Below, piece after piece: positions 1-64,000 of a stretch of DNA of 64,000 nt. The notes beneath the pieces were generated by a model that worked only from the letters and a program-made list of their open reading frames with translations, did not search any database and was not told where the DNA came from. The number at the start of each line of letters is the position of its first letter. Within the stretch, counting starts at the first letter, position 1. The position numbers were made by a program, and so were the translations under genes. This stretch comes from a virus: positions 1-64,000 of IMG/VR virus record IMGVR_UViG_3300009508_001156. The stretch is one strand, 5' to 3'.

Positions 1-6
1 AAACAC

Positions 7-618
7 ATGGGCGCATATGGAGATAGACCTTGTATTGTGCTATATAGAGAAGTTCCAAACGAACCAGAAAATTGTTTAATAGTAGAATCTGGCCAGCTTG
101 ATCCTAGAACACATGATGACTTAATGATGTTTGTGCAAAGTGCAGAAGGTCAAGAGGCTAATGACATCAGTCAAGTACTAGCAAGGAAAACATTTACTGA
201 TGGTAACAATGCATTAAACTCGTTGCATAATAACAAACAAATTAAAAAAGTACCAGTAGCGCAAGTAGTACTAAAACCTACTCCTACTCAAACTATCATG
301 TTGTCAGAAGTTAATGCTGAAATTAGGAAGATAGAATCTCGATCAGAAAATCATAAAACTAACCGAATCCTTCCAGAAGATCAACAAACTCGTGTCACTA
401 CTGCTGACATTGAGGGAACTACAGCAAATCAGGAAGTAGAAACTATCGACGATAGTAATATTGCAGAAGGATTGTTAGTACAAGCACAGTTAATGAAAGA
501 AGATGCTGAAGCAATGTTAGCGGACGCAGAAGCAAAAATAAATCAAGCATACGAATTAAATCCCGAGCTTGTTCCAAAGAAAGGTCCAGGACGTCCTAAA
601 AAAACTACTCTTAGCTAA
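7..618 (+). CDS. Conserved phage hypothetical protein with basic GRPKK tail
   Basis: This 203-residue protein has no function I can name. The first 100 residues look like a compact conserved domain (opening MGAYGDRPCIVLY). From about residue 105 the chain becomes acidic and probably partly helical, with alanine/glutamate-rich stretches near 150-185, and it ends in the basic, AT-hook-like tail KKGPGRPKK. That tail could contact nucleic acid, but this is inference. From memory, similar proteins with this opening and tail occur in T4-like cyanophages. Only six bases lie upstream in the window and they are in frame and open, so an earlier start cannot be excluded, although the ATG at 7 gives a natural N-terminus. 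The stop codon lies inside the hairpin described at 601-644. Confidence 0.7.
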   Translation: MGAYGDRPCIVLYREVPNEPENCLIVESGQLDPRTHDDLMMFVQSAEGQEANDISQVLARKTFTDGNNALNSLHNNKQIKKVPVAQVVLKPTPTQTIMLSEVNAEIRKIESRSENHKTNRILPEDQQTRVTTADIEGTTANQEVETIDDSNIAEGLLVQAQLMKEDAEAMLADAEAKINQAYELNPELVPKKGPGRPKKTTLS

Positions 619-644
619 ATAATAATATAGCTAGGAGTAGTTTT
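601..644 (+). promoter_or_regulatory. 17-bp hairpin: terminator-like and masking the next RBS
   Basis: The left arm AAAACTACTCTTAGCTA (601-617) pairs with the right arm TAGCTAGGAGTAGTTTT (628-644) across the ten-base loop AATAATAATA. Sixteen pairs are Watson-Crick and one is G-U. An A-tract opens it and four T residues close it, as in an intrinsic terminator that could work in both directions. The left arm includes the last codons and stop of the upstream gene. The right arm contains GGAG (634-637), the Shine-Dalgarno of the ATG at 645, so the folded RNA would hide that site. Whether it ends transcription, controls translation or marks RNA processing is not visible. Confidence 0.75.
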
Positions 645-1007
645 ATGTCAAATAAACAACAAGGTCCCGATATTGTTATTTTAAGTAAAGGCAAATCAAA
701 TCCAACGTCTGTATTGCACGAGTTTTTAAACACAGGACATGATAATCAGCAATCAATACCACTAGAGTTGTTGGACAGTATCTTTGTAACTTTAACAACA
801 GGTGAAAAATATAAAGTTAATCAGGGCGCATTAGGAAACGATATTCTACTGCCTGAAATAGATAAAATTTTATCACAGATTGGAGTTCCAAACAATATCA
901 CAAAAATAGAAATCTTATTAGACATTGCTGATGCGGATACGTTTATACGTTATGAAGCTGCCTCAATACTAGATAATATTTTTGCTGAGAACGATGCACA
1001 ACCATAA
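645..1007 (+). CDS. Hypothetical protein, 120 residues
   Basis: I do not recognise this protein. It is acidic and soluble-looking, without signal peptide or membrane segment. Residues 40-62 resemble a beta segment (LDSIFVTLTTGEKYKV). A helical region follows with repeated isoleucine/leucine spacing, and the chain ends in an acidic helix. The start at 645 is supported by GGAG seven bases upstream, which lies in the stem of the 601-644 hairpin, so expression is probably controlled by RNA structure or by passage of ribosomes from the upstream gene. Its last 14 bases overlap the start of the next gene, suggesting coupling. It is likely a small conserved phage protein. Confidence 0.6.
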   Translation: MSNKQQGPDIVILSKGKSNPTSVLHEFLNTGHDNQQSIPLELLDSIFVTLTTGEKYKVNQGALGNDILLPEIDKILSQIGVPNNITKIEILLDIADADTFIRYEAASILDNIFAENDAQP

Positions 1008-1263
1008 TAATAACATAGCAACATTACAATTGCATCCTTATACTGCGCCTGGTCCTTGGGAAGCGTTTGTTAGTATTACATGGAATTATAAAGAGTACAA
1101 TATAACTACTCGTAAACGTAATGACCGACTTAAACGTAGGTATAGGCAATTGCAAATAGAGCAAGAAAACACCGCAATAGCGTATGATGGCTTAATGGAA
1201 GAGACGGTTGTTTACTTTAAGCACAAACAGGATGCTGTTAATTTATACTTTAGTGGGATCTAA
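994..1263 (+). CDS. Small basic hypothetical protein, 89 residues
   Basis: The frame can be extended to a TTG at 982, but the ATG at 994 is the more natural start and leaves a 14-base overlap with the preceding gene. The protein opens with a His/Asn-rich stretch, then reads as beta-like segments around WEAFVSITWNYKEYNITT, followed by a strongly basic patch (TRKRNDRLKRRYRQLQ) and a C-terminal half with YFKHKQDAVNLYF. No family is recognised. It is the last gene on the plus strand. Its stop (1261-1263) interlocks with the stop of a tiny minus-strand ORF (1260-1262), so the two transcription units converge with no spacer. Confidence 0.6.
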   Translation: MHNHNNNIATLQLHPYTAPGPWEAFVSITWNYKEYNITTRKRNDRLKRRYRQLQIEQENTAIAYDGLMEETVVYFKHKQDAVNLYFSGI

Positions 1264-1403
1264 GGGGTTATACACCCAAAATTTAGCTCTAACTGAATTG
1301 GCATAGCATTTTTAGAACAACTCACATTATGTGCATCCTTCCATCCACATTCGTCACAACGGCCTTCTAATATTGCTTGGGCTTTGTCGACGTTATCACC
1401 CAT
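1260..1403 (-). CDS. Tiny zinc-finger-like ORF, 47 residues
   Basis: A 47-codon frame starts with ATG at 1403-1401 and ends with TAG at 1262-1260. Its ATG overlaps the stop of the preceding minus-strand gene as TAATG, the coupling seen at many junctions in this block, and it fills the otherwise empty space between the two convergent units. Residues 16-29 read CDECGWKDAHNVSC, giving a possible C-x2-C-x5-H-x3-C metal site. The rest (PIQLELNFGCITP) has no recognised family. It may be a small zinc-binding phage protein; function unknown. Confidence rests on the exact fit to the gap, the coupled start and the cysteine/histidine pattern. Confidence 0.55.
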   Translation of the reverse strand: MGDNVDKAQAILEGRCDECGWKDAHNVSCSKNAMPIQLELNFGCITP

Positions 1404-2074
1404 TACTTATATCCTATTTGCATGTACCTAGTGTATAATGGCATATCTAATTCTCCTGCATATAAGGTATTAGATAATGGATATTTATCTTGCATGTCTG
1501 TTATACTGTCCACAGTGTTTGTGTGCTCATGCCATCTATGATAGTTATTTGTTTGCATAATAATTAACTGATCTGAATCCGCAGTATTAAACCATTGAGA
1601 GCCCATATGTTCGCAACTGGCGTTTATAATCCATTCAGGTTTAACATTTATTAATTCGTTATCAGTAAGAAATTCCATATTGTTTGTAGACAGTGTCAAA
1701 ACATCTGCTACTACACCTTTATATTTCCATGAATTGTTGACATGTTTTTTATTAAGTTCCTCGCTTAATTTTATACTGAATTCGTCTAGATCTATGCCAT
1801 AGATTCGATCAATAAGAAAACTTTGATGTAAAAATTCTACTAATACACCTATCCAGCTGCCTAAAATAGCAACGGTTACATTAGCTTGTAAAGGATTAAC
1901 ATATTGATTAATACAACGTATTAGCCACGCTTTACTTGCAAGCTGGCCCAAACTAAAAGCTTCACAAGGATACTTTCCTGTTCCAACTTCTGAAAGATAG
2001 GTGGGTGATATTCTTAGATTTTTATCAGTAAATTTTTCTACTTCGGACCAGGTATTAAGTTTCATATTTGGCAT
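1403..2074 (-). CDS. Class I SAM methyltransferase-like protein
   Basis: This 223-residue protein resembles a Rossmann-type methyltransferase of the kind found in marine T4-like phages. Around residues 68-100 VAILGSWIG stands where motif I (a glycine-rich SAM loop) belongs, followed by YGIDLDEFS, whose acidic Asp would fit the ribose-binding position of motif II. Later, near residue 150, WIINASCEHMGS fits the post-motif segment. The glycine-rich loop is degenerate, so activity is uncertain. The start could be Met1 at 2074 or Met4 at 2065; both overlap the end of the upstream 1132-residue gene. Its stop is coupled to the 47-residue ORF. It is the penultimate gene of the accessory block. The substrate is unknown, with sugar or protein likely from context. 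Confidence 0.55.
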   Translation of the reverse strand: MPNMKLNTWSEVEKFTDKNLRISPTYLSEVGTGKYPCEAFSLGQLASKAWLIRCINQYVNPLQANVTVAILGSWIGVLVEFLHQSFLIDRIYGIDLDEFSIKLSEELNKKHVNNSWKYKGVVADVLTLSTNNMEFLTDNELINVKPEWIINASCEHMGSQWFNTADSDQLIIMQTNNYHRWHEHTNTVDSITDMQDKYPLSNTLYAGELDMPLYTRYMQIGYK

Positions 2075-5000
2075 TAAACATCTTTTCTAATTCATCAAAA
2101 TCGTTTATTATCTGTAGTTTTTCAGGTTTGTTTGAATTTTCTATTACAAAATTATAACCCTGCTCTGCCCCGTCTTTTGCATATTGTATATAATCTGCAT
2201 CTTCTATCTCAGGTTCAGACCATATAAACAAACGCTGGAAGCTTTCATTGTCGCCCTTTAATGTTAATTTTACTACTTCTCTAAATGCACTACGCCATGT
2301 GCTTAATGGACTGGTATTAAAAGCAGTGATATTACTTACTTCGTCCATTAATTTAAAATCTTTGCTGAGGCCTGTGGTAAAATCTAATCCCCAATTATCA
2401 ACTTTCATAATTTGATTTCTATTAAATAGTTTTACTCCGCCATAGCCGTATTTGTCACCTGTGATTGGGTTAATAGTGGTATAGACGTGTACAGTGTTAG
2501 TATCATATATATCTGGTATGTAATCAAAATTAAAGTCATCTACTATCTCAGCATCGCCGTCTACTACCCACAACATCTCCGTAGTGGACTGGCCTGCTGC
2601 TGCTTTATGTGCTTCAAAAATACCTTTAACATCTTTTATATGTATTGCGTGTGGTACTTTTTCTTTTAGCTTTGCAAATCTTTCATCAGCGTTCTCGTTA
2701 CGGTAAGTAATTAAGGCAACATCAAACTTTTTATATGTAGATCCAACTTCTTTAACGTATTTTTTATCTTTTATACTTGCTGTTTCGATTTGTTTGCTAG
2801 TAAGATTGCTGTAATTTCCATCTGTTGGCCACAGCATAACCCTACCATAACTGTGTAAACGACCTGTATGAGGAGAAAAATCTTGGAATATATGAATTTT
2901 TGCGTTATCTACTCCTGCTGGCTGGAAACTATCTTTTATTAACTGTTCATTTACATCAACATAGGAAGAAACAGTCCATACATAAGAAATTCCTTGGTTT
3001 CTGTATGACTGCAACTCTTGCAAGAAAATCTCTACATTAATTACGTTTAACTTTATCACTGGCCATTCTCGTATCGTAGTAGCAATAATATCTATATATT
3101 TTAAGTTTTCTAGATTATTGTATGTAAAATCACTTAGTGTTAAATCAGCATTATCTTCTATAAAATTAGTCGGAACTAACCGCACATCTCGATACTCACC
3201 ATTAGTATTTTGAAAAACATGCACAAAGTTTTGCTCCCATTGCGATGGGTAATAACTAAAGTCCCATTCGTCATGTAATACAACACTACTATCTAATACC
3301 CAAAACATCTTAAATCCGTTATTTTTTGCTTGGACACTAAAGTCAAACATTTGCTTTGCTAGTGAAGTTTCATTTGTTAAAGTGTGAATAGGAATCTGTT
3401 TCTGGTAACAGCCAGGTTCTAGTATATGTTTTGGTCGTTTCTTTTTGTCGGCATGTCGACTTACTAATTGTATACCCCCGTAATCAAAAACTGAATTAGT
3501 CACTGGATTACATTTTTGCCAAATATGTGTTTTATCATGATCCCAGAATTCTGGTTGGAAATTAAAATCAAAGTCGTCTACTACTGTTACATCAGGGTCA
3601 ATTAACCAGTAGAATCTTTCATCTTTACACTTATTATTAGCTTCTTCTTCGTTATAAAATATTGGGAATTCGGCATCAATATTAGTTTCTTGCCAAGCTT
3701 GCGATCCGTGTATTACTAATGTATTTTTTGTATTTTTTAATTCTCTCCAGTTATCGGGAAGCCAGTATATACCCCCCATCTCATCTGGATACAGTTCAGT
3801 TAACTGATTAGCAAGTTTAAAGTTGTGTATATAGTTAATAGTATCGCTAGAAGGATTCCATATCTTGCTTAACTTATCATTATCTATAATATAATTATCG
3901 TCAACAAGCCAACATAGCCCAGGTATATCCTCATCTATATCAAATAAATCTGACACGGTTTTTGACCTGATTACCGGATATGTAATTTTAGATAGATTTT
4001 CATAGTTACCAATAAACAAATCTCCTTCAATTAACTTATAGTGACCATCATTAACAAAAGTATTTGGTACAAGTTTTATGGGACCAACTCCTTCGTTATC
4101 ATATCTATATTCCAGCTGAGGAGGTAAATGCCATGTGTGTACGTATTGATACGCCCAAGGTTCAGGAACATAATTCAGTGAGTCAATGTCGAACACTAAC
4201 TCCTCGTCTACCAGATAAAACATACTTGTATTAGATAGTTTTTCATACTTGGTGTAATTATTTAATTCTGTGTGATGTACAAAAAATACGTCATAAATTA
4301 TAGGTAATATATCTCTGCACACTTTGTTTTTAGTTATATCAAATTGTTTGTGTACTAATCTTATTCCGCCATTACGAGTATCGTCAGGAGGAAGGTCAGC
4401 TACGTTGTCTGGATAGCGGGCAGGCAATTGCCCAGGAAAGTGAAAAACGTGGGTTACTTTACCATCGTGTTTGTCAGGAACAAAGCTTAGTTTACCGTTA
4501 AAATTGTATTCTAAGTCAACAATCCAAAACCAATCGGTTAGGCTACGGTTTGCATAGAATTCATATGTACTTGCATTAAACGGTTTATTAGTGAAAAATG
4601 TATCATATTCCTCATTTTCAACATGGCAACCTTTGTGTATTTTTATCTGAGCATCCATCCAGTTTTTAGGTACTAAGTAAATGCCTCCCATTGCTCGTGG
4701 ATATTTTTCTTTTAGTTGTTGTGGCATTCGAAAATTATGTATATACTGTTCAGGCTCTCCCACACTAGGAGTCCATTGAAGGGTTTCTTCATTTATCTTA
4801 TAGTTTTTGTCTATTAACCACACATAATCATGATTGTATATATTACGTTGCGAGTAATCTGAAGGATCACTAACATACATTACAGGATACAATCTGCTAT
4901 CCAAATGCATAATCCCGTGATATTTTTTTGTCAGCTTTTTCCAGTCTCTAGGATACAGCGTCACCCCACCTTCATCTTCAGGATAATAGTCTTGAAGTTG

Positions 5001-5453
5001 ATTTTTTAAATGGAAATTATGTATATAAGGAAGTTCAGTGTTATCAGGTGCCCATTCTAAACCACCTTCTGGCAACTTATATCTAGAATCTACACACCAT
5101 ACGTACTCTGCTGTATTATTCTCAAAATATTCGTCTGGATCATCACAATCAAAAAGTATCCTAATAGTTTTTTTACATACAACTTTGTTTATCTCTACAA
5201 CACCTTTAGGAGATTTTTTAGGTAGCAGCCGTACACCGCCGTAATTTTTACTATTCCATTTCCAGATATGTTCATATTGTTCCTGATGTGCAGGAGGACG
5301 GTATTCAAAAATACTATGATCAACAATTTCTATGTCAGAGTCTACTAGCCAATACATTTTTGTCAATGGATTAGCATCTTCCGTGTATTTTTTTGCAAAG
5401 GGATATGTGCTATGCAGTAAGGAATTTGTACCAGTATAATATATATCAAACAT
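2055..5453 (-). CDS. Giant ten-repeat GT-A/glycosyltransferase-like protein
   Basis: This 1132-residue protein consists of ten copies of a unit of about 100 residues. Each unit carries a core (Y/F/W)-W-(L/V)-(V/I)-D-x-x followed 20-30 residues later by a (Y/V)-(I/V)-H-(N/V/I)-(F/W) segment and then GG(V/I)-x-L-x-P. The key Asp falls near residues 38, 122, 215, 313, 416, 518, 619, 721, a degenerate copy near 828, and 965. Only the first (VDSD), seventh (IDPD) and tenth (VDGD) keep a DxD-like triplet. The tenth unit (about 908-1120) is complete and aligns along its length with the protein at 26047-27051, sharing VKG..(E/A)AHK, VDGD, YG.GG(V/L)K and TSP/TASP...FRE.VK. The first nine are short versions of the same fold. 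No signal peptide or membrane segment is seen. A late-promoter-like octamer lies just upstream. A sugar-binding or glycosyltransfer role is inference. Confidence 0.8.
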   Translation of the reverse strand: MFDIYYTGTNSLLHSTYPFAKKYTEDANPLTKMYWLVDSDIEIVDHSIFEYRPPAHQEQYEHIWKWNSKNYGGVRLLPKKSPKGVVEINKVVCKKTIRILFDCDDPDEYFENNTAEYVWCVDSRYKLPEGGLEWAPDNTELPYIHNFHLKNQLQDYYPEDEGGVTLYPRDWKKLTKKYHGIMHLDSRLYPVMYVSDPSDYSQRNIYNHDYVWLIDKNYKINEETLQWTPSVGEPEQYIHNFRMPQQLKEKYPRAMGGIYLVPKNWMDAQIKIHKGCHVENEEYDTFFTNKPFNASTYEFYANRSLTDWFWIVDLEYNFNGKLSFVPDKHDGKVTHVFHFPGQLPARYPDNVADLPPDDTRNGGIRLVHKQFDITKNKVCRDILPIIYDVFFVHHTELNNYTKYEKLSNTSMFYLVDEELVFDIDSLNYVPEPWAYQYVHTWHLPPQLEYRYDNEGVGPIKLVPNTFVNDGHYKLIEGDLFIGNYENLSKITYPVIRSKTVSDLFDIDEDIPGLCWLVDDNYIIDNDKLSKIWNPSSDTINYIHNFKLANQLTELYPDEMGGIYWLPDNWRELKNTKNTLVIHGSQAWQETNIDAEFPIFYNEEEANNKCKDERFYWLIDPDVTVVDDFDFNFQPEFWDHDKTHIWQKCNPVTNSVFDYGGIQLVSRHADKKKRPKHILEPGCYQKQIPIHTLTNETSLAKQMFDFSVQAKNNGFKMFWVLDSSVVLHDEWDFSYYPSQWEQNFVHVFQNTNGEYRDVRLVPTNFIEDNADLTLSDFTYNNLENLKYIDIIATTIREWPVIKLNVINVEIFLQELQSYRNQGISYVWTVSSYVDVNEQLIKDSFQPAGVDNAKIHIFQDFSPHTGRLHSYGRVMLWPTDGNYSNLTSKQIETASIKDKKYVKEVGSTYKKFDVALITYRNENADERFAKLKEKVPHAIHIKDVKGIFEAHKAAAGQSTTEMLWVVDGDAEIVDDFNFDYIPDIYDTNTVHVYTTINPITGDKYGYGGVKLFNRNQIMKVDNWGLDFTTGLSKDFKLMDEVSNITAFNTSPLSTWRSAFREVVKLTLKGDNESFQRLFIWSEPEIEDADYIQYAKDGAEQGYNFVIENSNKPEKLQIINDFDELEKMFNAKYET
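2450..5366 (-). repeat. Ten tandem ~300-bp coding repeats
   Basis: These are divergent coding repeats of 84-137 residues, mostly 93-108, within the 1132-residue gene. They are clear at protein level (WLVD core, YIHNF segment, GG(I/V)xLxP segment) but not obvious as long identical DNA, so the expansion is old or diversified. The unit boundaries are approximate. Confidence 0.75.
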
Positions 5454-5458
5454 AGGAA

Positions 5459-5466
5459 TATTTATT
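5459..5466 (-). promoter_or_regulatory. T4-late-type promoter octamer AATAAATA
   Basis: On the minus strand the sequence reads TTAATAAATATTCC a few bases before the ATG at 5453. It matches the T4-like late octamer TATAAATA except for the first base. The spacing to the start codon is very short, so the transcript would be almost leaderless and the call is tentative. A weak 6-bp inverted repeat (ATTAAG/CTTAAT, 5464-5481) overlaps it. Confidence 0.35.
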
Positions 5467-5476
5467 AAGCGGTATC

Positions 5477-6973
5477 TTAATCATGTGTAAATACAGGCCT
5501 ACCATATTGTAATGTCCATGCTTTAGCGTCATCCTCGTCGTTAATTATTGGCTGTCCTTTAATATTTAAACTAGTGTTCAGCAACATAGGGCATCCTGTT
5601 GAAGAGTAAAATTCCATTAGCAGTTGGTACAATCCAGGATGTTGGGACTTGTTAACTGTCTGCACACGGCTTGAACCGTCTGCATGAACAATAGCAGGAT
5701 ACATATTAGGGAATTTACATTTAGCAACAAATTGCATATAAGGACTTGATGCTACTGGCATATCAAAATATTTATTAGCGTATTGTTCTAAAACAACAGG
5801 AGCAAAAGGGCGAAATTGTTGGCGCTTCTTAATTACGTTAACTCTTTGTTTAATTTGTTCTCCTCTGGGATCTGCCATCAAACTGCGATTACCTAACGCT
5901 CTTGGTCCAAACTCCGCCCGGCCGTTTGCTATACCAAAAATTTTATTTGATGTTAGTGCACCCATTGCTTTATTCACAGGATACTTTCCTGGTATGTTTG
6001 TTCCTAAGTAAGGGCTTTTCCAGTTTACTTTATTTCCAGTTTGATTAAAATATTCTAATGCTGCGGCACCTAATGCACTACCTGCATCACCAGGATTAGG
6101 CATTATGTGTACATTTTCAAACAAAGAACACAGTCGACTGTTAGCAACACAGTTAAGAGCAACACCTCCCATAAATACTAGATTGTTTTCTCCAGTTATA
6201 TTTTTTGCTATGTTAGCATAGTCCAGTATGTGTTTTTCTGTAATGTTTTGTGCAGCTAATGCTATGTCCATATTATCATATTGATTAAAATGGCTTTTAT
6301 GTGGTAACCCACGTTGTAAATTTTCTCTAAATTTAATAGGGCCTTGTTTATTATTAAAGTAAACATCTGTCATTGCACTTTCGATATCAGCAGCAACAAC
6401 ATCATTCCCATATGCTGCCATTCCCATTAGAATGTATTCATCCTCCATGGGTTTTAATCCGACAAAATGTGTTACTGCGCTATAAAACAACCCTAAGCTG
6501 TGAGGGAATTTTATACTGTGTTTCTTTGTTAATTTATTATCTTTCCAATGCCATATACTAGCAGTATCAAATTCTCCAATAGCGTCAATAACCATAACAG
6601 CAGCACTATCTAAATTGCTTGTTAGTACACCAGCTGCTGCGTGTGTTTCGTGATGCCAATAGCTTTTAATTGGTACATCATTTAAAAACGGCATGCTTGT
6701 TTTAATAAAAGATTCTGCACTAGGTTCACGCAATCCGCTCCATTGTCTGCCAGCAATATTCCTCAAACGCTTTGCCCAAGTTTTTTCATGCAGCACTATG
6801 ACATCAGGTAGACCATAACTGAGAGCTTCAGTCATTAGTTGTTCGTTAAGAAAAGGATCATTCTTTTCTTTACTATAACGTTCAGCATGACTCGCAAACA
6901 ATATTTCTCCATCTTCTATAACGCATACTGCTGCATCATGGAACATACTGCTAATACCTAATATTCTATTCAT
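5477..6973 (-). CDS. NodU/CmcH-family O-carbamoyltransferase
   Basis: At 498 residues this is close to the usual family length. These enzymes move a carbamoyl group from carbamoyl phosphate, through carbamoyl-AMP, to a sugar or antibiotic hydroxyl. The N-terminal Kae1/YgjD-like half opens MNRILGISSMFHDAAVCVI, with a histidine near residue 12, and has HHETHAA near 106-112, fitting the metal-binding histidines. The middle carries GGVALNCVANSRL and NPGDAGSALGAAA. The C-terminal half has FGPRALGNRSLMADPR and FRPFAPVVL, then the nucleotide-site segment and LLNTSLNIKGQPI, all hallmark motifs. Its ATG overlaps the HAD gene stop (ATGA). In context it probably carbamoylates the sugar made by the adjacent heptose-type cassette. 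The family identification is strong; the substrate is inferred. Confidence 0.95.
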   Translation of the reverse strand: MNRILGISSMFHDAAVCVIEDGEILFASHAERYSKEKNDPFLNEQLMTEALSYGLPDVIVLHEKTWAKRLRNIAGRQWSGLREPSAESFIKTSMPFLNDVPIKSYWHHETHAAAGVLTSNLDSAAVMVIDAIGEFDTASIWHWKDNKLTKKHSIKFPHSLGLFYSAVTHFVGLKPMEDEYILMGMAAYGNDVVAADIESAMTDVYFNNKQGPIKFRENLQRGLPHKSHFNQYDNMDIALAAQNITEKHILDYANIAKNITGENNLVFMGGVALNCVANSRLCSLFENVHIMPNPGDAGSALGAAALEYFNQTGNKVNWKSPYLGTNIPGKYPVNKAMGALTSNKIFGIANGRAEFGPRALGNRSLMADPRGEQIKQRVNVIKKRQQFRPFAPVVLEQYANKYFDMPVASSPYMQFVAKCKFPNMYPAIVHADGSSRVQTVNKSQHPGLYQLLMEFYSSTGCPMLLNTSLNIKGQPIINDEDDAKAWTLQYGRPVFTHD

Positions 6974-7335
6974 CTGTATATAAACGGATCCCGTTCTCTT
7001 AATTTTTTTAATCTTTCTTTTAATTCGTCACTAAACTGCGCCTTTGGTGTTTCAGAAAAAATCCAAGAAGCTTTGTCGTCAACCCACACATCGTAAGTAG
7101 GTTTGTTAAACATCACTGAGTGATATTTACATCCCCAATCACTCAATTGCTTTAATGTTAGTTCGGAATGATCGATACCGCTATTGCCTCCACGTGCAGT
7201 CCAGTAAACAATCTCATGTCCTTGGTCATACAAATTGTTAACTTGGTCTATATTACTACTTATAGGCTTAGATTTAGTATATTCACTTTTATCGGTATAA
7301 CATATAGTTCCGTCAATGTCAATTATGTATTTCAT
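6970..7335 (-). CDS. HAD-superfamily phosphatase, 121 residues
   Basis: The open frame extends to 7353, but the ATG at 7335 forms an ATGA overlap with the cupin gene and places motif I right at the N-terminus (MKYIIDIDGTICYT, with D6 and D8 as nucleophile and acid/base). Motif II is YWTARGG and motif III/IV is NKPTYDVWVDDKA, supplying the lysine and metal-binding aspartates. The protein is small and lacks a large cap, like phosphatases acting on sugar phosphates or polynucleotide ends. Since it sits beside a heptose kinase and nucleotidyltransferase, a GmhB-like dephosphorylation step (heptose 1,7-bisphosphate) is an attractive guess. It is shorter than GmhB, so this is only inference from context. 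Confidence 0.8.
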   Translation of the reverse strand: MKYIIDIDGTICYTDKSEYTKSKPISSNIDQVNNLYDQGHEIVYWTARGGNSGIDHSELTLKQLSDWGCKYHSVMFNKPTYDVWVDDKASWIFSETPKAQFSDELKERLKKLRERDPFIYR

Positions 7336-7691
7336 GATGGTTGTCCTCTCCACATTCGGTAGTTGTCTTCTACGCTATCAGGTGTGCTAACTTCAATAAC
7401 GGTGCCAGCTTCTAAACACAGTAACTGATGAGGCAGCATAGGCGGTATATGTTTTACATCTCCTGCGTGTAGTGTTTCAACTAGTTGTTCAGCATTTGTT
7501 GTATTAATAGTTGTTAACTGGAATTTACCACTAAGCACATACCATGTCTCATCTTTTTCCTTGTGGAAGTGCATACTGAAACTATGTCCTGTGTTAAAAT
7601 TAAGCATTTTGCCACAATACAAATCGTTAGAACACCAAATTGTTTCTGACCCCCATGTTTTTTGCACGTCACCACTTAGTCTAGTTGACAT
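7332..7691 (-). CDS. Cupin, mannose-6-phosphate isomerase-like
   Basis: A single cupin domain of 119 residues. Cupin motif 1 is seen as HSFSMHFHKEKDETWYVLSG (about 36-55), with two His and a Glu for metal binding. Motif 2 is GDVKHIPPMLPHQL (about 76-89), with a further His. The line continues IEVSTPDSVEDNYRMWRG, typical of the C-terminal domain of type II phosphomannose isomerases and related sugar-phosphate isomerases or epimerases. It overlaps the kinase gene by 16 bases and the HAD gene by four. In this cassette no SIS-type GmhA isomerase is present, so the cupin may fill that isomerisation or another epimerisation step; this is inference. Confidence 0.8.
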   Translation of the reverse strand: MSTRLSGDVQKTWGSETIWCSNDLYCGKMLNFNTGHSFSMHFHKEKDETWYVLSGKFQLTTINTTNAEQLVETLHAGDVKHIPPMLPHQLLCLEAGTVIEVSTPDSVEDNYRMWRGQPS

Positions 7692-8473
7692 ATTTCCTCC
7701 AGAGTAGGTGCATATACCCCACGTTTAGTTATACTTATTTGGCTACTTCTAACAGCAAAGTTTATTGAGTCTACTAAATGATCTGTAGCTATATAGTATA
7801 ACACAAATGCGGCTAAAAAGCTATCTCCTGCTCCTGTAGTATCATATAACTCTACTGAATTAACAGGATGCGTACTTGTAACTTTACCTTGATCTAGAAC
7901 AATTACGTCTTTGCTGCCTCTAGTAACAATTAAATTCTCTGGCAAGCTAACACTATCATTGTATTCTATCTCATTTATTTTTACTATACAATCCTTAAAT
8001 CTTGCAAGATCAGATTTTTTTGTATCAATAAAAACTGGTGCATTCGCGGATGTAATTATCTCTTCGATATCTTCATAGCTTAAAGCGCCTTTGTCATAAT
8101 CGCTAATCACTACTGCATCAAAGTCTCCACTACAATCAAATTCAGATCGAGGTGTTGCTAAAGATTCGTCAACTCTGTATACTTGCTGATTACTTTTTCT
8201 ATCTATGTATCGATGTTTATTCTCTGCAACATAACTTTGCAGTACTGTGTTTGATCCAAGAGCATTAAAATTTCTACACACATTGTAACTCATGCCTAAT
8301 TTAAAATCCGTTTTTACTTGCTTAAAAATAGGCACAGGGGCTTCCTGGCTGATCTTATTTACATCGCCGTAGTGGTAGATATCTTTACAGCCGTCACCTA
8401 TTATTAATATTTTGGATGATGCTAGTTGAAGAATATCTATCGTCTCTTTCAAAGAAAAACAATTTTTTTGCAT
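7676..8473 (-). CDS. hldE: PfkB-family heptose-7-phosphate kinase (HldE N-domain-like)
   Basis: This 265-residue protein matches the kinase half of HldE/RfaE, which phosphorylates D-glycero-D-manno-heptose 7-phosphate at C1. Near the N-terminus KILIIGDGCKDIYHYGDVNKIS and then EAPVPIF follow the HldE pattern of a sugar-binding region. The PfkB signature with the catalytic Asp and anion hole is DTTGAGDSF (residues 211-219). ISDYDKGAL is another family block. The usual GGAANV segment reads LGMSYNV here. A TTG at 8485 extends the frame, but the ATG at 8473 is preferred. Its first 80 bases overlap the 3' end of the nucleotidyltransferase gene in another frame, although both overlapping segments contain family motifs. 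In bacteria these two domains are fused in the opposite order. It may use a related sugar. Confidence 0.85.
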   Translation of the reverse strand: MQKNCFSLKETIDILQLASSKILIIGDGCKDIYHYGDVNKISQEAPVPIFKQVKTDFKLGMSYNVCRNFNALGSNTVLQSYVAENKHRYIDRKSNQQVYRVDESLATPRSEFDCSGDFDAVVISDYDKGALSYEDIEEIITSANAPVFIDTKKSDLARFKDCIVKINEIEYNDSVSLPENLIVTRGSKDVIVLDQGKVTSTHPVNSVELYDTTGAGDSFLAAFVLYYIATDHLVDSINFAVRSSQISITKRGVYAPTLEEICQLD

Positions 8474-8786
8474 GTTCACTTCCAATAACTGTTTTGTGTT
8501 TATAATCTGAACCCACTATCATTATATCAGGTGCATAAGTCTTTACCGTGTCAATCAGTTCTTGATCGCTGCCGAAAACACTAACTTCATCAATATATCT
8601 TATGCATTCTAACATGCGTTTCCTAACTTCCACACTGTTAATAGGCCTACTATCGCCCTTCATTAACTTTATTCGTGCATCAGAATCTATTGCTACTCTC
8701 ACCTTACCTAGCGATTTTGCGTATTCAAATAATGCCATATGTCCAGGATGTAAAATATCAAAGGTACCATTAACAAATATTTTCAT
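8394..8786 (-). CDS. hldE: Heptose-1-phosphate nucleotidyltransferase (HldE C-domain-like)
   Basis: This 130-residue cytidylyltransferase-like protein activates a sugar-1-phosphate with a nucleotide. It shows the family hallmarks: NGTFDILHPGH at 6-16 (the HxGH nucleotide-binding motif), SDARIKLMKG, RPINSVEVRKRML (the R-x-x-R region), PDIMIVGSDY and the C-terminal STSIIQ matching the S/T-T-x-I-I end of RfaE C-domains. Length is that of an isolated domain. It lies upstream of the kinase gene and shares 80 bases with it, an order-reversed split of the HldE fusion. The product would be ADP-heptose or a relative. A general glycerol-phosphate-type cytidylyltransferase is the alternative, less likely because of the RPIN and STSII blocks. 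Confidence 0.87.
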   Translation of the reverse strand: MKIFVNGTFDILHPGHMALFEYAKSLGKVRVAIDSDARIKLMKGDSRPINSVEVRKRMLECIRYIDEVSVFGSDQELIDTVKTYAPDIMIVGSDYKHKTVIGSEHAKKLFFFERDDRYSSTSIIQNINNR

Positions 8787-8789
8787 ACG

Positions 8790-8864
8790 CTAATCCGTTC
8801 TGCTAGTAGGGCGGGCTTTCTGCTCAAAAAAATTATGTTTAAGATCTTGCCAACTCTCGTTCAT
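8790..8864 (-). CDS. Candidate 24-residue mini-ORF
   Basis: A 24-codon frame starts with ATG at 8864-8862 behind AAAGGAAAG, a good Shine-Dalgarno, and ends with TAG three bases before the nucleotidyltransferase ATG. It exactly fills what is otherwise the 52-base gap between the SGNH and nucleotidyltransferase genes, overlapping the former by 26 bases. The peptide begins MNESWQDLKHNFFEQ and ends ARPTSRTD. The N-terminal part could be an amphipathic helix. No family is known to me. It could be a leader whose translation couples the two genes, or chance. Confidence 0.35.
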   Translation of the reverse strand: MNESWQDLKHNFFEQKARPTSRTD

Positions 8865-9699
8865 TTCTTTCCTTTATTAAATCGTGTGTTGTAATGTGTT
8901 GTATTACATTATCTGCTATTATTTTATGACATTCTAACGAAGGGTGATGATCGGTAGGGCAATTTTCACCAAACGTACTTTTGTCGTGCTTGATTACTAG
9001 ATGAGGATTATCGTTCATCAAGTCATACTGACAATCATAAGTGATTCCATTATATGTTATGCGCATAAATCTTTCAGCTAGCCAAGGATCACTTATTATG
9101 TGATTTACATTCTCGGCTGGCCAGGTATATAGCATAGTAGGTATTCCATGAGCTTCTAATTTTTGTAAAAATGCTTTTACATTTCCCACAACCATTTTAT
9201 TATGAGCGTTGGTAAATTCTTGTATTGTTTTAAAGCCGTGAATTTCCATTATTTCAGGAAGTAGATTAGGATCGTTTAATGCATCCAAATAGGTCATATC
9301 TGAAGGAAATAATTGGCTGTTATTGTCTCTGTGGGGTTGTGTCATTTGGACAACAAAAAGGTGTATTTCCTCAGGATAGTAATAATGTTCCCGATTGGGA
9401 CCCCCCAATATATCTTCGCCCCAGTAATTAATCCAATCGGAGTTTGACCCTCCGTTCCTAAGTTGGTTTAGTTGAACACTGTTAAAATAGTTTGCAACAT
9501 GCCAGCTATAATTATTTCTCATTACATACTTTTTTTGTATCTCAGTAACAAGATTATCTTGATAATCATATTCGCCTACTGGGACCACTGTGCTTAAATC
9601 GCTATAATAATAAAGGCCTTGTCCCCAGGTAAAACTGCATCCTGCAAATGCAATTGCTTTCTCAGTCCAACGTGTATTGTTATTCATCGGTTGTTTCAT
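8839..9699 (-). CDS. SGNH-hydrolase-like protein, 286 residues
   Basis: The N-terminus carries AIAFAGCSFTWGQGL, in which Ser22 sits where the nucleophile of GDSL/SGNH enzymes belongs (block I, with G-C-S replacing G-D-S). NGGSNSDWINYW near 82-93 fits block II/III (Gly and Asn oxyanion-hole residues), and PTDHHPSLECHKIIADNV near the C-terminus fits the Asp/His block V. The fold would make it an esterase, acetyl hydrolase or acyltransferase on glycans. No signal peptide is visible, so it acts in the cytoplasm. Met1 (9699) overlaps the E1-beta-like gene by 20 bases and Met5 (9687) by eight; I keep Met1. A second, shorter relative lies at 15656-16354. Removing or adding acetyl groups on a sugar is inferred. 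Confidence 0.65.
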   Translation of the reverse strand: MKQPMNNNTRWTEKAIAFAGCSFTWGQGLYYYSDLSTVVPVGEYDYQDNLVTEIQKKYVMRNNYSWHVANYFNSVQLNQLRNGGSNSDWINYWGEDILGGPNREHYYYPEEIHLFVVQMTQPHRDNNSQLFPSDMTYLDALNDPNLLPEIMEIHGFKTIQEFTNAHNKMVVGNVKAFLQKLEAHGIPTMLYTWPAENVNHIISDPWLAERFMRITYNGITYDCQYDLMNDNPHLVIKHDKSTFGENCPTDHHPSLECHKIIADNVIQHITTHDLIKERNERELARS

Positions 9700-10210
9700 A
9701 TAAGTCAGGGTACTCCAGTATTAAATGTACACCTCCTTGATCTGTTGCTTCTGCATAACTGTTGTAAATTTGAGCTGGTTTAGTTAATTTTACGAAATTG
9801 ACGTTTTTACACATTGATTGGAATTCATCAAAATAATCACCTTGGTGTTGAAGCCCAGGATTAAGCGGTGTGGTTGATCCTTTGCACACTCTAATTATCA
9901 AATTAACTTCCTTATTAGTTAAAAGTTTCCATTTGTCGGCATGATTGACTAGTTGGTTAGTAGCACTTATCAAAAAGTCCCATCTAGGAAAAATTGATAC
10001 TACTGTACCTCCTGTTAGTGCATAACCCAAACTCATACCCATTTGTACTTCTTCGAACACTGGCACTTCTAATAATTTATCACTAGGGACATTTACCAAA
10101 GTGCCGCTTGTAACGTTACCAGGATAAACCGTTTGCTGCCCAATAAATTTACTTAAAGGTTTTTTGCCTATGTAGGTCATTGCATTTTTTAGTTCGTCCT
10201 TGTACAGCAT
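9680..10210 (-). CDS. E1-beta/transketolase pyrimidine-domain-like protein
   Basis: This resembles the N-terminal pyrimidine-binding domain of the beta subunit of pyruvate/branched-chain 2-oxoacid dehydrogenase E1. The segment VPVFEEVQMGMSLGYALTGG, including the conserved glutamate that activates thiamine diphosphate, is followed by SIFPRWDFLISATNQLVNHADKW, matching the FxDF...DQ(I/L)VNHAAK block. At 176 residues it is only about half of a normal E1-beta and lacks the C-terminal transketolase domain. The frame opens at 10234, but the ATG at 10210 is preceded by AGGAG at suitable distance and follows the upstream stop with one base between. Its likely partner is the E1-alpha-like gene at 15030-15659. 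The reaction is unknown; C-C ligation in sugar synthesis is a guess. Confidence 0.75.
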   Translation of the reverse strand: MLYKDELKNAMTYIGKKPLSKFIGQQTVYPGNVTSGTLVNVPSDKLLEVPVFEEVQMGMSLGYALTGGTVVSIFPRWDFLISATNQLVNHADKWKLLTNKEVNLIIRVCKGSTTPLNPGLQHQGDYFDEFQSMCKNVNFVKLTKPAQIYNSYAEATDQGGVHLILEYPDLYETTDE

Positions 10211-10211
10211 C

Positions 10212-10637
10212 CTATCTATCTCCTGTTTGTTCATCCCAACTAACTGACCAATCTTTCCAATCAGCTGCCAAGCAGTCTACTTTATAATCTTTTCTACCGC
10301 CCACTGCTTCTTGTATTACATTTTTACTGGTATTACGAATACCATTTAATCCATGCGTTAGTTCTAGATTATTACCCTCCTTGATTCCTCGTCGGTAATT
10401 AGACTCATTATGCCAAATATGTAAATTCATTTGAGCACATACTATGATAGCTCTAAGGGTTTTCGCATCAAGTTTAGGATTTTCTTCATCTAAAATTAGC
10501 TGTATGTCATGCACAATGTCGTTAATTTCATCTGCATATTCATTTTTAAACTCTGGTATAAACACTTCTTTAAGTTGAACAATTGATAACCTATCTATTA
10601 GGTCTCCTAGTGTGTGATTGTATTTTCTAGATTTCAT
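10212..10637 (-). CDS. Conserved helical hypothetical protein, 141 residues
   Basis: I do not recognise a function. The ATG at 10637 overlaps the upstream epimerase stop as ATGA, so the longer 173-codon frame is rejected. The protein opens MKSRKYNHTLGDLIDRLSIVQLKEVF and appears almost wholly helical, with IIVCAQMNLHIWHNESNYRRG near the middle. The invariant-looking His/Trp/Asn/Arg residues (HxWHNE-x-x-YRRG) could form an active or binding site. I believe similar proteins with the LGDLIDRLSI opening occur in marine T4-like phages and sugar gene clusters. It lies between an SDR epimerase and the E1-beta-like gene, so a role in the same sugar pathway is possible but unproven. Confidence 0.6.
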   Translation of the reverse strand: MKSRKYNHTLGDLIDRLSIVQLKEVFIPEFKNEYADEINDIVHDIQLILDEENPKLDAKTLRAIIVCAQMNLHIWHNESNYRRGIKEGNNLELTHGLNGIRNTSKNVIQEAVGGRKDYKVDCLAADWKDWSVSWDEQTGDR

Positions 10638-11566
10638 AAATTCGTAAAACTCCTGTTGTTGTAAGTTTGCACCATTTGATATGCAGTTATTAATTGGGCT
10701 ATACCGAAGTCTAATCCAAATTGTGGTTTCCAACCTAGGCTTTCTACTTTGTCATTACTAATAATATAATTTCTTTGGTCGAAATCTTTTTTAAATTCTT
10801 CTTGGCATATAACTAAATTAGGTATGTGTTCATGGATTTTTTCTGCCAGTTCAAGTTTACTTAAATTAGCACTGCTTAGACCTACATTGAATGCTTGCCC
10901 ACTCGCAGCATCATAGTTCTGGATCATAAAAGCAAACACTCTAGCTATATCTTGAACATGTATATAATTACGTTTGTAGTGGCTTTCAAATAAAACCAGA
11001 TAACCGTCCACTACAGATCTGTAAACAAAATCGTTAACCAGCAAATCTTGACGCATTCTTGGACTTACTCCGAATACTGTTGCTAATCGCAATGCTACTC
11101 CGCCAGCAGCAATTACTGCATCCTCAGCAGCACATTTAGTTTCAGCATATAAACTAAGTGGATTAAAATCACTTTCTTCTGTAATAATTTCCTGACTGCT
11201 TCCATATTGGCTGTTAGTGTTAGGCATAATTATCTTGGTGTTGTCGTTCATTGACGCAATAATGTTTTCTACGTGTGTTTGATTTACAGCTACAGCAAGT
11301 TCAGGGTCGGCATTACATGCAGGCATCCCTACTATAGCAGCAAGAGGTATAATAACATCATGTATTCCTACTAGTTCTTTTAACAGTTTAACATTTCTAA
11401 CATCACCTTTTATAAAGTTGAATCCTTCCCATTTAAATAAATGCAGTAAACTCAACTGCTTGTACATTAAATTGTCTAGAACTGTTACTGTATGTCCACA
11501 GTCAAGGAGATATTCCGCCATTGTGGAGCCCAAATACCCTGCTCCACCTGTAATAAGAATTTTCAT
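10634..11566 (-). CDS. NAD-dependent nucleotide-sugar epimerase/dehydratase (SDR)
   Basis: This 310-residue extended short-chain dehydrogenase has the NAD-binding GGAGYLG at residues 7-13, the acidic residue after beta-2 (VLDN), the IPLAAIVG segment near 95, an active-site serine/threonine region (PNTNSQYG) and the catalytic YAETK pair (Y-x3-K). The line RLATVFGVSPRMR and YIHVQDIARVF are further family blocks. This full set of catalytic residues suggests an active epimerase or dehydratase on an NDP-sugar. It is the middle of three SDR genes and overlaps the next upstream one by ATGA. It could supply the epimerisation of the heptose-type product (an HldD-like step), though the exact substrate cannot be told. 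Confidence 0.88.
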   Translation of the reverse strand: MKILITGGAGYLGSTMAEYLLDCGHTVTVLDNLMYKQLSLLHLFKWEGFNFIKGDVRNVKLLKELVGIHDVIIPLAAIVGMPACNADPELAVAVNQTHVENIIASMNDNTKIIMPNTNSQYGSSQEIITEESDFNPLSLYAETKCAAEDAVIAAGGVALRLATVFGVSPRMRQDLLVNDFVYRSVVDGYLVLFESHYKRNYIHVQDIARVFAFMIQNYDAASGQAFNVGLSSANLSKLELAEKIHEHIPNLVICQEEFKKDFDQRNYIISNDKVESLGWKPQFGLDFGIAQLITAYQMVQTYNNRSFTNL

Positions 11567-12555
11567 GGTTTGCTGTCCGGATCGAATAAATGTGTATTTT
11601 GCTTATACCAGTTTAAAGTTTTTTCCAAACCTTCGCGAAGAGTATACTTAGGCTTCCATCCCATATCGTTAAGTTTTTTGCTACTTAAAAGTCTCACAGA
11701 TATCATGAATGCTTTATTATTAACATAGTCCACTGGATTATCATTATTTTCAATATCTTTCATGACAGCTAGAACTTCATTGATACTATATCCCTTACCG
11801 TAACAAACATTTACAATATCATACTTGTGAATATTTTCTGCTAGAAAAACTATGCTGTCTGACATATCTTCTACATACATTAAGTCTCTAATGTCTTTAC
11901 CATCGCCCCAAATTGGTATCGGATTCAACCCGTCTGCTACCTTGCGTATATTAGCAGGAGTTACATGACATTTATCATAATCAAACTTATCGTTAGGCCC
12001 AAATGCATTACTAGGTCGTACTATAATACATTGCATAGGATTGTGTATTTGATTGCTAAAGTAATCACACAATTGTTCAAAGTATCTTTTCATTCCGCCA
12101 ACCGCTGCATACACAGGAATTAACTTGCTCCCTATACAGTCTATTTCTTCGTGGCAATACTCGTTACCCATCTCGGGGTATACAGTGTTACTACTAATGA
12201 ATACAAATTTACTCACAGAGTTTCTCCATGATTGTTCTAGCAAATTAACATTCATAATTATGTTAGGGGTTACGTGGATTAATGGATTGACTTTGGTGTC
12301 CAGTGCATTTGACGTGCTTGCAGCGCAATTTATAACTACATCACAGTCCTTGGTTACACTAGTACAGAACTGTTCTTCTTTTAAATCACCTTTAAGATGT
12401 TCGATTGTTTCGCAACCAGTAAAGTCATTTCTTAAATCTCTTGAAAGACTTGTAGTTCGTATGTTCCTATATCCTTTACTGTAAAGATTTTTAAGAATAT
12501 TACTGCCAATAAATCCGCTGGCACCTGTTATTAATATTTTGTCTGTAAGTTCCAT
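11563..12555 (-). CDS. SDR-family NDP-sugar epimerase/reductase (atypical active site)
   Basis: This 330-residue protein belongs to the extended SDR superfamily. GASGFIGSN (residues 10-18) is the dinucleotide loop. VINCAAS, FISSNTVY, RPSNAFGPNDKF and WGDGKDIRDLMYVEDM follow in order as in GDP-fucose-synthase-like and other nucleotide-sugar enzymes. In the catalytic helix the lysine of GGMKRYFEQL is placed normally relative to the following glutamate, but the position four before it is valine rather than tyrosine; a tyrosine lies seven residues before the lysine. Either the alignment shifts here or the proton donor is unusual. It overlaps its downstream neighbour by ATGA. A late-promoter-like octamer lies 25-32 bases upstream, so it probably opens a sub-operon. 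Confidence 0.82.
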   Translation of the reverse strand: MELTDKILITGASGFIGSNILKNLYSKGYRNIRTTSLSRDLRNDFTGCETIEHLKGDLKEEQFCTSVTKDCDVVINCAASTSNALDTKVNPLIHVTPNIIMNVNLLEQSWRNSVSKFVFISSNTVYPEMGNEYCHEEIDCIGSKLIPVYAAVGGMKRYFEQLCDYFSNQIHNPMQCIIVRPSNAFGPNDKFDYDKCHVTPANIRKVADGLNPIPIWGDGKDIRDLMYVEDMSDSIVFLAENIHKYDIVNVCYGKGYSINEVLAVMKDIENNDNPVDYVNNKAFMISVRLLSSKKLNDMGWKPKYTLREGLEKTLNWYKQNTHLFDPDSKP

Positions 12556-12579
12556 GTTTGTCTCTGTGTTTGTGTGTAA

Positions 12580-12587
12580 TATTTATC
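12580..12587 (-). promoter_or_regulatory. T4-late-type promoter octamer GATAAATA
   Basis: On the minus strand the gap between two SDR genes reads CGATAAATATTACACAC before the ATG at 12555. The stretch is nearly the same as the one at 26009-26016 (AGATAAATATTAACACA), with a similar GACA/ATACACA leader, which argues for a conserved element rather than chance. It matches the T4-like late octamer in seven of eight bases. The rest of the 80-base gap holds a T-run but no convincing hairpin. Confidence 0.55.
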
Positions 12588-12635
12588 GTGGCAGTCTTTT
12601 ACAGCAAAAAAATTCGGTAATGCAAAACTATTTTC

Positions 12636-13601
12636 TTATAAATCAAAATACGTAGTTATAGTTTTTTTGATCCCATCTCTGAGAGAAGTATTAGGTAGTA
12701 TATCATATTTTTCTTGGCGAGCTGAACTTAAACATCTTATAGGATCTCCGTTCATTTTTGTTTCATCCCAAACAATATTTCGTTCTTCGCCTGAAATTTC
12801 TGTGTAAACATCTACTATAGTTTCTATAGTTTCTTTAATACTTACTGCTTTGCCGCATCCAAAGTTAATAATATCATTTACTTCTTTTTTTACTGCATCA
12901 ATGCTTGCTTGAGCAACATCGTCACTAAATACAAAGTCTCGTTTTGGGGATCCATCGCCCCACGCCACAATGTTTCCTGGAACATTTTTTAATTTCCAAA
13001 TATTACTACTAATAACTGTTGCATCTTGAGCAAAGTTATCGTTAACCCCGTAAATGTTTGACGGTCGAATAACAGTCCAATTGTTCCATCCATATTGTAC
13101 CTGTAAAGATTCTAATGTTAATTCACCCATGCGCTTTGTCCAGCCTGGATACCAATCATTTTTAGATGGAACTGTTGCCCATACATCATCTTCATACATA
13201 ATTTGGCTAGGTTGGTACACGCCTACAGAAGATAGATAAACAAACCAGTCCACTTTTGCATCAAATGCTGCTTTAATCATATTTGTATTAAACATTAACA
13301 TCGGAAACAAAAAGTCGCAAGGTTGTTTTGAAGACCTTGCAGGAGATCCTTTAATGCCTGCAATATGTAATACTATGTTAATGTCTTTATTTTTAAAAAG
13401 ATCTTCACACTTATCTAGATAAGTCAAGTCTGAGTTGACTATGTGTAGATTAGGATGTTTTCCTAATTGTTCTAATTTGTTAGTATTAATATCCACTGCA
13501 TAAACATTACTTGCTCCTTCTGCTAAACATTTTTCAACAGCAGGTAAGCCTACAAGCCCGTTTGCGCCTGTAACAATGATGTTTTTTGATTTAATTTCCA
13601 C
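12636..13601 (-). CDS. SDR-family NDP-sugar epimerase, Tyr-less active site
   Basis: This 321-residue extended SDR starts with GTG at 13601 behind AAAGGA and overlaps the upstream transferase-like gene by 11 bases. GANGLVG (12-18) is the NAD loop; VYAVDIN, VLHIAGIKG, YLSSVGVY, RPSNIYGVNDNF and WGDGSPKRDFVF follow in the family order. The catalytic helix reads YPGWTKRMGELTLES: the lysine is present, but the residue four before it is proline, with tyrosine five before. I recall related marine phage and bacterial proteins with (F/Y)-x-G-W-(A/T)-K-R-x-G-E-L, so this may be a separate subfamily rather than a dead enzyme. The substrate is probably an NDP-hexose or heptose intermediate. It is the first of the three SDR genes in transcription order. 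Confidence 0.85.
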   Translation of the reverse strand: MEIKSKNIIVTGANGLVGLPAVEKCLAEGASNVYAVDINTNKLEQLGKHPNLHIVNSDLTYLDKCEDLFKNKDINIVLHIAGIKGSPARSSKQPCDFLFPMLMFNTNMIKAAFDAKVDWFVYLSSVGVYQPSQIMYEDDVWATVPSKNDWYPGWTKRMGELTLESLQVQYGWNNWTVIRPSNIYGVNDNFAQDATVISSNIWKLKNVPGNIVAWGDGSPKRDFVFSDDVAQASIDAVKKEVNDIINFGCGKAVSIKETIETIVDVYTEISGEERNIVWDETKMNGDPIRCLSSARQEKYDILPNTSLRDGIKKTITTYFDL

Positions 13602-15045
13602 TATATATTCCTTTTATGTATTCCATACTTTCTATATACGGAGAATCTCCGCAAAATGTAAGTAGGTGTTGTTGATTATGTATAAGTATATCTGTTAAAC
13701 TATAGTACATATCGTGGACAGTTTGCATGTCCATATTGTTAATTTTGTTTATTTGCTCTGCTATCATTGTAAGTCGTATGCTGGGATCTGCTTCCAAATC
13801 GTAGGATTCATCTATTACTGAATCAAAAGTTTTAAAGCCTTGAGTTTTTAAATATTTTAAAGCACCTGCTGGTCCTATAAAAATAAATGGTTGTAAATTT
13901 TGAATAGGTCTAAATGTTTTTTCACTAAGAAACATATAATCAAGTCCAGTTTCTGTAGTGATATTAAAGTAACTTTCTGAGTAAAATTGTTTGTTATTAC
14001 AACTACTAGTACTAAACCCTCCCAGATTGTCCCTGGGCACTGATTGTGTATCTAATTCTAACGGAATAATTTTTTTAGCTTCGTCTACCACTTTTTGGCT
14101 AAACTTAGCAATAGGGGGCAACCAGGGCATCGAATCGCGGTCTATAATATTCTTTAAGCCGCTGTTTGGAATTTTGGATGCAATATCGTAATCAGAATTT
14201 ATATTGAGTAATATATCCTGCGCTACCTCCCGGCCACCAGCCATTGACAAAAAACTAAATAAATTGTCTTTTAACCAGTTTTGTTCTATGCTTTTACATA
14301 GAAGCCAAAGTCTATGAGGGCGTAAAGATCTATTAAAACTTAAAAATTTGTGTTTTCTTATCTTACTAGAATCCAAATCAGCTGCTGTAACATACTCTGA
14401 CTTTAAGCCTATGGGATCTATAATGCTGTCTTTAGAGGCCTCAACAAAAGTATTTGCGGCGCACCAAGGATAAAACTTACCCAACGGGATTATTTTCATC
14501 TTAAGATGTTTTGTAGTTTCTACCGCACTGTCGGTGTCGCCAGCTATAAACAATACGTTGTTAGGATTAATACCATTAAGTTCGAACTTATACGATATAC
14601 TCTTTTGGCCACAGTGTGCCTGGTTCACTGTGGGATCGTGAGAGTTGTCGAACAGAATTTTTACTGTTCCTGATCTCATAAATGCTAACAATTCAGGAGA
14701 TAATACACTAAAAAAATCGTAGGAATCACTCACAACACCACCGAAATCGCGCATTATGTTGTTAGGATATATCCATATAGTATCGCTCTGAGGGTCTATG
14801 TCTTGGACTCTCACTTCTTCAATACCGGCTTGCTTCCACCATTGTGATTTTAGATGGTAGGGGAAATTTAGTCCAACTGCGTGGCAGGCTTCGTGAGCTA
14901 AATCATTTGGAGATTGCGCATTACACGAAGGTTCTTCCCATCTGCGTATCACTTCTTTTAGTGCCGCTGCATTCAAACCATTAGTAATAGGATAACCATC
15001 ATGCCAATTTTGATAAACAAATTTTACATTCAAAATATTACCCAT
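13591..15045 (-). CDS. Glycosyltransferase-like protein, paralogue 1 of 3
   Basis: This 484-residue protein is one of three large relatives (also 16896-18359 and 19472-20950). The C-terminal third is the clearest part: LSEKTFRPIQNLQPFIFIGP, then LKYLKTQGFKTFDSVIDES, YDLEADPSIR and a final NQQHL stretch. The S/T-E-K-x-x-(K/R)-P-I segment resembles the nucleotide-sugar-binding part of GT10 fucosyltransferases and other GT-B enzymes, so a glycosyltransferase is the best guess. A central block, HKFLSFNRSLRPHRLWLL, also recurs in the paralogues (YLFKSRRPRFHR; YIFNNKQPRPWR). The N-terminal third differs among the three, suggesting different acceptors. No membrane or signal segment is seen. It follows the E1-alpha-like gene with a 16-base overlap. 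Confidence 0.6.
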   Translation of the reverse strand: MGNILNVKFVYQNWHDGYPITNGLNAAALKEVIRRWEEPSCNAQSPNDLAHEACHAVGLNFPYHLKSQWWKQAGIEEVRVQDIDPQSDTIWIYPNNIMRDFGGVVSDSYDFFSVLSPELLAFMRSGTVKILFDNSHDPTVNQAHCGQKSISYKFELNGINPNNVLFIAGDTDSAVETTKHLKMKIIPLGKFYPWCAANTFVEASKDSIIDPIGLKSEYVTAADLDSSKIRKHKFLSFNRSLRPHRLWLLCKSIEQNWLKDNLFSFLSMAGGREVAQDILLNINSDYDIASKIPNSGLKNIIDRDSMPWLPPIAKFSQKVVDEAKKIIPLELDTQSVPRDNLGGFSTSSCNNKQFYSESYFNITTETGLDYMFLSEKTFRPIQNLQPFIFIGPAGALKYLKTQGFKTFDSVIDESYDLEADPSIRLTMIAEQINKINNMDMQTVHDMYYSLTDILIHNQQHLLTFCGDSPYIESMEYIKGIYSGN

Positions 15046-15659
15046 TTCCCCGTACCGTAATGAGGATATTTTGATTCGTATGTGTAATAAATTACATCGT
15101 CTGGTATATCACGTTTTCCGTTCCAGGTTTCTTTAGTTGGCGTGTTAGTTGCTACGCCGTTATCTTCTACTATAAAGTGTAAAGGTAAATTAAAGTTACG
15201 TGCATATTTGTGTGTCTCATAAAACAATCCACTCTCAAAACACATGTCACCAATAAAGCACCAAACACGATCTTTACTGCCGGTTTCTTTTAACCCCAGT
15301 GCTAAACCTAATGCTATACTTAAACACCCACCTACTATTGCACTACTAGTAAAATTATGTTCAACATTAGACAGTGTAATGCTGTTTCCTGCTAATATAT
15401 CTGATTTTACCTGATCAGGCGGAACTCCTTTTAGCAATGCATGGTAGTGACTTCTCCATGTACTGAACACCCAATCTTGTTTACTTATACACTGGAATAT
15501 TTCTATTAGTTGTTGTTCGTTCCCATGACTAAGATGTACAGGTCCATGTATTTTGCCTGCTTCCCAGTGTTCAACTATATCCAACTCAAAGTCTTTAAGA
15601 TCTTGTACTGAGTAATCGATGTCACGCACTTTTTCATATGCAGATAAATTTTTGATCAT
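15030..15659 (-). CDS. Thiamine-diphosphate E1-alpha-like protein
   Basis: This 209-residue protein matches the TPP-binding core of the E1-alpha subunit of 2-oxoacid dehydrogenases. STWRSHYHALLKGVPP (66-81) fits the YRSH/H-x-x-x-LAKG block. Then comes SSAIVGGCLSIALGLALG, and IGDMCFESGLFYETHKYA (136-153) ending IVEDNGVATNTPT. The GD at 137-138 and Asn at 167 make the GDx-(x)n-N diphosphate/Mg motif. It is well short of a full E1-alpha and has no C-terminal extension. The ATG at 15659 overlaps the upstream SGNH gene as ATGA, so the longer frame to 15680 is rejected. It is presumed to pair with the E1-beta-like gene at 9680-10210, five genes downstream. No E2 or E3 is present, so a non-dehydrogenase reaction is likely. 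Confidence 0.8.
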   Translation of the reverse strand: MIKNLSAYEKVRDIDYSVQDLKDFELDIVEHWEAGKIHGPVHLSHGNEQQLIEIFQCISKQDWVFSTWRSHYHALLKGVPPDQVKSDILAGNSITLSNVEHNFTSSAIVGGCLSIALGLALGLKETGSKDRVWCFIGDMCFESGLFYETHKYARNFNLPLHFIVEDNGVATNTPTKETWNGKRDIPDDVIYYTYESKYPHYGTGKWVIF

Positions 15660-16354
15660 GGCTTGTCCCGTTGTATACAATTAATTATCTTTTGTGCTAC
15701 TTCTTGATGGCCTTTCTTGGAAAGGTGGTAATCTTTTGGACCGTCAGGTAAATCTACTAAACGCAGTCTGTGTCTGTCAGCGAACACTAACATATCAGTA
15801 AGTCGGTCTTTATCGCCAAAGTCTACAATTGATATTCTGGGATCAAAATCACTCGATTTTGGTGAATTAACATCCCAATCAAGTGGTACCCAAATAACCG
15901 AATATCCTTGATGCTTTAAATAACCATCAACCACAGTGATGTTTTGAGTTAACTGTTGAGATGCAAGTAAATTATTATAGGAATATGCTAGATACATGTT
16001 ATAAAAATCTTTAATCCATGGCTCAGGTTGGTCTGAGTTCATTACCTGATAATAATTATTATGGCTACTGCTAGATACTTGCAACCTAGAAAGAATAGAG
16101 GTTTGTATAATTAATAAAGTATTGTGATTGTCTGCTGCTTGTTGCTTACTGCGAGTATTAGCAAATTTGTACACACTGTCCAAGATACCAGCCGTCGAAC
16201 ATCCTTGAAGTCCATGATTTACTTCCTTACATCCTAAGTGTTCAGCAACCAATGATGAGAATCTGTCCATGCGATTCCAGTTGCTGCTTTCTAGCTCTAA
16301 CGAGGTTCCAAAAGTAAAACTGCATCCAAAAGCATGGCATTCATTGTATGTCAA
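15656..16354 (-). CDS. SGNH-hydrolase-like protein, 232 residues
   Basis: The N-terminus CHAFGCSFTFGTSLE places Ser12 as the probable nucleophile of an SGNH/GDSL-type hydrolase, and NHGLQGCSTAGI near 46-57 fits the Gly/Asn blocks. DYHLSKKGHQEVAQKI near the C-terminus supplies the Asp-x-His dyad. The arrangement is the same as in the 286-residue protein at 8839-9699, though the two differ strongly elsewhere. Probable activities are deacetylation or acyl transfer on a glycan, in the cytoplasm. It overlaps the RmlC-like gene upstream by four bases and the E1-alpha-like gene downstream by four, so it is firmly inside the sugar operon. Confidence 0.65.
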   Translation of the reverse strand: MTYNECHAFGCSFTFGTSLELESSNWNRMDRFSSLVAEHLGCKEVNHGLQGCSTAGILDSVYKFANTRSKQQAADNHNTLLIIQTSILSRLQVSSSSHNNYYQVMNSDQPEPWIKDFYNMYLAYSYNNLLASQQLTQNITVVDGYLKHQGYSVIWVPLDWDVNSPKSSDFDPRISIVDFGDKDRLTDMLVFADRHRLRLVDLPDGPKDYHLSKKGHQEVAQKIINCIQRDKP

Positions 16355-16899
16355 GATTCATCCCTTGTTTGTAAAATAGGATTATTTGTGGGCCATTTGA
16401 TGTTAAAATTTTTATCATTCCACTTAACAGTGCCTTGTGCATTTTCATCTACATATTCTCCTTCATAAAATAAATTGTAGTGGAACATGCAATCAGTTAA
16501 AGCAAAAAACCCGTTAGCAAATCCTGGCGGAACTAATACTTGATCTCTGGTGTGTTCACTGAGTATATAACTTTCCCACAAACCATATGTACTGCTATCT
16601 GGTCTAACGTCTAATACTACGAAGTACATATCACCCACTATTGCTTGAACTAATTTCCAAGTTTTGTTGTCGTAATGTAATCCTCGCAAAACTCCTTTGT
16701 AACTTTTACTAAATCTTGCGTGTATGTTCACATTGCTAGTCAAGTATTCTAGTACTGGATGTTTTTGACTGTGGAAAGTTGTAAAAATTTCTCCTCTGTA
16801 TTCCCTAAATACTGAAGGCGAGTAAACAGGAACTTGTTGCCCAAATGATTGTAAATAGCTTGTAGCTACTTCGTCCCACTTTTGTAATTTATAATTCAT
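16351..16899 (-). CDS. rmlC: dTDP-4-dehydrorhamnose 3,5-epimerase-like (RmlC family)
   Basis: This 182-residue cupin-fold protein has the RmlC hallmark KGVLRGLHYD, with His75 as the catalytic base of the family. Then come LVQAIVGDMYFVVLDVRPDSSTYG, VLVPPGFANGFFAL and a late KWNDKNFNIKWP. Length fits the family. RmlC converts dTDP-4-keto-6-deoxyglucose to the L-rhamno epimer. RmlA, RmlB and RmlD are not recognisable here, so the enzyme either draws on host intermediates or epimerises a different keto-sugar (the family includes heptose 3,5-epimerases), which would fit the heptose cassette nearby. Overlaps of four bases on both sides tie it to its neighbours. Confidence 0.85.
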   Translation of the reverse strand: MNYKLQKWDEVATSYLQSFGQQVPVYSPSVFREYRGEIFTTFHSQKHPVLEYLTSNVNIHARFSKSYKGVLRGLHYDNKTWKLVQAIVGDMYFVVLDVRPDSSTYGLWESYILSEHTRDQVLVPPGFANGFFALTDCMFHYNLFYEGEYVDENAQGTVKWNDKNFNIKWPTNNPILQTRDES

Positions 16900-18359
16900 T
16901 CATTTATCCACCTAGCTGGTAATTTACGTACTAACGGTTCTATAAGAAGGTTAGCATTAACAAAATTGCATTGATCAATCAAATGACGCCGGTTGTGTAC
17001 CAAAATATCCCATTGGGACCAATACCAGTTGTGTATTTCTTCTTGTGGCAATGCACATAACTTGTCTATTTCTTTTAATATCATAAGCATTCTTTTGTTG
17101 TAATCTGGTTCTAGATCATAACTTTCGTCAATATAGCCATCAAATGTGCGGTATCCTAACTCGCGCAATCGTCCAAGTGTGCCTGGCACAGTGCAAAAAA
17201 TAAATGGTTGAAAATTAGCTACGGGTTTCCACACTTTTTCTGTTAGGATATGGTGCTCCCTTTTCTGATGCCAACTTTCCCAGCCAAAACCAGTTTCAGT
17301 GCAGATATAAAAATAGCTGTTAGAGTATATGTTTAACTCAGAGTCTCTCCAAGTTTGAACAGTTTGTTCTGTGAGGTCTTCTTCGCCAACCAGTGTTTTG
17401 GGAAGCATACTGTTAAATGAATCAACTAAGTCCATGTTTATATAGTCAATATCAGGAAAATGTATCCTGAGAGAATTTAATGTGTGATCAGGTAACTCCC
17501 CTGCTCTTAAATAGCTCCAATTGCCTTTTTTTAAATTATCTTTACTAAGTAAATGCAAACCAATGACTTGGCGGTGAAATCTAGGCCGACGACTTTTAAA
17601 CAAATAATGATAAGTGCGTAGGTTGTCTTTATTTGCTAATAAGTTTTTTTCGGTAACTGAATGCTCTCCTGAGGAATAAGTTTGGCTTGACGCAATCATT
17701 AAATAGGGGAAATTTGCTACTTGTAATCTTTTATTATCTGGGAACCATTCATTATAAACATCTTCTGCATTCAAAGAATTAATAAACACCACAACGTTTT
17801 CTGCTGGAAATCCAGCGGCGTCTAGTGTCGCATGTATTTGTTCGTATTCTGTGCGAAGTATCCAATTTTCTAAACCGTAATCAAGTAATAATGTTGCTTT
17901 GCCGCTGCGAACATCTTGAATTGCTTGTTCACTCATAAACTTATAGAAATAGTCCCCATTTACTTTAAACTTACTAAGCTTGTTGTCACCCTCTGGCCTA
18001 CCATTAAAGTGATCCAGATGCGCTGTTAAATGTATTGGGTATACATAACGGTGATACTTTGTACGATTAGTCATTGTGTCACAGTTTATGGTTATTATCC
18101 TTGCAAAGCAAGAAGCGGATAGTGTAGATCCGTGATTGCTTGCAGCCATATTATAATTTCTATTATTAAACAATTTGCTTACAGCATCATGATTGTTTAT
18201 TGTAAACGGGCTGGGAGCGTCATCGTGCTGGCTGTTCATATAATTTAACATGAATAAATCCATACTAGTTGCATTAGGCAGATAGTAGTTAGGAAATGCA
18301 TAATCATATAAAAATGTAATTTGTTTTTCAGGTTTATGAGTTTGAGCCAGTAGTCGCAT
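16896..18359 (-). CDS. Glycosyltransferase-like protein, paralogue 2 of 3
   Basis: This 487-residue protein shares its plan with those at 13591-15045 and 19472-20950. It opens with a segment containing FLYDYAFPNYYLPNATSMD, which parallels FGYDYFFPSGPLPNALDFD in paralogue 3. The middle holds YHYLFKSRRPRFHRQVIGL. The C-terminal third has SNSYFYICTETGFGW, LTEKVWKPVANFQPFIFC, LRELGYRTFDGYIDES and YDLEPDYNKRMLMI. This C-terminal T-E-K-x-x-K-P motif resembles GT10/GT-B donor-binding elements. Paralogues 2 and 3 are closest to each other and flank a radical SAM gene. It follows that gene after three bases, and its stop overlaps the RmlC-like ATG. The acceptor and sugar are unknown. Confidence 0.6.
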   Translation of the reverse strand: MRLLAQTHKPEKQITFLYDYAFPNYYLPNATSMDLFMLNYMNSQHDDAPSPFTINNHDAVSKLFNNRNYNMAASNHGSTLSASCFARIITINCDTMTNRTKYHRYVYPIHLTAHLDHFNGRPEGDNKLSKFKVNGDYFYKFMSEQAIQDVRSGKATLLLDYGLENWILRTEYEQIHATLDAAGFPAENVVVFINSLNAEDVYNEWFPDNKRLQVANFPYLMIASSQTYSSGEHSVTEKNLLANKDNLRTYHYLFKSRRPRFHRQVIGLHLLSKDNLKKGNWSYLRAGELPDHTLNSLRIHFPDIDYINMDLVDSFNSMLPKTLVGEEDLTEQTVQTWRDSELNIYSNSYFYICTETGFGWESWHQKREHHILTEKVWKPVANFQPFIFCTVPGTLGRLRELGYRTFDGYIDESYDLEPDYNKRMLMILKEIDKLCALPQEEIHNWYWSQWDILVHNRRHLIDQCNFVNANLLIEPLVRKLPARWINE

Positions 18360-18362
18360 AGT

Positions 18363-19475
18363 TTATATTACCTCGTGAAAGTTATGACTTACAAAAGGTA
18401 AATCTTTTATTTTGTTTGTTTCAGTTAAAAAATTATCGTGCTGCGGATGATCACGATCAAATACAGAAATGTTTCTTATGTCTTCTGGGCGATATGCGCT
18501 GTGTTGCCAATGCACAATACGTCTAAAATTCAGCGTTAGGTTACCCTGAAAATCTTTTAATAAATCTGTCATAGTTAGCCAAAAGGTATGCATCTCCGTG
18601 TAGTTTAATTCACTTACAACCATGCTTAAGGTAATATCGTTAATTTGTTCTTGTGTTGCAACAAACGATATGTTTTGTAACAGTTTATTCCAGTCTCCAT
18701 TTAACCTAGTTACTGTTTCGTATGTGTGTTGTGTTCCTGCGTCTACGCTAAATTCAATACTGCGAATAAACTCTTTGGCATTAAGACTATCCCACATTTT
18801 TTTATTGAGTAAGTTACCATTCGTAATTATGTGTATCATCTCCATGTTAGGATAATTGTCAATAGGAAATTCTTGCAAGTAATTCCTAAATGCTCTGCTG
18901 TAAAAAGGATCTCCGCTTCCTGTTATCATTAACTTTTTAGCATTGTGTGCAAAATTATCAGTGATAATATCTGCAATCTTTCTTTTTTTAATTTGTAATG
19001 GATCTTCCTCTTTGAGATTAATTACTATATCATCACGGCAACTGGGACATTTAAGATTGCAGGCGCGATCAAAACCAAACAATATTTCCTCTGGTCCTTC
19101 TTTGAATTCCTCAACAAATGTTATAGGATCTTTTTCTTTTAGATATTGTTCTTGGAATTCAACCCTAGTTATTATAGGCAAAGGGTGTGTAGGTTGTTTA
19201 TTGTTAACGATTTCGCTAAGATGAGGGCACACTTTTTTATCACAGTACTCGTAAGAACCATCTAATACGCTGTGCCTGATATCTTTAATTATTTCTCCAT
19301 TAAACCAATCTTCAGCAATAGTAATTTCCCCGTTGTTCTCTAACTCATAGTGTCTGGAAATAGGAGTTAGTGTTATCCAACTAGGACAACAAACCCAAGA
19401 AAAATTTTCCTGAATGTCTAAATATTTAAATGGGTTCATACATACCCAATTGCGCAATATCTCTTGATCGCTCAT
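18363..19475 (-). CDS. Radical SAM protein with extra cysteine cluster
   Basis: This 370-residue enzyme carries the radical SAM motif DRACNLKCPSCRDD, with Cys139, Cys143 and Cys146 for the 4Fe-4S cluster that cleaves S-adenosylmethionine. LMITGSGDPFYS is the GGE-like SAM-binding segment (here GSGDP). MIHIITNGNLL fits the following strand. N-terminal cysteines (Cys12, Cys29-Cys30, Cys78 and Cys83) could bind an auxiliary cluster, as in SPASM/twitch enzymes but placed before the core. Related proteins modify peptides, sugars or cofactors. It overlaps the next transferase-like gene by ATGA and is followed by another, so it probably acts with them. The substrate is unknown. Confidence 0.85.
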   Translation of the reverse strand: MSDQEILRNWVCMNPFKYLDIQENFSWVCCPSWITLTPISRHYELENNGEITIAEDWFNGEIIKDIRHSVLDGSYEYCDKKVCPHLSEIVNNKQPTHPLPIITRVEFQEQYLKEKDPITFVEEFKEGPEEILFGFDRACNLKCPSCRDDIVINLKEEDPLQIKKRKIADIITDNFAHNAKKLMITGSGDPFYSRAFRNYLQEFPIDNYPNMEMIHIITNGNLLNKKMWDSLNAKEFIRSIEFSVDAGTQHTYETVTRLNGDWNKLLQNISFVATQEQINDITLSMVVSELNYTEMHTFWLTMTDLLKDFQGNLTLNFRRIVHWQHSAYRPEDIRNISVFDRDHPQHDNFLTETNKIKDLPFVSHNFHEVI

Positions 19476-20950
19476 TTATCCTCTGTACCCCCGGATTTTT
19501 TTACTAACTCGTCTATCAGTGATGTTGTGTGGCTAGGATTTTGGTAATATTTTAAAAGATTTTGTTGATTATGTATTAAAGTTTCTTGCTGCGAGTGGTA
19601 CCATTCATGTATTACACCTTTTGGTAGTGCGCATAATCGTGCAACTTCATTTCCTATCATTACCATTCTTTTTGTTGCATCAGGCTCTAAGTCATAGCTT
19701 TCGTCGATAAAGCCATTGAATGTACGGAATCCTAATTCTCTTAATTTTTGTAATACACCAGGAAAACTAGCAAATAAAAACGGAAGGCCGTTAGCAATAG
19801 GCTTTGCTATTTTTTCTGTGATGCTTTCATAGCCGTCTTGATCCATGTAAGTTTCAGTACACAAATAGAAATAACTGTCTAAGAATATGTGTTTACTATC
19901 TTTGTCAGTCCAAGCGCTTACATTATCAAATGTGGAGTTAGGTTCGCCATCTAATGGACGTGGTAATTGACTGTTTAACTGGACCAAATCCTTGTCTGAC
20001 TTGTTGTCTAAAGGAAACAGTGCTAAACTTCTTTTAAGATCATCTAAATCAAACTCCCGGTCACTGAGCCAGCTCCAATTGATTTTATTTTCTAGCAATC
20101 CCATTCTTTCAAAAGCTAGTAACAAATCTATTCTCCATGGTCTAGGCTGTTTGTTATTGAATATAAAATAATACTGTCTAATTACATCTTTATTTAATTC
20201 TTCCAACGTTGGCAACGCTGAAGAATTCGCATGTTCATGAGCGTAAAACTTCGAGGTTTGATGTAAAACACTGTCCCAATTTCTGTACGTTATTTTTCTT
20301 TCTTCCTCTGAATACCAGTTTTCGTAAATCTCCTGGCCGTTAAACGTATTATGTCCTAATACTATTTGTTCTGGTGGTATCTTATTCCAGTTATCTCTAC
20401 TGGGACCACGCAGGTTAACCAGGTCTAACATCTGATGTAAATTGTCCAAATCCCATTTCGATATAAAATTTTCTTGTCCAAAATCTAGAAATATAGTAGC
20501 TCTTCCTTCACATACGTCTTGACGTGCCACCGCACTCATGTTGTTGAAAAAAAAGTTGCCAGGTTTTGTATGGACAACGTCTAAAGAAATCCATTCGTTT
20601 AAATGAGGCGGTAACACAATTGGGTATATGTATTTTACATCTGGGGGGATACTATACACACTACACATTTGTATATCCAGTATGTCCCAATAATTAGCAG
20701 CTTGTAAATTAGAGTATTCTGTTACAGGCCAATGATGTACAGGATTGCCTCTAACCATACCTAATATGTTTGTATGAAAAAGTTGGGGAGAAGTAAATAT
20801 ACTAGAACCACGTTTTGCATTCTGATGTTTAGAATTTATGAGATTTAACAATGTTGCATCAAAATCTAATGCGTTAGGTAGTGGACCACTTGGGAAAAAA
20901 TAGTCATAACCAAATATTATTTTTTGTTTGTTGATTTTATTGGCTGTCAT
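19472..20950 (-). CDS. Glycosyltransferase-like protein, paralogue 3 of 3
   Basis: This 492-residue protein is the longest of the three paralogues. It begins with FGYDYFFPSGPLPNALDFD near residue 13. It has YYFIFNNKQPRPWRIDLLL in the middle and a C-terminal third with LDSYFYLCTETYMD, ITEKIAKPIANGLPFLFA, LRELGFRTFNGFIDES, YDLEPDATKRMVMI and NQQNL. The T-E-K-x-x-K-P-I motif again suggests a GT-B/GT10-like donor site. Its gene is separated by 13 bases from the radical SAM gene upstream and overlaps the next radical SAM gene by ATGA. The alternation of radical SAM and transferase-like genes suggests that they act on one glycan or glycoconjugate. Catalysis is not demonstrated by any motif I can assign firmly. 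Confidence 0.6.
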   Translation of the reverse strand: MTANKINKQKIIFGYDYFFPSGPLPNALDFDATLLNLINSKHQNAKRGSSIFTSPQLFHTNILGMVRGNPVHHWPVTEYSNLQAANYWDILDIQMCSVYSIPPDVKYIYPIVLPPHLNEWISLDVVHTKPGNFFFNNMSAVARQDVCEGRATIFLDFGQENFISKWDLDNLHQMLDLVNLRGPSRDNWNKIPPEQIVLGHNTFNGQEIYENWYSEEERKITYRNWDSVLHQTSKFYAHEHANSSALPTLEELNKDVIRQYYFIFNNKQPRPWRIDLLLAFERMGLLENKINWSWLSDREFDLDDLKRSLALFPLDNKSDKDLVQLNSQLPRPLDGEPNSTFDNVSAWTDKDSKHIFLDSYFYLCTETYMDQDGYESITEKIAKPIANGLPFLFASFPGVLQKLRELGFRTFNGFIDESYDLEPDATKRMVMIGNEVARLCALPKGVIHEWYHSQQETLIHNQQNLLKYYQNPSHTTSLIDELVKKSGGTEDK

Positions 20951-20963
20951 AGTTTTTACTATT

Positions 20964-22481
20964 CTACTTGTATGTTGTACTATGATTAGTTAAAGTCACA
21001 TGCACATTATTTTTATGTGTAGCTTTAGCGAGATTGTAAAATTCTACTAGCTCAGGAAAAGTTTTTTTAAAATCTGTTCCACGTCTTTTATCATGTTCGT
21101 CTACAAACAAATAAAAATCTCTCCACGCCCCCTGGATACTAACTACACCCTCATTGAGATCAGGGGGGTTCCTGGTAAACTCCATCATTCTTTTAAATTT
21201 GCTTATTTCAAAATCATAGAAGCCTTTATTTAACTGTCTACTATGAGTTTTATTATAGTGTACTCCGTAAGCCTCTATCGATTCGCTGCCACCAACTAAC
21301 TCAGTATCATCTCTCCACTTCTCCATAAATGCTAAACTAGTATTAAACATATCGGCAAAGTCATATGGCATAATAGAAAGAGATTGATGGCCGGGCCAGC
21401 GTAATATACTGAAATCTATTGTTACTGGTACTGTCCGTTCAGTAGTATGATAACATAATTTTAATGCTAGTACGTCGGCTAAAAAACGATCCATACTAGT
21501 TAAAGAGAATATATTTGTAGTGCACATTATGTTTATTGTTAAATTTGGAAAAGTATTTAAAAGAACCTGGCAATTCTCTAACCACTGATTATAATTTAAA
21601 CCATGTCTTGTGTATTCTGCTTGAGCGCCAGCTGCATCGCAACTGGTGTGTATTGTCACACTTTTAACTAGATTGAGATGATAAGCGAGATTAATTTTGC
21701 CTGTAAAATCTTCCAAACCTTTTTTATCCATGCCTAAATTAGTGTTTATGCATAACTCCATTTGAGGTTGTGGAACCTGATAAAGTATATCCCATAGTTT
21801 AGCGAACTCTTTTGTTTGAGTAGGCTCTCCTCCTGTAATTCTCAATACCTGTAATGATCTACTTGGTCCTAGAGTATTCAGCAACCAACTATGAAAATGG
21901 AGTATATACGTGTCAGCGTCAGGTGAAGGTAGTTGCCCAGTCTCCTCAAAATATTCTAACCCATTGTGCATCCTACTTCCTAAATTATATGGTCCATGAT
22001 CACGTATTTCTTTAACCCATTGACTGCTATGCACAGGGGAGCAATAACTACATTTAAAATTACACGCATTACTAAAACTAACTTCTACATAGGTAGGCAA
22101 TATGTTGGCATCAGAATCGCTAGCAATAATATTATCTAACTTATCTTTAGCCCAAGGTTCCATACTTTTACGTGGTCTATCACTAATATGGTCCCCTGGC
22201 AAATCTTCAATATTCCAACAGTATTGACACTCTTTAGGTCTCTCACCAGCTAACATCTGGCGGCGCTGCTCTTTCTTGTACTTTGTGTTATGTAATGCTG
22301 TGGGTCCGTAATTCTCCAATTCCTGTATAGGGATTGCATGCGGTGAGGGATGATGGCAACTATGTGTTCTTCCATTTTGTAAATGCAACGTTGTTTGCAA
22401 CCATTTGGCACTGCAAAAACTAGGACTCACGCCATCTAATACTTTTTTAAAATCTTTTAATTCTTGGTCGTACCCTGACAT
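20964..22481 (-). CDS. Radical SAM protein with N-terminal Cys/His region, copy B
   Basis: In this 505-residue protein the radical SAM cluster ligands are Cys140, Cys144 and Cys147 in SFSNACNFKCSYCSP. RITGGEPTQTKEF is the SAM-binding GGE block. It starts with an unusual domain: FCSAKWLQTTLHLQNG, SCHHPSPH and ECQYCWN give Cys23, Cys42-His-His, Cys85 and Cys88, which look able to hold a second iron-sulfur cluster or zinc. A closely similar layout occurs in the neighbouring 516-residue protein, so the two are tandem paralogues. The last part shows FYLFVDEHDKRRGTDFKKTFPEL, also shared. Start and stop are coupled by TAATG to the upstream copy. The function is unknown; sugar or peptide modification is possible. 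Confidence 0.88.
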   Translation of the reverse strand: MSGYDQELKDFKKVLDGVSPSFCSAKWLQTTLHLQNGRTHSCHHPSPHAIPIQELENYGPTALHNTKYKKEQRRQMLAGERPKECQYCWNIEDLPGDHISDRPRKSMEPWAKDKLDNIIASDSDANILPTYVEVSFSNACNFKCSYCSPVHSSQWVKEIRDHGPYNLGSRMHNGLEYFEETGQLPSPDADTYILHFHSWLLNTLGPSRSLQVLRITGGEPTQTKEFAKLWDILYQVPQPQMELCINTNLGMDKKGLEDFTGKINLAYHLNLVKSVTIHTSCDAAGAQAEYTRHGLNYNQWLENCQVLLNTFPNLTINIMCTTNIFSLTSMDRFLADVLALKLCYHTTERTVPVTIDFSILRWPGHQSLSIMPYDFADMFNTSLAFMEKWRDDTELVGGSESIEAYGVHYNKTHSRQLNKGFYDFEISKFKRMMEFTRNPPDLNEGVVSIQGAWRDFYLFVDEHDKRRGTDFKKTFPELVEFYNLAKATHKNNVHVTLTNHSTTYK

Positions 22482-24031
22482 TATATATTCCTCACCATAA
22501 TTCTTTTATTATGTTCTTCTTCACATAACCTATAAAAATCCATAAGTTCTGGAAAAGTTTTTTTGAAATCTGTACCACGTCTTCTATCATGTTCGTTTAC
22601 AAACAAATAAAAATCAATCATTGAAGTTTTAGAATTAACACCTTCGTTAACATTTACATCTTCCTCAACTGATTTTATCAGTCTTTGAAACCTCTGCATT
22701 TCTAAATCAGTAAACATTTTATCATCTTCTTGTATATCTTGTAAAAGATCAAGTGAGAATTTGGTAGTAGTTCTTTTTGTCCAGGCATCACGGTTCTGTC
22801 CATCCACCCAGTGGCTGGTCATATAGACTAAACTAGGAGTTAACATGTCTGCATATGTGCTAGGTAGTATAGCTACACTTTGATGAGCGGGATGACGCAA
22901 TATAGGTATATCTAATGTTAATCCTTGGTCACGCCCTTTAAGTGGATTATTCCAGTGTTTTTTCTTTAACGCATGTACGTCTTGGAGAAATAAATGAAAT
23001 CTTGGTAGGCTCATGAGATTAGCAGTGCACATAATTGTCACTCTAGATTTAGGTATTTCTGTTAGAATTTTGTCTACATTTTTAAGCCACCTCTTATAAT
23101 CAAATCCGTGCCTGATATATTCAGCTTGCTCGCCATGGGTATCGCAGCTTGTAAAGAACCGAGAAATTTCAACTTTTCCAGAATCTAATAATTTATTCAT
23201 TTCTAGAATATACCGATCTATAACTTCGTCTGGTACACACGCATTGCTGTTAATACTCATCTCTTTTAGCGATCCAGTTTCAGATTCTTGTAACATCTTG
23301 ATCGCTTTAAACGTATTTTCTTCAAGTAATGGCTCGCCGCCAGTAATTCTAAACGACACTAGATCTTGAACAAGATCAGGCCACCATTCCCAAAATGCTT
23401 CTACATATGGATTATAATCTTTGTGGTGTATAGGTAGTTTATCTTCTTTCTCTAACCATTCTAGATTATTATGTCCTGGATTAGACAGCAACTCATATGG
23501 ACCTTTGTTTTTGATTTCGCTAGTCCATAGACTGCTGTGTACAGGAGAACAATAACTGCATTTAAAATTACACACATTACTGAATGAAATTTCAACATAA
23601 CGCGGATTTATTTTTTCGCCCCGTTTTATTTTGTCTAACAACGGCTGTATTTGGTTTGTACCGGCCCAAGTAATATCGCCTGACTTGTGAATCCTGTCAC
23701 TTGCAAAACTCGTGTCATCACTGTCTTTCCCTATGTCTTCTATGTTCCAGCAGTATTGGCATTCTGTAGGCCGTTCTCCTGTTAACATTTGTGCTTGCTT
23801 GGCTTTTTTGTACAGAGTATTGTGTAGCGCATTAGGATTATTTGCAATTTCATCTTCGTCTGCCCGATGTGTAACGGGATGGTGGCAACTATGGTTGTGC
23901 CCATTTTGTAAATGCAATGTAACCTGCAGCCATTTTGCTAAACAAAAGGAATCGCTCACTTCACTTAAAGCATCAAATGTTTGTTGAGAGCCAGTCCCAG
24001 GAAATTTTGTTATACCTTTTTTATATGCCAT
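22481..24031 (-). CDS. Radical SAM protein with N-terminal Cys/His region, copy A
   Basis: This 516-residue protein is paralogous to the next gene downstream. Cys154, Cys158 and Cys161 (SNVCNFKCSYCSP) form the radical SAM motif, and RITGGEPLLEEN is the GGE block. The N-terminal domain again holds FCLAKWLQVTLHLQNG, SCHHP and ECQYCWN (Cys30, Cys49, Cys91 and Cys94), a possible auxiliary cluster site. Near the C-terminus DFYLFVNEHDRRRGTDFKKT matches copy B. Twitch-type radical SAM proteins with unknown substrates are known from marine phages; I cannot assign the reaction. It starts one base after the methyltransferase gene stop and is coupled to copy B by TAATG. Two retained copies suggest either two related substrates or a heterodimer. 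Confidence 0.88.
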   Translation of the reverse strand: MAYKKGITKFPGTGSQQTFDALSEVSDSFCLAKWLQVTLHLQNGHNHSCHHPVTHRADEDEIANNPNALHNTLYKKAKQAQMLTGERPTECQYCWNIEDIGKDSDDTSFASDRIHKSGDITWAGTNQIQPLLDKIKRGEKINPRYVEISFSNVCNFKCSYCSPVHSSLWTSEIKNKGPYELLSNPGHNNLEWLEKEDKLPIHHKDYNPYVEAFWEWWPDLVQDLVSFRITGGEPLLEENTFKAIKMLQESETGSLKEMSINSNACVPDEVIDRYILEMNKLLDSGKVEISRFFTSCDTHGEQAEYIRHGFDYKRWLKNVDKILTEIPKSRVTIMCTANLMSLPRFHLFLQDVHALKKKHWNNPLKGRDQGLTLDIPILRHPAHQSVAILPSTYADMLTPSLVYMTSHWVDGQNRDAWTKRTTTKFSLDLLQDIQEDDKMFTDLEMQRFQRLIKSVEEDVNVNEGVNSKTSMIDFYLFVNEHDRRRGTDFKKTFPELMDFYRLCEEEHNKRIMVRNI

Positions 24032-24032
24032 G

Positions 24033-24650
24033 TTATTTGTTTTCCTCTTTTTTTCCTAGCTGTACCCATAATGCATGTTCGTATACTTCTCTGTTTTGTA
24101 CATCTAGAGTAAGAAGGTGCTTGTCTATTATTTCTGAATATTCAGGAAATACATCACAATAATCATCAAAAACAACAACTGCATTATCTGTTAGTAGAGG
24201 AAACCATTGATCTATATCACTTTGGACTCCCTCAGCATTGTGTACTGTGTCAATAAACAATAAATCAACCTCCAAATCTATTTGTACAAAACTAGGAAGG
24301 GGCAATACTGTTCTAAGATATTCTAGATTAACAACATCTTTGAGGGCGTAAGAACATGCTTGCCATGTATATGGAGTATCTAAATTGCCGAAGCCATGCT
24401 CAATGCCAGGGAAGTCTTTAGCCAGAATCTGTATAAAGTTGTCAGGGAACATATCTACACATACCAGTTTCACAGAATCTAGTTTATTACTACCAAGACT
24501 GTATGCACTTCTTCCGCAAAAAGTTCCTAGCTCGACAATTGTGCCATTTTCAGGTACTGCTGCGGCTTTTTCCGCCAACATATTTAATTTTTTTTCAGTA
24601 GTCCAGCCGGGTATCTCTGTATTAATTTTATATTTTGTTACTATTGCCAT
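24033..24650 (-). CDS. Class I SAM methyltransferase (Methyltransf_24-like)
   Basis: The frame opens at 24722, but the ATG at 24650 overlaps the dehydrogenase stop by 10 bases and gives a natural 205-residue protein. TIVELGTFCGRSAYSLG is motif I, VCVDMFPDN motif II, and DLLFIDTVHNAEGVQSDI with NAVVVFDDYCDVFPEYS the later motifs, as in sugar O-methyltransferases and cephalosporin-hydroxylase-like methyltransferases. The two acidic positions DT-VH and DDY could bind a metal ion. It lies between the UDP-sugar dehydrogenase and the radical SAM pair, so it may methylate the sugar product. No membrane or signal segment is present. Confidence 0.8.
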   Translation of the reverse strand: MAIVTKYKINTEIPGWTTEKKLNMLAEKAAAVPENGTIVELGTFCGRSAYSLGSNKLDSVKLVCVDMFPDNFIQILAKDFPGIEHGFGNLDTPYTWQACSYALKDVVNLEYLRTVLPLPSFVQIDLEVDLLFIDTVHNAEGVQSDIDQWFPLLTDNAVVVFDDYCDVFPEYSEIIDKHLLTLDVQNREVYEHALWVQLGKKEENK

Positions 24651-25981
24651 GATCTCTCTCCCCTTGTATTCCCGTAATGTATGACTTCGACCCCAGGGAT
24701 ATTGTTTGGAACTTTTCTCCAAGGATCTAGTATAACACTTCCTGTACTGAAAGTCAATTCTGAACCATTTGCAGTTTCGACTGTTAATGCAGTATCACAG
24801 TTTGTAACGGCGTGATTGTCTGCATACCAACTTTTTACAAAATCTAATTGTTCGCCATAAGTTACTTCAGGATTATGGGCCATTAAATAAACTGCTGGGT
24901 TATTTAAAATGTTTTCAGGTGGTGTTTCTCCACATTCTTCATCTAAATAATAAAGTTCGCCGCCTAATTTTTCTATATAATGGCCAACTAGCATACTGCT
25001 GCTACCTGCTTCATAAGGCACAAGAGGTTTATAAGCTTTACCCACAATAACAATTGGTAGCTTAGGAATATAATGCATAGGCGCAATATTAGCAGGTAAA
25101 CTTAGTTGTACCAAACGCTTTGCCATGTTCTCTGCTTGTACTTCTCTGCTACGCATTACTGAATCAAATAAATCATAACCTAGATCCAACTCCTCAGCCA
25201 TCCAGCGTAACGCAATATTATCTCTGGGGTGACAAGCACCACCATCGCCCATACCAGGCTTCATGTAACCCGGACCCATAATACGCCTATCAGCATTAGC
25301 AAGAGCATCGCATACAACTTCTGCATTTATATTACCCTGCTTTTCAGCAACGTCTTGTATCATGTTTACCAAACTAACTTTAGCACTAATAAACGTATTG
25401 TAGAACACTTTGATGCATTCACATTCATCCCAGGTACCTACAACATACTTGGGATCGTTTTGCATGATTGTTTTGTAAAAATCTACTAACTGTTTTGCAT
25501 CACCAGTTTTTGAACCGTCTCCAGTGCCAATCATAACCATTTCTGGATTAACCATATCCCACTTGACTGTGCCCATGGCAATCAAGTAAGGGTTATATAT
25601 AAAACGTGCGTTTGTTAATAGAGGTATAAATTCTCTGCGAACAGTGCCAGGTAATACTGTGCTAATTAGTACAACTAATTGCTTAGGTGTTGCTACTTCA
25701 TTTACCTGTTTTAAGATATCCTTGACTATAGTATAGTCAAAGTCTTTGTTGGGTAAATGGCTGGTGGGTGCTCGTCCATCATACTGTGGGTCGTGTGGTG
25801 TAGGTGTAGCAATAAAAACAATATCTTGTCCTATTACAGCATCCCGCAAGTCTGAAACCATTGTAAAATTTTCAGGCTCTCTGGGTTCTACATCATAACC
25901 AACAACATCATGGATCTCAGCGACCATCTCGGCGCAGGCTTGTCCTAACTTGCCTACCCCAATAAATCCGATCGAGGCCAT
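24641..25981 (-). CDS. UDP-glucose/GDP-mannose dehydrogenase family protein
   Basis: This 446-residue enzyme oxidises the C6 hydroxyl of an NDP-sugar to a carboxylate with two NAD. IGFIGVGKLGQA (4-15) is the NAD-binding loop, VGYDVE carries the ribose-binding acid, and FIATPTPHD and ISTVLPGT are family blocks. Lys191 and Asn195 (ECIKVFYNTFIS) and Cys250 in GGACHPRDN correspond to the catalytic Lys, Asn and Cys (GGSC-x-P-x-D in the family). The C-terminal domain begins around LPIVIVGKAYKP. Length is normal. UDP-glucose, UDP-GlcNAc or UDP-ManNAc dehydrogenase cannot be told apart. A late-promoter-like octamer lies upstream. Carboxylated sugars often occur in capsules and phage-linked glycans. 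Confidence 0.92.
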   Translation of the reverse strand: MASIGFIGVGKLGQACAEMVAEIHDVVGYDVEPREPENFTMVSDLRDAVIGQDIVFIATPTPHDPQYDGRAPTSHLPNKDFDYTIVKDILKQVNEVATPKQLVVLISTVLPGTVRREFIPLLTNARFIYNPYLIAMGTVKWDMVNPEMVMIGTGDGSKTGDAKQLVDFYKTIMQNDPKYVVGTWDECECIKVFYNTFISAKVSLVNMIQDVAEKQGNINAEVVCDALANADRRIMGPGYMKPGMGDGGACHPRDNIALRWMAEELDLGYDLFDSVMRSREVQAENMAKRLVQLSLPANIAPMHYIPKLPIVIVGKAYKPLVPYEAGSSSMLVGHYIEKLGGELYYLDEECGETPPENILNNPAVYLMAHNPEVTYGEQLDFVKSWYADNHAVTNCDTALTVETANGSELTFSTGSVILDPWRKVPNNIPGVEVIHYGNTRGERSWQ

Positions 25982-26008
25982 CTGTGTATCCTTTGTGTAT
26001 TGTGTTAA

Positions 26009-26016
26009 TATTTATC
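26009..26016 (-). promoter_or_regulatory. T4-late-type promoter octamer GATAAATA
   Basis: In the 65-base gap before the dehydrogenase the minus strand reads AGATAAATATTAACACAATAC, then an A-rich leader to the ATG at 25981. The element is almost the same as the one at 12580-12587. No terminator hairpin was seen in the gap. It probably starts the transcript for the genes from 25981 leftwards. Confidence 0.55.
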
Positions 26017-26046
26017 TGAATAAAAACATTTGTTAATTTTATATGG

Positions 26047-27051
26047 TTAATGTCCTATTAACCCTTTCTCAAGTAATTCTTGAATCTGTTTTTCCCTAAC
26101 CATAACACCCCAACGCCTAGGAGCAGTGTAGGTTGTTTTAAAGAACTTACTCACTAGTGGATTTGGATCAAATAACAACATTTGGTTAACTTCAGTGTTT
26201 ATTTCATTTCCTAACGCTGTTATCTCTTTATATAATAAATGATCATCCCACTGCTGCTTGGTATGAGGACACTGATTTTGCTTGTTGCCATTAAATTGAG
26301 GAGCGACTTGCTTGTAAAAGAAATCCTTAAACCAAGTGTAATCTGCAATGTTGTTAGTGTCCCAATCTGACAGCACTGTCATTTTGCAGCCCAGCCTTGC
26401 ACCATATATAGCCCACACCCCATTTTCCACATCATCACCAATATTGCACCAAACTTGTAATCTATTATAGTTGCCGTACCAGATTTTTTCCTTAAACTCG
26501 TTAGCTTGTACTCGCTTGCCTTGATCTAAACTCATCTTAACGCCTTCTCTAAATCCTGCGCGAAACGCCTGGAATGGGCTTGCAGTTTGATGAACTTCTG
26601 AGAACGTGTCGTTAAGTTGAATATAGTTTAACTTCCAACAAAACTCCATACCTTCGCCGTCGGTGGCTGCTTCATGTGTGCTAATAGTTTTAGTGTATTC
26701 TGTAGGCCAACATTTAAGTCCGCCGTTGCCGTAGACTAATCCGTTTAGCAAATTTCTTCCGTTCCAACTAAAGATGCTTTCGCTTATTTCATTACCATAC
26801 ATATCAGTGTCTGGTATATCTAGCGTTTGATCAAAAAAGTCTGGCATTACTATATTATCGCCGTCTACTGTGATGAACCGGTCTGTTTCTGCTATTTGTG
26901 CAGCACGTTTATGTGCAGCATCAAAACCTTTTACACCATGAACACGTTTTGCCCATGGAACTTTATTTAAGAGATCAGACCAGTGTTCTTCGCAGTTAGG
27001 TTCGTCATAACTAATATACACAATATCTAATTCTGTTACTTCTACTTTCAT
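26047..27051 (-). CDS. GT-A-like putative glycosyltransferase
   Basis: This 334-residue protein has a nucleotide-sugar-transferase look. DIVYISYDEPNCEEHW opens a first strand, VHGVKGFDAAHKRAA follows, then FITVDGDNIVMPDFF with VDGD as the metal-binding DxD. YGNGGLKCWP and FQAFRAGFREGVKM follow, and a long C-terminal part contains TYTAPRRWGVMVREKQ. It is the single-unit relative of the last unit in the 1132-residue repeat protein at 2055-5453, so the two are probably from one family. It overlaps the next upstream gene by TAATG. The acceptor is unknown. Presence of DxD and fold-like order of segments support a glycosyltransferase, but no exact family (GT2, GT8 or other) can be named. Confidence 0.65.
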   Translation of the reverse strand: MKVEVTELDIVYISYDEPNCEEHWSDLLNKVPWAKRVHGVKGFDAAHKRAAQIAETDRFITVDGDNIVMPDFFDQTLDIPDTDMYGNEISESIFSWNGRNLLNGLVYGNGGLKCWPTEYTKTISTHEAATDGEGMEFCWKLNYIQLNDTFSEVHQTASPFQAFRAGFREGVKMSLDQGKRVQANEFKEKIWYGNYNRLQVWCNIGDDVENGVWAIYGARLGCKMTVLSDWDTNNIADYTWFKDFFYKQVAPQFNGNKQNQCPHTKQQWDDHLLYKEITALGNEINTEVNQMLLFDPNPLVSKFFKTTYTAPRRWGVMVREKQIQELLEKGLIGH

Positions 27052-27731
27052 TAATTCGTTTTCCTTTTGTCTGTAACACTGTAACGATATTTACTTTCAA
27101 AAAGTTTTTTAGTATATATACTTACTTCTTTTGGCAGTTGTTTATTTAATTTAATCTTAACTACGTCGCTAGTTAATAACTGACTAAAGTACACAGATCC
27201 TTGATCGTAAAGTATATGCGGATCGCCAGTTTTAGTTATATAAAATTCAAATGTACGTTGCGATTTTGCAGTTGCTTTAACTGGACTAATGCCTTCGTAT
27301 AATTGTTTAATGTTAGTGTCGAGAGCAATTTTTAAATGATTTTTTGTTAATTCTAGTCTTATCCCTCTAGGTGATACGCGAACAAAAGGAACTTCATGTA
27401 AGAAATATTCCTCTTTAGAAATTAGCTGTTCCTCTAAAACTTTTCGTTGTATAGAATATTTGTTTTCAACTAATTGATCTTTTACAACTATATAATTATG
27501 TGTTCCGTTGTATAACACTGATAGCTGTTCTGGTTCAAAATCATATGTGTACCATCCGTTCCTCGGTGCTATTTCATTTTGCGAAAACGATAATATATCA
27601 CCTTCACTATTGAACCACAAAGTAAAAGGTTGTTCAACTTTATGCTTAACTAACTCTTTCACAGATGATACAGACTTTTTTTCTTCTAAAAATCTATTTT
27701 TACGGTCAATTGCAGCTTGATTAACTGTCAT
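27051..27731 (-). CDS. Hypothetical protein, 226 residues
   Basis: The family is not recognised. The frame extends to a TTG at 27752, but the ATG at 27731 is preferred, overlapping the upstream gene by 11 bases. The N-terminal 40 residues are charged and helical, followed by a beta-rich stretch (QPFTLWFNSEGDILSFSQNE; WYTYDFEPEQLSVLYNG). The chain continues with repeated beta strands and a basic tail (KYRYSVTDKRKTN). No membrane segment, signal or cysteine motif is present. It is tied by overlap to glycosyltransferase-like genes on both sides, although its beta-rich appearance could equally fit a virion or adaptor protein. Confidence 0.6.
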   Translation of the reverse strand: MTVNQAAIDRKNRFLEEKKSVSSVKELVKHKVEQPFTLWFNSEGDILSFSQNEIAPRNGWYTYDFEPEQLSVLYNGTHNYIVVKDQLVENKYSIQRKVLEEQLISKEEYFLHEVPFVRVSPRGIRLELTKNHLKIALDTNIKQLYEGISPVKATAKSQRTFEFYITKTGDPHILYDQGSVYFSQLLTSDVVKIKLNKQLPKEVSIYTKKLFESKYRYSVTDKRKTN

Positions 27732-28578
27732 AATCGTTTTCCATTTGTGCAATCTTTGCAGGTGTCATCCATTCTTTGTTTACATAATGGAAGGGTAACT
27801 GTTGCTGGAAATTGCCTATTTTAAAATCTCTGTAGCTATGATAATAGGTTGGTAAACTAGCAGTCCACTCATCGTTTAACTGTGGTGAATTCTGTAATTT
27901 GCTTTTCATGTGAACAAATGTAGGCAAATTAGTTAGTTTAGGCTTAGTGCATTCGTTTTCCACGCCCAACAGTTTCATTGCTAGTGCAAAAACCACATCG
28001 CCGCTAACATTGTCTGGTTTATTATTAGGTATATAAAGATAAAAAAATCTTTCCCAATGCTGGAATATTATCTCTGCTAATCCAAACAACTCCCCGGCAA
28101 CTTCGGATTTTTTAAAATACATAAATGCAGTATACACGTTAGGAAGCTGGTTGTTAGTAAACACTTTTCGATAATAATCATTAGTCACAGTTTCGTTTTT
28201 AAAGTTTCTCACACTAGTACTTGCCCAAACGTCTCGTTCGCTGAGTACATCCCACCAGAAACTAACATCTACAGGAAATATCATGTCTGTATCTAATATT
28301 ACAGTTTCATCGTAAGGTGTCATGTAATAATATTTCCACTTGTTTTGTATTTTCCAATCACTGTTTTCAGCATCATCGATCCAGGGAATATCTACTATGC
28401 AATCAAATACTTGTCTGTGTTTATCTGTTATTAATCGTTTTGTTGCCTTATCAACACAAACAGTTAACTTGTTAACTTCGCTCTGAGTTAACTTTAAATT
28501 TAATGCAAGGGCATACGCCTGTTGCAAGTAATCAACAGTGGCGTTATTTTGAGCAATCACAATATACCCTTTAGACAT
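27721..28578 (-). CDS. DxD glycosyltransferase-like protein A
   Basis: This 285-residue protein begins GYIVIAQNNATVDYLQQAYALALNLK, a Rossmann-like start, and contains YDETVILDTDMIFPVDVSFWW near 93-113, in which DTD is a likely metal-binding DxD of GT-A glycosyltransferases such as GT8. GDVVFALAMKLLG near 195-207 fits a later helix with an acidic residue. Its neighbour upstream (28571-29485) has the same plan: a first segment MFAHNNTEIDYFRLAVVNA and ILIDADYLVLSD. The two are tandem paralogues sharing an eight-base overlap. They may add successive sugars. Marine T4-like phages carry such proteins, but the acceptor is unknown. Confidence 0.65.
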   Translation of the reverse strand: MSKGYIVIAQNNATVDYLQQAYALALNLKLTQSEVNKLTVCVDKATKRLITDKHRQVFDCIVDIPWIDDAENSDWKIQNKWKYYYMTPYDETVILDTDMIFPVDVSFWWDVLSERDVWASTSVRNFKNETVTNDYYRKVFTNNQLPNVYTAFMYFKKSEVAGELFGLAEIIFQHWERFFYLYIPNNKPDNVSGDVVFALAMKLLGVENECTKPKLTNLPTFVHMKSKLQNSPQLNDEWTASLPTYYHSYRDFKIGNFQQQLPFHYVNKEWMTPAKIAQMENDYDS

Positions 28579-29485
28579 ATTCCAATAATCCGTTTGATAT
28601 CCTAGATAACGCCCATTTGTTCATTATGTGCACATCTACTCCCTTCCACTTAGTGGCAATAAAATCTCCAGGCGAATCTGGTTTCTCTAAACAAAGAACT
28701 AAACTTAAATCACTGTTCACCTCATAAACATCATCTGTATCAAATGTTTTGAACAACTGAAAAGGTAACTGCGGCAATGTTTTATCTTGGAATCCGCCTA
28801 ATATATGTGCTGCTACACTAAAACTAAAATCGTTTCTATACAGTTTATTATTAATTCTAAACAGTTGTCCATAGTAGTCTTTATTATCTCTGACTTGTTT
28901 GACTAGATTGAAAAATGTTTCGCAGTAATCTGTTTTGCGGAAATACACCACAGTAGCCCAATACATGCTAATTCCTAAGTTATGTAATCGTGTTAACGAA
29001 GGATATTTTCTACTACTATATACATCTTTATATTCCCAGTTCATCATTAATTCGTTATTATGTCCCCAGCACTGATTAAGAGAATCGCTTAAAACAAGAT
29101 AGTCAGCATCTATTAGTATGGTTTCTTGGAACGGACTTAAATCGTATGCATCACTTCTGTTTTTGTTATAAAAACTTAAATGTTTAGAATGTAAACTAGT
29201 ATCTTTGTATGTGCGGACATTGGAATGTTTAAAATTAACATCTTTTTCGTTTATAATTATATGCCCGATTGCGTTTTTAATAAATCTTTTGCCCAATTGT
29301 TTTTGGGCGTGTTCAAGAGAGTGTAAGTCAGTGACCACAGCAATATTTTGTTTTTCTAAGCCTAAGTAGCGTTGTATCAGTGTTGCATTTACCACTGCTA
29401 AACGAAAATAATCTATTTCAGTATTATTATGAGCGAACATTATAATACCTCGATCAATTGTGTTAGTCTTAGACATTATCTTCAT
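28571..29485 (-). CDS. DxD glycosyltransferase-like protein B
   Basis: This 304-residue tandem paralogue of the protein at 27721-28578 has the start segment GIIMFAHNNTEIDYFRLAV, then the DxD-bearing FQETILIDADYLVLSDSL near 116-133. A central region contains LGISMYWATVVYFRKTDY and a later SFSVAAHILGGF. The C-terminal part (VDVHIMNKWALS) is the possible H/K-containing end found in GT8-like enzymes. Met1 at 29485 and Met4 at 29476 are both possible; GGA upstream of Met1 favours the longer form slightly. It overlaps the gene upstream by 17 bases with Met1. It is the second gene of the block that starts at the promoter at 29860. Confidence 0.65.
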   Translation of the reverse strand: MKIMSKTNTIDRGIIMFAHNNTEIDYFRLAVVNATLIQRYLGLEKQNIAVVTDLHSLEHAQKQLGKRFIKNAIGHIIINEKDVNFKHSNVRTYKDTSLHSKHLSFYNKNRSDAYDLSPFQETILIDADYLVLSDSLNQCWGHNNELMMNWEYKDVYSSRKYPSLTRLHNLGISMYWATVVYFRKTDYCETFFNLVKQVRDNKDYYGQLFRINNKLYRNDFSFSVAAHILGGFQDKTLPQLPFQLFKTFDTDDVYEVNSDLSLVLCLEKPDSPGDFIATKWKGVDVHIMNKWALSRISNGLLEYV

Positions 29486-29828
29486 TGATATCCACTACCT
29501 TGTTTACACTTCTAGCCTTTTTTATTTTTTCGTATTCTACGTAATAGTCATTGGTAGTTTCGCTATATCTGCTTAAAATTTCTTCGTAAAATTCAACAAT
29601 TTCTATTTTAATAGGATTGTTATAATCGTCAAGCAGTATAGCTTCAACTAACTGTTCGTCAATGAGATTTCTACAAAACGATATTAGTGTTCTGTCTATG
29701 GTAAAAGTTCCGCCATTAATGCTGTAACTTAGTAGAGAATGTGCTTTAGCTCTCAGAGCTTCTTTTTGATTGTTTAAAGTAACACGATAATTAGCAAATT
29801 CTAATGCTTTTGAAAGTTTTGCGCTCAT
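29469..29828 (-). CDS. Small conserved phage hypothetical protein, 119 residues
   Basis: The family is not firmly recognised; small helical proteins of this sort are common beside T4-like structural genes. The protein opens MSAKLSKALEFANYRVTLNNQ and appears mainly helical at both ends with a short beta middle (INGGTFTIDRTLISFC). The C-terminus is acidic. The ATG at 29828 follows AGG at moderate distance, and a perfect TATAAATA lies about 30 bases upstream, so it is the first gene of the accessory transcript. It might be a virion or morphogenesis protein rather than a sugar enzyme. Confidence 0.55.
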   Translation of the reverse strand: MSAKLSKALEFANYRVTLNNQKEALRAKAHSLLSYSINGGTFTIDRTLISFCRNLIDEQLVEAILLDDYNNPIKIEIVEFYEEILSRYSETTNDYYVEYEKIKKARSVNKVVDINEDNV

Positions 29829-29859
29829 AAAGATACCTGTAATGTAAGTGTGTTATCAC

Positions 29860-29867
29860 TATTTATA
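29860..29867 (-). promoter_or_regulatory. T4-late-type promoter octamer TATAAATA
   Basis: This is a perfect match to the late promoter octamer of T4-like phages. On the minus strand it reads GCTTATAAATAGTGATAACACAC, 32-39 bases before the ATG at 29828, inside a 64-base gap. It is the strongest promoter candidate in the window and separates the virion genes (right) from the accessory block (left). No hairpin terminator for the upstream structural gene was seen. Confidence 0.7.
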
Positions 29868-29892
29868 AGCAAGTATCAATTAAAATATAAGT

Positions 29893-30864
29893 TTATGAAC
29901 CAGATATTGCACCTAAGCTGTCAGTTGGAGTGGCAAAAGCACTAAAACCAGTACCAGTAACATCAGGCTGGCGTCTACGTGCATTAATGCTCAGTGTTCC
30001 ATCTGGTTGGGCATCAATAATATTGTCGCCTGCATCAGTTAAAGTCAGTGTCATTGTAATAACTGTTGGGTTGGTTGTGCTGTTTACGTTTGCTGTAACT
30101 CGAAGTACGTCAGCAGTGTATGGAGCTGTAGCAGTAAATTTTTCAAGCAACTGCTGAGGACTAGTAGTTAGTTCATAAAATCCTATATTTGAATTTGTTC
30201 CAGAACCCGCTTGAGTTGTTTCATGGTCTAACAATATATCACCAACTGCTGTAAACGTTTCGTCCCACCTTGTATTTTGATCACTCGCTGAGCCACCAGT
30301 TCTACCTACACTAAAACCTAGTTCGCCACCACCGTTGAAGAATGCTCTGCAATCAGCTTCACTGGCAAAAGTCCACGTTAATACAGAAGTAAGAGTATTA
30401 GTCCATGCAGTTGTTCTTTGTACAGTTGCATCAGTGACTGCTGCGCTAGGAGTGTGGTTAAATCTAGAATTCCAACAATCTTCTACTGCTAACATCAAGC
30501 TGTTAAAAGTCGCGGCTGTAATAATATCTCCAGCTGCCACATCAGTAACAGTTTCACTAGTTTCATTTAAAAATACCTGTAATGCCTGTACATCGTCTTG
30601 CAAGTCTTTAAGACCTCTAGAACTTCCTGCTGCAAGAACTGTTGAACCTTGACTGTTTGGATTAACACTTGCACCACCTTGATTGTATCCAAAAGTACTA
30701 GCTAATGTAAATGTACCAAGTGTTACATCTTGCGGGGATGATAATAAATCATTTACATTTGCTCTAGGCAAGTTATAGTCGTCGGCTTCAACACTGTCTA
30801 CACCGGCTACAACTAATTGCATATTTGTGCCGCCTGTAATTGTGATAGTTGCTCCTGATGCCAT
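29893..30864 (-). CDS. Virion structural protein, 323 residues
   Basis: This 323-residue protein is rich in Thr, Ser, Ala, Gly and Asn, with many short beta stretches, as in phage tail or capsid-decoration proteins. The N-terminus is ATITITGGTNMQLVVAG. LKDLQDDVQALQVFLNET forms a possible coiled coil near 86-103, and VILRVTANVNST-like strand patterns occur in the C-terminal third. Similar proteins occur in marine T4-like phages among the structural genes. It overlaps the fibre-like gene upstream by one base (TAATG), suggesting coupled synthesis. I cannot tie it to a named T4 protein. Confidence 0.6.
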   Translation of the reverse strand: MASGATITITGGTNMQLVVAGVDSVEADDYNLPRANVNDLLSSPQDVTLGTFTLASTFGYNQGGASVNPNSQGSTVLAAGSSRGLKDLQDDVQALQVFLNETSETVTDVAAGDIITAATFNSLMLAVEDCWNSRFNHTPSAAVTDATVQRTTAWTNTLTSVLTWTFASEADCRAFFNGGGELGFSVGRTGGSASDQNTRWDETFTAVGDILLDHETTQAGSGTNSNIGFYELTTSPQQLLEKFTATAPYTADVLRVTANVNSTTNPTVITMTLTLTDAGDNIIDAQPDGTLSINARRRQPDVTGTGFSAFATPTDSLGAISGS

Positions 30865-32702
30865 TACTTAACTCCTACTACTGTTTCTACAAAATCTTCT
30901 GCTTGACTTGATTTGCCAGACAGTGCTCGACCTATTACCATACGTGGATCATATGGTGTATTTCCTATTGTTCTAGCAACACCTTCACCTGCGCTAACCA
31001 ATCTGTCGCCTTTAGAACAACTACCTATAACTCTAACTGGTACACGACCTTGTAATGCAACCGCTACACCTTCTGCTTTGCTGTTCATTAAGTACGCTGG
31101 GTCTGTTGACACAACTCCAAATACATCTGTGCTAGCATCTTCTGTGCACAATGTTATTTCAGCATCGCCGCCGATTGTTACAACAGTACCAGGTAAGTAT
31201 ACAGCATCCGTTGAGTATATTTCAGCTAAATCCGCAAACTCTGCTGAGGTTGCTGTACCAGAAAATGTAGTTGCACTTAAGGTACCAGTGTTAGGTACAT
31301 AGTTTATTCCGCTATCTGTGTTAAGTGGTTGGGCAGTAGAGTCGAGGTCACTTGTCCCAAAAGTAAGATAATGTGTTGCTCCTGATGTACTTGCATCAAG
31401 AGTTGTTACATTAGCTATGCTTCCTTGAATTGTGTCTTCAATAATAAGAGTAGAACCTGTTTGTATAACCACGTCACCACTAGATTCCAATCCTGCTACT
31501 GATAAACCAACAACGTCTCCGGTAACCGTTAAATTATTAATGGTTGCGTTTGCAGCAGTAACGTTTCCAAAATAGCTGTCTTCAATTACTTCAGTAACAG
31601 TTCCTAATGTTTGGCTGTTTACGCCATTAACTACAATAGAGCCATTTATGGTTGTAGTTCCGTTTAAGATACTAGAATTAGTAACAACTAAGTCTGTTGT
31701 ATTAATAGTACCTGATGTAGAAGTAATATTGCCAGTAACAGTAAGTTGTCCTCCTACAGATCCGTCATTATTAACAGTCAGTGTTTGCACAGTAATATCT
31801 GATCCAATGGTTAAACTAGAAAAGTATCCTTCTGGAACCGGTAAACTAGCTGAGCCCAATGCGCTGGTAATAAAAACGCTGTCAAATGTAGCAATACTAG
31901 AACCTTCATATTCAGCACGTTGGTTCAAACCTTTAAATACTTGCCCAGTCGATCTACCTGCTCTAGCAGCAAGTATTCCTGAATCAACTTCTACTAACTC
32001 GTTGTAATAGTCTACAATACTGCCATTGACTGGAGAATCAGTACCTCCACTGTTGACATAGAAGTCAAAATCACTCCAAAACGCCATGATTGTTTCGTAA
32101 TTACCTGAACCTGATGGTACCTCGGTCGAACCTCTATTACTAGTAGGATCAGTTGGATTAATTTGTGGACTTTTAGTATATACTAATGCTAAAACAGGCA
32201 GCATGTTGTCTGTTGATGCTTCCTTAAAAAATAATGTTCTTAATCTTGTTCCGTATGTAGTTGGACTTTGGATGCTACTATCCGAAGAAAATTCATCTGT
32301 AACTGTACCACCATATGCCGCTTCTTGCCAACCGTTATTCCAAATTTCCAGTTTGTCTGTGGTTGTATTGAAAAAACTTGTACCGGATGTTCTAAACTGA
32401 GTGGGCTTTTGGTTATCTGATCCTACTACAACTCCAATTCTTTTCCAAGTAGATCCTTGCCATACACTTAATTGCTGTTCAGTTTTATTGTACCAAAGTT
32501 GTCCTTCTAGCGTTGTACCAGGATTAGGTGCAGTAGTACTAGCAAAATTTTCTAATTGTCTAATTGTATTTTGAGCAAAATATTGCCCATAATTTGCAAC
32601 ATTACGTCCAATAAGGGCAAGGGAATACGTACCAGTGTCGACTGTACTATCTGCTACTGTTATTGTAGAGCTACCATCACTGTTAGTTACTATATATGGC
32701 AT
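30864..32702 (-). CDS. Tail-fibre-like protein with peptidase-G2-like C-terminus
   Basis: This 612-residue fibre starts with a module of about 90 residues (SLALIGRNVANYGQYFAQN, then EGQLWYNKTEQQLSVW) that is shared with the 684-residue fibre at 45125-47179 and is probably its anchor to the tail. The middle is a low-complexity beta-rich shaft with repeated GNITSTSG, VTGD and TINN-type motifs. The C-terminal 125 residues begin FADLAEIYSTDAVYLPGTVV and include VFGVVSTDPAYLMN and VRVIGSCSKGDRLVSAGEG, which resembles the intramolecular-chaperone, self-cleaving domain often labelled peptidase G2. GAGGA precedes the ATG, and a promoter octamer lies just upstream. It most likely binds the host surface; the cleavage site is not visible to me. 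Confidence 0.75.
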   Translation of the reverse strand: MPYIVTNSDGSSTITVADSTVDTGTYSLALIGRNVANYGQYFAQNTIRQLENFASTTAPNPGTTLEGQLWYNKTEQQLSVWQGSTWKRIGVVVGSDNQKPTQFRTSGTSFFNTTTDKLEIWNNGWQEAAYGGTVTDEFSSDSSIQSPTTYGTRLRTLFFKEASTDNMLPVLALVYTKSPQINPTDPTSNRGSTEVPSGSGNYETIMAFWSDFDFYVNSGGTDSPVNGSIVDYYNELVEVDSGILAARAGRSTGQVFKGLNQRAEYEGSSIATFDSVFITSALGSASLPVPEGYFSSLTIGSDITVQTLTVNNDGSVGGQLTVTGNITSTSGTINTTDLVVTNSSILNGTTTINGSIVVNGVNSQTLGTVTEVIEDSYFGNVTAANATINNLTVTGDVVGLSVAGLESSGDVVIQTGSTLIIEDTIQGSIANVTTLDASTSGATHYLTFGTSDLDSTAQPLNTDSGINYVPNTGTLSATTFSGTATSAEFADLAEIYSTDAVYLPGTVVTIGGDAEITLCTEDASTDVFGVVSTDPAYLMNSKAEGVAVALQGRVPVRVIGSCSKGDRLVSAGEGVARTIGNTPYDPRMVIGRALSGKSSQAEDFVETVVGVK

Positions 32703-32731
32703 TGTTAATATTCCTCAATTTATATACTTGT

Positions 32732-32739
32732 TATTTATC
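32732..32739 (-). promoter_or_regulatory. T4-late-type promoter octamer GATAAATA
   Basis: In the 70-base gap between the giant subtilase gene and the 612-residue fibre gene the minus strand reads TGATAAATAACAAG, 30-37 bases before the ATG at 32702. Its context resembles the one at 47867 (GTGATAAATAACAACA). The gap also has two AT-rich runs but no terminator hairpin. Confidence 0.5.
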
Positions 32740-32772
32740 ATTTTTTATAAAATACGTTTTAATTTTTAAATC

Positions 32773-35700
32773 CTATCTTTCATCAATAACTATGGAAGGC
32801 GGCCTTATCGGCTCCGGTCCTGAAGGTTCTGGTCCTGAAGGTCCGGCTGTTACTGTAATTGGGGCAGTGGCAGTGGCGGTAGTCGGCACTGCGCCTGCTT
32901 TGTATGCTGTTAGTGTTGTACTAAAGTTGCCGGCACTTTTGTACGGGCCATTTACTCGTGAACCCGATCCTGATAACCTGTAAGTTCCAGTGTCACCTGT
33001 TACTTCTACTGAAGTTGCGTTAGATACACTCCAATACAATGTATTAGATTGACCTACTTCTATTGTTGCTGGCTCCCAGAAGAAGTATTTAATTACTGGT
33101 GTCGGTGGCGGTGTCGCTGGTGTAGTTGGTTGTTCTTCTACTGGTACATCCTCACTTGGCAATGTATAACTATCCGGTAGCCAATATATTGAGGTTGAAT
33201 CTGAATCTTTAACTGCGTTATTGCTCTTAGATCGCACTTCAATAGTCATGACTGATGTTGCAGGATCAGCGTTAACACCTTGAGAACCACTGGAAAATAT
33301 TATTTGAGAGCCAGTAGTACTATACCAAGTATTAAACGATTGAGCATTGCCAGTAGACCCATTATTATATGCATACATTATTGCACTAGTTTGGTCGGCA
33401 AGAGCACTATCACTATGTCTATATGATACTTTCCATTCATAATCACTAGCACTTTCGCCTGCTGGTAACCAAGTACTTTCAGTTGTAATTGTTCCTTTTG
33501 ACCCTGCTATTTTCTTTATTGTACCATCATCGTCTATTATAAATGTAAGTATTGTTCCTGTAGGATAATCTCCTGCTGCAAAATTTTGTACATTGATATA
33601 AGTCCATAATATTCCAGTACTATACGCTTGTGCTAAATTGACAGTGGGAGCAGGTATTGGCGCTGGATTAACATTAAGTATCTTAGTTGATGCAGTGTAC
33701 GACGTTCTAAAATCACTGTAAAATGACATGTCTACTGCTATCACAGGATCTGTTACAGCGTATGTTCCGTCATTAATTACAGGGAAAAACAAAGGAGCTG
33801 TTGGGTCACCGTCTTGTCTAACTCCTGGCTTATTTTGAAATGCGACACCACTCGCATCTGTGGTCAGTGTTGCGTTATTTTGTGTACCGTCATAATTAAC
33901 ACCAGCTACAGCAGTAGTTTTACTAGAATTTATTCTCCAGTAAATGGTTGTTCCTGCTGGCGCTGAACTTATACCCCAGAAAAACACGTATCCTTGTAGT
34001 ACAGGATTAGCAGTTGTACCATCTTCTTTTATATTTTCAGAAGCAATAACATTGATATCTTGTCCTGATGGACTCCATGGCACAGGCAAAGTGTTAACGC
34101 TTTTAATTGAACCGGTGATGTCTACTAATCTATTCGGTGTAGTAGTAACTCGCCAATTTCCTTTAAACGTGTCAAAGGAACTAGGATCATATTTTAAAGT
34201 TAATCCTTCCATTTTTGCTAGATATGATTGATTTCTTTTAACCAAACTATTTGCTGGAACATAAGGATATGTTATTGTTCCTGTTTTATAAGGTTTATCA
34301 AGACTGCCTAAACCATCAGTACCGCTTATTAAGTTTACTATGCTAGCGTTAGGCACAAGTGAGCCATCATCAGTGAATGCGTAGAACTCTAATATAATGT
34401 CTTCTCCTGGCGGTACGTTATTAAAGAAGCCTCGGAAGTTTAACACACCGCCTTCTTCACTTGTTATCGCAGTGCTCTGACCAAACCCTTTCTCAAGAGT
34501 GCTTCCGCCTGAAGTATAATCAACTTTTCCAAACACAAACTCCATGGGCGCTTGCGCAATAGTGTATGTTGTAGATTTACTTTCGTACCCAGCAGCAGCA
34601 GTTCCAGCAGGAGCAGTCACAGTTATAGTTTCTGTGGCCGCAGTATTGTAATATTTTTGTGGAATAAGATCATTTAAGCGCACATTTGTAGTATTTCTTT
34701 TTATTAAAGTATAAAAATCTGTTGATGTGTGATAGAAATTATTGTTAGTTAGTTGTACACGAACTCCTTTTCCTATCATTCCTTTGCTGTTAATTGTTAG
34801 AGTATAAGTAGTGCTACCTTCTGTAGCATTTTGTACACTAATACTGTTGATTCCCACAGAGCTTGCAGTGTCGCTTACATTAATTTTCATGGTAACCACA
34901 TTACTGTATTGGTCTGCTATAATTTTTCCTCGATTATTATATATAATTATTCTCTGTCGTATGTCTATACCGTTTGCCCAATTATGGATAACAGTTGTAT
35001 CTCCTATGTCATTAAAATAAAACCCTTCGTCACCGCTCCCCAAATAATAAGCGCTAGATGTCTTATTAACCCAGTCAGAACCACCGAGATCGTTTTTAAA
35101 AGAGGTCCACTCGCCATCCTGTATACGCTCCCACTGATAAAAGAAAGTTAAATCTTCTAGTGCATACGTACCTGGATTTAAAAAATAATGATCGTCATTA
35201 CCTGTATTAGAAGCAATGTCATATGATTTCCATTTAACGTAACCGTCGCCAGTTTGAGATAATACATTATTAATAGTATAATAAGTTACCTCAGATGCTT
35301 CTAATTCGCTAGTAATAGCAAAGAAGAATTCTACATTGTCGTAAATTCTAGCCGTAAAGTCTACTAGTGCTGTTCCAGCAACCGCAGCATTATAGAATGT
35401 AAAATTAAACAGTTCATAATTAGCAGCGCTACCGCCCAATGGTGAATCGTCTTCGCCTTTAAATTGTATAGCAAAGTGGGCAATATAATCTGTGTCAGTT
35501 ACTGTTACATTATAACATTCTACTGCTACTCTAGTTCCGCTGTTATATTTTGCCCATGCTTGATTACTATTTTTTCTAAAGTAAATATCATTAGCACTAG
35601 TTCCATCTCCTACTATGCGATCATTTTGCAAGTAAACAATGTCACCAACTTTGTACGACAAGTTTTTAATTTGTATGTCAAACAAATCTACAACAGATTC

Positions 35701-38700
35701 TTCTCTAACATATACTTCCCATTTATCAATATTACCAGTATAATTTTTGCCGTTGGACCCTAACCATCGTGCCTGAATATTGTATGCTGGTACAGAAGAT
35801 ACTGTGGTTAACGTGTCTGCAAAAATAGGATCGCCTGTGTAACCAGAATTTGTAAAAAATTCTATAGAATAAGATCGATCCACAGTATCACCAACGTTAA
35901 CCAGACTTGTTATAGTTTTTCTATGATCGACAGGCCTACTTCCATCATAATATAAATTTTCATCTAAACTAAAACTTCCACTGTCTGTGACAAACTCGTT
36001 TGCAAATGCTCCAAGAGGAACTATACGCCAGTAGTAAGTAGTGGCTCCAGCACCCATATTGTATGGGGTAAACACTGCTGATATTTCCCCGCCTTTTATT
36101 GCGCTAGTAACACCACCTAAACTGAATATTGGTACATAGTATTCTGTAAAATATTGCACAGTTATAGGACTAGTGGTTGCCCAATCCCCAGTGGTCGTCT
36201 GATCTGGATCATTTAACTCTTGTCTTGCCCTTGCTCTAAATCTAATTTGATGTCCGTTTAAATCTTGGCTGCCACCCAAGCCGTCGTTACTGCCAGCGTC
36301 CCAATAGAACTGCGTGTTGTCAGTAAGATTTTCAGCAAACCATTCTTTGCCAGGATCGATACGTCTCTGCCATTCGTAATCTACGTAATTGTCAGGAGTT
36401 CTTCCTGGAGCAGAATCAAAGTTGGGATAAATATATCCTCTTTTAAATGAGCCAAAAGTAACTGAGTTTCCAATTGTACTTATAAGCGTATCATCAACAA
36501 ATCTTCTATACACTGTTACATACTGAGTACCAGTAGAATTAGGTTTTATTGGCAGCACACTAGTTGTTAACGCTGATGCTGATGGTTGATATGTAGATAC
36601 TTTAAATGCAGCATTGGATATTTTACTGCTACTAGTATGTGCAAAAGATGCATCGTTCTTAAAAGGAACTACTCTGTCATCTGGACCATACAGTATTGCT
36701 ATAACGTCTAGTCTTATGTTATAGTTTTTTGCATCACCAAGAGGTAATAAAGGCGGAGAACTGACAGTAAACACTGAATCATTAACTTTTGTTTCTCTTG
36801 ATAAGAATACTCCGTCTCGGTACCAGGTGAATGTTACAGACCGTGTATACTGATATTGAGATGGACTAGGTCTTGGTGGAATAGGCCATGAAGATTGTTG
36901 CCAATCCACACTAATAGTTGCAGAAGATGCGATAAGGCTTTCAGTATCATTAGTGTAACCTGAAACATCACCAAGATTAGTAATTTTTATTACTGGATCA
37001 GGGAATGGTAGATAATAATTCTGGTATCCAACCATATCACTCCACTTAAACGGTATCCTGTCTGTTACCTTTTTCCTTGGATAAACACTGGGATTATAAC
37101 CTGCCCATTTATATGTAGGCTTTGACGTTGCGCTGTATAACAATGTTGGATTATCGTAAAAGAAACTAACAGGAAATGACTGTATATCGGTGTCAATTAC
37201 TGGAGCTAGTTTATCCGAAAATTCTTCTACATCAACCGGCTTGTCAACTACAGTACCAAATTGATCAAACTGATTACCTTGAATTGATATTATGTTTCCG
37301 TCGCCGGGTGGTTGTTCAACAATAATTGTTACTGTTCCAATATTAGTACTAATATTCCCAAAGGTATTTTTTATTGTGTATTGAAAAGTATCAGTGCCCA
37401 CCCAGTTTGTGTTAGGTACATAAACCACATTGCCTGTAGGTTGGTCTAACTGTACTATACCATTCAAAGGTAAAGAAATAATTGTTACGCTAGACGGATC
37501 TATACTGGCTCCTATATCGTTACTGGGTAAGTTGATTTCTGCAATAGTGTTTTTTTCTATAGTTACTGAATCGTTGACAGCTAGTGGTAGCTGCAGAATA
37601 TCTACTGAGACTGTAGCGTTTGAAGCAGGAAGGTTATAAACATCTGATACTTTATATGTAAACGAATCTAGTCCCGTATAACCAAATGCTGGAGTATATT
37701 GAATAGTACCATTCTGTTGGACAATTGCAGTACCATTAAGCGGAGTACTAGTCATTCTTACTGTGCTAGGTCTAATGTTATTTTCTAAATCTATATCGTT
37801 TGCCAACACATCTATAATGACAGTATCATTTTCGAATGTGGTTATTGAATCATTTACTGATATTGGCGCTGTGTTTATTCCTACAGTAGTGAGAAATATA
37901 TATACTGCTCCTTCAATACCGCCTAATACTGATCCAGGCGAAGTGACTATGCTATAGTTATCTGATAATCCAACGTAGTTGCCAAATCTACTGTTTATAT
38001 CGGCATTAGGATCAACTATAGCATAAAGATAACTGCCAGTTGCTGTATCATAAACATGCACTATGCCTGTTTGATTGTTGCCGTCTGGAACGGAAACTAA
38101 AGTTCGGACATTGTCTATTGCTACTGAAGAGCCCATAAACATTGGAAGGGCGCTTTCTTCGGGATTATCTAGAGTGTGCAATAGTGCACCGGTGCTAGTG
38201 TTAAAAATATAAGCAGCGCCCCACTGAATTCCAGAATAGGTTAGAGAATCTCCAGTGGCTCTTGGTGCGCCAATTACTGCATAATCATTTGTTATTGCTA
38301 CTGAAGAACCAAAGAGGTCTTGTGTGCCAGGGTTAGCAGGGTTTTCTAACGTGTACAATTGTGCGCCAGTGACTGTATTGTATATATACGCTATACCAGT
38401 ATCGCCTAGCGGTGCGACAGTCGCGTCTTCGCCAGGAGCACCCACAACAAAATAAGTATCTGTCATTGCTATTGCACTACCAAAACGGTCTCCCGAGCCT
38501 GAATAATAGAGATTAGGATTAGTTATTGTATGCAGCAGTGTAGCAGTTGCGAGGTCATAAACATACACTATGCCACTGCTTGCGCCACCTTGGGTAAAAG
38601 TAGGGTCGCCCACTATGAAATAATTATCTGTTATTGCGACTGTTTGACCAAAGTTATTAAACTCGTAAGGTGGGCTAGGATCAGATATTGTATGCAGTAG

Positions 38701-41700
38701 TAAGCCAGTAAAAGCATTATAAATATATGCCCTTCCAGGGCTTACACCAGTGGTAGCGTCTTCGCCGTAAGAACCTACAATAGCATAGTTGTCTGTTATT
38801 CCTACAGCGGATCCAAAATAATCATTTATACTTAAATTGTCAGGATTAGGATTTACTAATGTGTGCAGTAATTCGCCAGTTGTATTATTAAATATATATG
38901 CTTTACCTGAACTAGTACCATTATCATCGTCTTCGTTTGGTGCGCCTACTATACTATATCGATCGGACATTGCTACCACTTCACCAAAATTATCACCAAC
39001 TGAAGAACCATATGCATTTTCGTTATTCACAGTGTGTAATAACAATGCATCAGGACCTGATATTGTAATGGTCACATTAGCAGGATTAGAAGTTCTACCA
39101 ACAGTATCACTTATTGTGTATGATAAGGTATCTACGCCAATAAATCCTGTATTTGGTGTATACGTAATCGTACCATCATTTAAATAAATTGCTGCGCCGT
39201 TTACTGGAGGAACTGTTATAATCAATGTGTTTAAATCTATTGGATCATTTCCTGTAAGGTCATTAGATACTACGTTTATATTAAATGCAGTATTAACAAG
39301 CCCAATGAATTCGTCGTCCTCTGCTACCGGTGGAGATGCTTGATTTACAGTAATAGTTACTGTGCCAGGTGTCAGACTGGTAGCGTTATTACTATTTGTA
39401 ATATTATATGTTAGTGTATCAATACCAAAGAACTGTGAAAACGGAGTATAAGTAATTGTGCCGTCTAAATTATTAATCACAGTACCGTTGCTAGGCACTG
39501 TTTCAATAACAGTTAATGTTGGAACTAAGGCGCCTTCGCCGGGGGAATCATTTGATAAAATATCAAAAGTTTCTACTTCCGCTTGATTCATTGTTACTGT
39601 ATTATTAGCAGCAATTGGTGCTTGAAAAACTCTAATAGTAACAAATGCAGTATTACTGTCTGTATCCTCGTTGTCAGTTACGTTATATGCAATTATGTCT
39701 GTGCCATAGAAACCAGGATTAGGGGTATATGTAATGTAAGCATCAGGTAAACTAAAAGTTACATTTGCAGTACCAAAATCCGGAGGTGTAACAATATTTA
39801 ATGCAGTTAGTCCCGAAGATGGGCCGCTATCGGAAATATTACCTGATAAATCTATGATGATTGTTGTCGATTCTCCAGTAGATGTATTTACACTAGTAGC
39901 AGTAGGCGGAGTATTTGGTGTTTTACTAGTGTCAATAATTATAACACTGTCACTTAGTCCTCCAGTAAATGTACCAAAACTATCCTGAGCTACTAGTGTA
40001 ACAGTAGCAGTCATGTTGCCATCTGTTGTAAAGTCTTCTGTGGCAGTAAATGCAAGTATGCCGTAGTCTGTATTGTTAATAAATATATTGCCTGTTAGCG
40101 GGACTGATATATCTCCGCTGCCAACACCTGTTATTACATATCCAATTTCAGTATTGACAGCTACGTTTTCAGTATCAACTCTAAACACTGCAAAATCTGT
40201 TCCATTTTCTGTTATGCTATCTACATCAAACGCAGCAGATAAGTAGGCAGGGGTTTTGCTAGTGTCAATTAATGTTACCTGCGCCGATAATGATCCAGTT
40301 GGGTCGCCGTTACTGTCCGTAGCACCAAGTGTTACAGTTAATATTTCTGGTCCTTCTGTCAAGAAGTCTTGGCTTACTGTAAACGCAAGTTGTCCTATGT
40401 TACCTTGAACTATAACTATATCGCCTGTTAAAGAGTTAAGATTTAAATCATCAGTTGTAATGCCGCCGCCGCTGATTGTGTAAGGTACTGTTGTTCCTGA
40501 CACAACGTCAGTGGTATTAATTGTAAAAATAACAATAGTTGTGCCATCTTCGTTAACAGTAGGAAAATTAAAACCTACTGTGTTGTAGGTAGGTGTGCCT
40601 GGTAGCGGTGATTGGCTAGTGTCGTTTAAAATAATACTATTTGCTAAACTACCTGTGTTAGTTCCAACAGAGTCTTGTGCGTCCAACGTAATCGTTAAAG
40701 TTTCGTTTCCTTCTGTTAAACTATCTGTATTTACAGTAAAATCAATACTATCAGTATTATTGATTATTGTAAAATCTCCGGTTAGAGATATTAAACTTAT
40801 ATCATTAACAGTAATTCCTGTCCCGCCTACAGTATAACCAATTGTAGTTCCGTCTATTACGTAACTAGTATCTACTGTGAAAACTACTTGTGTTGACGAA
40901 TCTTCGTCAACGTTAGTTAAATTAAAGTATACATTATCATATATAGGATCATTAACTGATGTATCAACAAGTAACACAGTGTCACTTAACCCGCCTGTTG
41001 ACCATCCTGCACTATCTGTTGCATCCAGGGTTAAGATTAAAGTTTCGTTTCCTTCTGTTAAATTATCAGCAATTACATTGAAAGACACACTACCTGTATT
41101 ACTGTTGATAGTAATACTACCAGTGAGGCTTGGTAGGCTGATATCATCAACTGTGATTCCAGTACCACTAATAGTATAACCAACAGTGGTCCCATCAAGT
41201 ACTGCTGTAGTGTTCACAGTAAATATTACATCAGTGTTGTCCCCGTCTGAGTCTTCGTTAACACTGTTAATATTAAAAGTTGATGTGTTATAAACTCCTG
41301 CTGTTACACTAGTATCATTGATGGTTACAGTATTACTCAGTGATCCGGTACTAGTACCAAAACTATCATTAGCATCTAGTGTTAAAATTAAGGTTTCTGG
41401 ACCTTCCGTAAACGTGTCGGCTAACACCTGGAATTCTAGTGTACCTTCGTTTGCTGTAATAGTTATAGACCCTGTTAAACTGCCTAAACTAATGTCGTTA
41501 GTTGTTATACCAGTACCGCTTATGGTGTAACCAATTGTTGTAGCATCTGTTACATTAGTGGTATTAACTGTAAATGTTACATTACTGCCGTCTTCGTCTA
41601 CCGATACAGGCGAAACATCTAATGAATCATATATTTTACTTAGGCTGGTATCATTAATTAGTAATACATTGCTTAAACTGTTTGTTGCCCATCCCGCACT

Positions 41701-44700
41701 GTCAGTTGCATCTAGTGTCAAAGTAAGTGTTTCAGCACCCTCAGTTAAGTTATCAGTTAACACCTGTAATGCTAGTGTGCCTTGATTAGAATTTACATTA
41801 ATTGTTCCAGTTAAACTACCCAAACTGATATCATCAACTGTTATGCCAGTACCGCCTACAGTATATCCAACAGTGGTACCATCTAATACAAATGCAGTAT
41901 TAATAGTAAATGTTACTGTGCTACCGTCTTCGTCTACTGATGCAGGAGAAACCAGCATTGTATCATACGTTCCTATACCTGATACTTCAAGCGTAACAAT
42001 TGCATTGCCGCTCAGTGTTGGATTAAGGCTAGTTACATTATATTTGAAAGAGTCTGCTCCTACATATCCTTCGTCAGCTGTGTATAATATTGCAGCATTT
42101 CCTAAATCAAGTACTGCGGTACCGTAAGTAGGTTGTTCTGCAATTGTTAATGTGCTGACGTTTGCTAAATCAGAATTACTAGTGGCAAATGTCTGTGTCG
42201 CAGGATAATAACTATCTGCTATATCGTATCTTGCAGATGCAGTAAATCGAATGTTATCCATGTAACAATCGTTAAGTTTATATGAGGTGGTACTAAATGC
42301 ATCTCTACCGAGATATATAATACTGTCTGTTTCAGATATATTGTTAAGACTTGTAAGAGTAGAATCTTCTCTTACTAGTACTCCGTTTATAAACACAGCT
42401 AACGAATCATTATTTCGTTGTATTGCAATTTTGTTCCAATCGTCATAGACCCAGCCAGTTAATCCTTGAAAATTTCTAATAATAGAACTAGAGGAACTAA
42501 CTAAACATGTTAAACCTGTGCCGTTAAAAAATACACGTAACGGACCGTTGTTAACGCTTTTAGCACACATCATCGATTGCGTACCAGTAACACTGCTACT
42601 AGATATTTTAAAGCTCCATTCCACAGTCCACTCAGGACTTGTAAAGAAATTACTAGCAGCTAAATTTGTAGAATCGATTGATGCTCCTGTATGAAAATTC
42701 TTATCTCCAAAATATAAGCTGCCAAGATCATGTTCGCCACCAGTGGTTACAAATTCTATCGACGAGCCAACTGGAGTAATATTACCGAGATAAGTGCTGC
42801 CGGTAGCACTGGCTGCTGTGCCTAAACTGGGAGATATAAAATTGTAAATAGCTCTAACATTTGCAAAATGAGGATCGTAACTTGTAGAATTTTTTAGTAC
42901 AGGTATTGTTGATGTGCCAGGGCTATTTGCCTCAAACGAGAAATCTGAAACAGCTACTCTCTGATTTATGTATACTGTAACATTTGAAATATCGCTAGTT
43001 ACGTCAGTGGTACTATCTACTGTGTACGTAAAAGAATCTAGTCCGTATCTTATGCTCGATGTATAATCAATTGTACCATCTATGTTTGGAGATGCTGTGC
43101 CATTAGAAGGACTAGTATCAACTACCACTGTGGATACATTAGCATTTATACCATCGTTTGCTAAAACATCAAGTACTGTGGTTTCTAATCCAAATGTAGT
43201 AAAAGAATCATCGGCTACTGTTACGAGTTGTCCGCTACCAACTTGCACAGAAACATCAGATTGATTAGTGCTAACATTACCTAAATTATTTTTTAAGGTA
43301 AAAGAAAAATTGTCTGGCCCAGTATAACTAGTATTTGGAGTATATTCCACTGTGCCTTGGGATGGATCAATTAACGTAACCGTGCCGTTGGTTGGCGTAG
43401 TAGTAACCGTAAATTCACGAAAATTTGTTACAGCTACGTTACTTGTTAAATCCCGTAAATTAATAGTTGCTGGCTGGTTTAAATTTGTAGTCACTAATGA
43501 AGGATTGCTCAAAGTAATATCACTTAGTGATTCGTTAACGTCTATAGAATATTTAGAATATACAACATTACCAGCAGCGCCCAGGAGTGAACTAGTGTAC
43601 GCTGTATAGTCAGTGTCTGATCCTGTACTGTACATTACATTATAACTGTTATCGTTTATAATCCGGTCTTGTATTTGTGCTGGTGTTAAATTAGGATTAG
43701 CTTGCAAATGTAATGCTGCTATGCCTGCCACCTGTGGGGCGGCCATACTAGTACCGCCAAGTTCTACCATTCTAAAATTAGTGTCTGGAATATAATTATA
43801 AACATCTAAACTTGCATACGAATTAACTGTAGAAGTAGCACTTGCTATGCTATCGCCTGGAGAAAATATGTTTACTGCTGGACCTCTGGTGCTGCTCGAA
43901 GCTACACGGTCTTTATAAGTCCCGTCTAATATTTGATCTGTGTCTATGCTTCCTACAAAAAAAATATCAGGGCTGTAAGGAGATCCCTGTCGATGATAAA
44001 ATCTTGTTATGGCACCCCACGAAACTGAATTATCGTACTCTACATCGCCTGGTAGAGTATTTTTATAATAGTTGTTTCCTGCTGAAATTGTTACTATTAT
44101 TCCTGCTGATGCAATAGTGTCAATGTCTGTGTTCGCACTAGTACTGGTACCTGGTAATTTATACTTATAACCATTTGTGGGATTTCCTAATTTTGGTACT
44201 ATACCTGTGCTATTCCACAGCGTCGTGCCTACCGTGTATCCGGGATCTCCAAATGTCCACGGTGTACCCCTGTATTCACCGGAATCTGGTTCATTTTCGT
44301 TCTGGTAAAGAAACCCCCAGCTCATATTCATTACTGTAGGACGTCCAGTGTAGATAGGATCAGCAGGATTGTTTTTACGATTATGCCATGCTACAACAAG
44401 GTCAAATATTACTGAATAATTAATACCATTATAAGGATCTGTTGGTCCTTCTAGTCCTGCCATTTTAAACGAATATATATCTGCGTTTTTAGCCCATCCA
44501 TATGTTTTACCAGCAGCAATTGCGGCGCAATGTGTTCCATGTCCCTCAAAGTCAGTGTAAAAATTAGTTGGCATAGTTCCTGGAATATCAGCAGCATCAT
44601 ACCAATCAATTTGTCTTACACGACTATTTCCATCTGCGTCTTCGAATTCAGGATGATCGGCTTGTATTCCGCTATCCATTACTACAAAGTCGACGCCGGT

Positions 44701-45108
44701 TCCATCTCTGCTATAACTATAATCCCCTGCAATAGTTGTGCTACCACCAAATGTATTGGTAGTTTCAATAACTCTACGTAAACCCCAGTTAACATGATCA
44801 TCAGCAGTACTACTACTTCTATCAAAATCTCCTGATTGGGTAGTCACTACAAATCTTTCAACAATCATACCTGGTTGTTGAAGTGGTGGAATTTCTACTT
44901 CTAGTATTCTAGGATCTGCACGTAACTGTTCAGCTTCGTCATCACTGAGATTAAAACTAGTAATACGTGGATTTTTATATCTTGGATCAACAATTTCCAC
45001 TTCACGATCAGGGATCGTTTCGTTACCAAATGCAGCACACAGTTCTTGTTCTAGCTCAGCTAAATCCACATCTTTATGTACAATGACATTGTATTCTCTA
45101 TGTACCAT
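32773..45108 (-). CDS. Giant subtilase fused to adhesin and propeller domains
   Basis: This 4111-residue protein starts with ATG at 45108 behind AAGGA; the TTG just before it is rejected. Residues 1-80 look like an I9-type propeptide. The S8 catalytic domain (about 100-490) has VVMDSGI (Asp145), EGHGTHCA (His190), SAGNN (Asn345, oxyanion hole) and GGTSMAAPQVAG (Ser454), a complete triad. Cadherin-like Ig repeats follow, then a LamG/concanavalin-like region (about 750-960), six Calx-beta-like repeats (about 1045-1730), three more cadherin-like units, a seven-bladed FG-GAP-like propeller (about 2015-2410; repeats such as FGSAVGITDNYAIVG), two more cadherin-like units and about 1500 residues of beta-rich domains. 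The C-terminal end is SGPEPSGPEPIRPP. No signal peptide is clear. Its place among fibre genes suggests a virion-bound protease-adhesin that trims or binds surface proteins. Confidence 0.9.
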   Translation of the reverse strand: MVHREYNVIVHKDVDLAELEQELCAAFGNETIPDREVEIVDPRYKNPRITSFNLSDDEAEQLRADPRILEVEIPPLQQPGMIVERFVVTTQSGDFDRSSSTADDHVNWGLRRVIETTNTFGGSTTIAGDYSYSRDGTGVDFVVMDSGIQADHPEFEDADGNSRVRQIDWYDAADIPGTMPTNFYTDFEGHGTHCAAIAAGKTYGWAKNADIYSFKMAGLEGPTDPYNGINYSVIFDLVVAWHNRKNNPADPIYTGRPTVMNMSWGFLYQNENEPDSGEYRGTPWTFGDPGYTVGTTLWNSTGIVPKLGNPTNGYKYKLPGTSTSANTDIDTIASAGIIVTISAGNNYYKNTLPGDVEYDNSVSWGAITRFYHRQGSPYSPDIFFVGSIDTDQILDGTYKDRVASSSTRGPAVNIFSPGDSIASATSTVNSYASLDVYNYIPDTNFRMVELGGTSMAAPQVAGIAALHLQANPNLTPAQIQDRIINDNSYNVMYSTGSDTDYTAYTSSLLGAAGNVVYSKYSIDVNESLSDITLSNPSLVTTNLNQPATINLRDLTSNVAVTNFREFTVTTTPTNGTVTLIDPSQGTVEYTPNTSYTGPDNFSFTLKNNLGNVSTNQSDVSVQVGSGQLVTVADDSFTTFGLETTVLDVLANDGINANVSTVVVDTSPSNGTASPNIDGTIDYTSSIRYGLDSFTYTVDSTTDVTSDISNVTVYINQRVAVSDFSFEANSPGTSTIPVLKNSTSYDPHFANVRAIYNFISPSLGTAASATGSTYLGNITPVGSSIEFVTTGGEHDLGSLYFGDKNFHTGASIDSTNLAASNFFTSPEWTVEWSFKISSSSVTGTQSMMCAKSVNNGPLRVFFNGTGLTCLVSSSSSIIRNFQGLTGWVYDDWNKIAIQRNNDSLAVFINGVLVREDSTLTSLNNISETDSIIYLGRDAFSTTSYKLNDCYMDNIRFTASARYDIADSYYPATQTFATSNSDLANVSTLTIAEQPTYGTAVLDLGNAAILYTADEGYVGADSFKYNVTSLNPTLSGNAIVTLEVSGIGTYDTMLVSPASVDEDGSTVTFTINTAFVLDGTTVGYTVGGTGITVDDISLGSLTGTINVNSNQGTLALQVLTDNLTEGAETLTLTLDATDSAGWATNSLSNVLLINDTSLSKIYDSLDVSPVSVDEDGSNVTFTVNTTNVTDATTIGYTISGTGITTNDISLGSLTGSITITANEGTLEFQVLADTFTEGPETLILTLDANDSFGTSTGSLSNTVTINDTSVTAGVYNTSTFNINSVNEDSDGDNTDVIFTVNTTAVLDGTTVGYTISGTGITVDDISLPSLTGSITINSNTGSVSFNVIADNLTEGNETLILTLDATDSAGWSTGGLSDTVLLVDTSVNDPIYDNVYFNLTNVDEDSSTQVVFTVDTSYVIDGTTIGYTVGGTGITVNDISLISLTGDFTIINNTDSIDFTVNTDSLTEGNETLTITLDAQDSVGTNTGSLANSIILNDTSQSPLPGTPTYNTVGFNFPTVNEDGTTIVIFTINTTDVVSGTTVPYTISGGGITTDDLNLNSLTGDIVIVQGNIGQLAFTVSQDFLTEGPEILTVTLGATDSNGDPTGSLSAQVTLIDTSKTPAYLSAAFDVDSITENGTDFAVFRVDTENVAVNTEIGYVITGVGSGDISVPLTGNIFINNTDYGILAFTATEDFTTDGNMTATVTLVAQDSFGTFTGGLSDSVIIIDTSKTPNTPPTATSVNTSTGESTTIIIDLSGNISDSGPSSGLTALNIVTPPDFGTANVTFSLPDAYITYTPNPGFYGTDIIAYNVTDNEDTDSNTAFVTIRVFQAPIAANNTVTMNQAEVETFDILSNDSPGEGALVPTLTVIETVPSNGTVINNLDGTITYTPFSQFFGIDTLTYNITNSNNATSLTPGTVTITVNQASPPVAEDDEFIGLVNTAFNINVVSNDLTGNDPIDLNTLIITVPPVNGAAIYLNDGTITYTPNTGFIGVDTLSYTISDTVGRTSNPANVTITISGPDALLLHTVNNENAYGSSVGDNFGEVVAMSDRYSIVGAPNEDDDNGTSSGKAYIFNNTTGELLHTLVNPNPDNLSINDYFGSAVGITDNYAIVGSYGEDATTGVSPGRAYIYNAFTGLLLHTISDPSPPYEFNNFGQTVAITDNYFIVGDPTFTQGGASSGIVYVYDLATATLLHTITNPNLYYSGSGDRFGSAIAMTDTYFVVGAPGEDATVAPLGDTGIAYIYNTVTGAQLYTLENPANPGTQDLFGSSVAITNDYAVIGAPRATGDSLTYSGIQWGAAYIFNTSTGALLHTLDNPEESALPMFMGSSVAIDNVRTLVSVPDGNNQTGIVHVYDTATGSYLYAIVDPNADINSRFGNYVGLSDNYSIVTSPGSVLGGIEGAVYIFLTTVGINTAPISVNDSITTFENDTVIIDVLANDIDLENNIRPSTVRMTSTPLNGTAIVQQNGTIQYTPAFGYTGLDSFTYKVSDVYNLPASNATVSVDILQLPLAVNDSVTIEKNTIAEINLPSNDIGASIDPSSVTIISLPLNGIVQLDQPTGNVVYVPNTNWVGTDTFQYTIKNTFGNISTNIGTVTIIVEQPPGDGNIISIQGNQFDQFGTVVDKPVDVEEFSDKLAPVIDTDIQSFPVSFFYDNPTLLYSATSKPTYKWAGYNPSVYPRKKVTDRIPFKWSDMVGYQNYYLPFPDPVIKITNLGDVSGYTNDTESLIASSATISVDWQQSSWPIPPRPSPSQYQYTRSVTFTWYRDGVFLSRETKVNDSVFTVSSPPLLPLGDAKNYNIRLDVIAILYGPDDRVVPFKNDASFAHTSSSKISNAAFKVSTYQPSASALTTSVLPIKPNSTGTQYVTVYRRFVDDTLISTIGNSVTFGSFKRGYIYPNFDSAPGRTPDNYVDYEWQRRIDPGKEWFAENLTDNTQFYWDAGSNDGLGGSQDLNGHQIRFRARARQELNDPDQTTTGDWATTSPITVQYFTEYYVPIFSLGGVTSAIKGGEISAVFTPYNMGAGATTYYWRIVPLGAFANEFVTDSGSFSLDENLYYDGSRPVDHRKTITSLVNVGDTVDRSYSIEFFTNSGYTGDPIFADTLTTVSSVPAYNIQARWLGSNGKNYTGNIDKWEVYVREESVVDLFDIQIKNLSYKVGDIVYLQNDRIVGDGTSANDIYFRKNSNQAWAKYNSGTRVAVECYNVTVTDTDYIAHFAIQFKGEDDSPLGGSAANYELFNFTFYNAAVAGTALVDFTARIYDNVEFFFAITSELEASEVTYYTINNVLSQTGDGYVKWKSYDIASNTGNDDHYFLNPGTYALEDLTFFYQWERIQDGEWTSFKNDLGGSDWVNKTSSAYYLGSGDEGFYFNDIGDTTVIHNWANGIDIRQRIIIYNNRGKIIADQYSNVVTMKINVSDTASSVGINSISVQNATEGSTTYTLTINSKGMIGKGVRVQLTNNNFYHTSTDFYTLIKRNTTNVRLNDLIPQKYYNTAATETITVTAPAGTAAAGYESKSTTYTIAQAPMEFVFGKVDYTSGGSTLEKGFGQSTAITSEEGGVLNFRGFFNNVPPGEDIILEFYAFTDDGSLVPNASIVNLISGTDGLGSLDKPYKTGTITYPYVPANSLVKRNQSYLAKMEGLTLKYDPSSFDTFKGNWRVTTTPNRLVDITGSIKSVNTLPVPWSPSGQDINVIASENIKEDGTTANPVLQGYVFFWGISSAPAGTTIYWRINSSKTTAVAGVNYDGTQNNATLTTDASGVAFQNKPGVRQDGDPTAPLFFPVINDGTYAVTDPVIAVDMSFYSDFRTSYTASTKILNVNPAPIPAPTVNLAQAYSTGILWTYINVQNFAAGDYPTGTILTFIIDDDGTIKKIAGSKGTITTESTWLPAGESASDYEWKVSYRHSDSALADQTSAIMYAYNNGSTGNAQSFNTWYSTTGSQIIFSSGSQGVNADPATSVMTIEVRSKSNNAVKDSDSTSIYWLPDSYTLPSEDVPVEEQPTTPATPPPTPVIKYFFWEPATIEVGQSNTLYWSVSNATSVEVTGDTGTYRLSGSGSRVNGPYKSAGNFSTTLTAYKAGAVPTTATATAPITVTAGPSGPEPSGPEPIRPPSIVIDER
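39915..41975 (-). repeat. Six tandem ~345-bp Calx-beta-like coding repeats
   Basis: Six units each contain VDEDG or a variant (V/I-x-E-D/N-G), then VGYT(V/I)-x-GTGIT-x-(D/N)-DISL, LTG and LTEG-x-ETL(T/I)-(L/I)-TLDA, ending near (I/L)NDTS. The matching codons recur at 336-356-base spacing (for instance near 40464, 40820, 41161, 41512 and 41848). They are similar enough in DNA to allow unequal recombination. The motif LTEGPETL is a hallmark of Calx-beta domains, which often bind calcium. Confidence 0.75.
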
Positions 45109-45124
45109 CAAAAAAATCCTTGCT

Positions 45125-47179
45125 TTAATCGCCGAGTCGTTGTTTCAGAGCGTCTATTTCATTAGATAAATCTTTTATTGCTTCAATTAACAATCCCACC
45201 ATATTTCCGTATGCAACACTCTTTGTCCCGTCAGGATCGTCGCCAGTGTGAACAACTTCTGGTAGTACTGATTCTACATCTTGTGCAATAACTCCTGTGT
45301 GCTTAACCGAATCTCCTATCAATGTGTATGTGTATCCCGTAATTGCTTTAACTTTTGATACTGCATCGGTAATAGGTTCTAAATTTTCTTTTAGTCTTAA
45401 ATCACTAAATGCAGTAATGTCGCCTGATGCAGTAATGTCGCCTTTCTTTGAAAACGTTATGCTATGATTTGTAGCAGTGCTATCGTCGCGAGTGTTAAAA
45501 ACTAAATTTGTCGTTGATGTAGGTATTCCTGCTGGAAAATCTGCGGATGCACCGTATCGAATATTTTTTGATATATCTATTCCTGCTGGAAAATCTGCTC
45601 TTGCCGTAAACGTCTTAACCCCTGTTGCTGTTTGGCTGGTAGTACCTTGTAGTAATAAGAAATGCGTAGCAGGAACTAGATTATCAAACGGTGTTGTTCT
45701 AATAAAACTAATTTCGCCCGTAGTATTATTATACTCTAGTGCAGTATTTGATGCTGTTGCAATAGAAATTAATTCTCTTGTATAATTAACATTAGATTGA
45801 AAATCTAATGATCTAACATTTAATGATAAACTACCAATTGGTGTTTCTGTCGAAGATGATTCTACTACATCAATACTACCATTACTGCTAGTAACATATT
45901 TAATATTACTTATAGGGTCTGCAAATTCACTTCCGCCAGTTACATTATTTAAATACATAAGCTGACCGTTAGTACCAGTACTAGCAGGCATTCTGTAGCC
46001 ATTAATATCAGCATGTCCCTGAATGTTTACGTTAGCTGCACTAATGTTGTTTACTCGGTCACTAGTTGATGCAATGTCTCCGCCTGATGGAAAAAGTATA
46101 TTAGTATAGACATTAATAGTAGATGCGCTTACAACATCAACTGGATCAGCTTGAGACCCAATGGTGTATGTACCACCATTAGATAAAATGCTATTGCCAA
46201 TTTTTAAATCATTTATATAACCTTGTGAGAATAGGTTAGTAGTACTACCTAAATTATATGTATTACTTACTACAGGAACAGTGTTTGCACCATGATGAAA
46301 CACATTAGCAGCAGCAATGTTTGTACCACCGTTATCTTCAATTTGTCCGTTAACTAATTCAAGGTAATAAGAACCAGTGTTTAAATTATAAGCAGCATTA
46401 GATCTTTGTGATAATCTTGCTGAATTAACTACTGTTTGATCGTCTAATCGAGTATTCATCCCAGGATATATAGTAGTACCTATACCGCCTATACTTTGTA
46501 CAATATCGAATTGAGGATGAAAATTATGAGTATCTCCATCTGTAGTACTTACTGCATCTGCAACAGTAAAAGAAGTTTCGTGTCCACTATATAATGCAAT
46601 AATACGCTCGCCGTCATAATAGCCGCTTGCTGTTATTTCACCATCATTTTTATAATATAATGCTAATACTGAGCGCGGTATTCCATCAGTATCAACTAAG
46701 AAGATATTTCTTATACTGGTTCCATAAAAAGTTGGATTGCTTAGTTCAGAGTTTGTATCATACAGTAGGGATATTTCCCCTGGCTTGTTTGCTAGTTGAT
46801 ACCCAGTAGAGCCCGTGTTAATATATAATTGACCTGTACCAATGTTAAAATATTCTGTACCTGCTTTGTTTTGGCCGTGTATATTTGTAGGAGGGGAGTT
46901 TACTACAAGAGGGCGATTTGGCAGCCATGCACCCGTAGTGCCGTCGTATGATCTCAACACTTTAAAGTTTTTATCGTACCATAATTGACCACTTGTTGGA
47001 TCAGCTGGCGGAGTACCGTCAGAGGCGAAATTATCTAATAAATCGATTTGGGTTTTTGCAATAACTTGACCATAATTCTCATAGTTACGTCCAATAAGAT
47101 CGATACTGTAGTCACTGTTAAGACTACCGTCAGGTATCGTTATTGGTTCGCCGCTTGCATTCTCAATAATATATGGCAC
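45125..47179 (-). CDS. Tail-fibre protein with peptidase S74 chaperone
   Basis: This 684-residue fibre shares its first 90 residues with the fibre at 30864-32702 (MPYIIENASGEPITIPDG, IDLIGRNYENYGQVIA, SGQLWYDK), a probable baseplate or tail anchor. The shaft is rich in Asn, Thr, Ser and Gly. The last 105 residues form an S74 intramolecular chaperone: SDLRLKENLEPI has the catalytic Ser and Lys, HTGVIAQDVESVLPEVV and VAYGNMVGLLIEAIKDL are family motifs, and a final coiled coil (NEIDALKQRL) ends it. In such proteins the chaperone makes the trimer fold, then cuts itself off at the serine. The subtilase-adhesin follows after 16 bases. The stop and the subtilase start suggest co-transcription. Confidence 0.9.
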   Translation of the reverse strand: MPYIIENASGEPITIPDGSLNSDYSIDLIGRNYENYGQVIAKTQIDLLDNFASDGTPPADPTSGQLWYDKNFKVLRSYDGTTGAWLPNRPLVVNSPPTNIHGQNKAGTEYFNIGTGQLYINTGSTGYQLANKPGEISLLYDTNSELSNPTFYGTSIRNIFLVDTDGIPRSVLALYYKNDGEITASGYYDGERIIALYSGHETSFTVADAVSTTDGDTHNFHPQFDIVQSIGGIGTTIYPGMNTRLDDQTVVNSARLSQRSNAAYNLNTGSYYLELVNGQIEDNGGTNIAAANVFHHGANTVPVVSNTYNLGSTTNLFSQGYINDLKIGNSILSNGGTYTIGSQADPVDVVSASTINVYTNILFPSGGDIASTSDRVNNISAANVNIQGHADINGYRMPASTGTNGQLMYLNNVTGGSEFADPISNIKYVTSSNGSIDVVESSSTETPIGSLSLNVRSLDFQSNVNYTRELISIATASNTALEYNNTTGEISFIRTTPFDNLVPATHFLLLQGTTSQTATGVKTFTARADFPAGIDISKNIRYGASADFPAGIPTSTTNLVFNTRDDSTATNHSITFSKKGDITASGDITAFSDLRLKENLEPITDAVSKVKAITGYTYTLIGDSVKHTGVIAQDVESVLPEVVHTGDDPDGTKSVAYGNMVGLLIEAIKDLSNEIDALKQRLGD

Positions 47180-47191
47180 TGTTTAATCCTC

Positions 47192-47860
47192 TTAGCTTAG
47201 TTGTACTCTAATAGTGTAAATTACTTCTATCTCTCTGTTTGAACTTTTTTGTACTGGATGAAAAAGTACATGGGTTAACATTGTGCTTGTGTTTATAATT
47301 TCTTCTGGGGTTGCTAATCCAGTATCAGTTGGGTAAGAAAATAAAGCAAGCTCATCGAAAATGTAATCTCCTTCATTAGTTGTACTACTATCAAACGTGT
47401 CTTGACCACTTGGTTCATTATATGCTAACGTACAGGTACATTTAATATCAGTGTAACTTTGTCCTGGGATTATCGATATATTATTATTAACTTGATCGCT
47501 GTTTTCGTCGCTGTCGCTAATAGCCTTCCAATATGTCCTACTGTATAAGTTTGCACCTGATTCATATCCTTCGGTGACCCTAGGGGTTTTATATGATACT
47601 TTTCCAGCTGTATCTACACTAGTTCCGCCATTTCCGAAAGCAAGATAATGAATATATGCTGTTTCATTATTACTTAATGCTTGAGCTACTATGTATGCCA
47701 TATTACCGTAATGAATAGCATTTCTTTTGTTTACGATCTCCTGACCGGTTTGCTTGTCGCGGATTAAAATATGCCCGCTCACGTTCAATCCCATTTGGTC
47801 ATCTGGTTTTGTAGATTGATTCATAACTTGTTTTTCCGAATTTGGTTTATTAACATCCAT
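47192..47860 (-). CDS. Virion structural protein, 222 residues
   Basis: This is a 222-residue beta-rich protein. VSGHILIRDKQTGQEIVNKRNAI is followed by AFGNGGTSVDTAGKVSYKTPR and YIFDELALFSYPTD, with NREIEVIYTIRVQL at the end. I recall similar proteins in T4-like cyanophages annotated as structural and found beside fibre genes; the FGNGG and DELALF blocks are the most characteristic. It lies 12 bases from the S74 fibre gene and behind a late-promoter octamer. It may be a connector or a fibre-base protein. Its exact place in the particle is unknown. Confidence 0.65.
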   Translation of the reverse strand: MDVNKPNSEKQVMNQSTKPDDQMGLNVSGHILIRDKQTGQEIVNKRNAIHYGNMAYIVAQALSNNETAYIHYLAFGNGGTSVDTAGKVSYKTPRVTEGYESGANLYSRTYWKAISDSDENSDQVNNNISIIPGQSYTDIKCTCTLAYNEPSGQDTFDSSTTNEGDYIFDELALFSYPTDTGLATPEEIINTSTMLTHVLFHPVQKSSNREIEVIYTIRVQLS

Positions 47861-47866
47861 TGTTGT

Positions 47867-47874
47867 TATTTATC
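47867..47874 (-). promoter_or_regulatory. T4-late-type promoter octamer GATAAATA
   Basis: The minus strand reads GTGATAAATAACAACAATG, with the octamer ending only six bases before the ATG at 47860. It lies in the 37-base gap behind the giant structural gene. The short spacing makes either a nearly leaderless transcript or a later start likely (in-frame ATG at residue 13), so the call is weaker than that at 29860. Confidence 0.4.
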
Positions 47875-47897
47875 ACTTTTAAAAAACACTAATTTAC

Positions 47898-50800
47898 TTA
47901 TGGGGTCGGATCTTCGCCGAAGTGCATAAATCGCATAATGCTGTTAAAAGAACTATAATCAGCATTTGCTCTATCTGCCAAACTTTGTGCTGTTTGACCA
48001 GCAAGTCTTGCACTATCCCACGCTACATCTGAATTGCCTGTTTCAATCACTTCAACTTCAACAGTAACAGCGTCGTTGAATAAAATTCTATTAAACGTTG
48101 ACTGCCAACCTTCAGCTGCACTAGGAACAACATTAACTATTTGTCCCGGGCCTGCACCAAATGTTTCATTTACAATTGCAACATCTCTCCAATACAACTC
48201 AACAGTTTGTCCTGCTGTTGGTAAGAGACTAGATAATTGATTACTTAGTGTAATATTACCTGACCCATAATTCAAGTCTCCTATAAACCCTAAGGTATCA
48301 ATACCCCGTTTAATTTCCATGCCTGGTACATATCTTGAGAACCACAATTGTGTAAGTTCATTAACTTTCTGATACACTGGAGTATACAACTGGTATTCAT
48401 GTTTACCGGGCTCTGGTTCGCCTAAGTAGGACTGAATTTGTCCAATATATTCACCAGCTGTTCCACTAGCTGTCTGCACAATTAGTATATCATTAACATT
48501 ATGTCCTGGACTACTTACTCTTATAGTACTATTACCTTGAGGAACATCTTCCATTACGACAGCCGTACTAGTGTACAATGGAGCTTGTAATTGTAAAATA
48601 TTAGTATATTGTACTGCCGACTGCGCTAGTACAGCTGGTTGTGAGATAGTAGATTTTATCTTAATAGCTTTGTTAGTTATATCAAACATTCCTGTAGTCA
48701 TTACTAAGTTACTTGTTTCTGCACCACTCTCTATTAATACTGCGGTATCGCTCTGTGTGCTTAATACATTGGCATTTTCGTCCCAGCTATTAATCTGTAA
48801 CCAAAAGTTATCATCCTGATTACCAAGAGTAGCATCTCCTGCTTGATCCCACTTAGTTACGTCTTCGTAACGTGTTCCTATTTCAAGCCATACTGCGCTC
48901 TCTGGCATCAAGTCATTAAACAAATCTACATTGTAAGCAGAGTACACTGGAGTTCCTGCTGGGTGGTGTTGTATAGTGGTGCCTTTAGCACCCCTAGTTA
49001 TAAAATCAACTTTATCGTCGATCTTCCTACCATATTGTATTAACTCATCACCTATCCACAAAGCCTGAGGCTGGTCTAAAGATGCTGGCTGTACCCACGA
49101 AACATTGTCAAGGAATAATTCGCTCCCCCATATTTCTAAGTCTTTTGATAGGGCAGATGTCTTTCTACTGCTTATTCTTAAATAATCTGTACCGCCAAAT
49201 AAGTTCATATGCACTCTATGTGTAACTTCACGTGAGTTGGGTGCTACTTGCTCAACGATATTTTCTTGTATGGTTTCGGTGACTAAGTCCCAAGCTCCAA
49301 TAGTACCATTTTCTATAGCAGTATCCCACCCAGAGACTGTATCGATGCCGTAGAAATTAGTATTGCTAGTAGGATCTACACCAGCCTGAATCACTGCGTT
49401 AACAAAATCAATATTTGTAAACTCTGCAAGTGTTGGAGAAATTATAGTGTATTCTGATGGATCATAATTTTCTTCTGCAAATTTCTTATCAATTAAAACA
49501 CTTGCTTCAGTTGTTATTCCATAAAAACTTCTACCAGTAAAGTTACTTCCGCTAACTGACACTGTTGATCCGTTAAGCAGTGTATCTTCTAAGAAAGTGC
49601 TGATAGTTGCATTTGCACCATCTATTGACACAATTTCTCCATACAATATATTACCTGTAACACTGGTTACACTTTGTCCAACAATTAATTCTGCAGGATT
49701 ACTTAATTTAAGTACGTTTGTTCTTTTGTTTGCTTGCGCTGTTAAAGTTTGAGTATAACTTTCAGAAACAACTATGTTAAGTTGACTTTGTAACCCGATA
49801 ATTTGCGCGGCACCAAGGGTAATGTTTATAGCACTAATGGTCGAACCGTCGCCATCTGGTACTACTGTAGCAGTTGCTGACCACAGGCCAACCTCACTGT
49901 TAGTAAAATCGTTATAGAAAGTAACTGTAGGATTAATCCAACCCCTTCCACCATCTAATACTGTAGTGCTTACTAAATTGTATACAGTATGTTGAAGATC
50001 AAGGTTTGCAGGTAAAACATCATACTGTGCCACAACTTCCGTGGTACCTCTAGCAAATTCTGAGGTTACAACTGTCATTACAACAGACTCTAACGGATCA
50101 AACAATGCTAACTCTTCTGGCATTTCTTCGCCGTAAAGCATTCTATGAAAAGTAATACTATCAAATCCTTCGTAAACTTCATCGTTACGTCTCAGCGTTA
50201 CAGGGCCATCTATATCTTTATTAATTATGCCTTCATAGATTACATATTCTTTTACTTGGTCCCAAGGATGATCTCCAACTCCTATGCTTGTAACATTACC
50301 GTAATTGGCACTATTTCTGCTGTCCGTAACTGTTACGTTATCATAATCAGTGTTTTCGTCCCACGGGTCGCTGTCGAAACCAAACTGTGTAACTACGTCA
50401 GTTATGGAATCAAAATTATCAACATATTCTTTGAAGGTATATGCATTTACAGTTTCCCCTTGGAAATCACCGCCGGATTTTGTTTTTAGCAGCGATAATG
50501 TAGTATCCATTTGATTGCTGCCAATCATGTTATTAAGTAACAAATAGTTCCCTACAATACTTGTATTAGCAGACGCAGTAGGGTCATTAAAGAACGTGTT
50601 TACTTCAGTGTTGAATGCTGCCTGAACATCTGAATCATATTTAAATATTCTATCTATTGCTCTTATGTTACTGCTAGGATCAGCCATAACTGCTGCATTA
50701 GCTACTGATAAAAACGCAATATTTTTAGATATAGCTATACTTTCTGTATCAGTAGCCGGATCCCATCCAAACAATGTTGGTAACCAGTTTGTTCTGTCGA

Positions 50801-53800
50801 AAGTAAGATTGACTTTGCCTTTTCTTATAGGAGTAGTATTATCAGTTGTGATGGCTGTCCAATAGTCAACGTATCGAGCATTTGTTCCCATAAGTTCTAG
50901 GTCTGCTGGTATTGTTTCGTCCAACACTCTAATTTTGTTGGCTTCCGGATCAACAAAGGGAGGTTTATCATAATCGCTGATATTGTTTTGTCCTATGTAA
51001 TCAAGTGGTGCTCGCTTACCATCTTTGTATTCACGAATCTTAGCATTGTATGGTTTAACTTCATTCATGTAATCAAGTACTTTCTGGAAGTTGTCAGGCT
51101 TAAATCCAGTAAATTTAACTAAGTCTTCTTCTTCTTTTTTAACAAACAAATAAGAAGTTTTAAATGCCCAGCTCAACTGTCCTTGCTCAACATATGCATA
51201 CTTTAACATTTCAAAGAACAACTCATTCCATTTGTTTGTGTTGAAGAATACTTTATCTTTTAGTGTAGTTAACAGTAAACGTATTTCGTTACTCATAATA
51301 GCATTAGTATCATCAGTGTACAACGCAGAGCTTAACTGAATTGTTTCGTCTTTGATATTAATCTGTTTGTATCTATTCTGGTTTCCTATGTAAATCCATA
51401 ATTCAACACTAGTGTTTTGCTCGTTACTTACTTGTGCAATACTACCATCTGGAACATTTTGCAATCTGTATAATTCTGCTACACTGCTAACTTTGTAGAC
51501 AGGCTTATAAGAATCATTAAATCTAATATTTTCGTTTGTTTCGTTATCAACTGTTCTAACAGCAAACCAATCAACAGTTTTAATATATGTTCTAACTGAT
51601 GGTAAAGTTGAATCCCATTCAGGATACTCTGTTTCTAATCTCAAGTCACTAAGCAGTCTATTAATTACATTAACCATAACTCGTCTTGCTTCTTTGATGT
51701 TTTTAAACATTGTTTGACGAGGTCGGAAACCTATACCGTAACGTTCTACATCACTTAACAACGGTGACGGTACTACTTGGCCTATTGCGTTTTCTGCTGC
51801 TAAACTATCTATAAGCTTGTTTGATAAATCATTTGGGATAACGCTATCCTTGTCGCCTTCTCTTGCTAATTCCCATGCAGTGTGATCTATGCCGTCGGGA
51901 TTAAGGTTTCTACTAAAATTAATTTGCAATCTATTTTCAAATTTATTTAAGCTAGGTCCTGTGTTACCTATTAACATTGACGAGGGACTTATATACGAAA
52001 CAGTTTCAATACCATACTTGTAAGGATTAGCTATGTATCTTGCGATAGTGCGTGTATCAAGGGACCTGTTTAAATCTCTCTTGATTCTGTCATCTATTAT
52101 TGATCTATTCTGCACCCAGTAATAGTAATACAATTTAAACTCGCCTGTTATAGGATCTTGATGTCTTTCTGTGATATATCTATCAAGGAATCGAGGAGTT
52201 CCATCGCCAGCCCAATTTTCTGGCAAAGCTTCGCTTTCTATCCATTCACATATTGTAATGCTGCTTCCAGGGAAGGCACTTCCCCAAGCGTTCCGGCGCT
52301 CAACTGCTGACCCTTGCTCATACCAAAAATAACGTATTGTACTGGTATCCCACCAAGTTTTGCCTATATTATTTCTACCAAACACACTTCTTGCACTGCT
52401 GTAACCTACAGGGTCTACTTCGCTAATATAGTAAACTTCGTCAGCAATAAATTTAGGTAACACCCCTTTAAACGGATCCCATTGGTATAAATCTAAGAAT
52501 TTCTCGCCAGTAGTTCCATTGTACATTAATGTGCTACTGACATACCGAGAATCAACTAATGGCTCTTGCTGCCTGATTAACACACCATTCTCGAAATAAG
52601 CCCAACTGCCGTTATAATTATCAATCCAACGCTTTTCGACAACTGGTAGGTTTGTAGAAGGGACATTTGTGTTAATAACTGGTTGACCAGGGTATAATAC
52701 TGTATTAACCGCATTAGTGGCTGCATCGGTAGTCTCAAAGTTTACAGGTAGTGTATTAAAATTATTATATCTTCTGCTTTCAAAAACATTAACGCTAACG
52801 TCCTGTCTATTGCTAACCGTGTTTAAACTAATATCTTCGCCAAATATGTTGCTAACTGTATACTTAAATAATTCTCTTAAACGTATAATGTTGTTACCAG
52901 GAAATATACTGTTATTATCATTTAACAGATCCCCAGTGTTAACACCAGCTGGTACTTTAGGAGATATACGCTGAACACAAGCAAAACTTAATACATCAAC
53001 GTTTTTAACATCTTCTCTTGAACGGCCAGTAATAGAACTTAGCTCGTCTGTACTGAGGTTACCATACGATCCTGATTGGTACAGTTCATTAATTACTTGC
53101 TGTGCTTCTTCGTCTGTTGTATTCGGATCTTGGAGTGTGCTTTCAATACACAACATGCCCAAATTATAATCACCTGTGGGTAATCCAAATTTCTCTAAGA
53201 AACCAGGTGTTGACGAATCTAATCTTATTCCAGGGAAACTGGTGCTTAAACCAAACTCCCCCAAATCACCGTTAGGAGTAACACTTGCATTTAGTGTATT
53301 TGGATTATATCCTGCAGCCTCAATAGCATCGTTGATATTTTTTGCTAAGGATAACGGAGCATTTACTTTCTCAACAATCTCTGGTAAACCTAATGCTTCT
53401 CTAGCAGTGCCTTTTTCGGAACAATCAGGTATTTCTTGCGCTGTTAAAAACACTCTAGCACCTGAGCCTCCTGCAAGCGTTCTAGGTGTAATATATTTTC
53501 CGTATGTGGTGCTCGCTACATTGTCGTCTATAAGATATGTTTTACGTAGTAACTGTCCAGTAACATAAAATCTCTCAATTTGTTCTGCTGTTAAATTTTC
53601 CCACGCATCATTAATACTAATGTCTTGGCTGGTAGAAGGATCTCTGGTATCAACAATTACCCATGTGCTAGGATCATACTCTCCTGGAGTTCCTTTATAA
53701 GGAACCCATTGCACACCATTAAAATAAAATTCAGGATATCTAAACCAGTCTGGATGGCGCTCATTTGAAGTATCGCCGTACGGATCAACCTTATATTCTG

Positions 53801-56800
53801 GATGATCTGGTCCGTATTGCACAGACCACAGTGGGTCGCTGACGCCTAATGTAGTGCCACGTTGGCTAGGAAGTACTGTTGCTACTCCGTTTAATAATTG
53901 TCCGCTACTTGTTCCTGGTATTTCGTAATCATACTCTAAAGGTAATCCACGGGTTAAATCACTTGGGAATATTTTGTATACTCCTCTGTCGATAATCCTT
54001 AAACTAGTAATAGCACCAAAACTATCTACACCAGTAACAATGAACTTAGCAATACGCTGTGGGCCTGCCATGCCTTGGTATCCAGCTTTCAGTGCATTAT
54101 CATTGAAATTTAAGTTAGTGCCGTATGTATCACTGGTTCCCATTAATGCACTTAATTTTGCACTATTTCTAGGCACACTAGGATCAACAATATCTTGTAA
54201 TACAGGAACGCCGCCTGGAGGATTAACCAGTGTTTCGGTCCACCATGCCTTCTTATAATAAACATAAACAGTGTCGGGCTGCATAATCCCTGTATAAACA
54301 TCTGGTAAGAAACCGTTTCCAAACATGCCACTATTTTTAAATGATGGGAACGTTCTAAACATGTCACTTTCTATAACTACAGTAAGTGTGCTTAATCCAC
54401 TATTATATGTAACAGTAGGATTGTTGTCAGTAGGCTGAGGAATAAAGAATTTAGATTCAATTGCTCTACCTATAAGTACTGGTCTGTCAGTTCCGCCTAC
54501 AGTAGCGTCTGCGAAAGTATATCGTGCATCGACAGTGGTTGTAAATACGAGGTCAGTGCTGCCTCCGTTATCTGTTGCACTATCTATCTGTAACTGTATA
54601 TATCTTGGATCTGGCAAACTAATCGAACCATCTTCTTTTTCTAACTGTTCATTTTGATCGAGGAATGTAATTACATCTCCTGGCTGTATAATTGCCTGAT
54701 AGTTGCCTGGGATGGTCATTGTGCTGCTTAACTTAGACAAGCTTCCAGCTGTAATTGTGGCTACGTTATCGAATGCAGTTCTCGGAAAATGAGCGATTTC
54801 TACAAAACTGTTTGGTCGGATACTTTCTAATATAGCTGAGCCTGAACTAACGCCAGTCAATGTAATTTGTGCTCTTCCAGTAAAACTATTATCCAGCGTT
54901 TGCGGATCGATCCATGCCACATTACTGTTTATATTTACTGGGGAAACTAACCCGTCAAAAAGTCGTTGTCCTATCGTAAACGGAGCGGTAGCTTTGAGAT
55001 GACGCTTGTCTATATATAAATCTTTGCCGTCTATAGAACTACTATAATTATCTATTTCTAAAATATCTCCACCATTAACACTTAAACTGCCGCCGGCGGA
55101 TGCGCCTGGCCATCTGCTGTCTATAGTTCTTGTTGCAGCACTAGGATTAGCTAAATCAATAATTTCTACAAGTGGTGGTCTATTTATGTCGTACCCAGTA
55201 CCGCCGTTAACTATTTCTATTTCTGCTATACCGCCATTAATATCCAGTGCAGTAACTATTGCGGCTGCGCCTACTCCAGGCGTAGCGTTATTTGAATTAA
55301 TTACTACTTGCAATTTAGTAACATCGGTATAACCTGATCCTGCACTGTCTATACAAATTTTAGTTAGAGGAGCTTTTGCAGAATTTATTGGAGTACCGCC
55401 AATTAATCTCAGTCTGTCACCTATTCTATATCCACTACCAGCTGTCTGATATTCACTAGTGATGCTTGTACTGGGCATAGGGGCAATAGTGCCAGTGCTG
55501 TTGCCTTCAAATTCAACAAGGTTTATATCACCAGCAGCATCAACATAAGTTTGGTTTGTGGTGTATCCTGTTTCCCCAGTACCAGTATTTAAACCAAATC
55601 TAACATAGGTATTTGCTGGTATAATTTCGCCTGCAACACCTATAGTTTGTTCTGTAACATAAGTATATTTTGTATATACTGTACTAGCGGCTGCCTGTCC
55701 TGTATCAACAACAGCATCAGTTAAGCTACTTACTGCTGTTCGAGATTGTTCAAAACCTCTGTTAATATGGAAGTCACCAACTTGCGAATATACTCCGCCA
55801 CCGCAGCCATTTGCTACTCTCCATGCTTGTCCAGTACAACTTGATATAACTAGTGTAGGTTGTCCTGCCTGGTTTACAATACCAGCCTCTAATCCGAACA
55901 CACCGCAGTTAATTTGATTTTTAAGATCCTCTAGTGTTCTAGCTCTAACAACAAGTCGCCTTCCATTTATGTAAAGTTCTTCTCCTTCTTTGGTGCCCAG
56001 CAAATCTTCTTGGGTAATACTTGCTGTAGGTGTAGGTCGAGAAATTTGTGCTTGCACAGTAGTACCTGCTGGCAAGTAGTTTCCGTTAGCATCAATATCT
56101 AGCGGTGTTATATCAATAACAGGCACTTTGGTAAATCTTATACCTGTGTTTACTTTAGAAAACTGTAACGGTTGTAAGCTCGTAGTTTGATTTGCTACAA
56201 CTCTAGTTACATCGCTGCGATCTTCCTGCAAAACCGTGTCAGGGGTTGTGAATGCTGGACCATTATAATCTAAATCATTACTGTTAATGGTAGGTTTAAC
56301 ATTCGTTAAATTACTGTTGTTAACATTAATACTACTGCCAATTCTGCGAGGGTTATAGGTTAAAGAATTTACATTTGTTAAATTATCAGCCCATGGCTGA
56401 TCTTGTACTTCGTATCTTTTTAACACTGTTGGGGTCTTTGGTACAGTTGTTGTAAGTGGTTTAGCTAAAGATATAATTGCACCACCTGATATACGTTGAC
56501 TATTAGGACCAACTACTTGACCTTCTGGTATAGTATTTTGTGTGGTATAAGTATTTTGGCTTGGTTGCACTAACTTCACAGTGGTTTTCTTAAACACGCC
56601 AGGATAAAAATTGTATCCGGTCATCTGTGGCTTGCTGTATCCTACATAGTTACCCCAAACATAACCTCTGGTTTGCCCTTGCTCTGAGGTTGCAATACCA
56701 CCAGTCCACCCTCTCTGCACATCTTGGCGATCATCTATTAATGGCTCGAAAACAATTTCTTGTGTTTGTTCATCATTATCTGGATCGTTACCTTGGTCCG

Positions 56801-59800
56801 CAGGATATATAGGTGTTTCTGGTTCCTGTGTAACATTGCTACATGAATTTATAATTGCAAGTTTTTGTTGGTCGTTTAATGATTGTCCAGCATACTGTGA
56901 TGTTAACTGATTGGTTATGCAAGCAGCTAAATCAGCTGTACAAAACGTTGCAATACTAGTAGTAATAGACGTAGGTATTGTTCCTGAAAAGTTAGGATCT
57001 GTATTAGTATAAAAATCTAAAGTGTTAACAGCACCATCGTTAATGTCAATATAACTATATACCCCTGATTCGCCTTCATATGATACATCAATTGCTAGTG
57101 TTGTAGAAGTTTGATAAAGGTTAAAATTTTGACCGATAGGTGTTCCAAAGCAATCATAAACTGGTGCAGGATTAGTCACTGGATCTATTGGTTGTGCAGG
57201 ATCCTGCACTACTGGAGGTGCATTATCCTGAATATCAGCAGCGCAAGTTCTTCCTGAGAAGCCTAAACGTCCAGTAGTAAAATTAGTTGAACTAGGAAGC
57301 AAGTTTTCTGGTGCATCACTAAACGCATACTGCAAGTGCATCACTGCTTCTACTAGGTGGTTAGTAGCTAATGCTCTAGTAAAATAAAATGATCCTTCTT
57401 TTAAGAAAATCACTGTAGTTTGACCGGTCTGTGAATGAGTATGTGAACTAGCTGCATTGTCTCTGTGGTATGCTACACTATTAATATATTGCTCCTGAGT
57501 TTCGTCACCAGTTAATTGGTAGCCGTCATTTACAAAATATTCTTCTGCTACTGCTGTTTCATTCCCTGCAGAATCTATTTGAAGTTTAGCATCATCAACC
57601 CCGTATCTTTTCCATAAAATCCTGGAGTTTACATGTGTTAAACTGTTAGAAGGATCAGCTGACGAACTTACCCAAATCCACGACCTAGATAGATTTTCGG
57701 TTTCATTGGTTATATTATCAAATTTATACCAGCCTGTTTTAGGTGCTCTAAAATAACCTTTAAGTTCTATAGTAGAACCACTATTCGTATTTCCTGCTTT
57801 AACAGGAGTATTAAACGCATTAACTATGTTTTCTGACACCAGCAAATTATTAGTTTTATCCACATGAGAAGTGAGGTTAACTACATCTGGGCTCGGAGTG
57901 TCGGCCCAGTTATCAATTGTGTCGTATGTAAAGCCAGTTCTAGTTCCTAGAGGTATTTGCAGTTCTAATGCTTTATAAGTATCTTTATTTGCATAAGGAG
58001 AATCGGCTGCTCCTGCTGTCCAATAAATATTATCCACTCTAGATCTAAAATCCACAAACGATGTTACTGAGCCTGATTCAGATATACTACTAAAATAATC
58101 GTATAATATGGGATTGCCATTGGCATTTGCAAATATAGTACTAAACGTTCCATTTAGAGGAGTTACATTGTTGCTCCATGCTCTTACAGTTGCGCCGGCA
58201 GAATAGTTTCTGCTGTTTGTTAAAACGTCGTCCGTGCACTCACCAGTTATTGGAGCTACTTCTTCTGTAACTACAAGTTCTTTGAGGTAACTTAATACTA
58301 GTGTGAAGTCATCGGTGCTAGCGCGACTATCTGTTGCAACAAACACAGTCACATATGGTCCAGGTACACTACAAATTAATTGTTCTTCTCTGATAAACCC
58401 GATACCACTTACAGCCATTTCGTTATCTGGGAATAGCAAATTGAATGCTGACCCAGTTATGCTAGGGAATGTTACTTCGCTACCAGCAGCAGTGTAAGTT
58501 TGTATGCCAGGTAACGGTGCGTTTGTTATTAATCCTAATGCATTACTAACAATGTTAGTAACAGGTACGCCAGTATTAATGTCTCCATATGAGAACACTT
58601 GTCCTTGTAGACTTCCTGCTCTGCTAGTACCTGTATTATTTTTAATAAACGGCTGTTCTCCACCAAACTGTGCCTGAACAGTTGTTTCAGTTGGAGTGTA
58701 TATATTTTTGGATTGTGTTAACCCTAGAGCAATTGAGCTACCTCCTGAGTTAAAAAATACTGTAAACGGCGAGCGGCTTCCTGCAATCTTAACTGTTTTA
58801 TAGTATACATTATAATCACTGATGATTGTAGGATCTGATATCAGCTCCATATCGTCTTTAGTAAGTGTTAAAGCTTGTACTGATTCCTGAGGAACTTTAT
58901 CGCAATCGCCGCCGATGCCTGACTCAGGATCCCCAGGTTGTTGCACAGTGTCACACGGACCAGTAAGTCCATCAAGCACACCGCCTGTAATAACTGGTCC
59001 TAAAGATGTAGTAGGAACGAATATTTGCTGCGTTTCAGGAGCAGTGCTACTTTGAATTTGTTCGCCGGTAGGGGCATCAGCAGTGTTTTGTACAGTAGCT
59101 GTTGTTAATGCTTCTGTTGTTGTACCTGCTGATACGTCTGCTGGCTTAAATAAATCCCAAATTTGATTTTCATTGTCGTTGGTAAATTGCACACCTACAT
59201 TGTCAACTATTCTATTTGACCAAGGTTTACCACCCCAACCTGTATCAGGGATTAATCTACGTGTTATAGCATTTGCTGGTAACTCTGTAATTCTAATATA
59301 CTTAAACCTAACAACAGTGCCTTCATAATCGCTGTAAATTGGTGCCGGTTTGCCGGAACTGTCAATGTTATTGTTATTATATCCAACTAGTTGATTAGTA
59401 TAAACGAAAGGTTCAGTCCAAAAACATGCTACATATATCTGATCTGGACGTAATCCAAGCTCACCTAAATCAGTATTTGTTAGAGGTATGTATTCTAATG
59501 TGTCATCTCTATTAGTTACAGGAGGACTTACTTTATAATTTTTAGAATATACAAATCTAGGAATTGGACGATCGTATTTTACTGTGTAACCAGGATAGTT
59601 ACCTGCATCAGTGTGGCCATCGCCAGCACTGTAATAGCCCTTTCCGAAGCCTGCTGATACTGGAACGCCGTTGTATCCATTTAATGGGCCAGGGCCTTCT
59701 GGTGAAGGCCCCCACTTACCTGGTGTTAGTCCCGGCGTCCACAATAAGAAACTGTTATATCCGTTTGCGTTGTCATTTTCATTGCCTAGCGTAATTGTTG

Positions 59801-62800
59801 CTTTACCTAAACTACCATTTTGATCTGATGACGCTATTTCCAAGTATGGTAAGTTTCTAAAGTTTTCAATTGCATTAGTATTGTTGCCACCTGAAACAGC
59901 AAATGGTTCTGCGAGCAATTGCTTGCCTATAAAAGATGCAGGTTCTGCTGGTCCTATTTCTAACACATAACCAGTCTGTTTCATCTTTAACGGATCACGG
60001 TTGTAGGTTATTCTCTGATTAACATCCAGGTAATTGCTTAATGTAATATTATTAGTATAATAAAAGTCTACTGCTTCGTACCCACTAAAGTTACTGTATG
60101 CATTTATAGTCCTATAAAAATCATGTCGAGTTAATGGCGGGCTAACCTCATCTAGTTTTATGTAATATATGTCATTATTGTCGTTCCTTACAGCTTGATA
60201 AATTGCATATGATTTATACTGATTGGGCTGTAATCTGTATCTTGGTATGACTGTGCCGACCGGATCATTGTAGCTAGGTTGTACTAGCAGTCCGTTTAAA
60301 TCAGTTTTTTCAAGCATGTTATAACTCTTACGTTTTACTCCTGGTATATTTGCTGTACTAGTCCCAGTGCCAGGCAAGGTAGTAAGAGTTAGCTGTTCAT
60401 TTATTGCTGACTTAATAGCATCTGAATTGTTAATTGCTCGCCAAGTGTAAACAAATTTGCCATTAATATTAGTGCGTATTAGGTCTTGATCTGGAAATTC
60501 ACGATCTTGATACGGATTACCGCCGTCAGAACCAAATGTAGTATTGTCTGACAACATTATATCTATTAGCGCAATCCAATATTGCGAATTGTAAATTACC
60601 ACACTACCCTCAGGATATGCAATATCTCCATATACACCAGGTACTTCATATAATATTCCTTCCGAACTCCAACTTGATATTGCAGGTCCTTGAATTGTTG
60701 TTATATGTCCTTCTGGATCAGGGTATTCAACAGTATTAGTGATGCTTTGTTCTTCTAATTCCTGCTGAGCAGTATATTCTGCTCTGTAATCTTTTATACT
60801 TGGGCTCCAGTTATACTTGATTCCTGTTATAGCATCAGTGTAACTTAATCCTTGAGTAGGACCAGCTATCTTCGGCCCTTGGTTAAAGTTTTCATTGTAT
60901 ATCTGTTCTACAGTGTCAGCAATTTTTAATTCGCCAGTTGCTTGTGCATTTTGGTTTCCTAATCGATTAATCGTCTCTGCATCACGCACGTAAGGACCAT
61001 AATTAGAAATAAATGCTGCTGGTAGCTTATTACCTGAGCTGGTTTGTGCAACAGGAGTGAAAGGATCTGTTAACATATTGAATGCTAATCGAAATCCTGC
61101 ACTAGTAGGTTGTGTTAAGTCAGTGTATGCTCGGCGCAGAGCAATAGCTCTATTAATAGCTTCGTTCATACCAGACAAGTTATTATAGCTGTCAACAGTT
61201 ATTTCACTACCGTTCATATTAATTCTATTATGATCAAGTGTTGTCACTACAGGGAATTTAGTTTCTCTTTTTACTGATCTAACTAATGTTATACCTGTGC
61301 TTACGCTGGTATTACTAGGTAGTGCACGTGGAGAAATAATAACAACATTTCCATAAAAATTAATCATACCGTCACTTAATATTGACGAATTACTGTCCCA
61401 CGTTGCTTGATAATCACTGAGCAGAGGATTCTCTACTATCTCTATAATATTAGTAGCATTTTCATAATCAGGATTTTCTTTGTCAAACAGTGCAGAACTA
61501 CTTAGTTGTGCAACTTTTTCCTCGTAGAATACATGAGTAGTGTCAGTTCTGGGCCACACATTGTTTATGATTAATGTTGTTGGTGTGACGCTATCTACAT
61601 AGTACACCTTGTTATAGTACAGTGGCGACACAAAGTGTACTGCTATTCGTTTATCTGATTTAGCATACAACGAACTAATGCCATGTGGTGCAACTGTTTC
61701 TATCTTGATTCCTTTTTTAACAATATTGCCTGACTCACTAACATATCCTGGAAGCCATCGGGCACCTAAATCCATTGTGTTGGCGGTAACCGTGTCTATG
61801 CTAAAAGTGCCTGATACGTTTGGAGTGTTTATCCTAACAATATCTCCTGGAAATAGTTCGTGCGGTGCACTAGTTGTTATTCTAGATTTATTCAACAGTG
61901 CCCCGGTAACATTGGTACTAGGAGCAGTACCAGGACGTTCAATTTCAAAACTGTTGTAAGTTACATTAGCAGCTATAAAATAATTACCGCTAAGAGGCGT
62001 ATATTGTTCGTAAACGGTAACAGTGTAACCTGAAGTCTCTAAATTAGCAGCTAGATTAGAAGTAAAAATATAATTATCTGCTAAATTACTATCCTTTCCT
62101 TTAGGGTCTGTTAATGTAACAGTGTTACTGCCCGTACTCACCGAGTCAACAGCAAACTTTTTGCCATTTATTGCTGTGATTAATTCAAAATTTAGCTTGT
62201 CTTCTAATGTTAATGTAGATGCGTTTGCTGTATACTCTCCATACAAATAGTCACTGACCTGGACATTAAGCGTAACATATAAATTTCCGGCACCTGCTGC
62301 TGTTACTAAAGGATCAAGTAAAAGTACATCTTCATTGTCAGCAGACAATGTTAACTTTCCGTCGGTTGAAGAGGTAGCGGCGCCTGCTGAAACATTACTG
62401 CTATAGTTAGTACCTAAATTATCAAGCAGAGTTATAGCATCACCTTCGTTAATTCTACCATTGAAGGAACCGGTAACAATTACTGTATCACTAACCAACT
62501 GTGGTATTAGTGTAAGGTTGTTTACATAACCGCCTACTATAGGATCAACACTAGTGATACTCAATAAGTCAGATGGTCCGATGCTCTTTATAAATGCTTC
62601 AACCATCCTAGGTGCTTGTACGTCTTCTACAGTGCTGCTTTCAGTTAATACTACTTCTTCATTACTCCACACCAAAACATTATCACTTACGTTTGCATTA
62701 TCAAGTGTGATATAATAATCCATGAACTTGCCAGTGTTAGGCTGTCCTATCTGGTTAGTATCTATAAAGTTAAACAAACTTTTGTCAGTGTAAAGACTTA

Positions 62801-64000
62801 CATTGCCTGATTGGTTTTTACTCAGGAAACTAACATCACTGCCTATGTTTAACAGTTTATATACATTCCAATCATTGTGATCGTCTTTTGCCATATGAAT
62901 ATGGCTACCGCTATATGGTTTAATTAATATATTATCGTCGTAAAGATCAGGCAAGCTAGCTATATCAAAACTTTGATATTCTACATTACCTGTTGCAACG
63001 TATCCTGCGTTAAGTACTGTAGGATATGCTTGGTCGGTAATACCGCTTGCATTTACTGCATTTGTAGTTGCCCACAAATTATTAGTCCTTACGCCTGTTG
63101 GTTTCTTTAGGAATCTTTCTGTATTGTCAATATCTACAAAAAGTATATTATCGTTTTTCTGATCTCGGGTTACTTCATATGTTCGTACTTGTCCAATTCT
63201 TGTAACAATTCCGTCTTGTGTTGTTACTTTAATTCTAATGTCTGATTCAGCAATATCGTCAGTAAATCCAGCATTAAATTGTATAGTGCTTGATTCTACA
63301 ACTTTAATTGTGTTAGCTGAGGTAAGACTAAAATATGTTTCTCTTTGGTATCCGTTAGGTACAGGTTCACTTAACGGAGGATTAAACTGATATGTTAACA
63401 GTGCTATAGGTAGTCTACTAATATCAGGAAATTGTATTCTTCCTGTTCCACCAGCGCCGCCATTATCTATAACGTATAAAGTCCCTGCACCTGTTCCACC
63501 GTCTGCAAAATTTTCAATCTTCTGATCGTCTATGTATACTTCAATAAATTTATACTGTCCAGAATTATCAATCTGTAAATTCTCTGTAGCAAATGCAGGA
63601 CCTAAGTCTAAACTAGCGTTATTATTAATTAAGGTATATTCTCTAAGATCGTATGCATTATTAATTGCATCTACTGTTACTACTTGATGTTCTCGTAACG
63701 ACAGTGAGCTTCTTAAAATAAATGTATCTCCTAGAACATAATCTTGTCCACGGTTTTGTATCGTGATATCTATCTCTACTTGCCAGGTTTCTGATCCGTA
63801 TGGTGCGCCGCCAATGTTAGTTCTACTAACAGTTATTATATTAAATATTACTCCGGTGCCAGATCCCTGTAGTGATAGTGGAAGTAGTTCAAACTGCCCG
63901 TTCTCAGTTGAACCGGGTTCGCCGTACATGTTGAAAATAGCAGTATACGTTACAGAGTCAACGTCTCCTTGCTGACGTTTTGTATTGCTAATTACTGGCG
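47898..64000 (-). CDS. Giant virion structural protein, 5' end beyond window
   Basis: This is a single uninterrupted frame of about 16.1 kb. The first in-window ATG is at 63929, but the frame stays open through all 23 codons from there to the window edge (…KRQQGDVDSVTYTAIFN), so at least 5366 residues are encoded and the real start lies outside. The protein is beta-rich. Near the middle are Cys-containing stretches (NCGVFGLEAG; SSCTGQAWRVANGCGGG), a PA14-like piece (GYFRAPKTGWYKFDN) and short YxxGSGY(T/R) repeats (AGSGYRIGD, SAGSGYTDV, GTGYDINRP). The last third has ELWIYIGNQNRY and FEMLKYAYVEQGQLSWAFKTSY. Similar very long proteins sit in the structural regions of marine T4-like phages. It could be a tail-tip or whisker protein; I cannot name a T4 counterpart. 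Frameshifts are absent. Confidence 0.8.
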   Translation of the reverse strand, partial: PVISNTKRQQGDVDSVTYTAIFNMYGEPGSTENGQFELLPLSLQGSGTGVIFNIITVSRTNIGGAPYGSETWQVEIDITIQNRGQDYVLGDTFILRSSLSLREHQVVTVDAINNAYDLREYTLINNNASLDLGPAFATENLQIDNSGQYKFIEVYIDDQKIENFADGGTGAGTLYVIDNGGAGGTGRIQFPDISRLPIALLTYQFNPPLSEPVPNGYQRETYFSLTSANTIKVVESSTIQFNAGFTDDIAESDIRIKVTTQDGIVTRIGQVRTYEVTRDQKNDNILFVDIDNTERFLKKPTGVRTNNLWATTNAVNASGITDQAYPTVLNAGYVATGNVEYQSFDIASLPDLYDDNILIKPYSGSHIHMAKDDHNDWNVYKLLNIGSDVSFLSKNQSGNVSLYTDKSLFNFIDTNQIGQPNTGKFMDYYITLDNANVSDNVLVWSNEEVVLTESSTVEDVQAPRMVEAFIKSIGPSDLLSITSVDPIVGGYVNNLTLIPQLVSDTVIVTGSFNGRINEGDAITLLDNLGTNYSSNVSAGAATSSTDGKLTLSADNEDVLLLDPLVTAAGAGNLYVTLNVQVSDYLYGEYTANASTLTLEDKLNFELITAINGKKFAVDSVSTGSNTVTLTDPKGKDSNLADNYIFTSNLAANLETSGYTVTVYEQYTPLSGNYFIAANVTYNSFEIERPGTAPSTNVTGALLNKSRITTSAPHELFPGDIVRINTPNVSGTFSIDTVTANTMDLGARWLPGYVSESGNIVKKGIKIETVAPHGISSLYAKSDKRIAVHFVSPLYYNKVYYVDSVTPTTLIINNVWPRTDTTHVFYEEKVAQLSSSALFDKENPDYENATNIIEIVENPLLSDYQATWDSNSSILSDGMINFYGNVVIISPRALPSNTSVSTGITLVRSVKRETKFPVVTTLDHNRINMNGSEITVDSYNNLSGMNEAINRAIALRRAYTDLTQPTSAGFRLAFNMLTDPFTPVAQTSSGNKLPAAFISNYGPYVRDAETINRLGNQNAQATGELKIADTVEQIYNENFNQGPKIAGPTQGLSYTDAITGIKYNWSPSIKDYRAEYTAQQELEEQSITNTVEYPDPEGHITTIQGPAISSWSSEGILYEVPGVYGDIAYPEGSVVIYNSQYWIALIDIMLSDNTTFGSDGGNPYQDREFPDQDLIRTNINGKFVYTWRAINNSDAIKSAINEQLTLTTLPGTGTSTANIPGVKRKSYNMLEKTDLNGLLVQPSYNDPVGTVIPRYRLQPNQYKSYAIYQAVRNDNNDIYYIKLDEVSPPLTRHDFYRTINAYSNFSGYEAVDFYYTNNITLSNYLDVNQRITYNRDPLKMKQTGYVLEIGPAEPASFIGKQLLAEPFAVSGGNNTNAIENFRNLPYLEIASSDQNGSLGKATITLGNENDNANGYNSFLLWTPGLTPGKWGPSPEGPGPLNGYNGVPVSAGFGKGYYSAGDGHTDAGNYPGYTVKYDRPIPRFVYSKNYKVSPPVTNRDDTLEYIPLTNTDLGELGLRPDQIYVACFWTEPFVYTNQLVGYNNNNIDSSGKPAPIYSDYEGTVVRFKYIRITELPANAITRRLIPDTGWGGKPWSNRIVDNVGVQFTNDNENQIWDLFKPADVSAGTTTEALTTATVQNTADAPTGEQIQSSTAPETQQIFVPTTSLGPVITGGVLDGLTGPCDTVQQPGDPESGIGGDCDKVPQESVQALTLTKDDMELISDPTIISDYNVYYKTVKIAGSRSPFTVFFNSGGSSIALGLTQSKNIYTPTETTVQAQFGGEQPFIKNNTGTSRAGSLQGQVFSYGDINTGVPVTNIVSNALGLITNAPLPGIQTYTAAGSEVTFPSITGSAFNLLFPDNEMAVSGIGFIREEQLICSVPGPYVTVFVATDSRASTDDFTLVLSYLKELVVTEEVAPITGECTDDVLTNSRNYSAGATVRAWSNNVTPLNGTFSTIFANANGNPILYDYFSSISESGSVTSFVDFRSRVDNIYWTAGAADSPYANKDTYKALELQIPLGTRTGFTYDTIDNWADTPSPDVVNLTSHVDKTNNLLVSENIVNAFNTPVKAGNTNSGSTIELKGYFRAPKTGWYKFDNITNETENLSRSWIWVSSSADPSNSLTHVNSRILWKRYGVDDAKLQIDSAGNETAVAEEYFVNDGYQLTGDETQEQYINSVAYHRDNAASSHTHSQTGQTTVIFLKEGSFYFTRALATNHLVEAVMHLQYAFSDAPENLLPSSTNFTTGRLGFSGRTCAADIQDNAPPVVQDPAQPIDPVTNPAPVYDCFGTPIGQNFNLYQTSTTLAIDVSYEGESGVYSYIDINDGAVNTLDFYTNTDPNFSGTIPTSITTSIATFCTADLAACITNQLTSQYAGQSLNDQQKLAIINSCSNVTQEPETPIYPADQGNDPDNDEQTQEIVFEPLIDDRQDVQRGWTGGIATSEQGQTRGYVWGNYVGYSKPQMTGYNFYPGVFKKTTVKLVQPSQNTYTTQNTIPEGQVVGPNSQRISGGAIISLAKPLTTTVPKTPTVLKRYEVQDQPWADNLTNVNSLTYNPRRIGSSINVNNSNLTNVKPTINSNDLDYNGPAFTTPDTVLQEDRSDVTRVVANQTTSLQPLQFSKVNTGIRFTKVPVIDITPLDIDANGNYLPAGTTVQAQISRPTPTASITQEDLLGTKEGEELYINGRRLVVRARTLEDLKNQINCGVFGLEAGIVNQAGQPTLVISSCTGQAWRVANGCGGGVYSQVGDFHINRGFEQSRTAVSSLTDAVVDTGQAAASTVYTKYTYVTEQTIGVAGEIIPANTYVRFGLNTGTGETGYTTNQTYVDAAGDINLVEFEGNSTGTIAPMPSTSITSEYQTAGSGYRIGDRLRLIGGTPINSAKAPLTKICIDSAGSGYTDVTKLQVVINSNNATPGVGAAAIVTALDINGGIAEIEIVNGGTGYDINRPPLVEIIDLANPSAATRTIDSRWPGASAGGSLSVNGGDILEIDNYSSSIDGKDLYIDKRHLKATAPFTIGQRLFDGLVSPVNINSNVAWIDPQTLDNSFTGRAQITLTGVSSGSAILESIRPNSFVEIAHFPRTAFDNVATITAGSLSKLSSTMTIPGNYQAIIQPGDVITFLDQNEQLEKEDGSISLPDPRYIQLQIDSATDNGGSTDLVFTTTVDARYTFADATVGGTDRPVLIGRAIESKFFIPQPTDNNPTVTYNSGLSTLTVVIESDMFRTFPSFKNSGMFGNGFLPDVYTGIMQPDTVYVYYKKAWWTETLVNPPGGVPVLQDIVDPSVPRNSAKLSALMGTSDTYGTNLNFNDNALKAGYQGMAGPQRIAKFIVTGVDSFGAITSLRIIDRGVYKIFPSDLTRGLPLEYDYEIPGTSSGQLLNGVATVLPSQRGTTLGVSDPLWSVQYGPDHPEYKVDPYGDTSNERHPDWFRYPEFYFNGVQWVPYKGTPGEYDPSTWVIVDTRDPSTSQDISINDAWENLTAEQIERFYVTGQLLRKTYLIDDNVASTTYGKYITPRTLAGGSGARVFLTAQEIPDCSEKGTAREALGLPEIVEKVNAPLSLAKNINDAIEAAGYNPNTLNASVTPNGDLGEFGLSTSFPGIRLDSSTPGFLEKFGLPTGDYNLGMLCIESTLQDPNTTDEEAQQVINELYQSGSYGNLSTDELSSITGRSREDVKNVDVLSFACVQRISPKVPAGVNTGDLLNDNNSIFPGNNIIRLRELFKYTVSNIFGEDISLNTVSNRQDVSVNVFESRRYNNFNTLPVNFETTDAATNAVNTVLYPGQPVINTNVPSTNLPVVEKRWIDNYNGSWAYFENGVLIRQQEPLVDSRYVSSTLMYNGTTGEKFLDLYQWDPFKGVLPKFIADEVYYISEVDPVGYSSARSVFGRNNIGKTWWDTSTIRYFWYEQGSAVERRNAWGSAFPGSSITICEWIESEALPENWAGDGTPRFLDRYITERHQDPITGEFKLYYYYWVQNRSIIDDRIKRDLNRSLDTRTIARYIANPYKYGIETVSYISPSSMLIGNTGPSLNKFENRLQINFSRNLNPDGIDHTAWELAREGDKDSVIPNDLSNKLIDSLAAENAIGQVVPSPLLSDVERYGIGFRPRQTMFKNIKEARRVMVNVINRLLSDLRLETEYPEWDSTLPSVRTYIKTVDWFAVRTVDNETNENIRFNDSYKPVYKVSSVAELYRLQNVPDGSIAQVSNEQNTSVELWIYIGNQNRYKQINIKDETIQLSSALYTDDTNAIMSNEIRLLLTTLKDKVFFNTNKWNELFFEMLKYAYVEQGQLSWAFKTSYLFVKKEEEDLVKFTGFKPDNFQKVLDYMNEVKPYNAKIREYKDGKRAPLDYIGQNNISDYDKPPFVDPEANKIRVLDETIPADLELMGTNARYVDYWTAITTDNTTPIRKGKVNLTFDRTNWLPTLFGWDPATDTESIAISKNIAFLSVANAAVMADPSSNIRAIDRIFKYDSDVQAAFNTEVNTFFNDPTASANTSIVGNYLLLNNMIGSNQMDTTLSLLKTKSGGDFQGETVNAYTFKEYVDNFDSITDVVTQFGFDSDPWDENTDYDNVTVTDSRNSANYGNVTSIGVGDHPWDQVKEYVIYEGIINKDIDGPVTLRRNDEVYEGFDSITFHRMLYGEEMPEELALFDPLESVVMTVVTSEFARGTTEVVAQYDVLPANLDLQHTVYNLVSTTVLDGGRGWINPTVTFYNDFTNSEVGLWSATATVVPDGDGSTISAINITLGAAQIIGLQSQLNIVVSESYTQTLTAQANKRTNVLKLSNPAELIVGQSVTSVTGNILYGEIVSIDGANATISTFLEDTLLNGSTVSVSGSNFTGRSFYGITTEASVLIDKKFAEENYDPSEYTIISPTLAEFTNIDFVNAVIQAGVDPTSNTNFYGIDTVSGWDTAIENGTIGAWDLVTETIQENIVEQVAPNSREVTHRVHMNLFGGTDYLRISSRKTSALSKDLEIWGSELFLDNVSWVQPASLDQPQALWIGDELIQYGRKIDDKVDFITRGAKGTTIQHHPAGTPVYSAYNVDLFNDLMPESAVWLEIGTRYEDVTKWDQAGDATLGNQDDNFWLQINSWDENANVLSTQSDTAVLIESGAETSNLVMTTGMFDITNKAIKIKSTISQPAVLAQSAVQYTNILQLQAPLYTSTAVVMEDVPQGNSTIRVSSPGHNVNDILIVQTASGTAGEYIGQIQSYLGEPEPGKHEYQLYTPVYQKVNELTQLWFSRYVPGMEIKRGIDTLGFIGDLNYGSGNITLSNQLSSLLPTAGQTVELYWRDVAIVNETFGAGPGQIVNVVPSAAEGWQSTFNRILFNDAVTVEVEVIETGNSDVAWDSARLAGQTAQSLADRANADYSSFNSIMRFMHFGEDPTP

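Follow-up and report, generated by a model that had tools for sequence, protein, structure and literature searches.

The stretch of viral DNA analysed here, called the window, covers 64,000 nt (positions 1 to 64,000 of IMG/VR record IMGVR_UViG_3300009508_001156). Its minus strand encodes a 1132 aa protein in which ten copies of a GT-A-like unit follow one another. This gene, its units, its two immediate neighbours and a separate paralogue are given below. Bit scores refer to a unit HMM derived only from upstream units of relatives in other phages, all units of the 1132 aa protein being excluded; A6 is a full-domain profile containing no upstream unit.

2055..5453, minus strand: whole gene of the tandem-repeat GT-A protein, ATG start, 1132 aa
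5208..5417, minus strand: unit 1, residues 13–82, DSD kept (HMM 62.6 bits)
4935..5189, minus strand: unit 2, residues 89–173, without DxD (HMM 54.4 bits)
4650..4892, minus strand: unit 3, residues 188–268, without DxD (HMM 60.0 bits)
4332..4646, minus strand: unit 4, residues 270–374, without DxD (HMM 62.5 bits)
4056..4298, minus strand: unit 5, residues 386–466, without DxD (HMM 46.7 bits)
3741..3989, minus strand: unit 6, residues 489–571, without DxD (HMM 45.5 bits)
3441..3689, minus strand: unit 7, residues 589–671, DPD kept (HMM 60.9 bits; A6 profile E 5.7e-15)
3159..3431, minus strand: unit 8, residues 675–765, without DxD (HMM 66.4 bits)
2808..3101, minus strand: unit 9, residues 785–882, without DxD (HMM 40.7 bits)
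2058..2741, minus strand: C-terminal full-length GT-A domain, residues 905–1132, including unit 10, predicted to be catalytic (A6 profile E 9e-90)
2553..2561, minus strand: DGD, residues 965–967, the DxD motif, invariant in 145 homologues
1403..2074, minus strand: class I SAM methyltransferase-like gene immediately downstream, 223 aa (weak family match, E 0.009)
5477..6973, minus strand: NodU/CmcH-type carbamoyltransferase gene immediately upstream
26047..27051, minus strand: separate full-length GT-A paralogue, 334 aa (AlphaFold2 pLDDT 88.5, pTM 0.87)

The first-pass annotation, made from the sequence alone, had counted ten repeats in this protein. The unit HMM bears out the count, with scores of 41–70 bits for every copy (69.9 bits for unit 10, inside the C-terminal domain), against a best score of 7.3 bits among 500 residue shuffles of the same protein; the reversed protein yields zero units. 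Plain BLASTP self-comparison misses the repeats because the units share only 16–36% pairwise identity. In the window's own record, the A6 profile recovers units 1, 7 and 8. The nine upstream units fill the first four fifths of the protein, and all of them are devoid of the C-terminal half of the domain. The restriction of DxD-like motifs to units 1, 7 and 10 was described exactly (DSD, DPD and DGD); seven of the nine upstream units have none. Both the unit HMM and the profile comparisons also agree with the proposed architecture, in which nine shortened copies precede one complete transferase-like domain. The upstream units look like shortened, mostly non-catalytic copies of the enzyme core.

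Structure prediction places the protein among GT-A glycosyltransferases. The AlphaFold2 model of the full chain, computed with 23 relatives, has a mean pLDDT of 77 and a pTM of 0.41, which is sufficient for single units but insufficient for their arrangement. Its best 50 PDB matches in Foldseek are GT-A glycosyltransferases, or else multidomain entries and synthases that include a GT-A domain, chondroitin polymerase ranking first; the paralogue model gives a comparable ranking, headed by SunS and WrtF, with some nucleotidyltransferases sharing the fold further down. Probabilities reach 1.0, but E-values lie only around 1e-3 to 5e-4, and TM-scores stay low (0.1–0.38) because only the core aligns. 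In sequence searches, the 1132 aa protein has no Pfam match at E ≤ 1 and nothing significant in Pfam, PHROGs and NCBIfam, and a HMMER profile run against PDB sequences finds no glycosyltransferase; structure comparison alone succeeds. Pfam Glycos_transf_2 (GT2) matches weakly in 10 of 50 family members (PF00535, best E 4.3e-4) and PF13641 likewise in 10 of 50, no member exceeding the curated family threshold among the matches listed (best Pfam E 4e-4). Judged from the PDB matches of two predicted models together with these GT2 hits, the fold class is that of GT-A glycosyltransferases, as the annotation of the units had anticipated. In a viral structure library, UniProt entries A0A6J5L5L5 (E 1.5e-39) and A0A6J5LK21 (E 6e-35) match over most of the length; both are deposited as ‘Uncharacterized protein [uncultured Caudovirales phage]’, with neither function nor repeats annotated, and by these fold matches very likely belong to the same family.

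Conservation of catalytic residues separates the C-terminal domain from the units in front of it. In 145 homologues (61 phage C-terminal domains, 21 paralogues, 46 actinobacterial domains and 17 domains from other bacterial assemblies), D965, D967, K1008 (within GGxK) and R1058 are present in 100% of each of the four groups, and E1059 in 95–100%. In the model, RE 1058–1059 sits on a helix and is a candidate equivalent of the xED of the alpha-F helix. The essential invariance of DxD, GGxK and RE from phages to Streptomyces makes it very probable that the C-terminal domain is enzymatically active. Across 67 distinct phage members, 65 C-terminal units but only 3 first units retain DxD, as do 89 of the 376 middle units. 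Other core positions persist in the middle units: 351 of 376 have the HVF/HVW-strand histidine and 316 of 376 the first aspartate, and the D, H and GG positions overall are found in about 72–93%. Without the C-terminal half of the domain, the upstream units cannot be complete transferases.

The relationship between the C-terminal domain and the paralogue at 26047–27051 is firm. Residues 905–1132 align with it in BLASTP (E 7e-17, 31% identity), and the profile–profile comparison, on whose significance the first-pass annotation had staked the alignment of unit 10, returns 100% probability and E 7e-52. Compared with a profile of the upstream units, the protein's own C-terminal domain reaches E 4e-24 and the paralogue E 7e-9, whereas reversed-profile controls give E 0.2–0.4; an origin of the upstream units from the paralogue is thus disfavoured. 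The latter is an ancient paralogue, which in bacterial assemblies lies beside the single-domain version or is fused to it. It is much more conserved than the repeat protein (67–78% versus 34–45% identity). Full-length domains number exactly two in 19 of 20 inspected viral contigs, the repeat protein and the paralogue contributing one each; the remaining contig (G004) is a fragment on which the paralogue stands alone. The paralogue adjoins the repeat protein in short-form loci, the pair is adjacent in Bdellovibrionia assemblies too, and in one Neisseriaceae assembly paralogue and transferase domain are fused.

The repeat family is widespread in uncultivated phages: IMG/VR holds 117 stretches with the N-terminal pattern and at least 599 with the catalytic domain. 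Among named phage genomes, a set that may lack close records, tblastn with the 1132 aa protein, the paralogue, and 12-unit and two-unit relatives gives no match. A control query (carbamoyltransferase) found 139 records in the same genomes, so this absence is not a failure of the tool. On genome contigs, the N-terminal patterns had no match in a first scan, and the C-terminal domain patterns found bacterial relatives. Homologues from Streptomyces, Kitasatospora, Bdellovibrionia and marine MAGs are single domains without extra units, except for one MAG protein (L155) in which a paralogue domain is fused to a single domain; some MAG contigs may be phage DNA. Since the relatives in bacterial assemblies are single-domain, tandem expansion appears confined to phages within what was searched. 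The Streptomyces homologue, of 234 aa, belongs to a conserved operon with three other glycosyltransferase genes (two GT-B-type and one GT2-type). In Bdellovibrionia, the paralogue pair sits beside twitch-domain radical SAM genes (NF033640), and in the relative L159 the transferase domain carries a fused radical SAM domain.

Counting the repeats in relatives, a check proposed with the first annotation, gave 2 to 18 units in the 67 distinct phage proteins, i.e. 1 to 17 extra copies. The shortest forms have two units and 323–434 aa, the longest 17–18 units and 1953 aa (L021). Units 1–5 and the last few units of the 1132 aa protein have positional counterparts in long-form relatives, and differences in copy number lie mainly in middle units, extra or missing. 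Internal duplications have been recent in some members, with identities of 89% between units 2 and 3 of L085, 78% between units 4 and 5 of L059 and 74% between units 11 and 13 of L025. Pairwise dN/dS of the upstream units is 0.06–0.15 over nearly 800 to over 1000 codons and that of the C-terminal domain 0.08–0.35, the upstream values being no higher in the same pairs; these are simple Nei–Gojobori estimates, with dS saturated in some pairs. The upstream units are under purifying selection as strong as that on the catalytic domain. Describing the cores as vestigial is therefore misleading, since they have lost catalytic residues but are not in decay. With DxD loss and such dN/dS values, the upstream units resemble pseudo-glycosyltransferase accessory domains of the LH3 and COSMC type, a likeness of mode and not of common descent.

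A cassette between 5.4 and 26 kb of the window comprises carbamoyltransferase, cupin, PfkB kinase, cytidylyltransferase, epimerase, UDP-sugar dehydrogenase and radical SAM genes, after which come tail-fibre genes. Across 58 unique loci, the +1 neighbour is most often of the methyltransferase-like family found at 1403–2074, and the −1 neighbour is most often a carbamoyltransferase in long forms and the paralogue in short forms. Twitch radical SAM neighbours (NF033640) are common to phage and Bdellovibrionia loci. The record belongs to a large aquatic phage, a T4-like myovirus with a portal that shares 53% identity with that of the PA5oct jumbo-phage group, and relatives occur on contigs of up to 340 kb; the 111-kb record is therefore probably a fragment.

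Known systems share single traits with this protein. GT2-like GT-A enzymes (chondroitin polymerase K4CP, WrtF, SunS and RmlT) have the same fold match, DxD and a conserved acidic residue on a post-core helix; the differences are a compact domain, up to 17 truncated cores in front of it in the phage family, and no family-level sequence match above the cut-off among the matches listed. LH3/PLOD3 combines in one chain, as the phage protein does, an active domain and a non-catalytic GT-A accessory domain possibly involved in substrate recognition (PMC6082870); it differs in being an animal protein of unrelated sequence, with one accessory domain and no tandem array. COSMC, a catalytically dead GT-A protein with a scaffold or chaperone role for T-synthase (PMC7185993), is retained despite inactivity, as the phage units are, but is a separate single-domain protein of eukaryotic GT31. 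As for context, pelagimyophages have host-recognition clusters in which rfaE, UDP-glucose dehydrogenase and radical SAM cassettes accompany glycosyltransferases and tail fibres (PMC7029224), and comparable gene content, in these phages as in jumbo phages, has been interpreted as serving to modify the O-antigen or surface against superinfection (PMC7029224, PMC7824862). These clusters of large and marine phages resemble the present one in having sugar-nucleotide genes, glycosyltransferases and radical SAM genes beside tail-fibre genes, but tandem transferase cores go unmentioned in the passages considered. Collectively, dead GT-A domains have known precedents as chaperones or as accessory domains that occur singly, and an array of up to 17 maintained by selection is not described in the literature searched, where no account of such a stacked-core enzyme was found. 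The earlier remark that no described system is like it holds within that literature.

From the computed repeats, homology, fold class, conserved residues, selection, copy number and context, we infer activity, acceptor binding and target as follows. The protein is probably, though with real room for doubt, a phage glycosyltransferase of the GT-A fold whose N-terminal part, a row of GT-A cores without catalytic function, positions a glycan acceptor; it would work in the building or decoration of a surface glycan. Residues 905–1132 would form the catalytic part, in which DxD binds the nucleotide sugar together with a metal ion and the invariant K and RE residues act in transfer. The nine upstream units would be truncated GT-A cores, with beta-strands around the D, H and GG motifs, unable to catalyse alone because all lack the C-terminal half that carries the RE helix. 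Their chain would most likely bind or position the acceptor glycan or glycoconjugate and set the reach, its length evolving through gain and loss of middle units. Together with the sugar-nucleotide, carbamoyltransferase, methyltransferase-like and radical SAM neighbours, the enzyme would most likely build or decorate a surface glycan, either that of the infected host (receptor change, superinfection exclusion) or that of the virion. A multivalent sugar-binding scaffold, one of the two roles first suggested for the units, is plausible. More tentatively, the protein may be a length-adjustable glycosyltransferase, its dead-core array being a multivalent acceptor-binding arm or ruler of 1 to 17 units fitted to host or virion glycans.

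The pairing with the paralogue also suits a different role, in which the units would bind not a glycan but proteins, either the 26047–27051 protein or further enzymes of the pathway, and bring them into a complex, in the manner of COSMC with T-synthase (PMC7185993). The 19 of 20 contigs with one paralogue each (G004, the fragment, having only the paralogue), the adjacency in short-form loci and Bdellovibrionia and the Neisseriaceae fusion all point this way. However, short forms with one upstream unit also have the paralogue, so that nine or more units are not required for pairing, and copy number varies without obvious change of partner; this role appears improbable. About equally improbable is a target other than a surface glycan, namely a small molecule, peptide or nucleic acid which the radical SAM and methyltransferase partners make or modify and to which the C-terminal domain adds a sugar. 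The twitch radical SAM neighbours (NF033640) of phage and Bdellovibrionia loci and the L159 fusion are consistent with such a target, and DNA-glycosylating enzymes are known from phages (a reference within PMC12619734), but the window neighbours are mainly sugar-nucleotide and surface-glycan genes adjoining tail-fibre genes.

The suggestion of a processive enzyme, with several catalytic units acting in turn as in chondroitin polymerase and its two GT-A domains, fares worse. It draws on the first rank of that enzyme among the PDB matches of the full model and on the DxD retained in units 1 and 7. Enzymes of this type have two or more intact catalytic domains, whereas here the last of ten units alone belongs to a full one: the invariant RE helix and the C-terminal half are absent from all upstream units, and the unit-1 DxD recurs in only 3 of 67 relatives. 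Processivity of the chondroitin polymerase type is thus quite unlikely because one domain alone keeps the full active site. Least credible of all are functionless, decaying relics of duplication. Lost catalytic motifs and divergence to 16–36% identity would fit them, but decay is rejected by the dN/dS of 0.06–0.15 over nearly 800 to over 1000 codons, and the D, H and GG positions are retained in most middle units.

The favoured reading, a glycosyltransferase whose dead cores position its acceptor, would give a function class to proteins so far listed as uncharacterized. With 1 to 17 extra copies kept by selection and no description found, the enzyme probably carries its own handle for the target, one that varies in length among relatives, and the phenomenon is more widespread than is visible from a single sequence. 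The single-domain relatives of Streptomyces and Bdellovibrionia are clonable, and the family lends itself to a direct test of how repeats derived from an enzyme become ligand-binding arms.

Genes that accompany relatives of the C-terminal GT-A domain (residues 905-1132 of the 1132-aa protein at 2055-5453), and further genes of the window, are as follows.

9680-10234 and 15030-15680, minus strand: two short TPP-enzyme-like ORFs, 5 kb apart
13591-15045, 16896-18359 and 19472-20950, minus strand: three ~490-aa proteins, similar by eye
18363-19475, 20964-22481 and 22481-24031, minus strand: three radical SAM genes
32773-45111, minus strand: 4112-aa protein with subtilase and repeats
47898-63929, minus strand: 5343-aa ORF, among the largest of the record
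L159:4804-6708, locus in an Oligoflexia assembly: radical SAM domain fused to a GT-A domain

The first radical SAM product matches Pfam Radical_SAM. The last is a twitch-domain radical SAM protein (NF033640, E 1.8e-86), a type that also adjoins the transferase pair (full-length domains of the repeat-protein and 26047-27051 types) in Bdellovibrionia. In Streptomyces and Kitasatospora, a four-gene glycosyltransferase operon, conserved in loci L192, L164 and others, includes a single-domain homologue for which Pfam and NCBIfam gave no match.

The ~490-aa proteins share, by eye, segments like SEKT..P...PFIF and F.TFDG.IDESYDLE. They look like mutual paralogues and are possibly a further glycosyltransferase family; a Pfam search of two of the three gave no match. 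One TPP-like ORF matches a transketolase pyrimidine domain and the other is E1-dehydrogenase-like; together they may encode the two subunits of a split TPP enzyme carried by the phage.

In 4900 residues of the 5343-aa ORF, Pfam at 1e-5 found no match. The 4112-aa protein has an N-terminal subtilase (Peptidase_S8, E 1.5e-29); behind it come Big_9, cadherin-like and FG-GAP repeats. Adjoined by tail-fibre genes, it appears to be an adhesin or tail fibre with a built-in protease.

Follow-up and report, generated by a model that had tools for sequence, protein, structure and literature searches.

The locus and its virus

IMGVR_UViG_3300009508_001156 is a 111,068-base virus record with genes for a baseplate, a portal, a head protease and a capsid of T4 type. 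The window analysed here is a stretch of 64,000 nucleotides of that record, and the features discussed below are collected in Table 1. At its centre is a single long frame that encodes a subtilase of 4111 residues when read from the ATG at 45108. A TTG at 45111 provides an alternative start (ORF 45111..32773, minus strand, 4112 aa); the ATG is the likelier of the two because AGGA lies 8 nt upstream. Residues are numbered from the ATG, and numbering from the TTG adds one to each (D146, H191, N346, S455). The same open frame, within one codon, is present in a second assembly that is ~98–99% identical (IMGVR_UViG_3300020185_002701), which rules out an assembly artefact. Scans for promoters and terminators gave results at chance level.

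Table 1. Positions, within the window, of the subtilase gene, its parts and its neighbours.
Feature	Position	Strand	Basis or remark
Downstream fibre, 612 aa	30864..32702	-	PA5oct gp359 (ESI-MS/MS) homologue
Whole subtilase gene	32773..45108	-	4111 aa from ATG at 45108
C-terminal 1,508 residues, no recognised domain	32776..37299	-	no Pfam match
Two cadherin-like domains, 2412-2602	37306..37878	-	Big_9/Cadherin_5, best stretch 2413-2504
Seven FG-GAP repeats, probable seven-bladed propeller, 2024-2411	37879..39042	-	FG-GAP_2 1.3e-38
Cadherin-like/Big_9 domains, ~1734-2020	39052..39912	-	Pfam Big_9/Cadherin_5
Six Calx-beta repeats, 1049-1733	39913..41967	-	repeat alignment; NCX1 CBD12 fold match
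LamG / concanavalin A-like lectin domain, ~760-975	42187..42834	-	Laminin_G_3 5.6e-7
Two cadherin-like/Big_9 domains, ~545-720	42952..43479	-	Big_9, Cadherin_5, sequence motifs
Subtilase catalytic domain, proteinase K type, ~105-525	43537..44799	-	Pfam S8 and fold
Catalytic Ser S454 in GGTSMAAP	43747..43749	-	invariant in 90/90 aligned members
Oxyanion-hole Asn N345	44074..44076	-	invariant in 90/90 aligned members
Catalytic His H190	44539..44541	-	invariant in 90/90 aligned members
Catalytic Asp D145	44674..44676	-	invariant in 90/90 aligned members
I9-type propeptide, ~4-78	44878..45102	-	AlphaFold b-a-b-b-a-b; PDB matches
Upstream fibre, 684 aa, S74 chaperone (Peptidase_S74)	45125..47179	-	N-terminus like PA5oct gp358 (ESI-MS/MS), 4e-14
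222-aa structural protein, phrog_11259	47192..47860	-	PA5oct gp357 (ESI-MS/MS) homologue, 38%, 9e-47
Giant baseplate protein, 7914 aa	47898..64000, to record 71642	-	PA5oct gp355 (ESI-MS/MS) homologue, E 8e-78

The major capsid protein of the record is 67% identical to that of PA5oct/MIJ3 and 61% identical to that of Sinorhizobium phage Phosso, and the 222-aa neighbour of the subtilase matches Rak2-like phages. These sequences show the record, which comes from an uncultured marine virus, to be part of the genome of a jumbo myophage allied to PA5oct, Rak2 and Atu_ph07. The subtilase does resemble proteins of cyanophages, but the capsid protein and the 222-aa neighbour rule out a cyanophage. A bacterial origin was likewise discarded: a profile scan of genome contigs returned only ordinary S8 proteases (E at least 2e-22, partial cover) and no source. 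Nor is the subtilase the head maturation protease, which is encoded separately in the same record (phrog_207).

The arrangement of the neighbouring genes is informative. In PA5oct the giant baseplate protein gp355 is followed by gp357, gp358 and gp359, all four bearing an ESI-MS/MS note; between gp355 and gp357 lies gp356, which is small and without MS verification. Homologues of gp355, gp357, gp358 and gp359 are present here in the same order, and the subtilase gene is inserted between the equivalents of gp358 and gp359, which in PA5oct are adjacent. Because the four homologues are collinear, with the subtilase between the last two, the subtilase gene is, on the evidence of gene order, an addition to a virion operon. 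In Phosso the operon starts in the same way and has no subtilase at that place, its S8 fusion being located elsewhere. An earlier note on this DNA had placed the gene between two fibre genes, and so it lies: the fibre with the Peptidase_S74 domain is upstream and a tail-fibre-like gene, whose product is 47% identical to gp359 over the C-terminal 146 residues (E 3e-29), is downstream.

Two further features of the neighbourhood may be recorded. The 7914-aa baseplate gene is about twice the length of its PA5oct homologue (gp355, 3857 aa). The fibre genes are followed, at 5477–28578 of the window, by an extended run of sugar genes and radical-SAM genes: besides several radical SAM proteins it encodes three nucleotide-sugar epimerases, a dTDP-4-dehydrorhamnose epimerase, a UDP-glucose dehydrogenase, a carbamoyltransferase and a cysteine dioxygenase. 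Radical SAM genes occupy the equivalent place in Phosso.

The protease and its appended modules

The N-terminal part of the protein has the features of a complete subtilase. Pfam recognises it as Peptidase_S8 (E=1.5e-29), and the motifs VVMDSG, GHGTHC, SAGNN and GGTSMAAP follow one another in the order that marks MEROPS family S8A; the tetrad D145/H190/N345/S454 is exactly as first read, in ATG numbering. Structure prediction, suggested in the earlier note as a check, points the same way. The AlphaFold model of residues 1–640, built on a 41-sequence alignment (mean pLDDT 79, the low-confidence part being the tail after 524), combines a proteinase K fold with an I9-type prodomain. Its catalytic domain aligns with aqualysin I (Z 35.6, 2.0 Å over 268 residues; VIA-align), as expected of a subtilisin fold, and several PDB matches run on through the prodomain: unautoprocessed pro-subtilisin E 3whi (model 3..522), ProN-Tk-SP 3afg (1..520) and fervidolysin 1r6v (4..522). 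Predicted fold and structure alignment thus agree on an I9-type prodomain of the kind found in MEROPS S8A, proteinase K type, and given such a prodomain at its N-terminus the 4111-aa protein looks like a self-activating zymogen. By eye, no signal peptide is apparent before the prodomain.

Beyond the protease, each type of module named in the earlier note was recovered. The LamG-like domain scores 30.2 bits against a Pfam cut-off of 27.6 when its segment is scanned alone (Laminin_G_3, E=5.6e-7), and cadherin-like repeats are recognised in eight stretches by Big_9 (8e-54) and in six by Cadherin_5. Seven FG-GAP repeats, spaced 52–60 aa apart, match FG-GAP_2 (E=1.3e-38) and probably form a seven-bladed propeller. 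The six Calx-beta-like repeats require more care. Each is ~115 aa long and they are 38–65% identical to one another; when a two-repeat AlphaFold model (pLDDT 94) is compared with the PDB, 3us9, the tandem of Calx-beta domains from NCX1/CALX, ranks first (NCX1 CBD12, E=8e-10). The Pfam model PF03160 does not match these repeats, and homologous repeats in two relatives (L022 and L075) match Pfam Calx-beta below the cut-off. Because NCX1 CBD12 tops the fold matches while PF03160 finds nothing, the six repeats are best described as having a predicted Calx-beta fold and not as PF03160 members at the level of Pfam.

The same repeats (residues 1173–1366, window ~41014–41595) are matched by PHROG 1922, annotated as baseplate hub and tail lysozyme; some phage gp5-type hubs therefore carry them as well. 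The C-terminal 1,508 residues contain no Pfam domain and have no match in phage records, and a search of IMG/VR returned only the 98% copy.

A family of phage subtilases

Residues 4–632 of the protein match positions 5–630 of the 696-position profile of PHROG 9158 (E 3.5e-59), prodomain included, which makes it a member of that family. In IMG/VR, at least 527 stretches that encode such proteins came up in a profile scan. Most of the 93 ORFs that we examined are lone enzymes of 515–650 aa (~520 aa typically) beside a fibre gene; about twenty are fusions of 700–2374 aa, and the 4111-aa protein is the longest of all. The D/H/N/S tetrad and a proline of the prodomain, Pro34, are identical in 90 of 90 aligned members (near-copies included), an invariance that argues for selection on protease activity.

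These data bear on the possibility that the enzyme does nothing but mature its own chain, the C-terminal part being an ordinary adhesin fibre and there being no host target. The proportions of the 4111-aa protein, in which the adhesin part is six times as long as the enzyme, would suit such a role. Yet most of the family members sampled are standalone enzymes, and these have all their catalytic residues intact; because forms free of any adhesin retain them, the enzyme appears to have a job of its own, and we regard self-maturation as its sole purpose as very unlikely.

Across the family the protease is repeatedly seen fused to LamG, Calx-beta or Ig-like modules. When 80 protease domains are placed on a quick tree, a minimum of 10 changes of the label "fused" is needed, as against 16.3 for shuffled labels. 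Long C-terminal extensions therefore came or went repeatedly, although the tree does not set the direction, gain or loss. Calx-beta repeats are fused to the protease in ~15 members and are encoded by a separate downstream gene in L048. In four loci (L020, L021, L023 and L026) the FG-GAP propeller has a gene of its own, ending 3–8 bp upstream of that for the protease, whereas in the 4111-aa protein it is fused to the protease: two parts separate in some phages and joined in another are classical evidence that they work together. Module swapping is suggested within a single lineage too, for at L003 8592–11876 the same upstream genes (homologues of the 222-aa protein and the fibre) precede a protease whose C-terminal modules, a GYGG repeat among them, are wholly different from those of the 4111-aa protein.

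Among IMG/VR relatives the protease gene starts within -10 to +20 nt of the upstream gene in 60 of 70 loci. Since phage operons are generally tightly packed, what the partner is tells more than how close it lies. Every one of the 25 ORFs in the set with the fibre motif GD.IYNTT..Y.NG.W at its end is such an upstream partner (near-copies counted), and among the other partners are matches to T4 gp9/10, Mtd_N or collagen-like fibres. Two loci carry tandem pairs of different subtilases, one of 684–718 aa followed by one of ~510 aa (L065 7822–11542, L046 4707–8310). A motif search hinted that one had lost its His, as a dead paralogue might; alignment shows the tetrads to be intact.

The earlier note held phage particle proteases of this size and architecture to be little described. 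As regards the literature we searched this stands: it yielded no functional study of a phage subtilase, and Sullivan et al. 2010 give no function for the S8 peptidase that they mention, T4-GC518 (PMC3037559). As regards the proteins themselves it does not, for the family is a common one, with annotated members in dozens of phages, and is already defined as PHROG 9158. What is unusual in the 4111-aa protein is its length and its combination of modules; it is an extreme variant of a known, uncharacterised kind. The pattern of repeated fusion and the split propeller are, as far as we searched, new observations. The prodomain, the insertion context, the link to a propeller encoded by a separate gene and the jumbo-phage identity go beyond the earlier note.

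Location, role and relation to known systems

Whether the protein travels in the particle is central to its interpretation. A homologue in the cultured Synechococcus phage S-SCSM1, S-SCSM1_228, bears the label "(virion protein)" in GenBank. Mass spectrometry identified 45 virion proteins in this phage (PMC9602691). We counted ~48 such tags in its record, in which the structural genes SSCSM1_17, 209, 211, 215 and 245 are untagged; the closeness of the two numbers, together with the want of a tag on plainly structural genes, indicates that the tag is experimental. In addition, NC_070962 annotates a family member as "virion structural protein", and homologues of the FG-GAP part are annotated as virion structural proteins in S-TIM5 and S-MbCM6. 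With flanking homologues verified by mass spectrometry in PA5oct – the gene stands between the equivalents of two adjacent virion genes – and S-SCSM1_228 tagged as a virion protein, the location of the 4111-aa protein in the phage particle, as the earlier note supposed, is well supported by homology.

A late protein that is no part of the particle might nonetheless be freed at lysis, there to degrade debris, decoy receptors or extracellular matrix and so aid release and spread. In their mix of S8, Calx-beta, cadherin-like and FG-GAP modules, giant exoproteases secreted by bacteria are similar to this protein. Moreover, the authors of the S-SCSM1 study point out that proteins with no structural role may be carried through CsCl purification (PMC9602691). 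Against release at lysis stand the other products of the operon, which in PA5oct are virion proteins, and the fibre and FG-GAP structural partners of the family; we consider it decidedly unlikely.

The explanation that we favour, with somewhat more confidence than doubt, is a virion-borne, self-activating protease-adhesin. The protein, apparently lacking a signal peptide, would be synthesised inside the infected cell from the operon that encodes the baseplate and fibres of a jumbo myophage related to PA5oct and Rak2. Judging from what is known of the family, the ~75-residue I9-type prodomain would fold the proteinase K-like domain and then be removed autocatalytically. Once mature, it would become part of the baseplate/fibre complex, the protease forming its N-terminal end, while the remaining ~3,500 residues would supply a Ca2+-binding stalk (Calx-beta, cadherin-like) and, as binding modules, a lectin (LamG) and the FG-GAP propeller. 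On contact these modules would hold the particle to glycans or proteins of the host surface, and the protease would clip proteins there, whether of the outer membrane, S-layer, pilus or matrix, much as tailspike depolymerases attack polysaccharide. The domain make-up, the prodomain, the tetrad and its invariance, the insertion of the gene among virion genes, the spread of the family, its repeated fusions and the tie between propeller and protease are observed here, and presence in particles is supported by a relative; activity, substrate, orientation and the order of steps are elements that we infer. That the protein both digests and binds host surface material, as the earlier note proposed, is plausible in view of the intact invariant tetrad, the prodomain and the adhesin modules, and proteolysis of a host surface protein is in our analysis the likeliest role of the protease. 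The binding modules would seem not to be essential to its job, since most relatives are lone proteases of ~520 aa.

The prevalence of lone enzymes is equally the starting point for the main rival, in which the protease serves fibre assembly: it would trim neighbouring fibre or baseplate proteins inside the cell, lone forms acting in trans, and a fused adhesin would be its own substrate, released by cleavage. Most members do lie only a few bases from a fibre gene, with start and stop often overlapping; no signal peptide is seen by eye; subtilases cleave themselves; and autocleaved chaperones are common in phage fibres, the gene upstream having an S74 domain. However, the operon of PA5oct, and partly that of Phosso, is made up in the same way with no subtilase there, so the baseplate does not need one. 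Head maturation is served by its own, separately encoded protease, the upstream partners differ widely with no common cut site seen, and S-SCSM1_228 is tagged as present in particles. An assembly protease is for these reasons an unlikely reading.

A wider reading suggests itself: the particles of many marine tailed phages may bear an active subtilisin that serves generally in entry, the protein-degrading equivalent of depolymerase tailspikes that act on polysaccharide, with host-specific modules (LamG, Calx-beta, FG-GAP propeller, Ig-like) swapped by repeated fusion and the 4111-aa protein the most extended form seen. We advance this tentatively, as something a little short of an even chance. 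The matter is of consequence because the particle enzymes known to clear the host surface act mainly on polysaccharide, whereas here is a family found in at least 527 IMG/VR stretches, situated in fibre operons and with one cultured member tagged in particles. Were host surface proteins clipped, a missing class of entry enzyme would be added for ocean phages. The cultured carriers S-SCSM1, P-SSM2, S-H38 and S-CREM1 make a protease role directly testable.

Comparison with known systems places the protein in context. The hypothesised mode, a particle-borne enzyme that clears a surface layer with the aid of a binding module, is that of phage tailspike depolymerases; the target here would be protein, and no beta-helix was found in the 4111-aa protein. 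PA5oct shares the syntenic virion operon gp355–gp359 and a closely similar capsid protein (MCP 67% identical) but is without the subtilase, gp358 and gp359 standing side by side.

Atu_ph07 and Phosso, jumbo phages allied to the source virus, come nearer in that each encodes a subtilase with Ig-like repeats by its tail-fibre genes (AUZ95088, 1251 aa, and gp119, 1287 aa). These fusions differ in genome position, in having He_PIG modules in place of LamG/Calx/FG-GAP, and in a more distant protease. We found no mass-spectrometry statement for either; the virion clusters of Atu_ph07 are CDS 31–76, 170–215 and 284–329. In Phosso (PV764938 57900–77309) a 3,692-aa FG-GAP protein, gp108, lies ~4.5 kb from the S8 peptidase gp119, another neighbourhood of propeller and protease.

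S-SCSM1_228 (QFG06492) resembles the 4111-aa protein in its N-terminal subtilase, its LamG domain (Laminin_G_3, E 1.2e-25) and its place in a fibre cluster. It is unlike it in being 1411 aa long and ~27% identical in the protease domain, and neither propeller nor Calx repeats were detected in it. Finally, the "subtilisin-like serine protease" of cyanophages that belongs to PHROG 9158 (P-SSM2 PSSM2_297, S-H38 QPB07966, Sf-FR1_192, S-CREM1_165 and that of S-WAM2) has the same prodomain and protease and the same baseplate/fibre neighbourhood: in S-H38 and S-CREM1 a ~5,400-aa baseplate gene is followed by a "tail pin" and then by the protease. There the enzyme stands alone, at 550–610 aa, whereas in the 4111-aa protein ~3,500 adhesin residues have been added to it.
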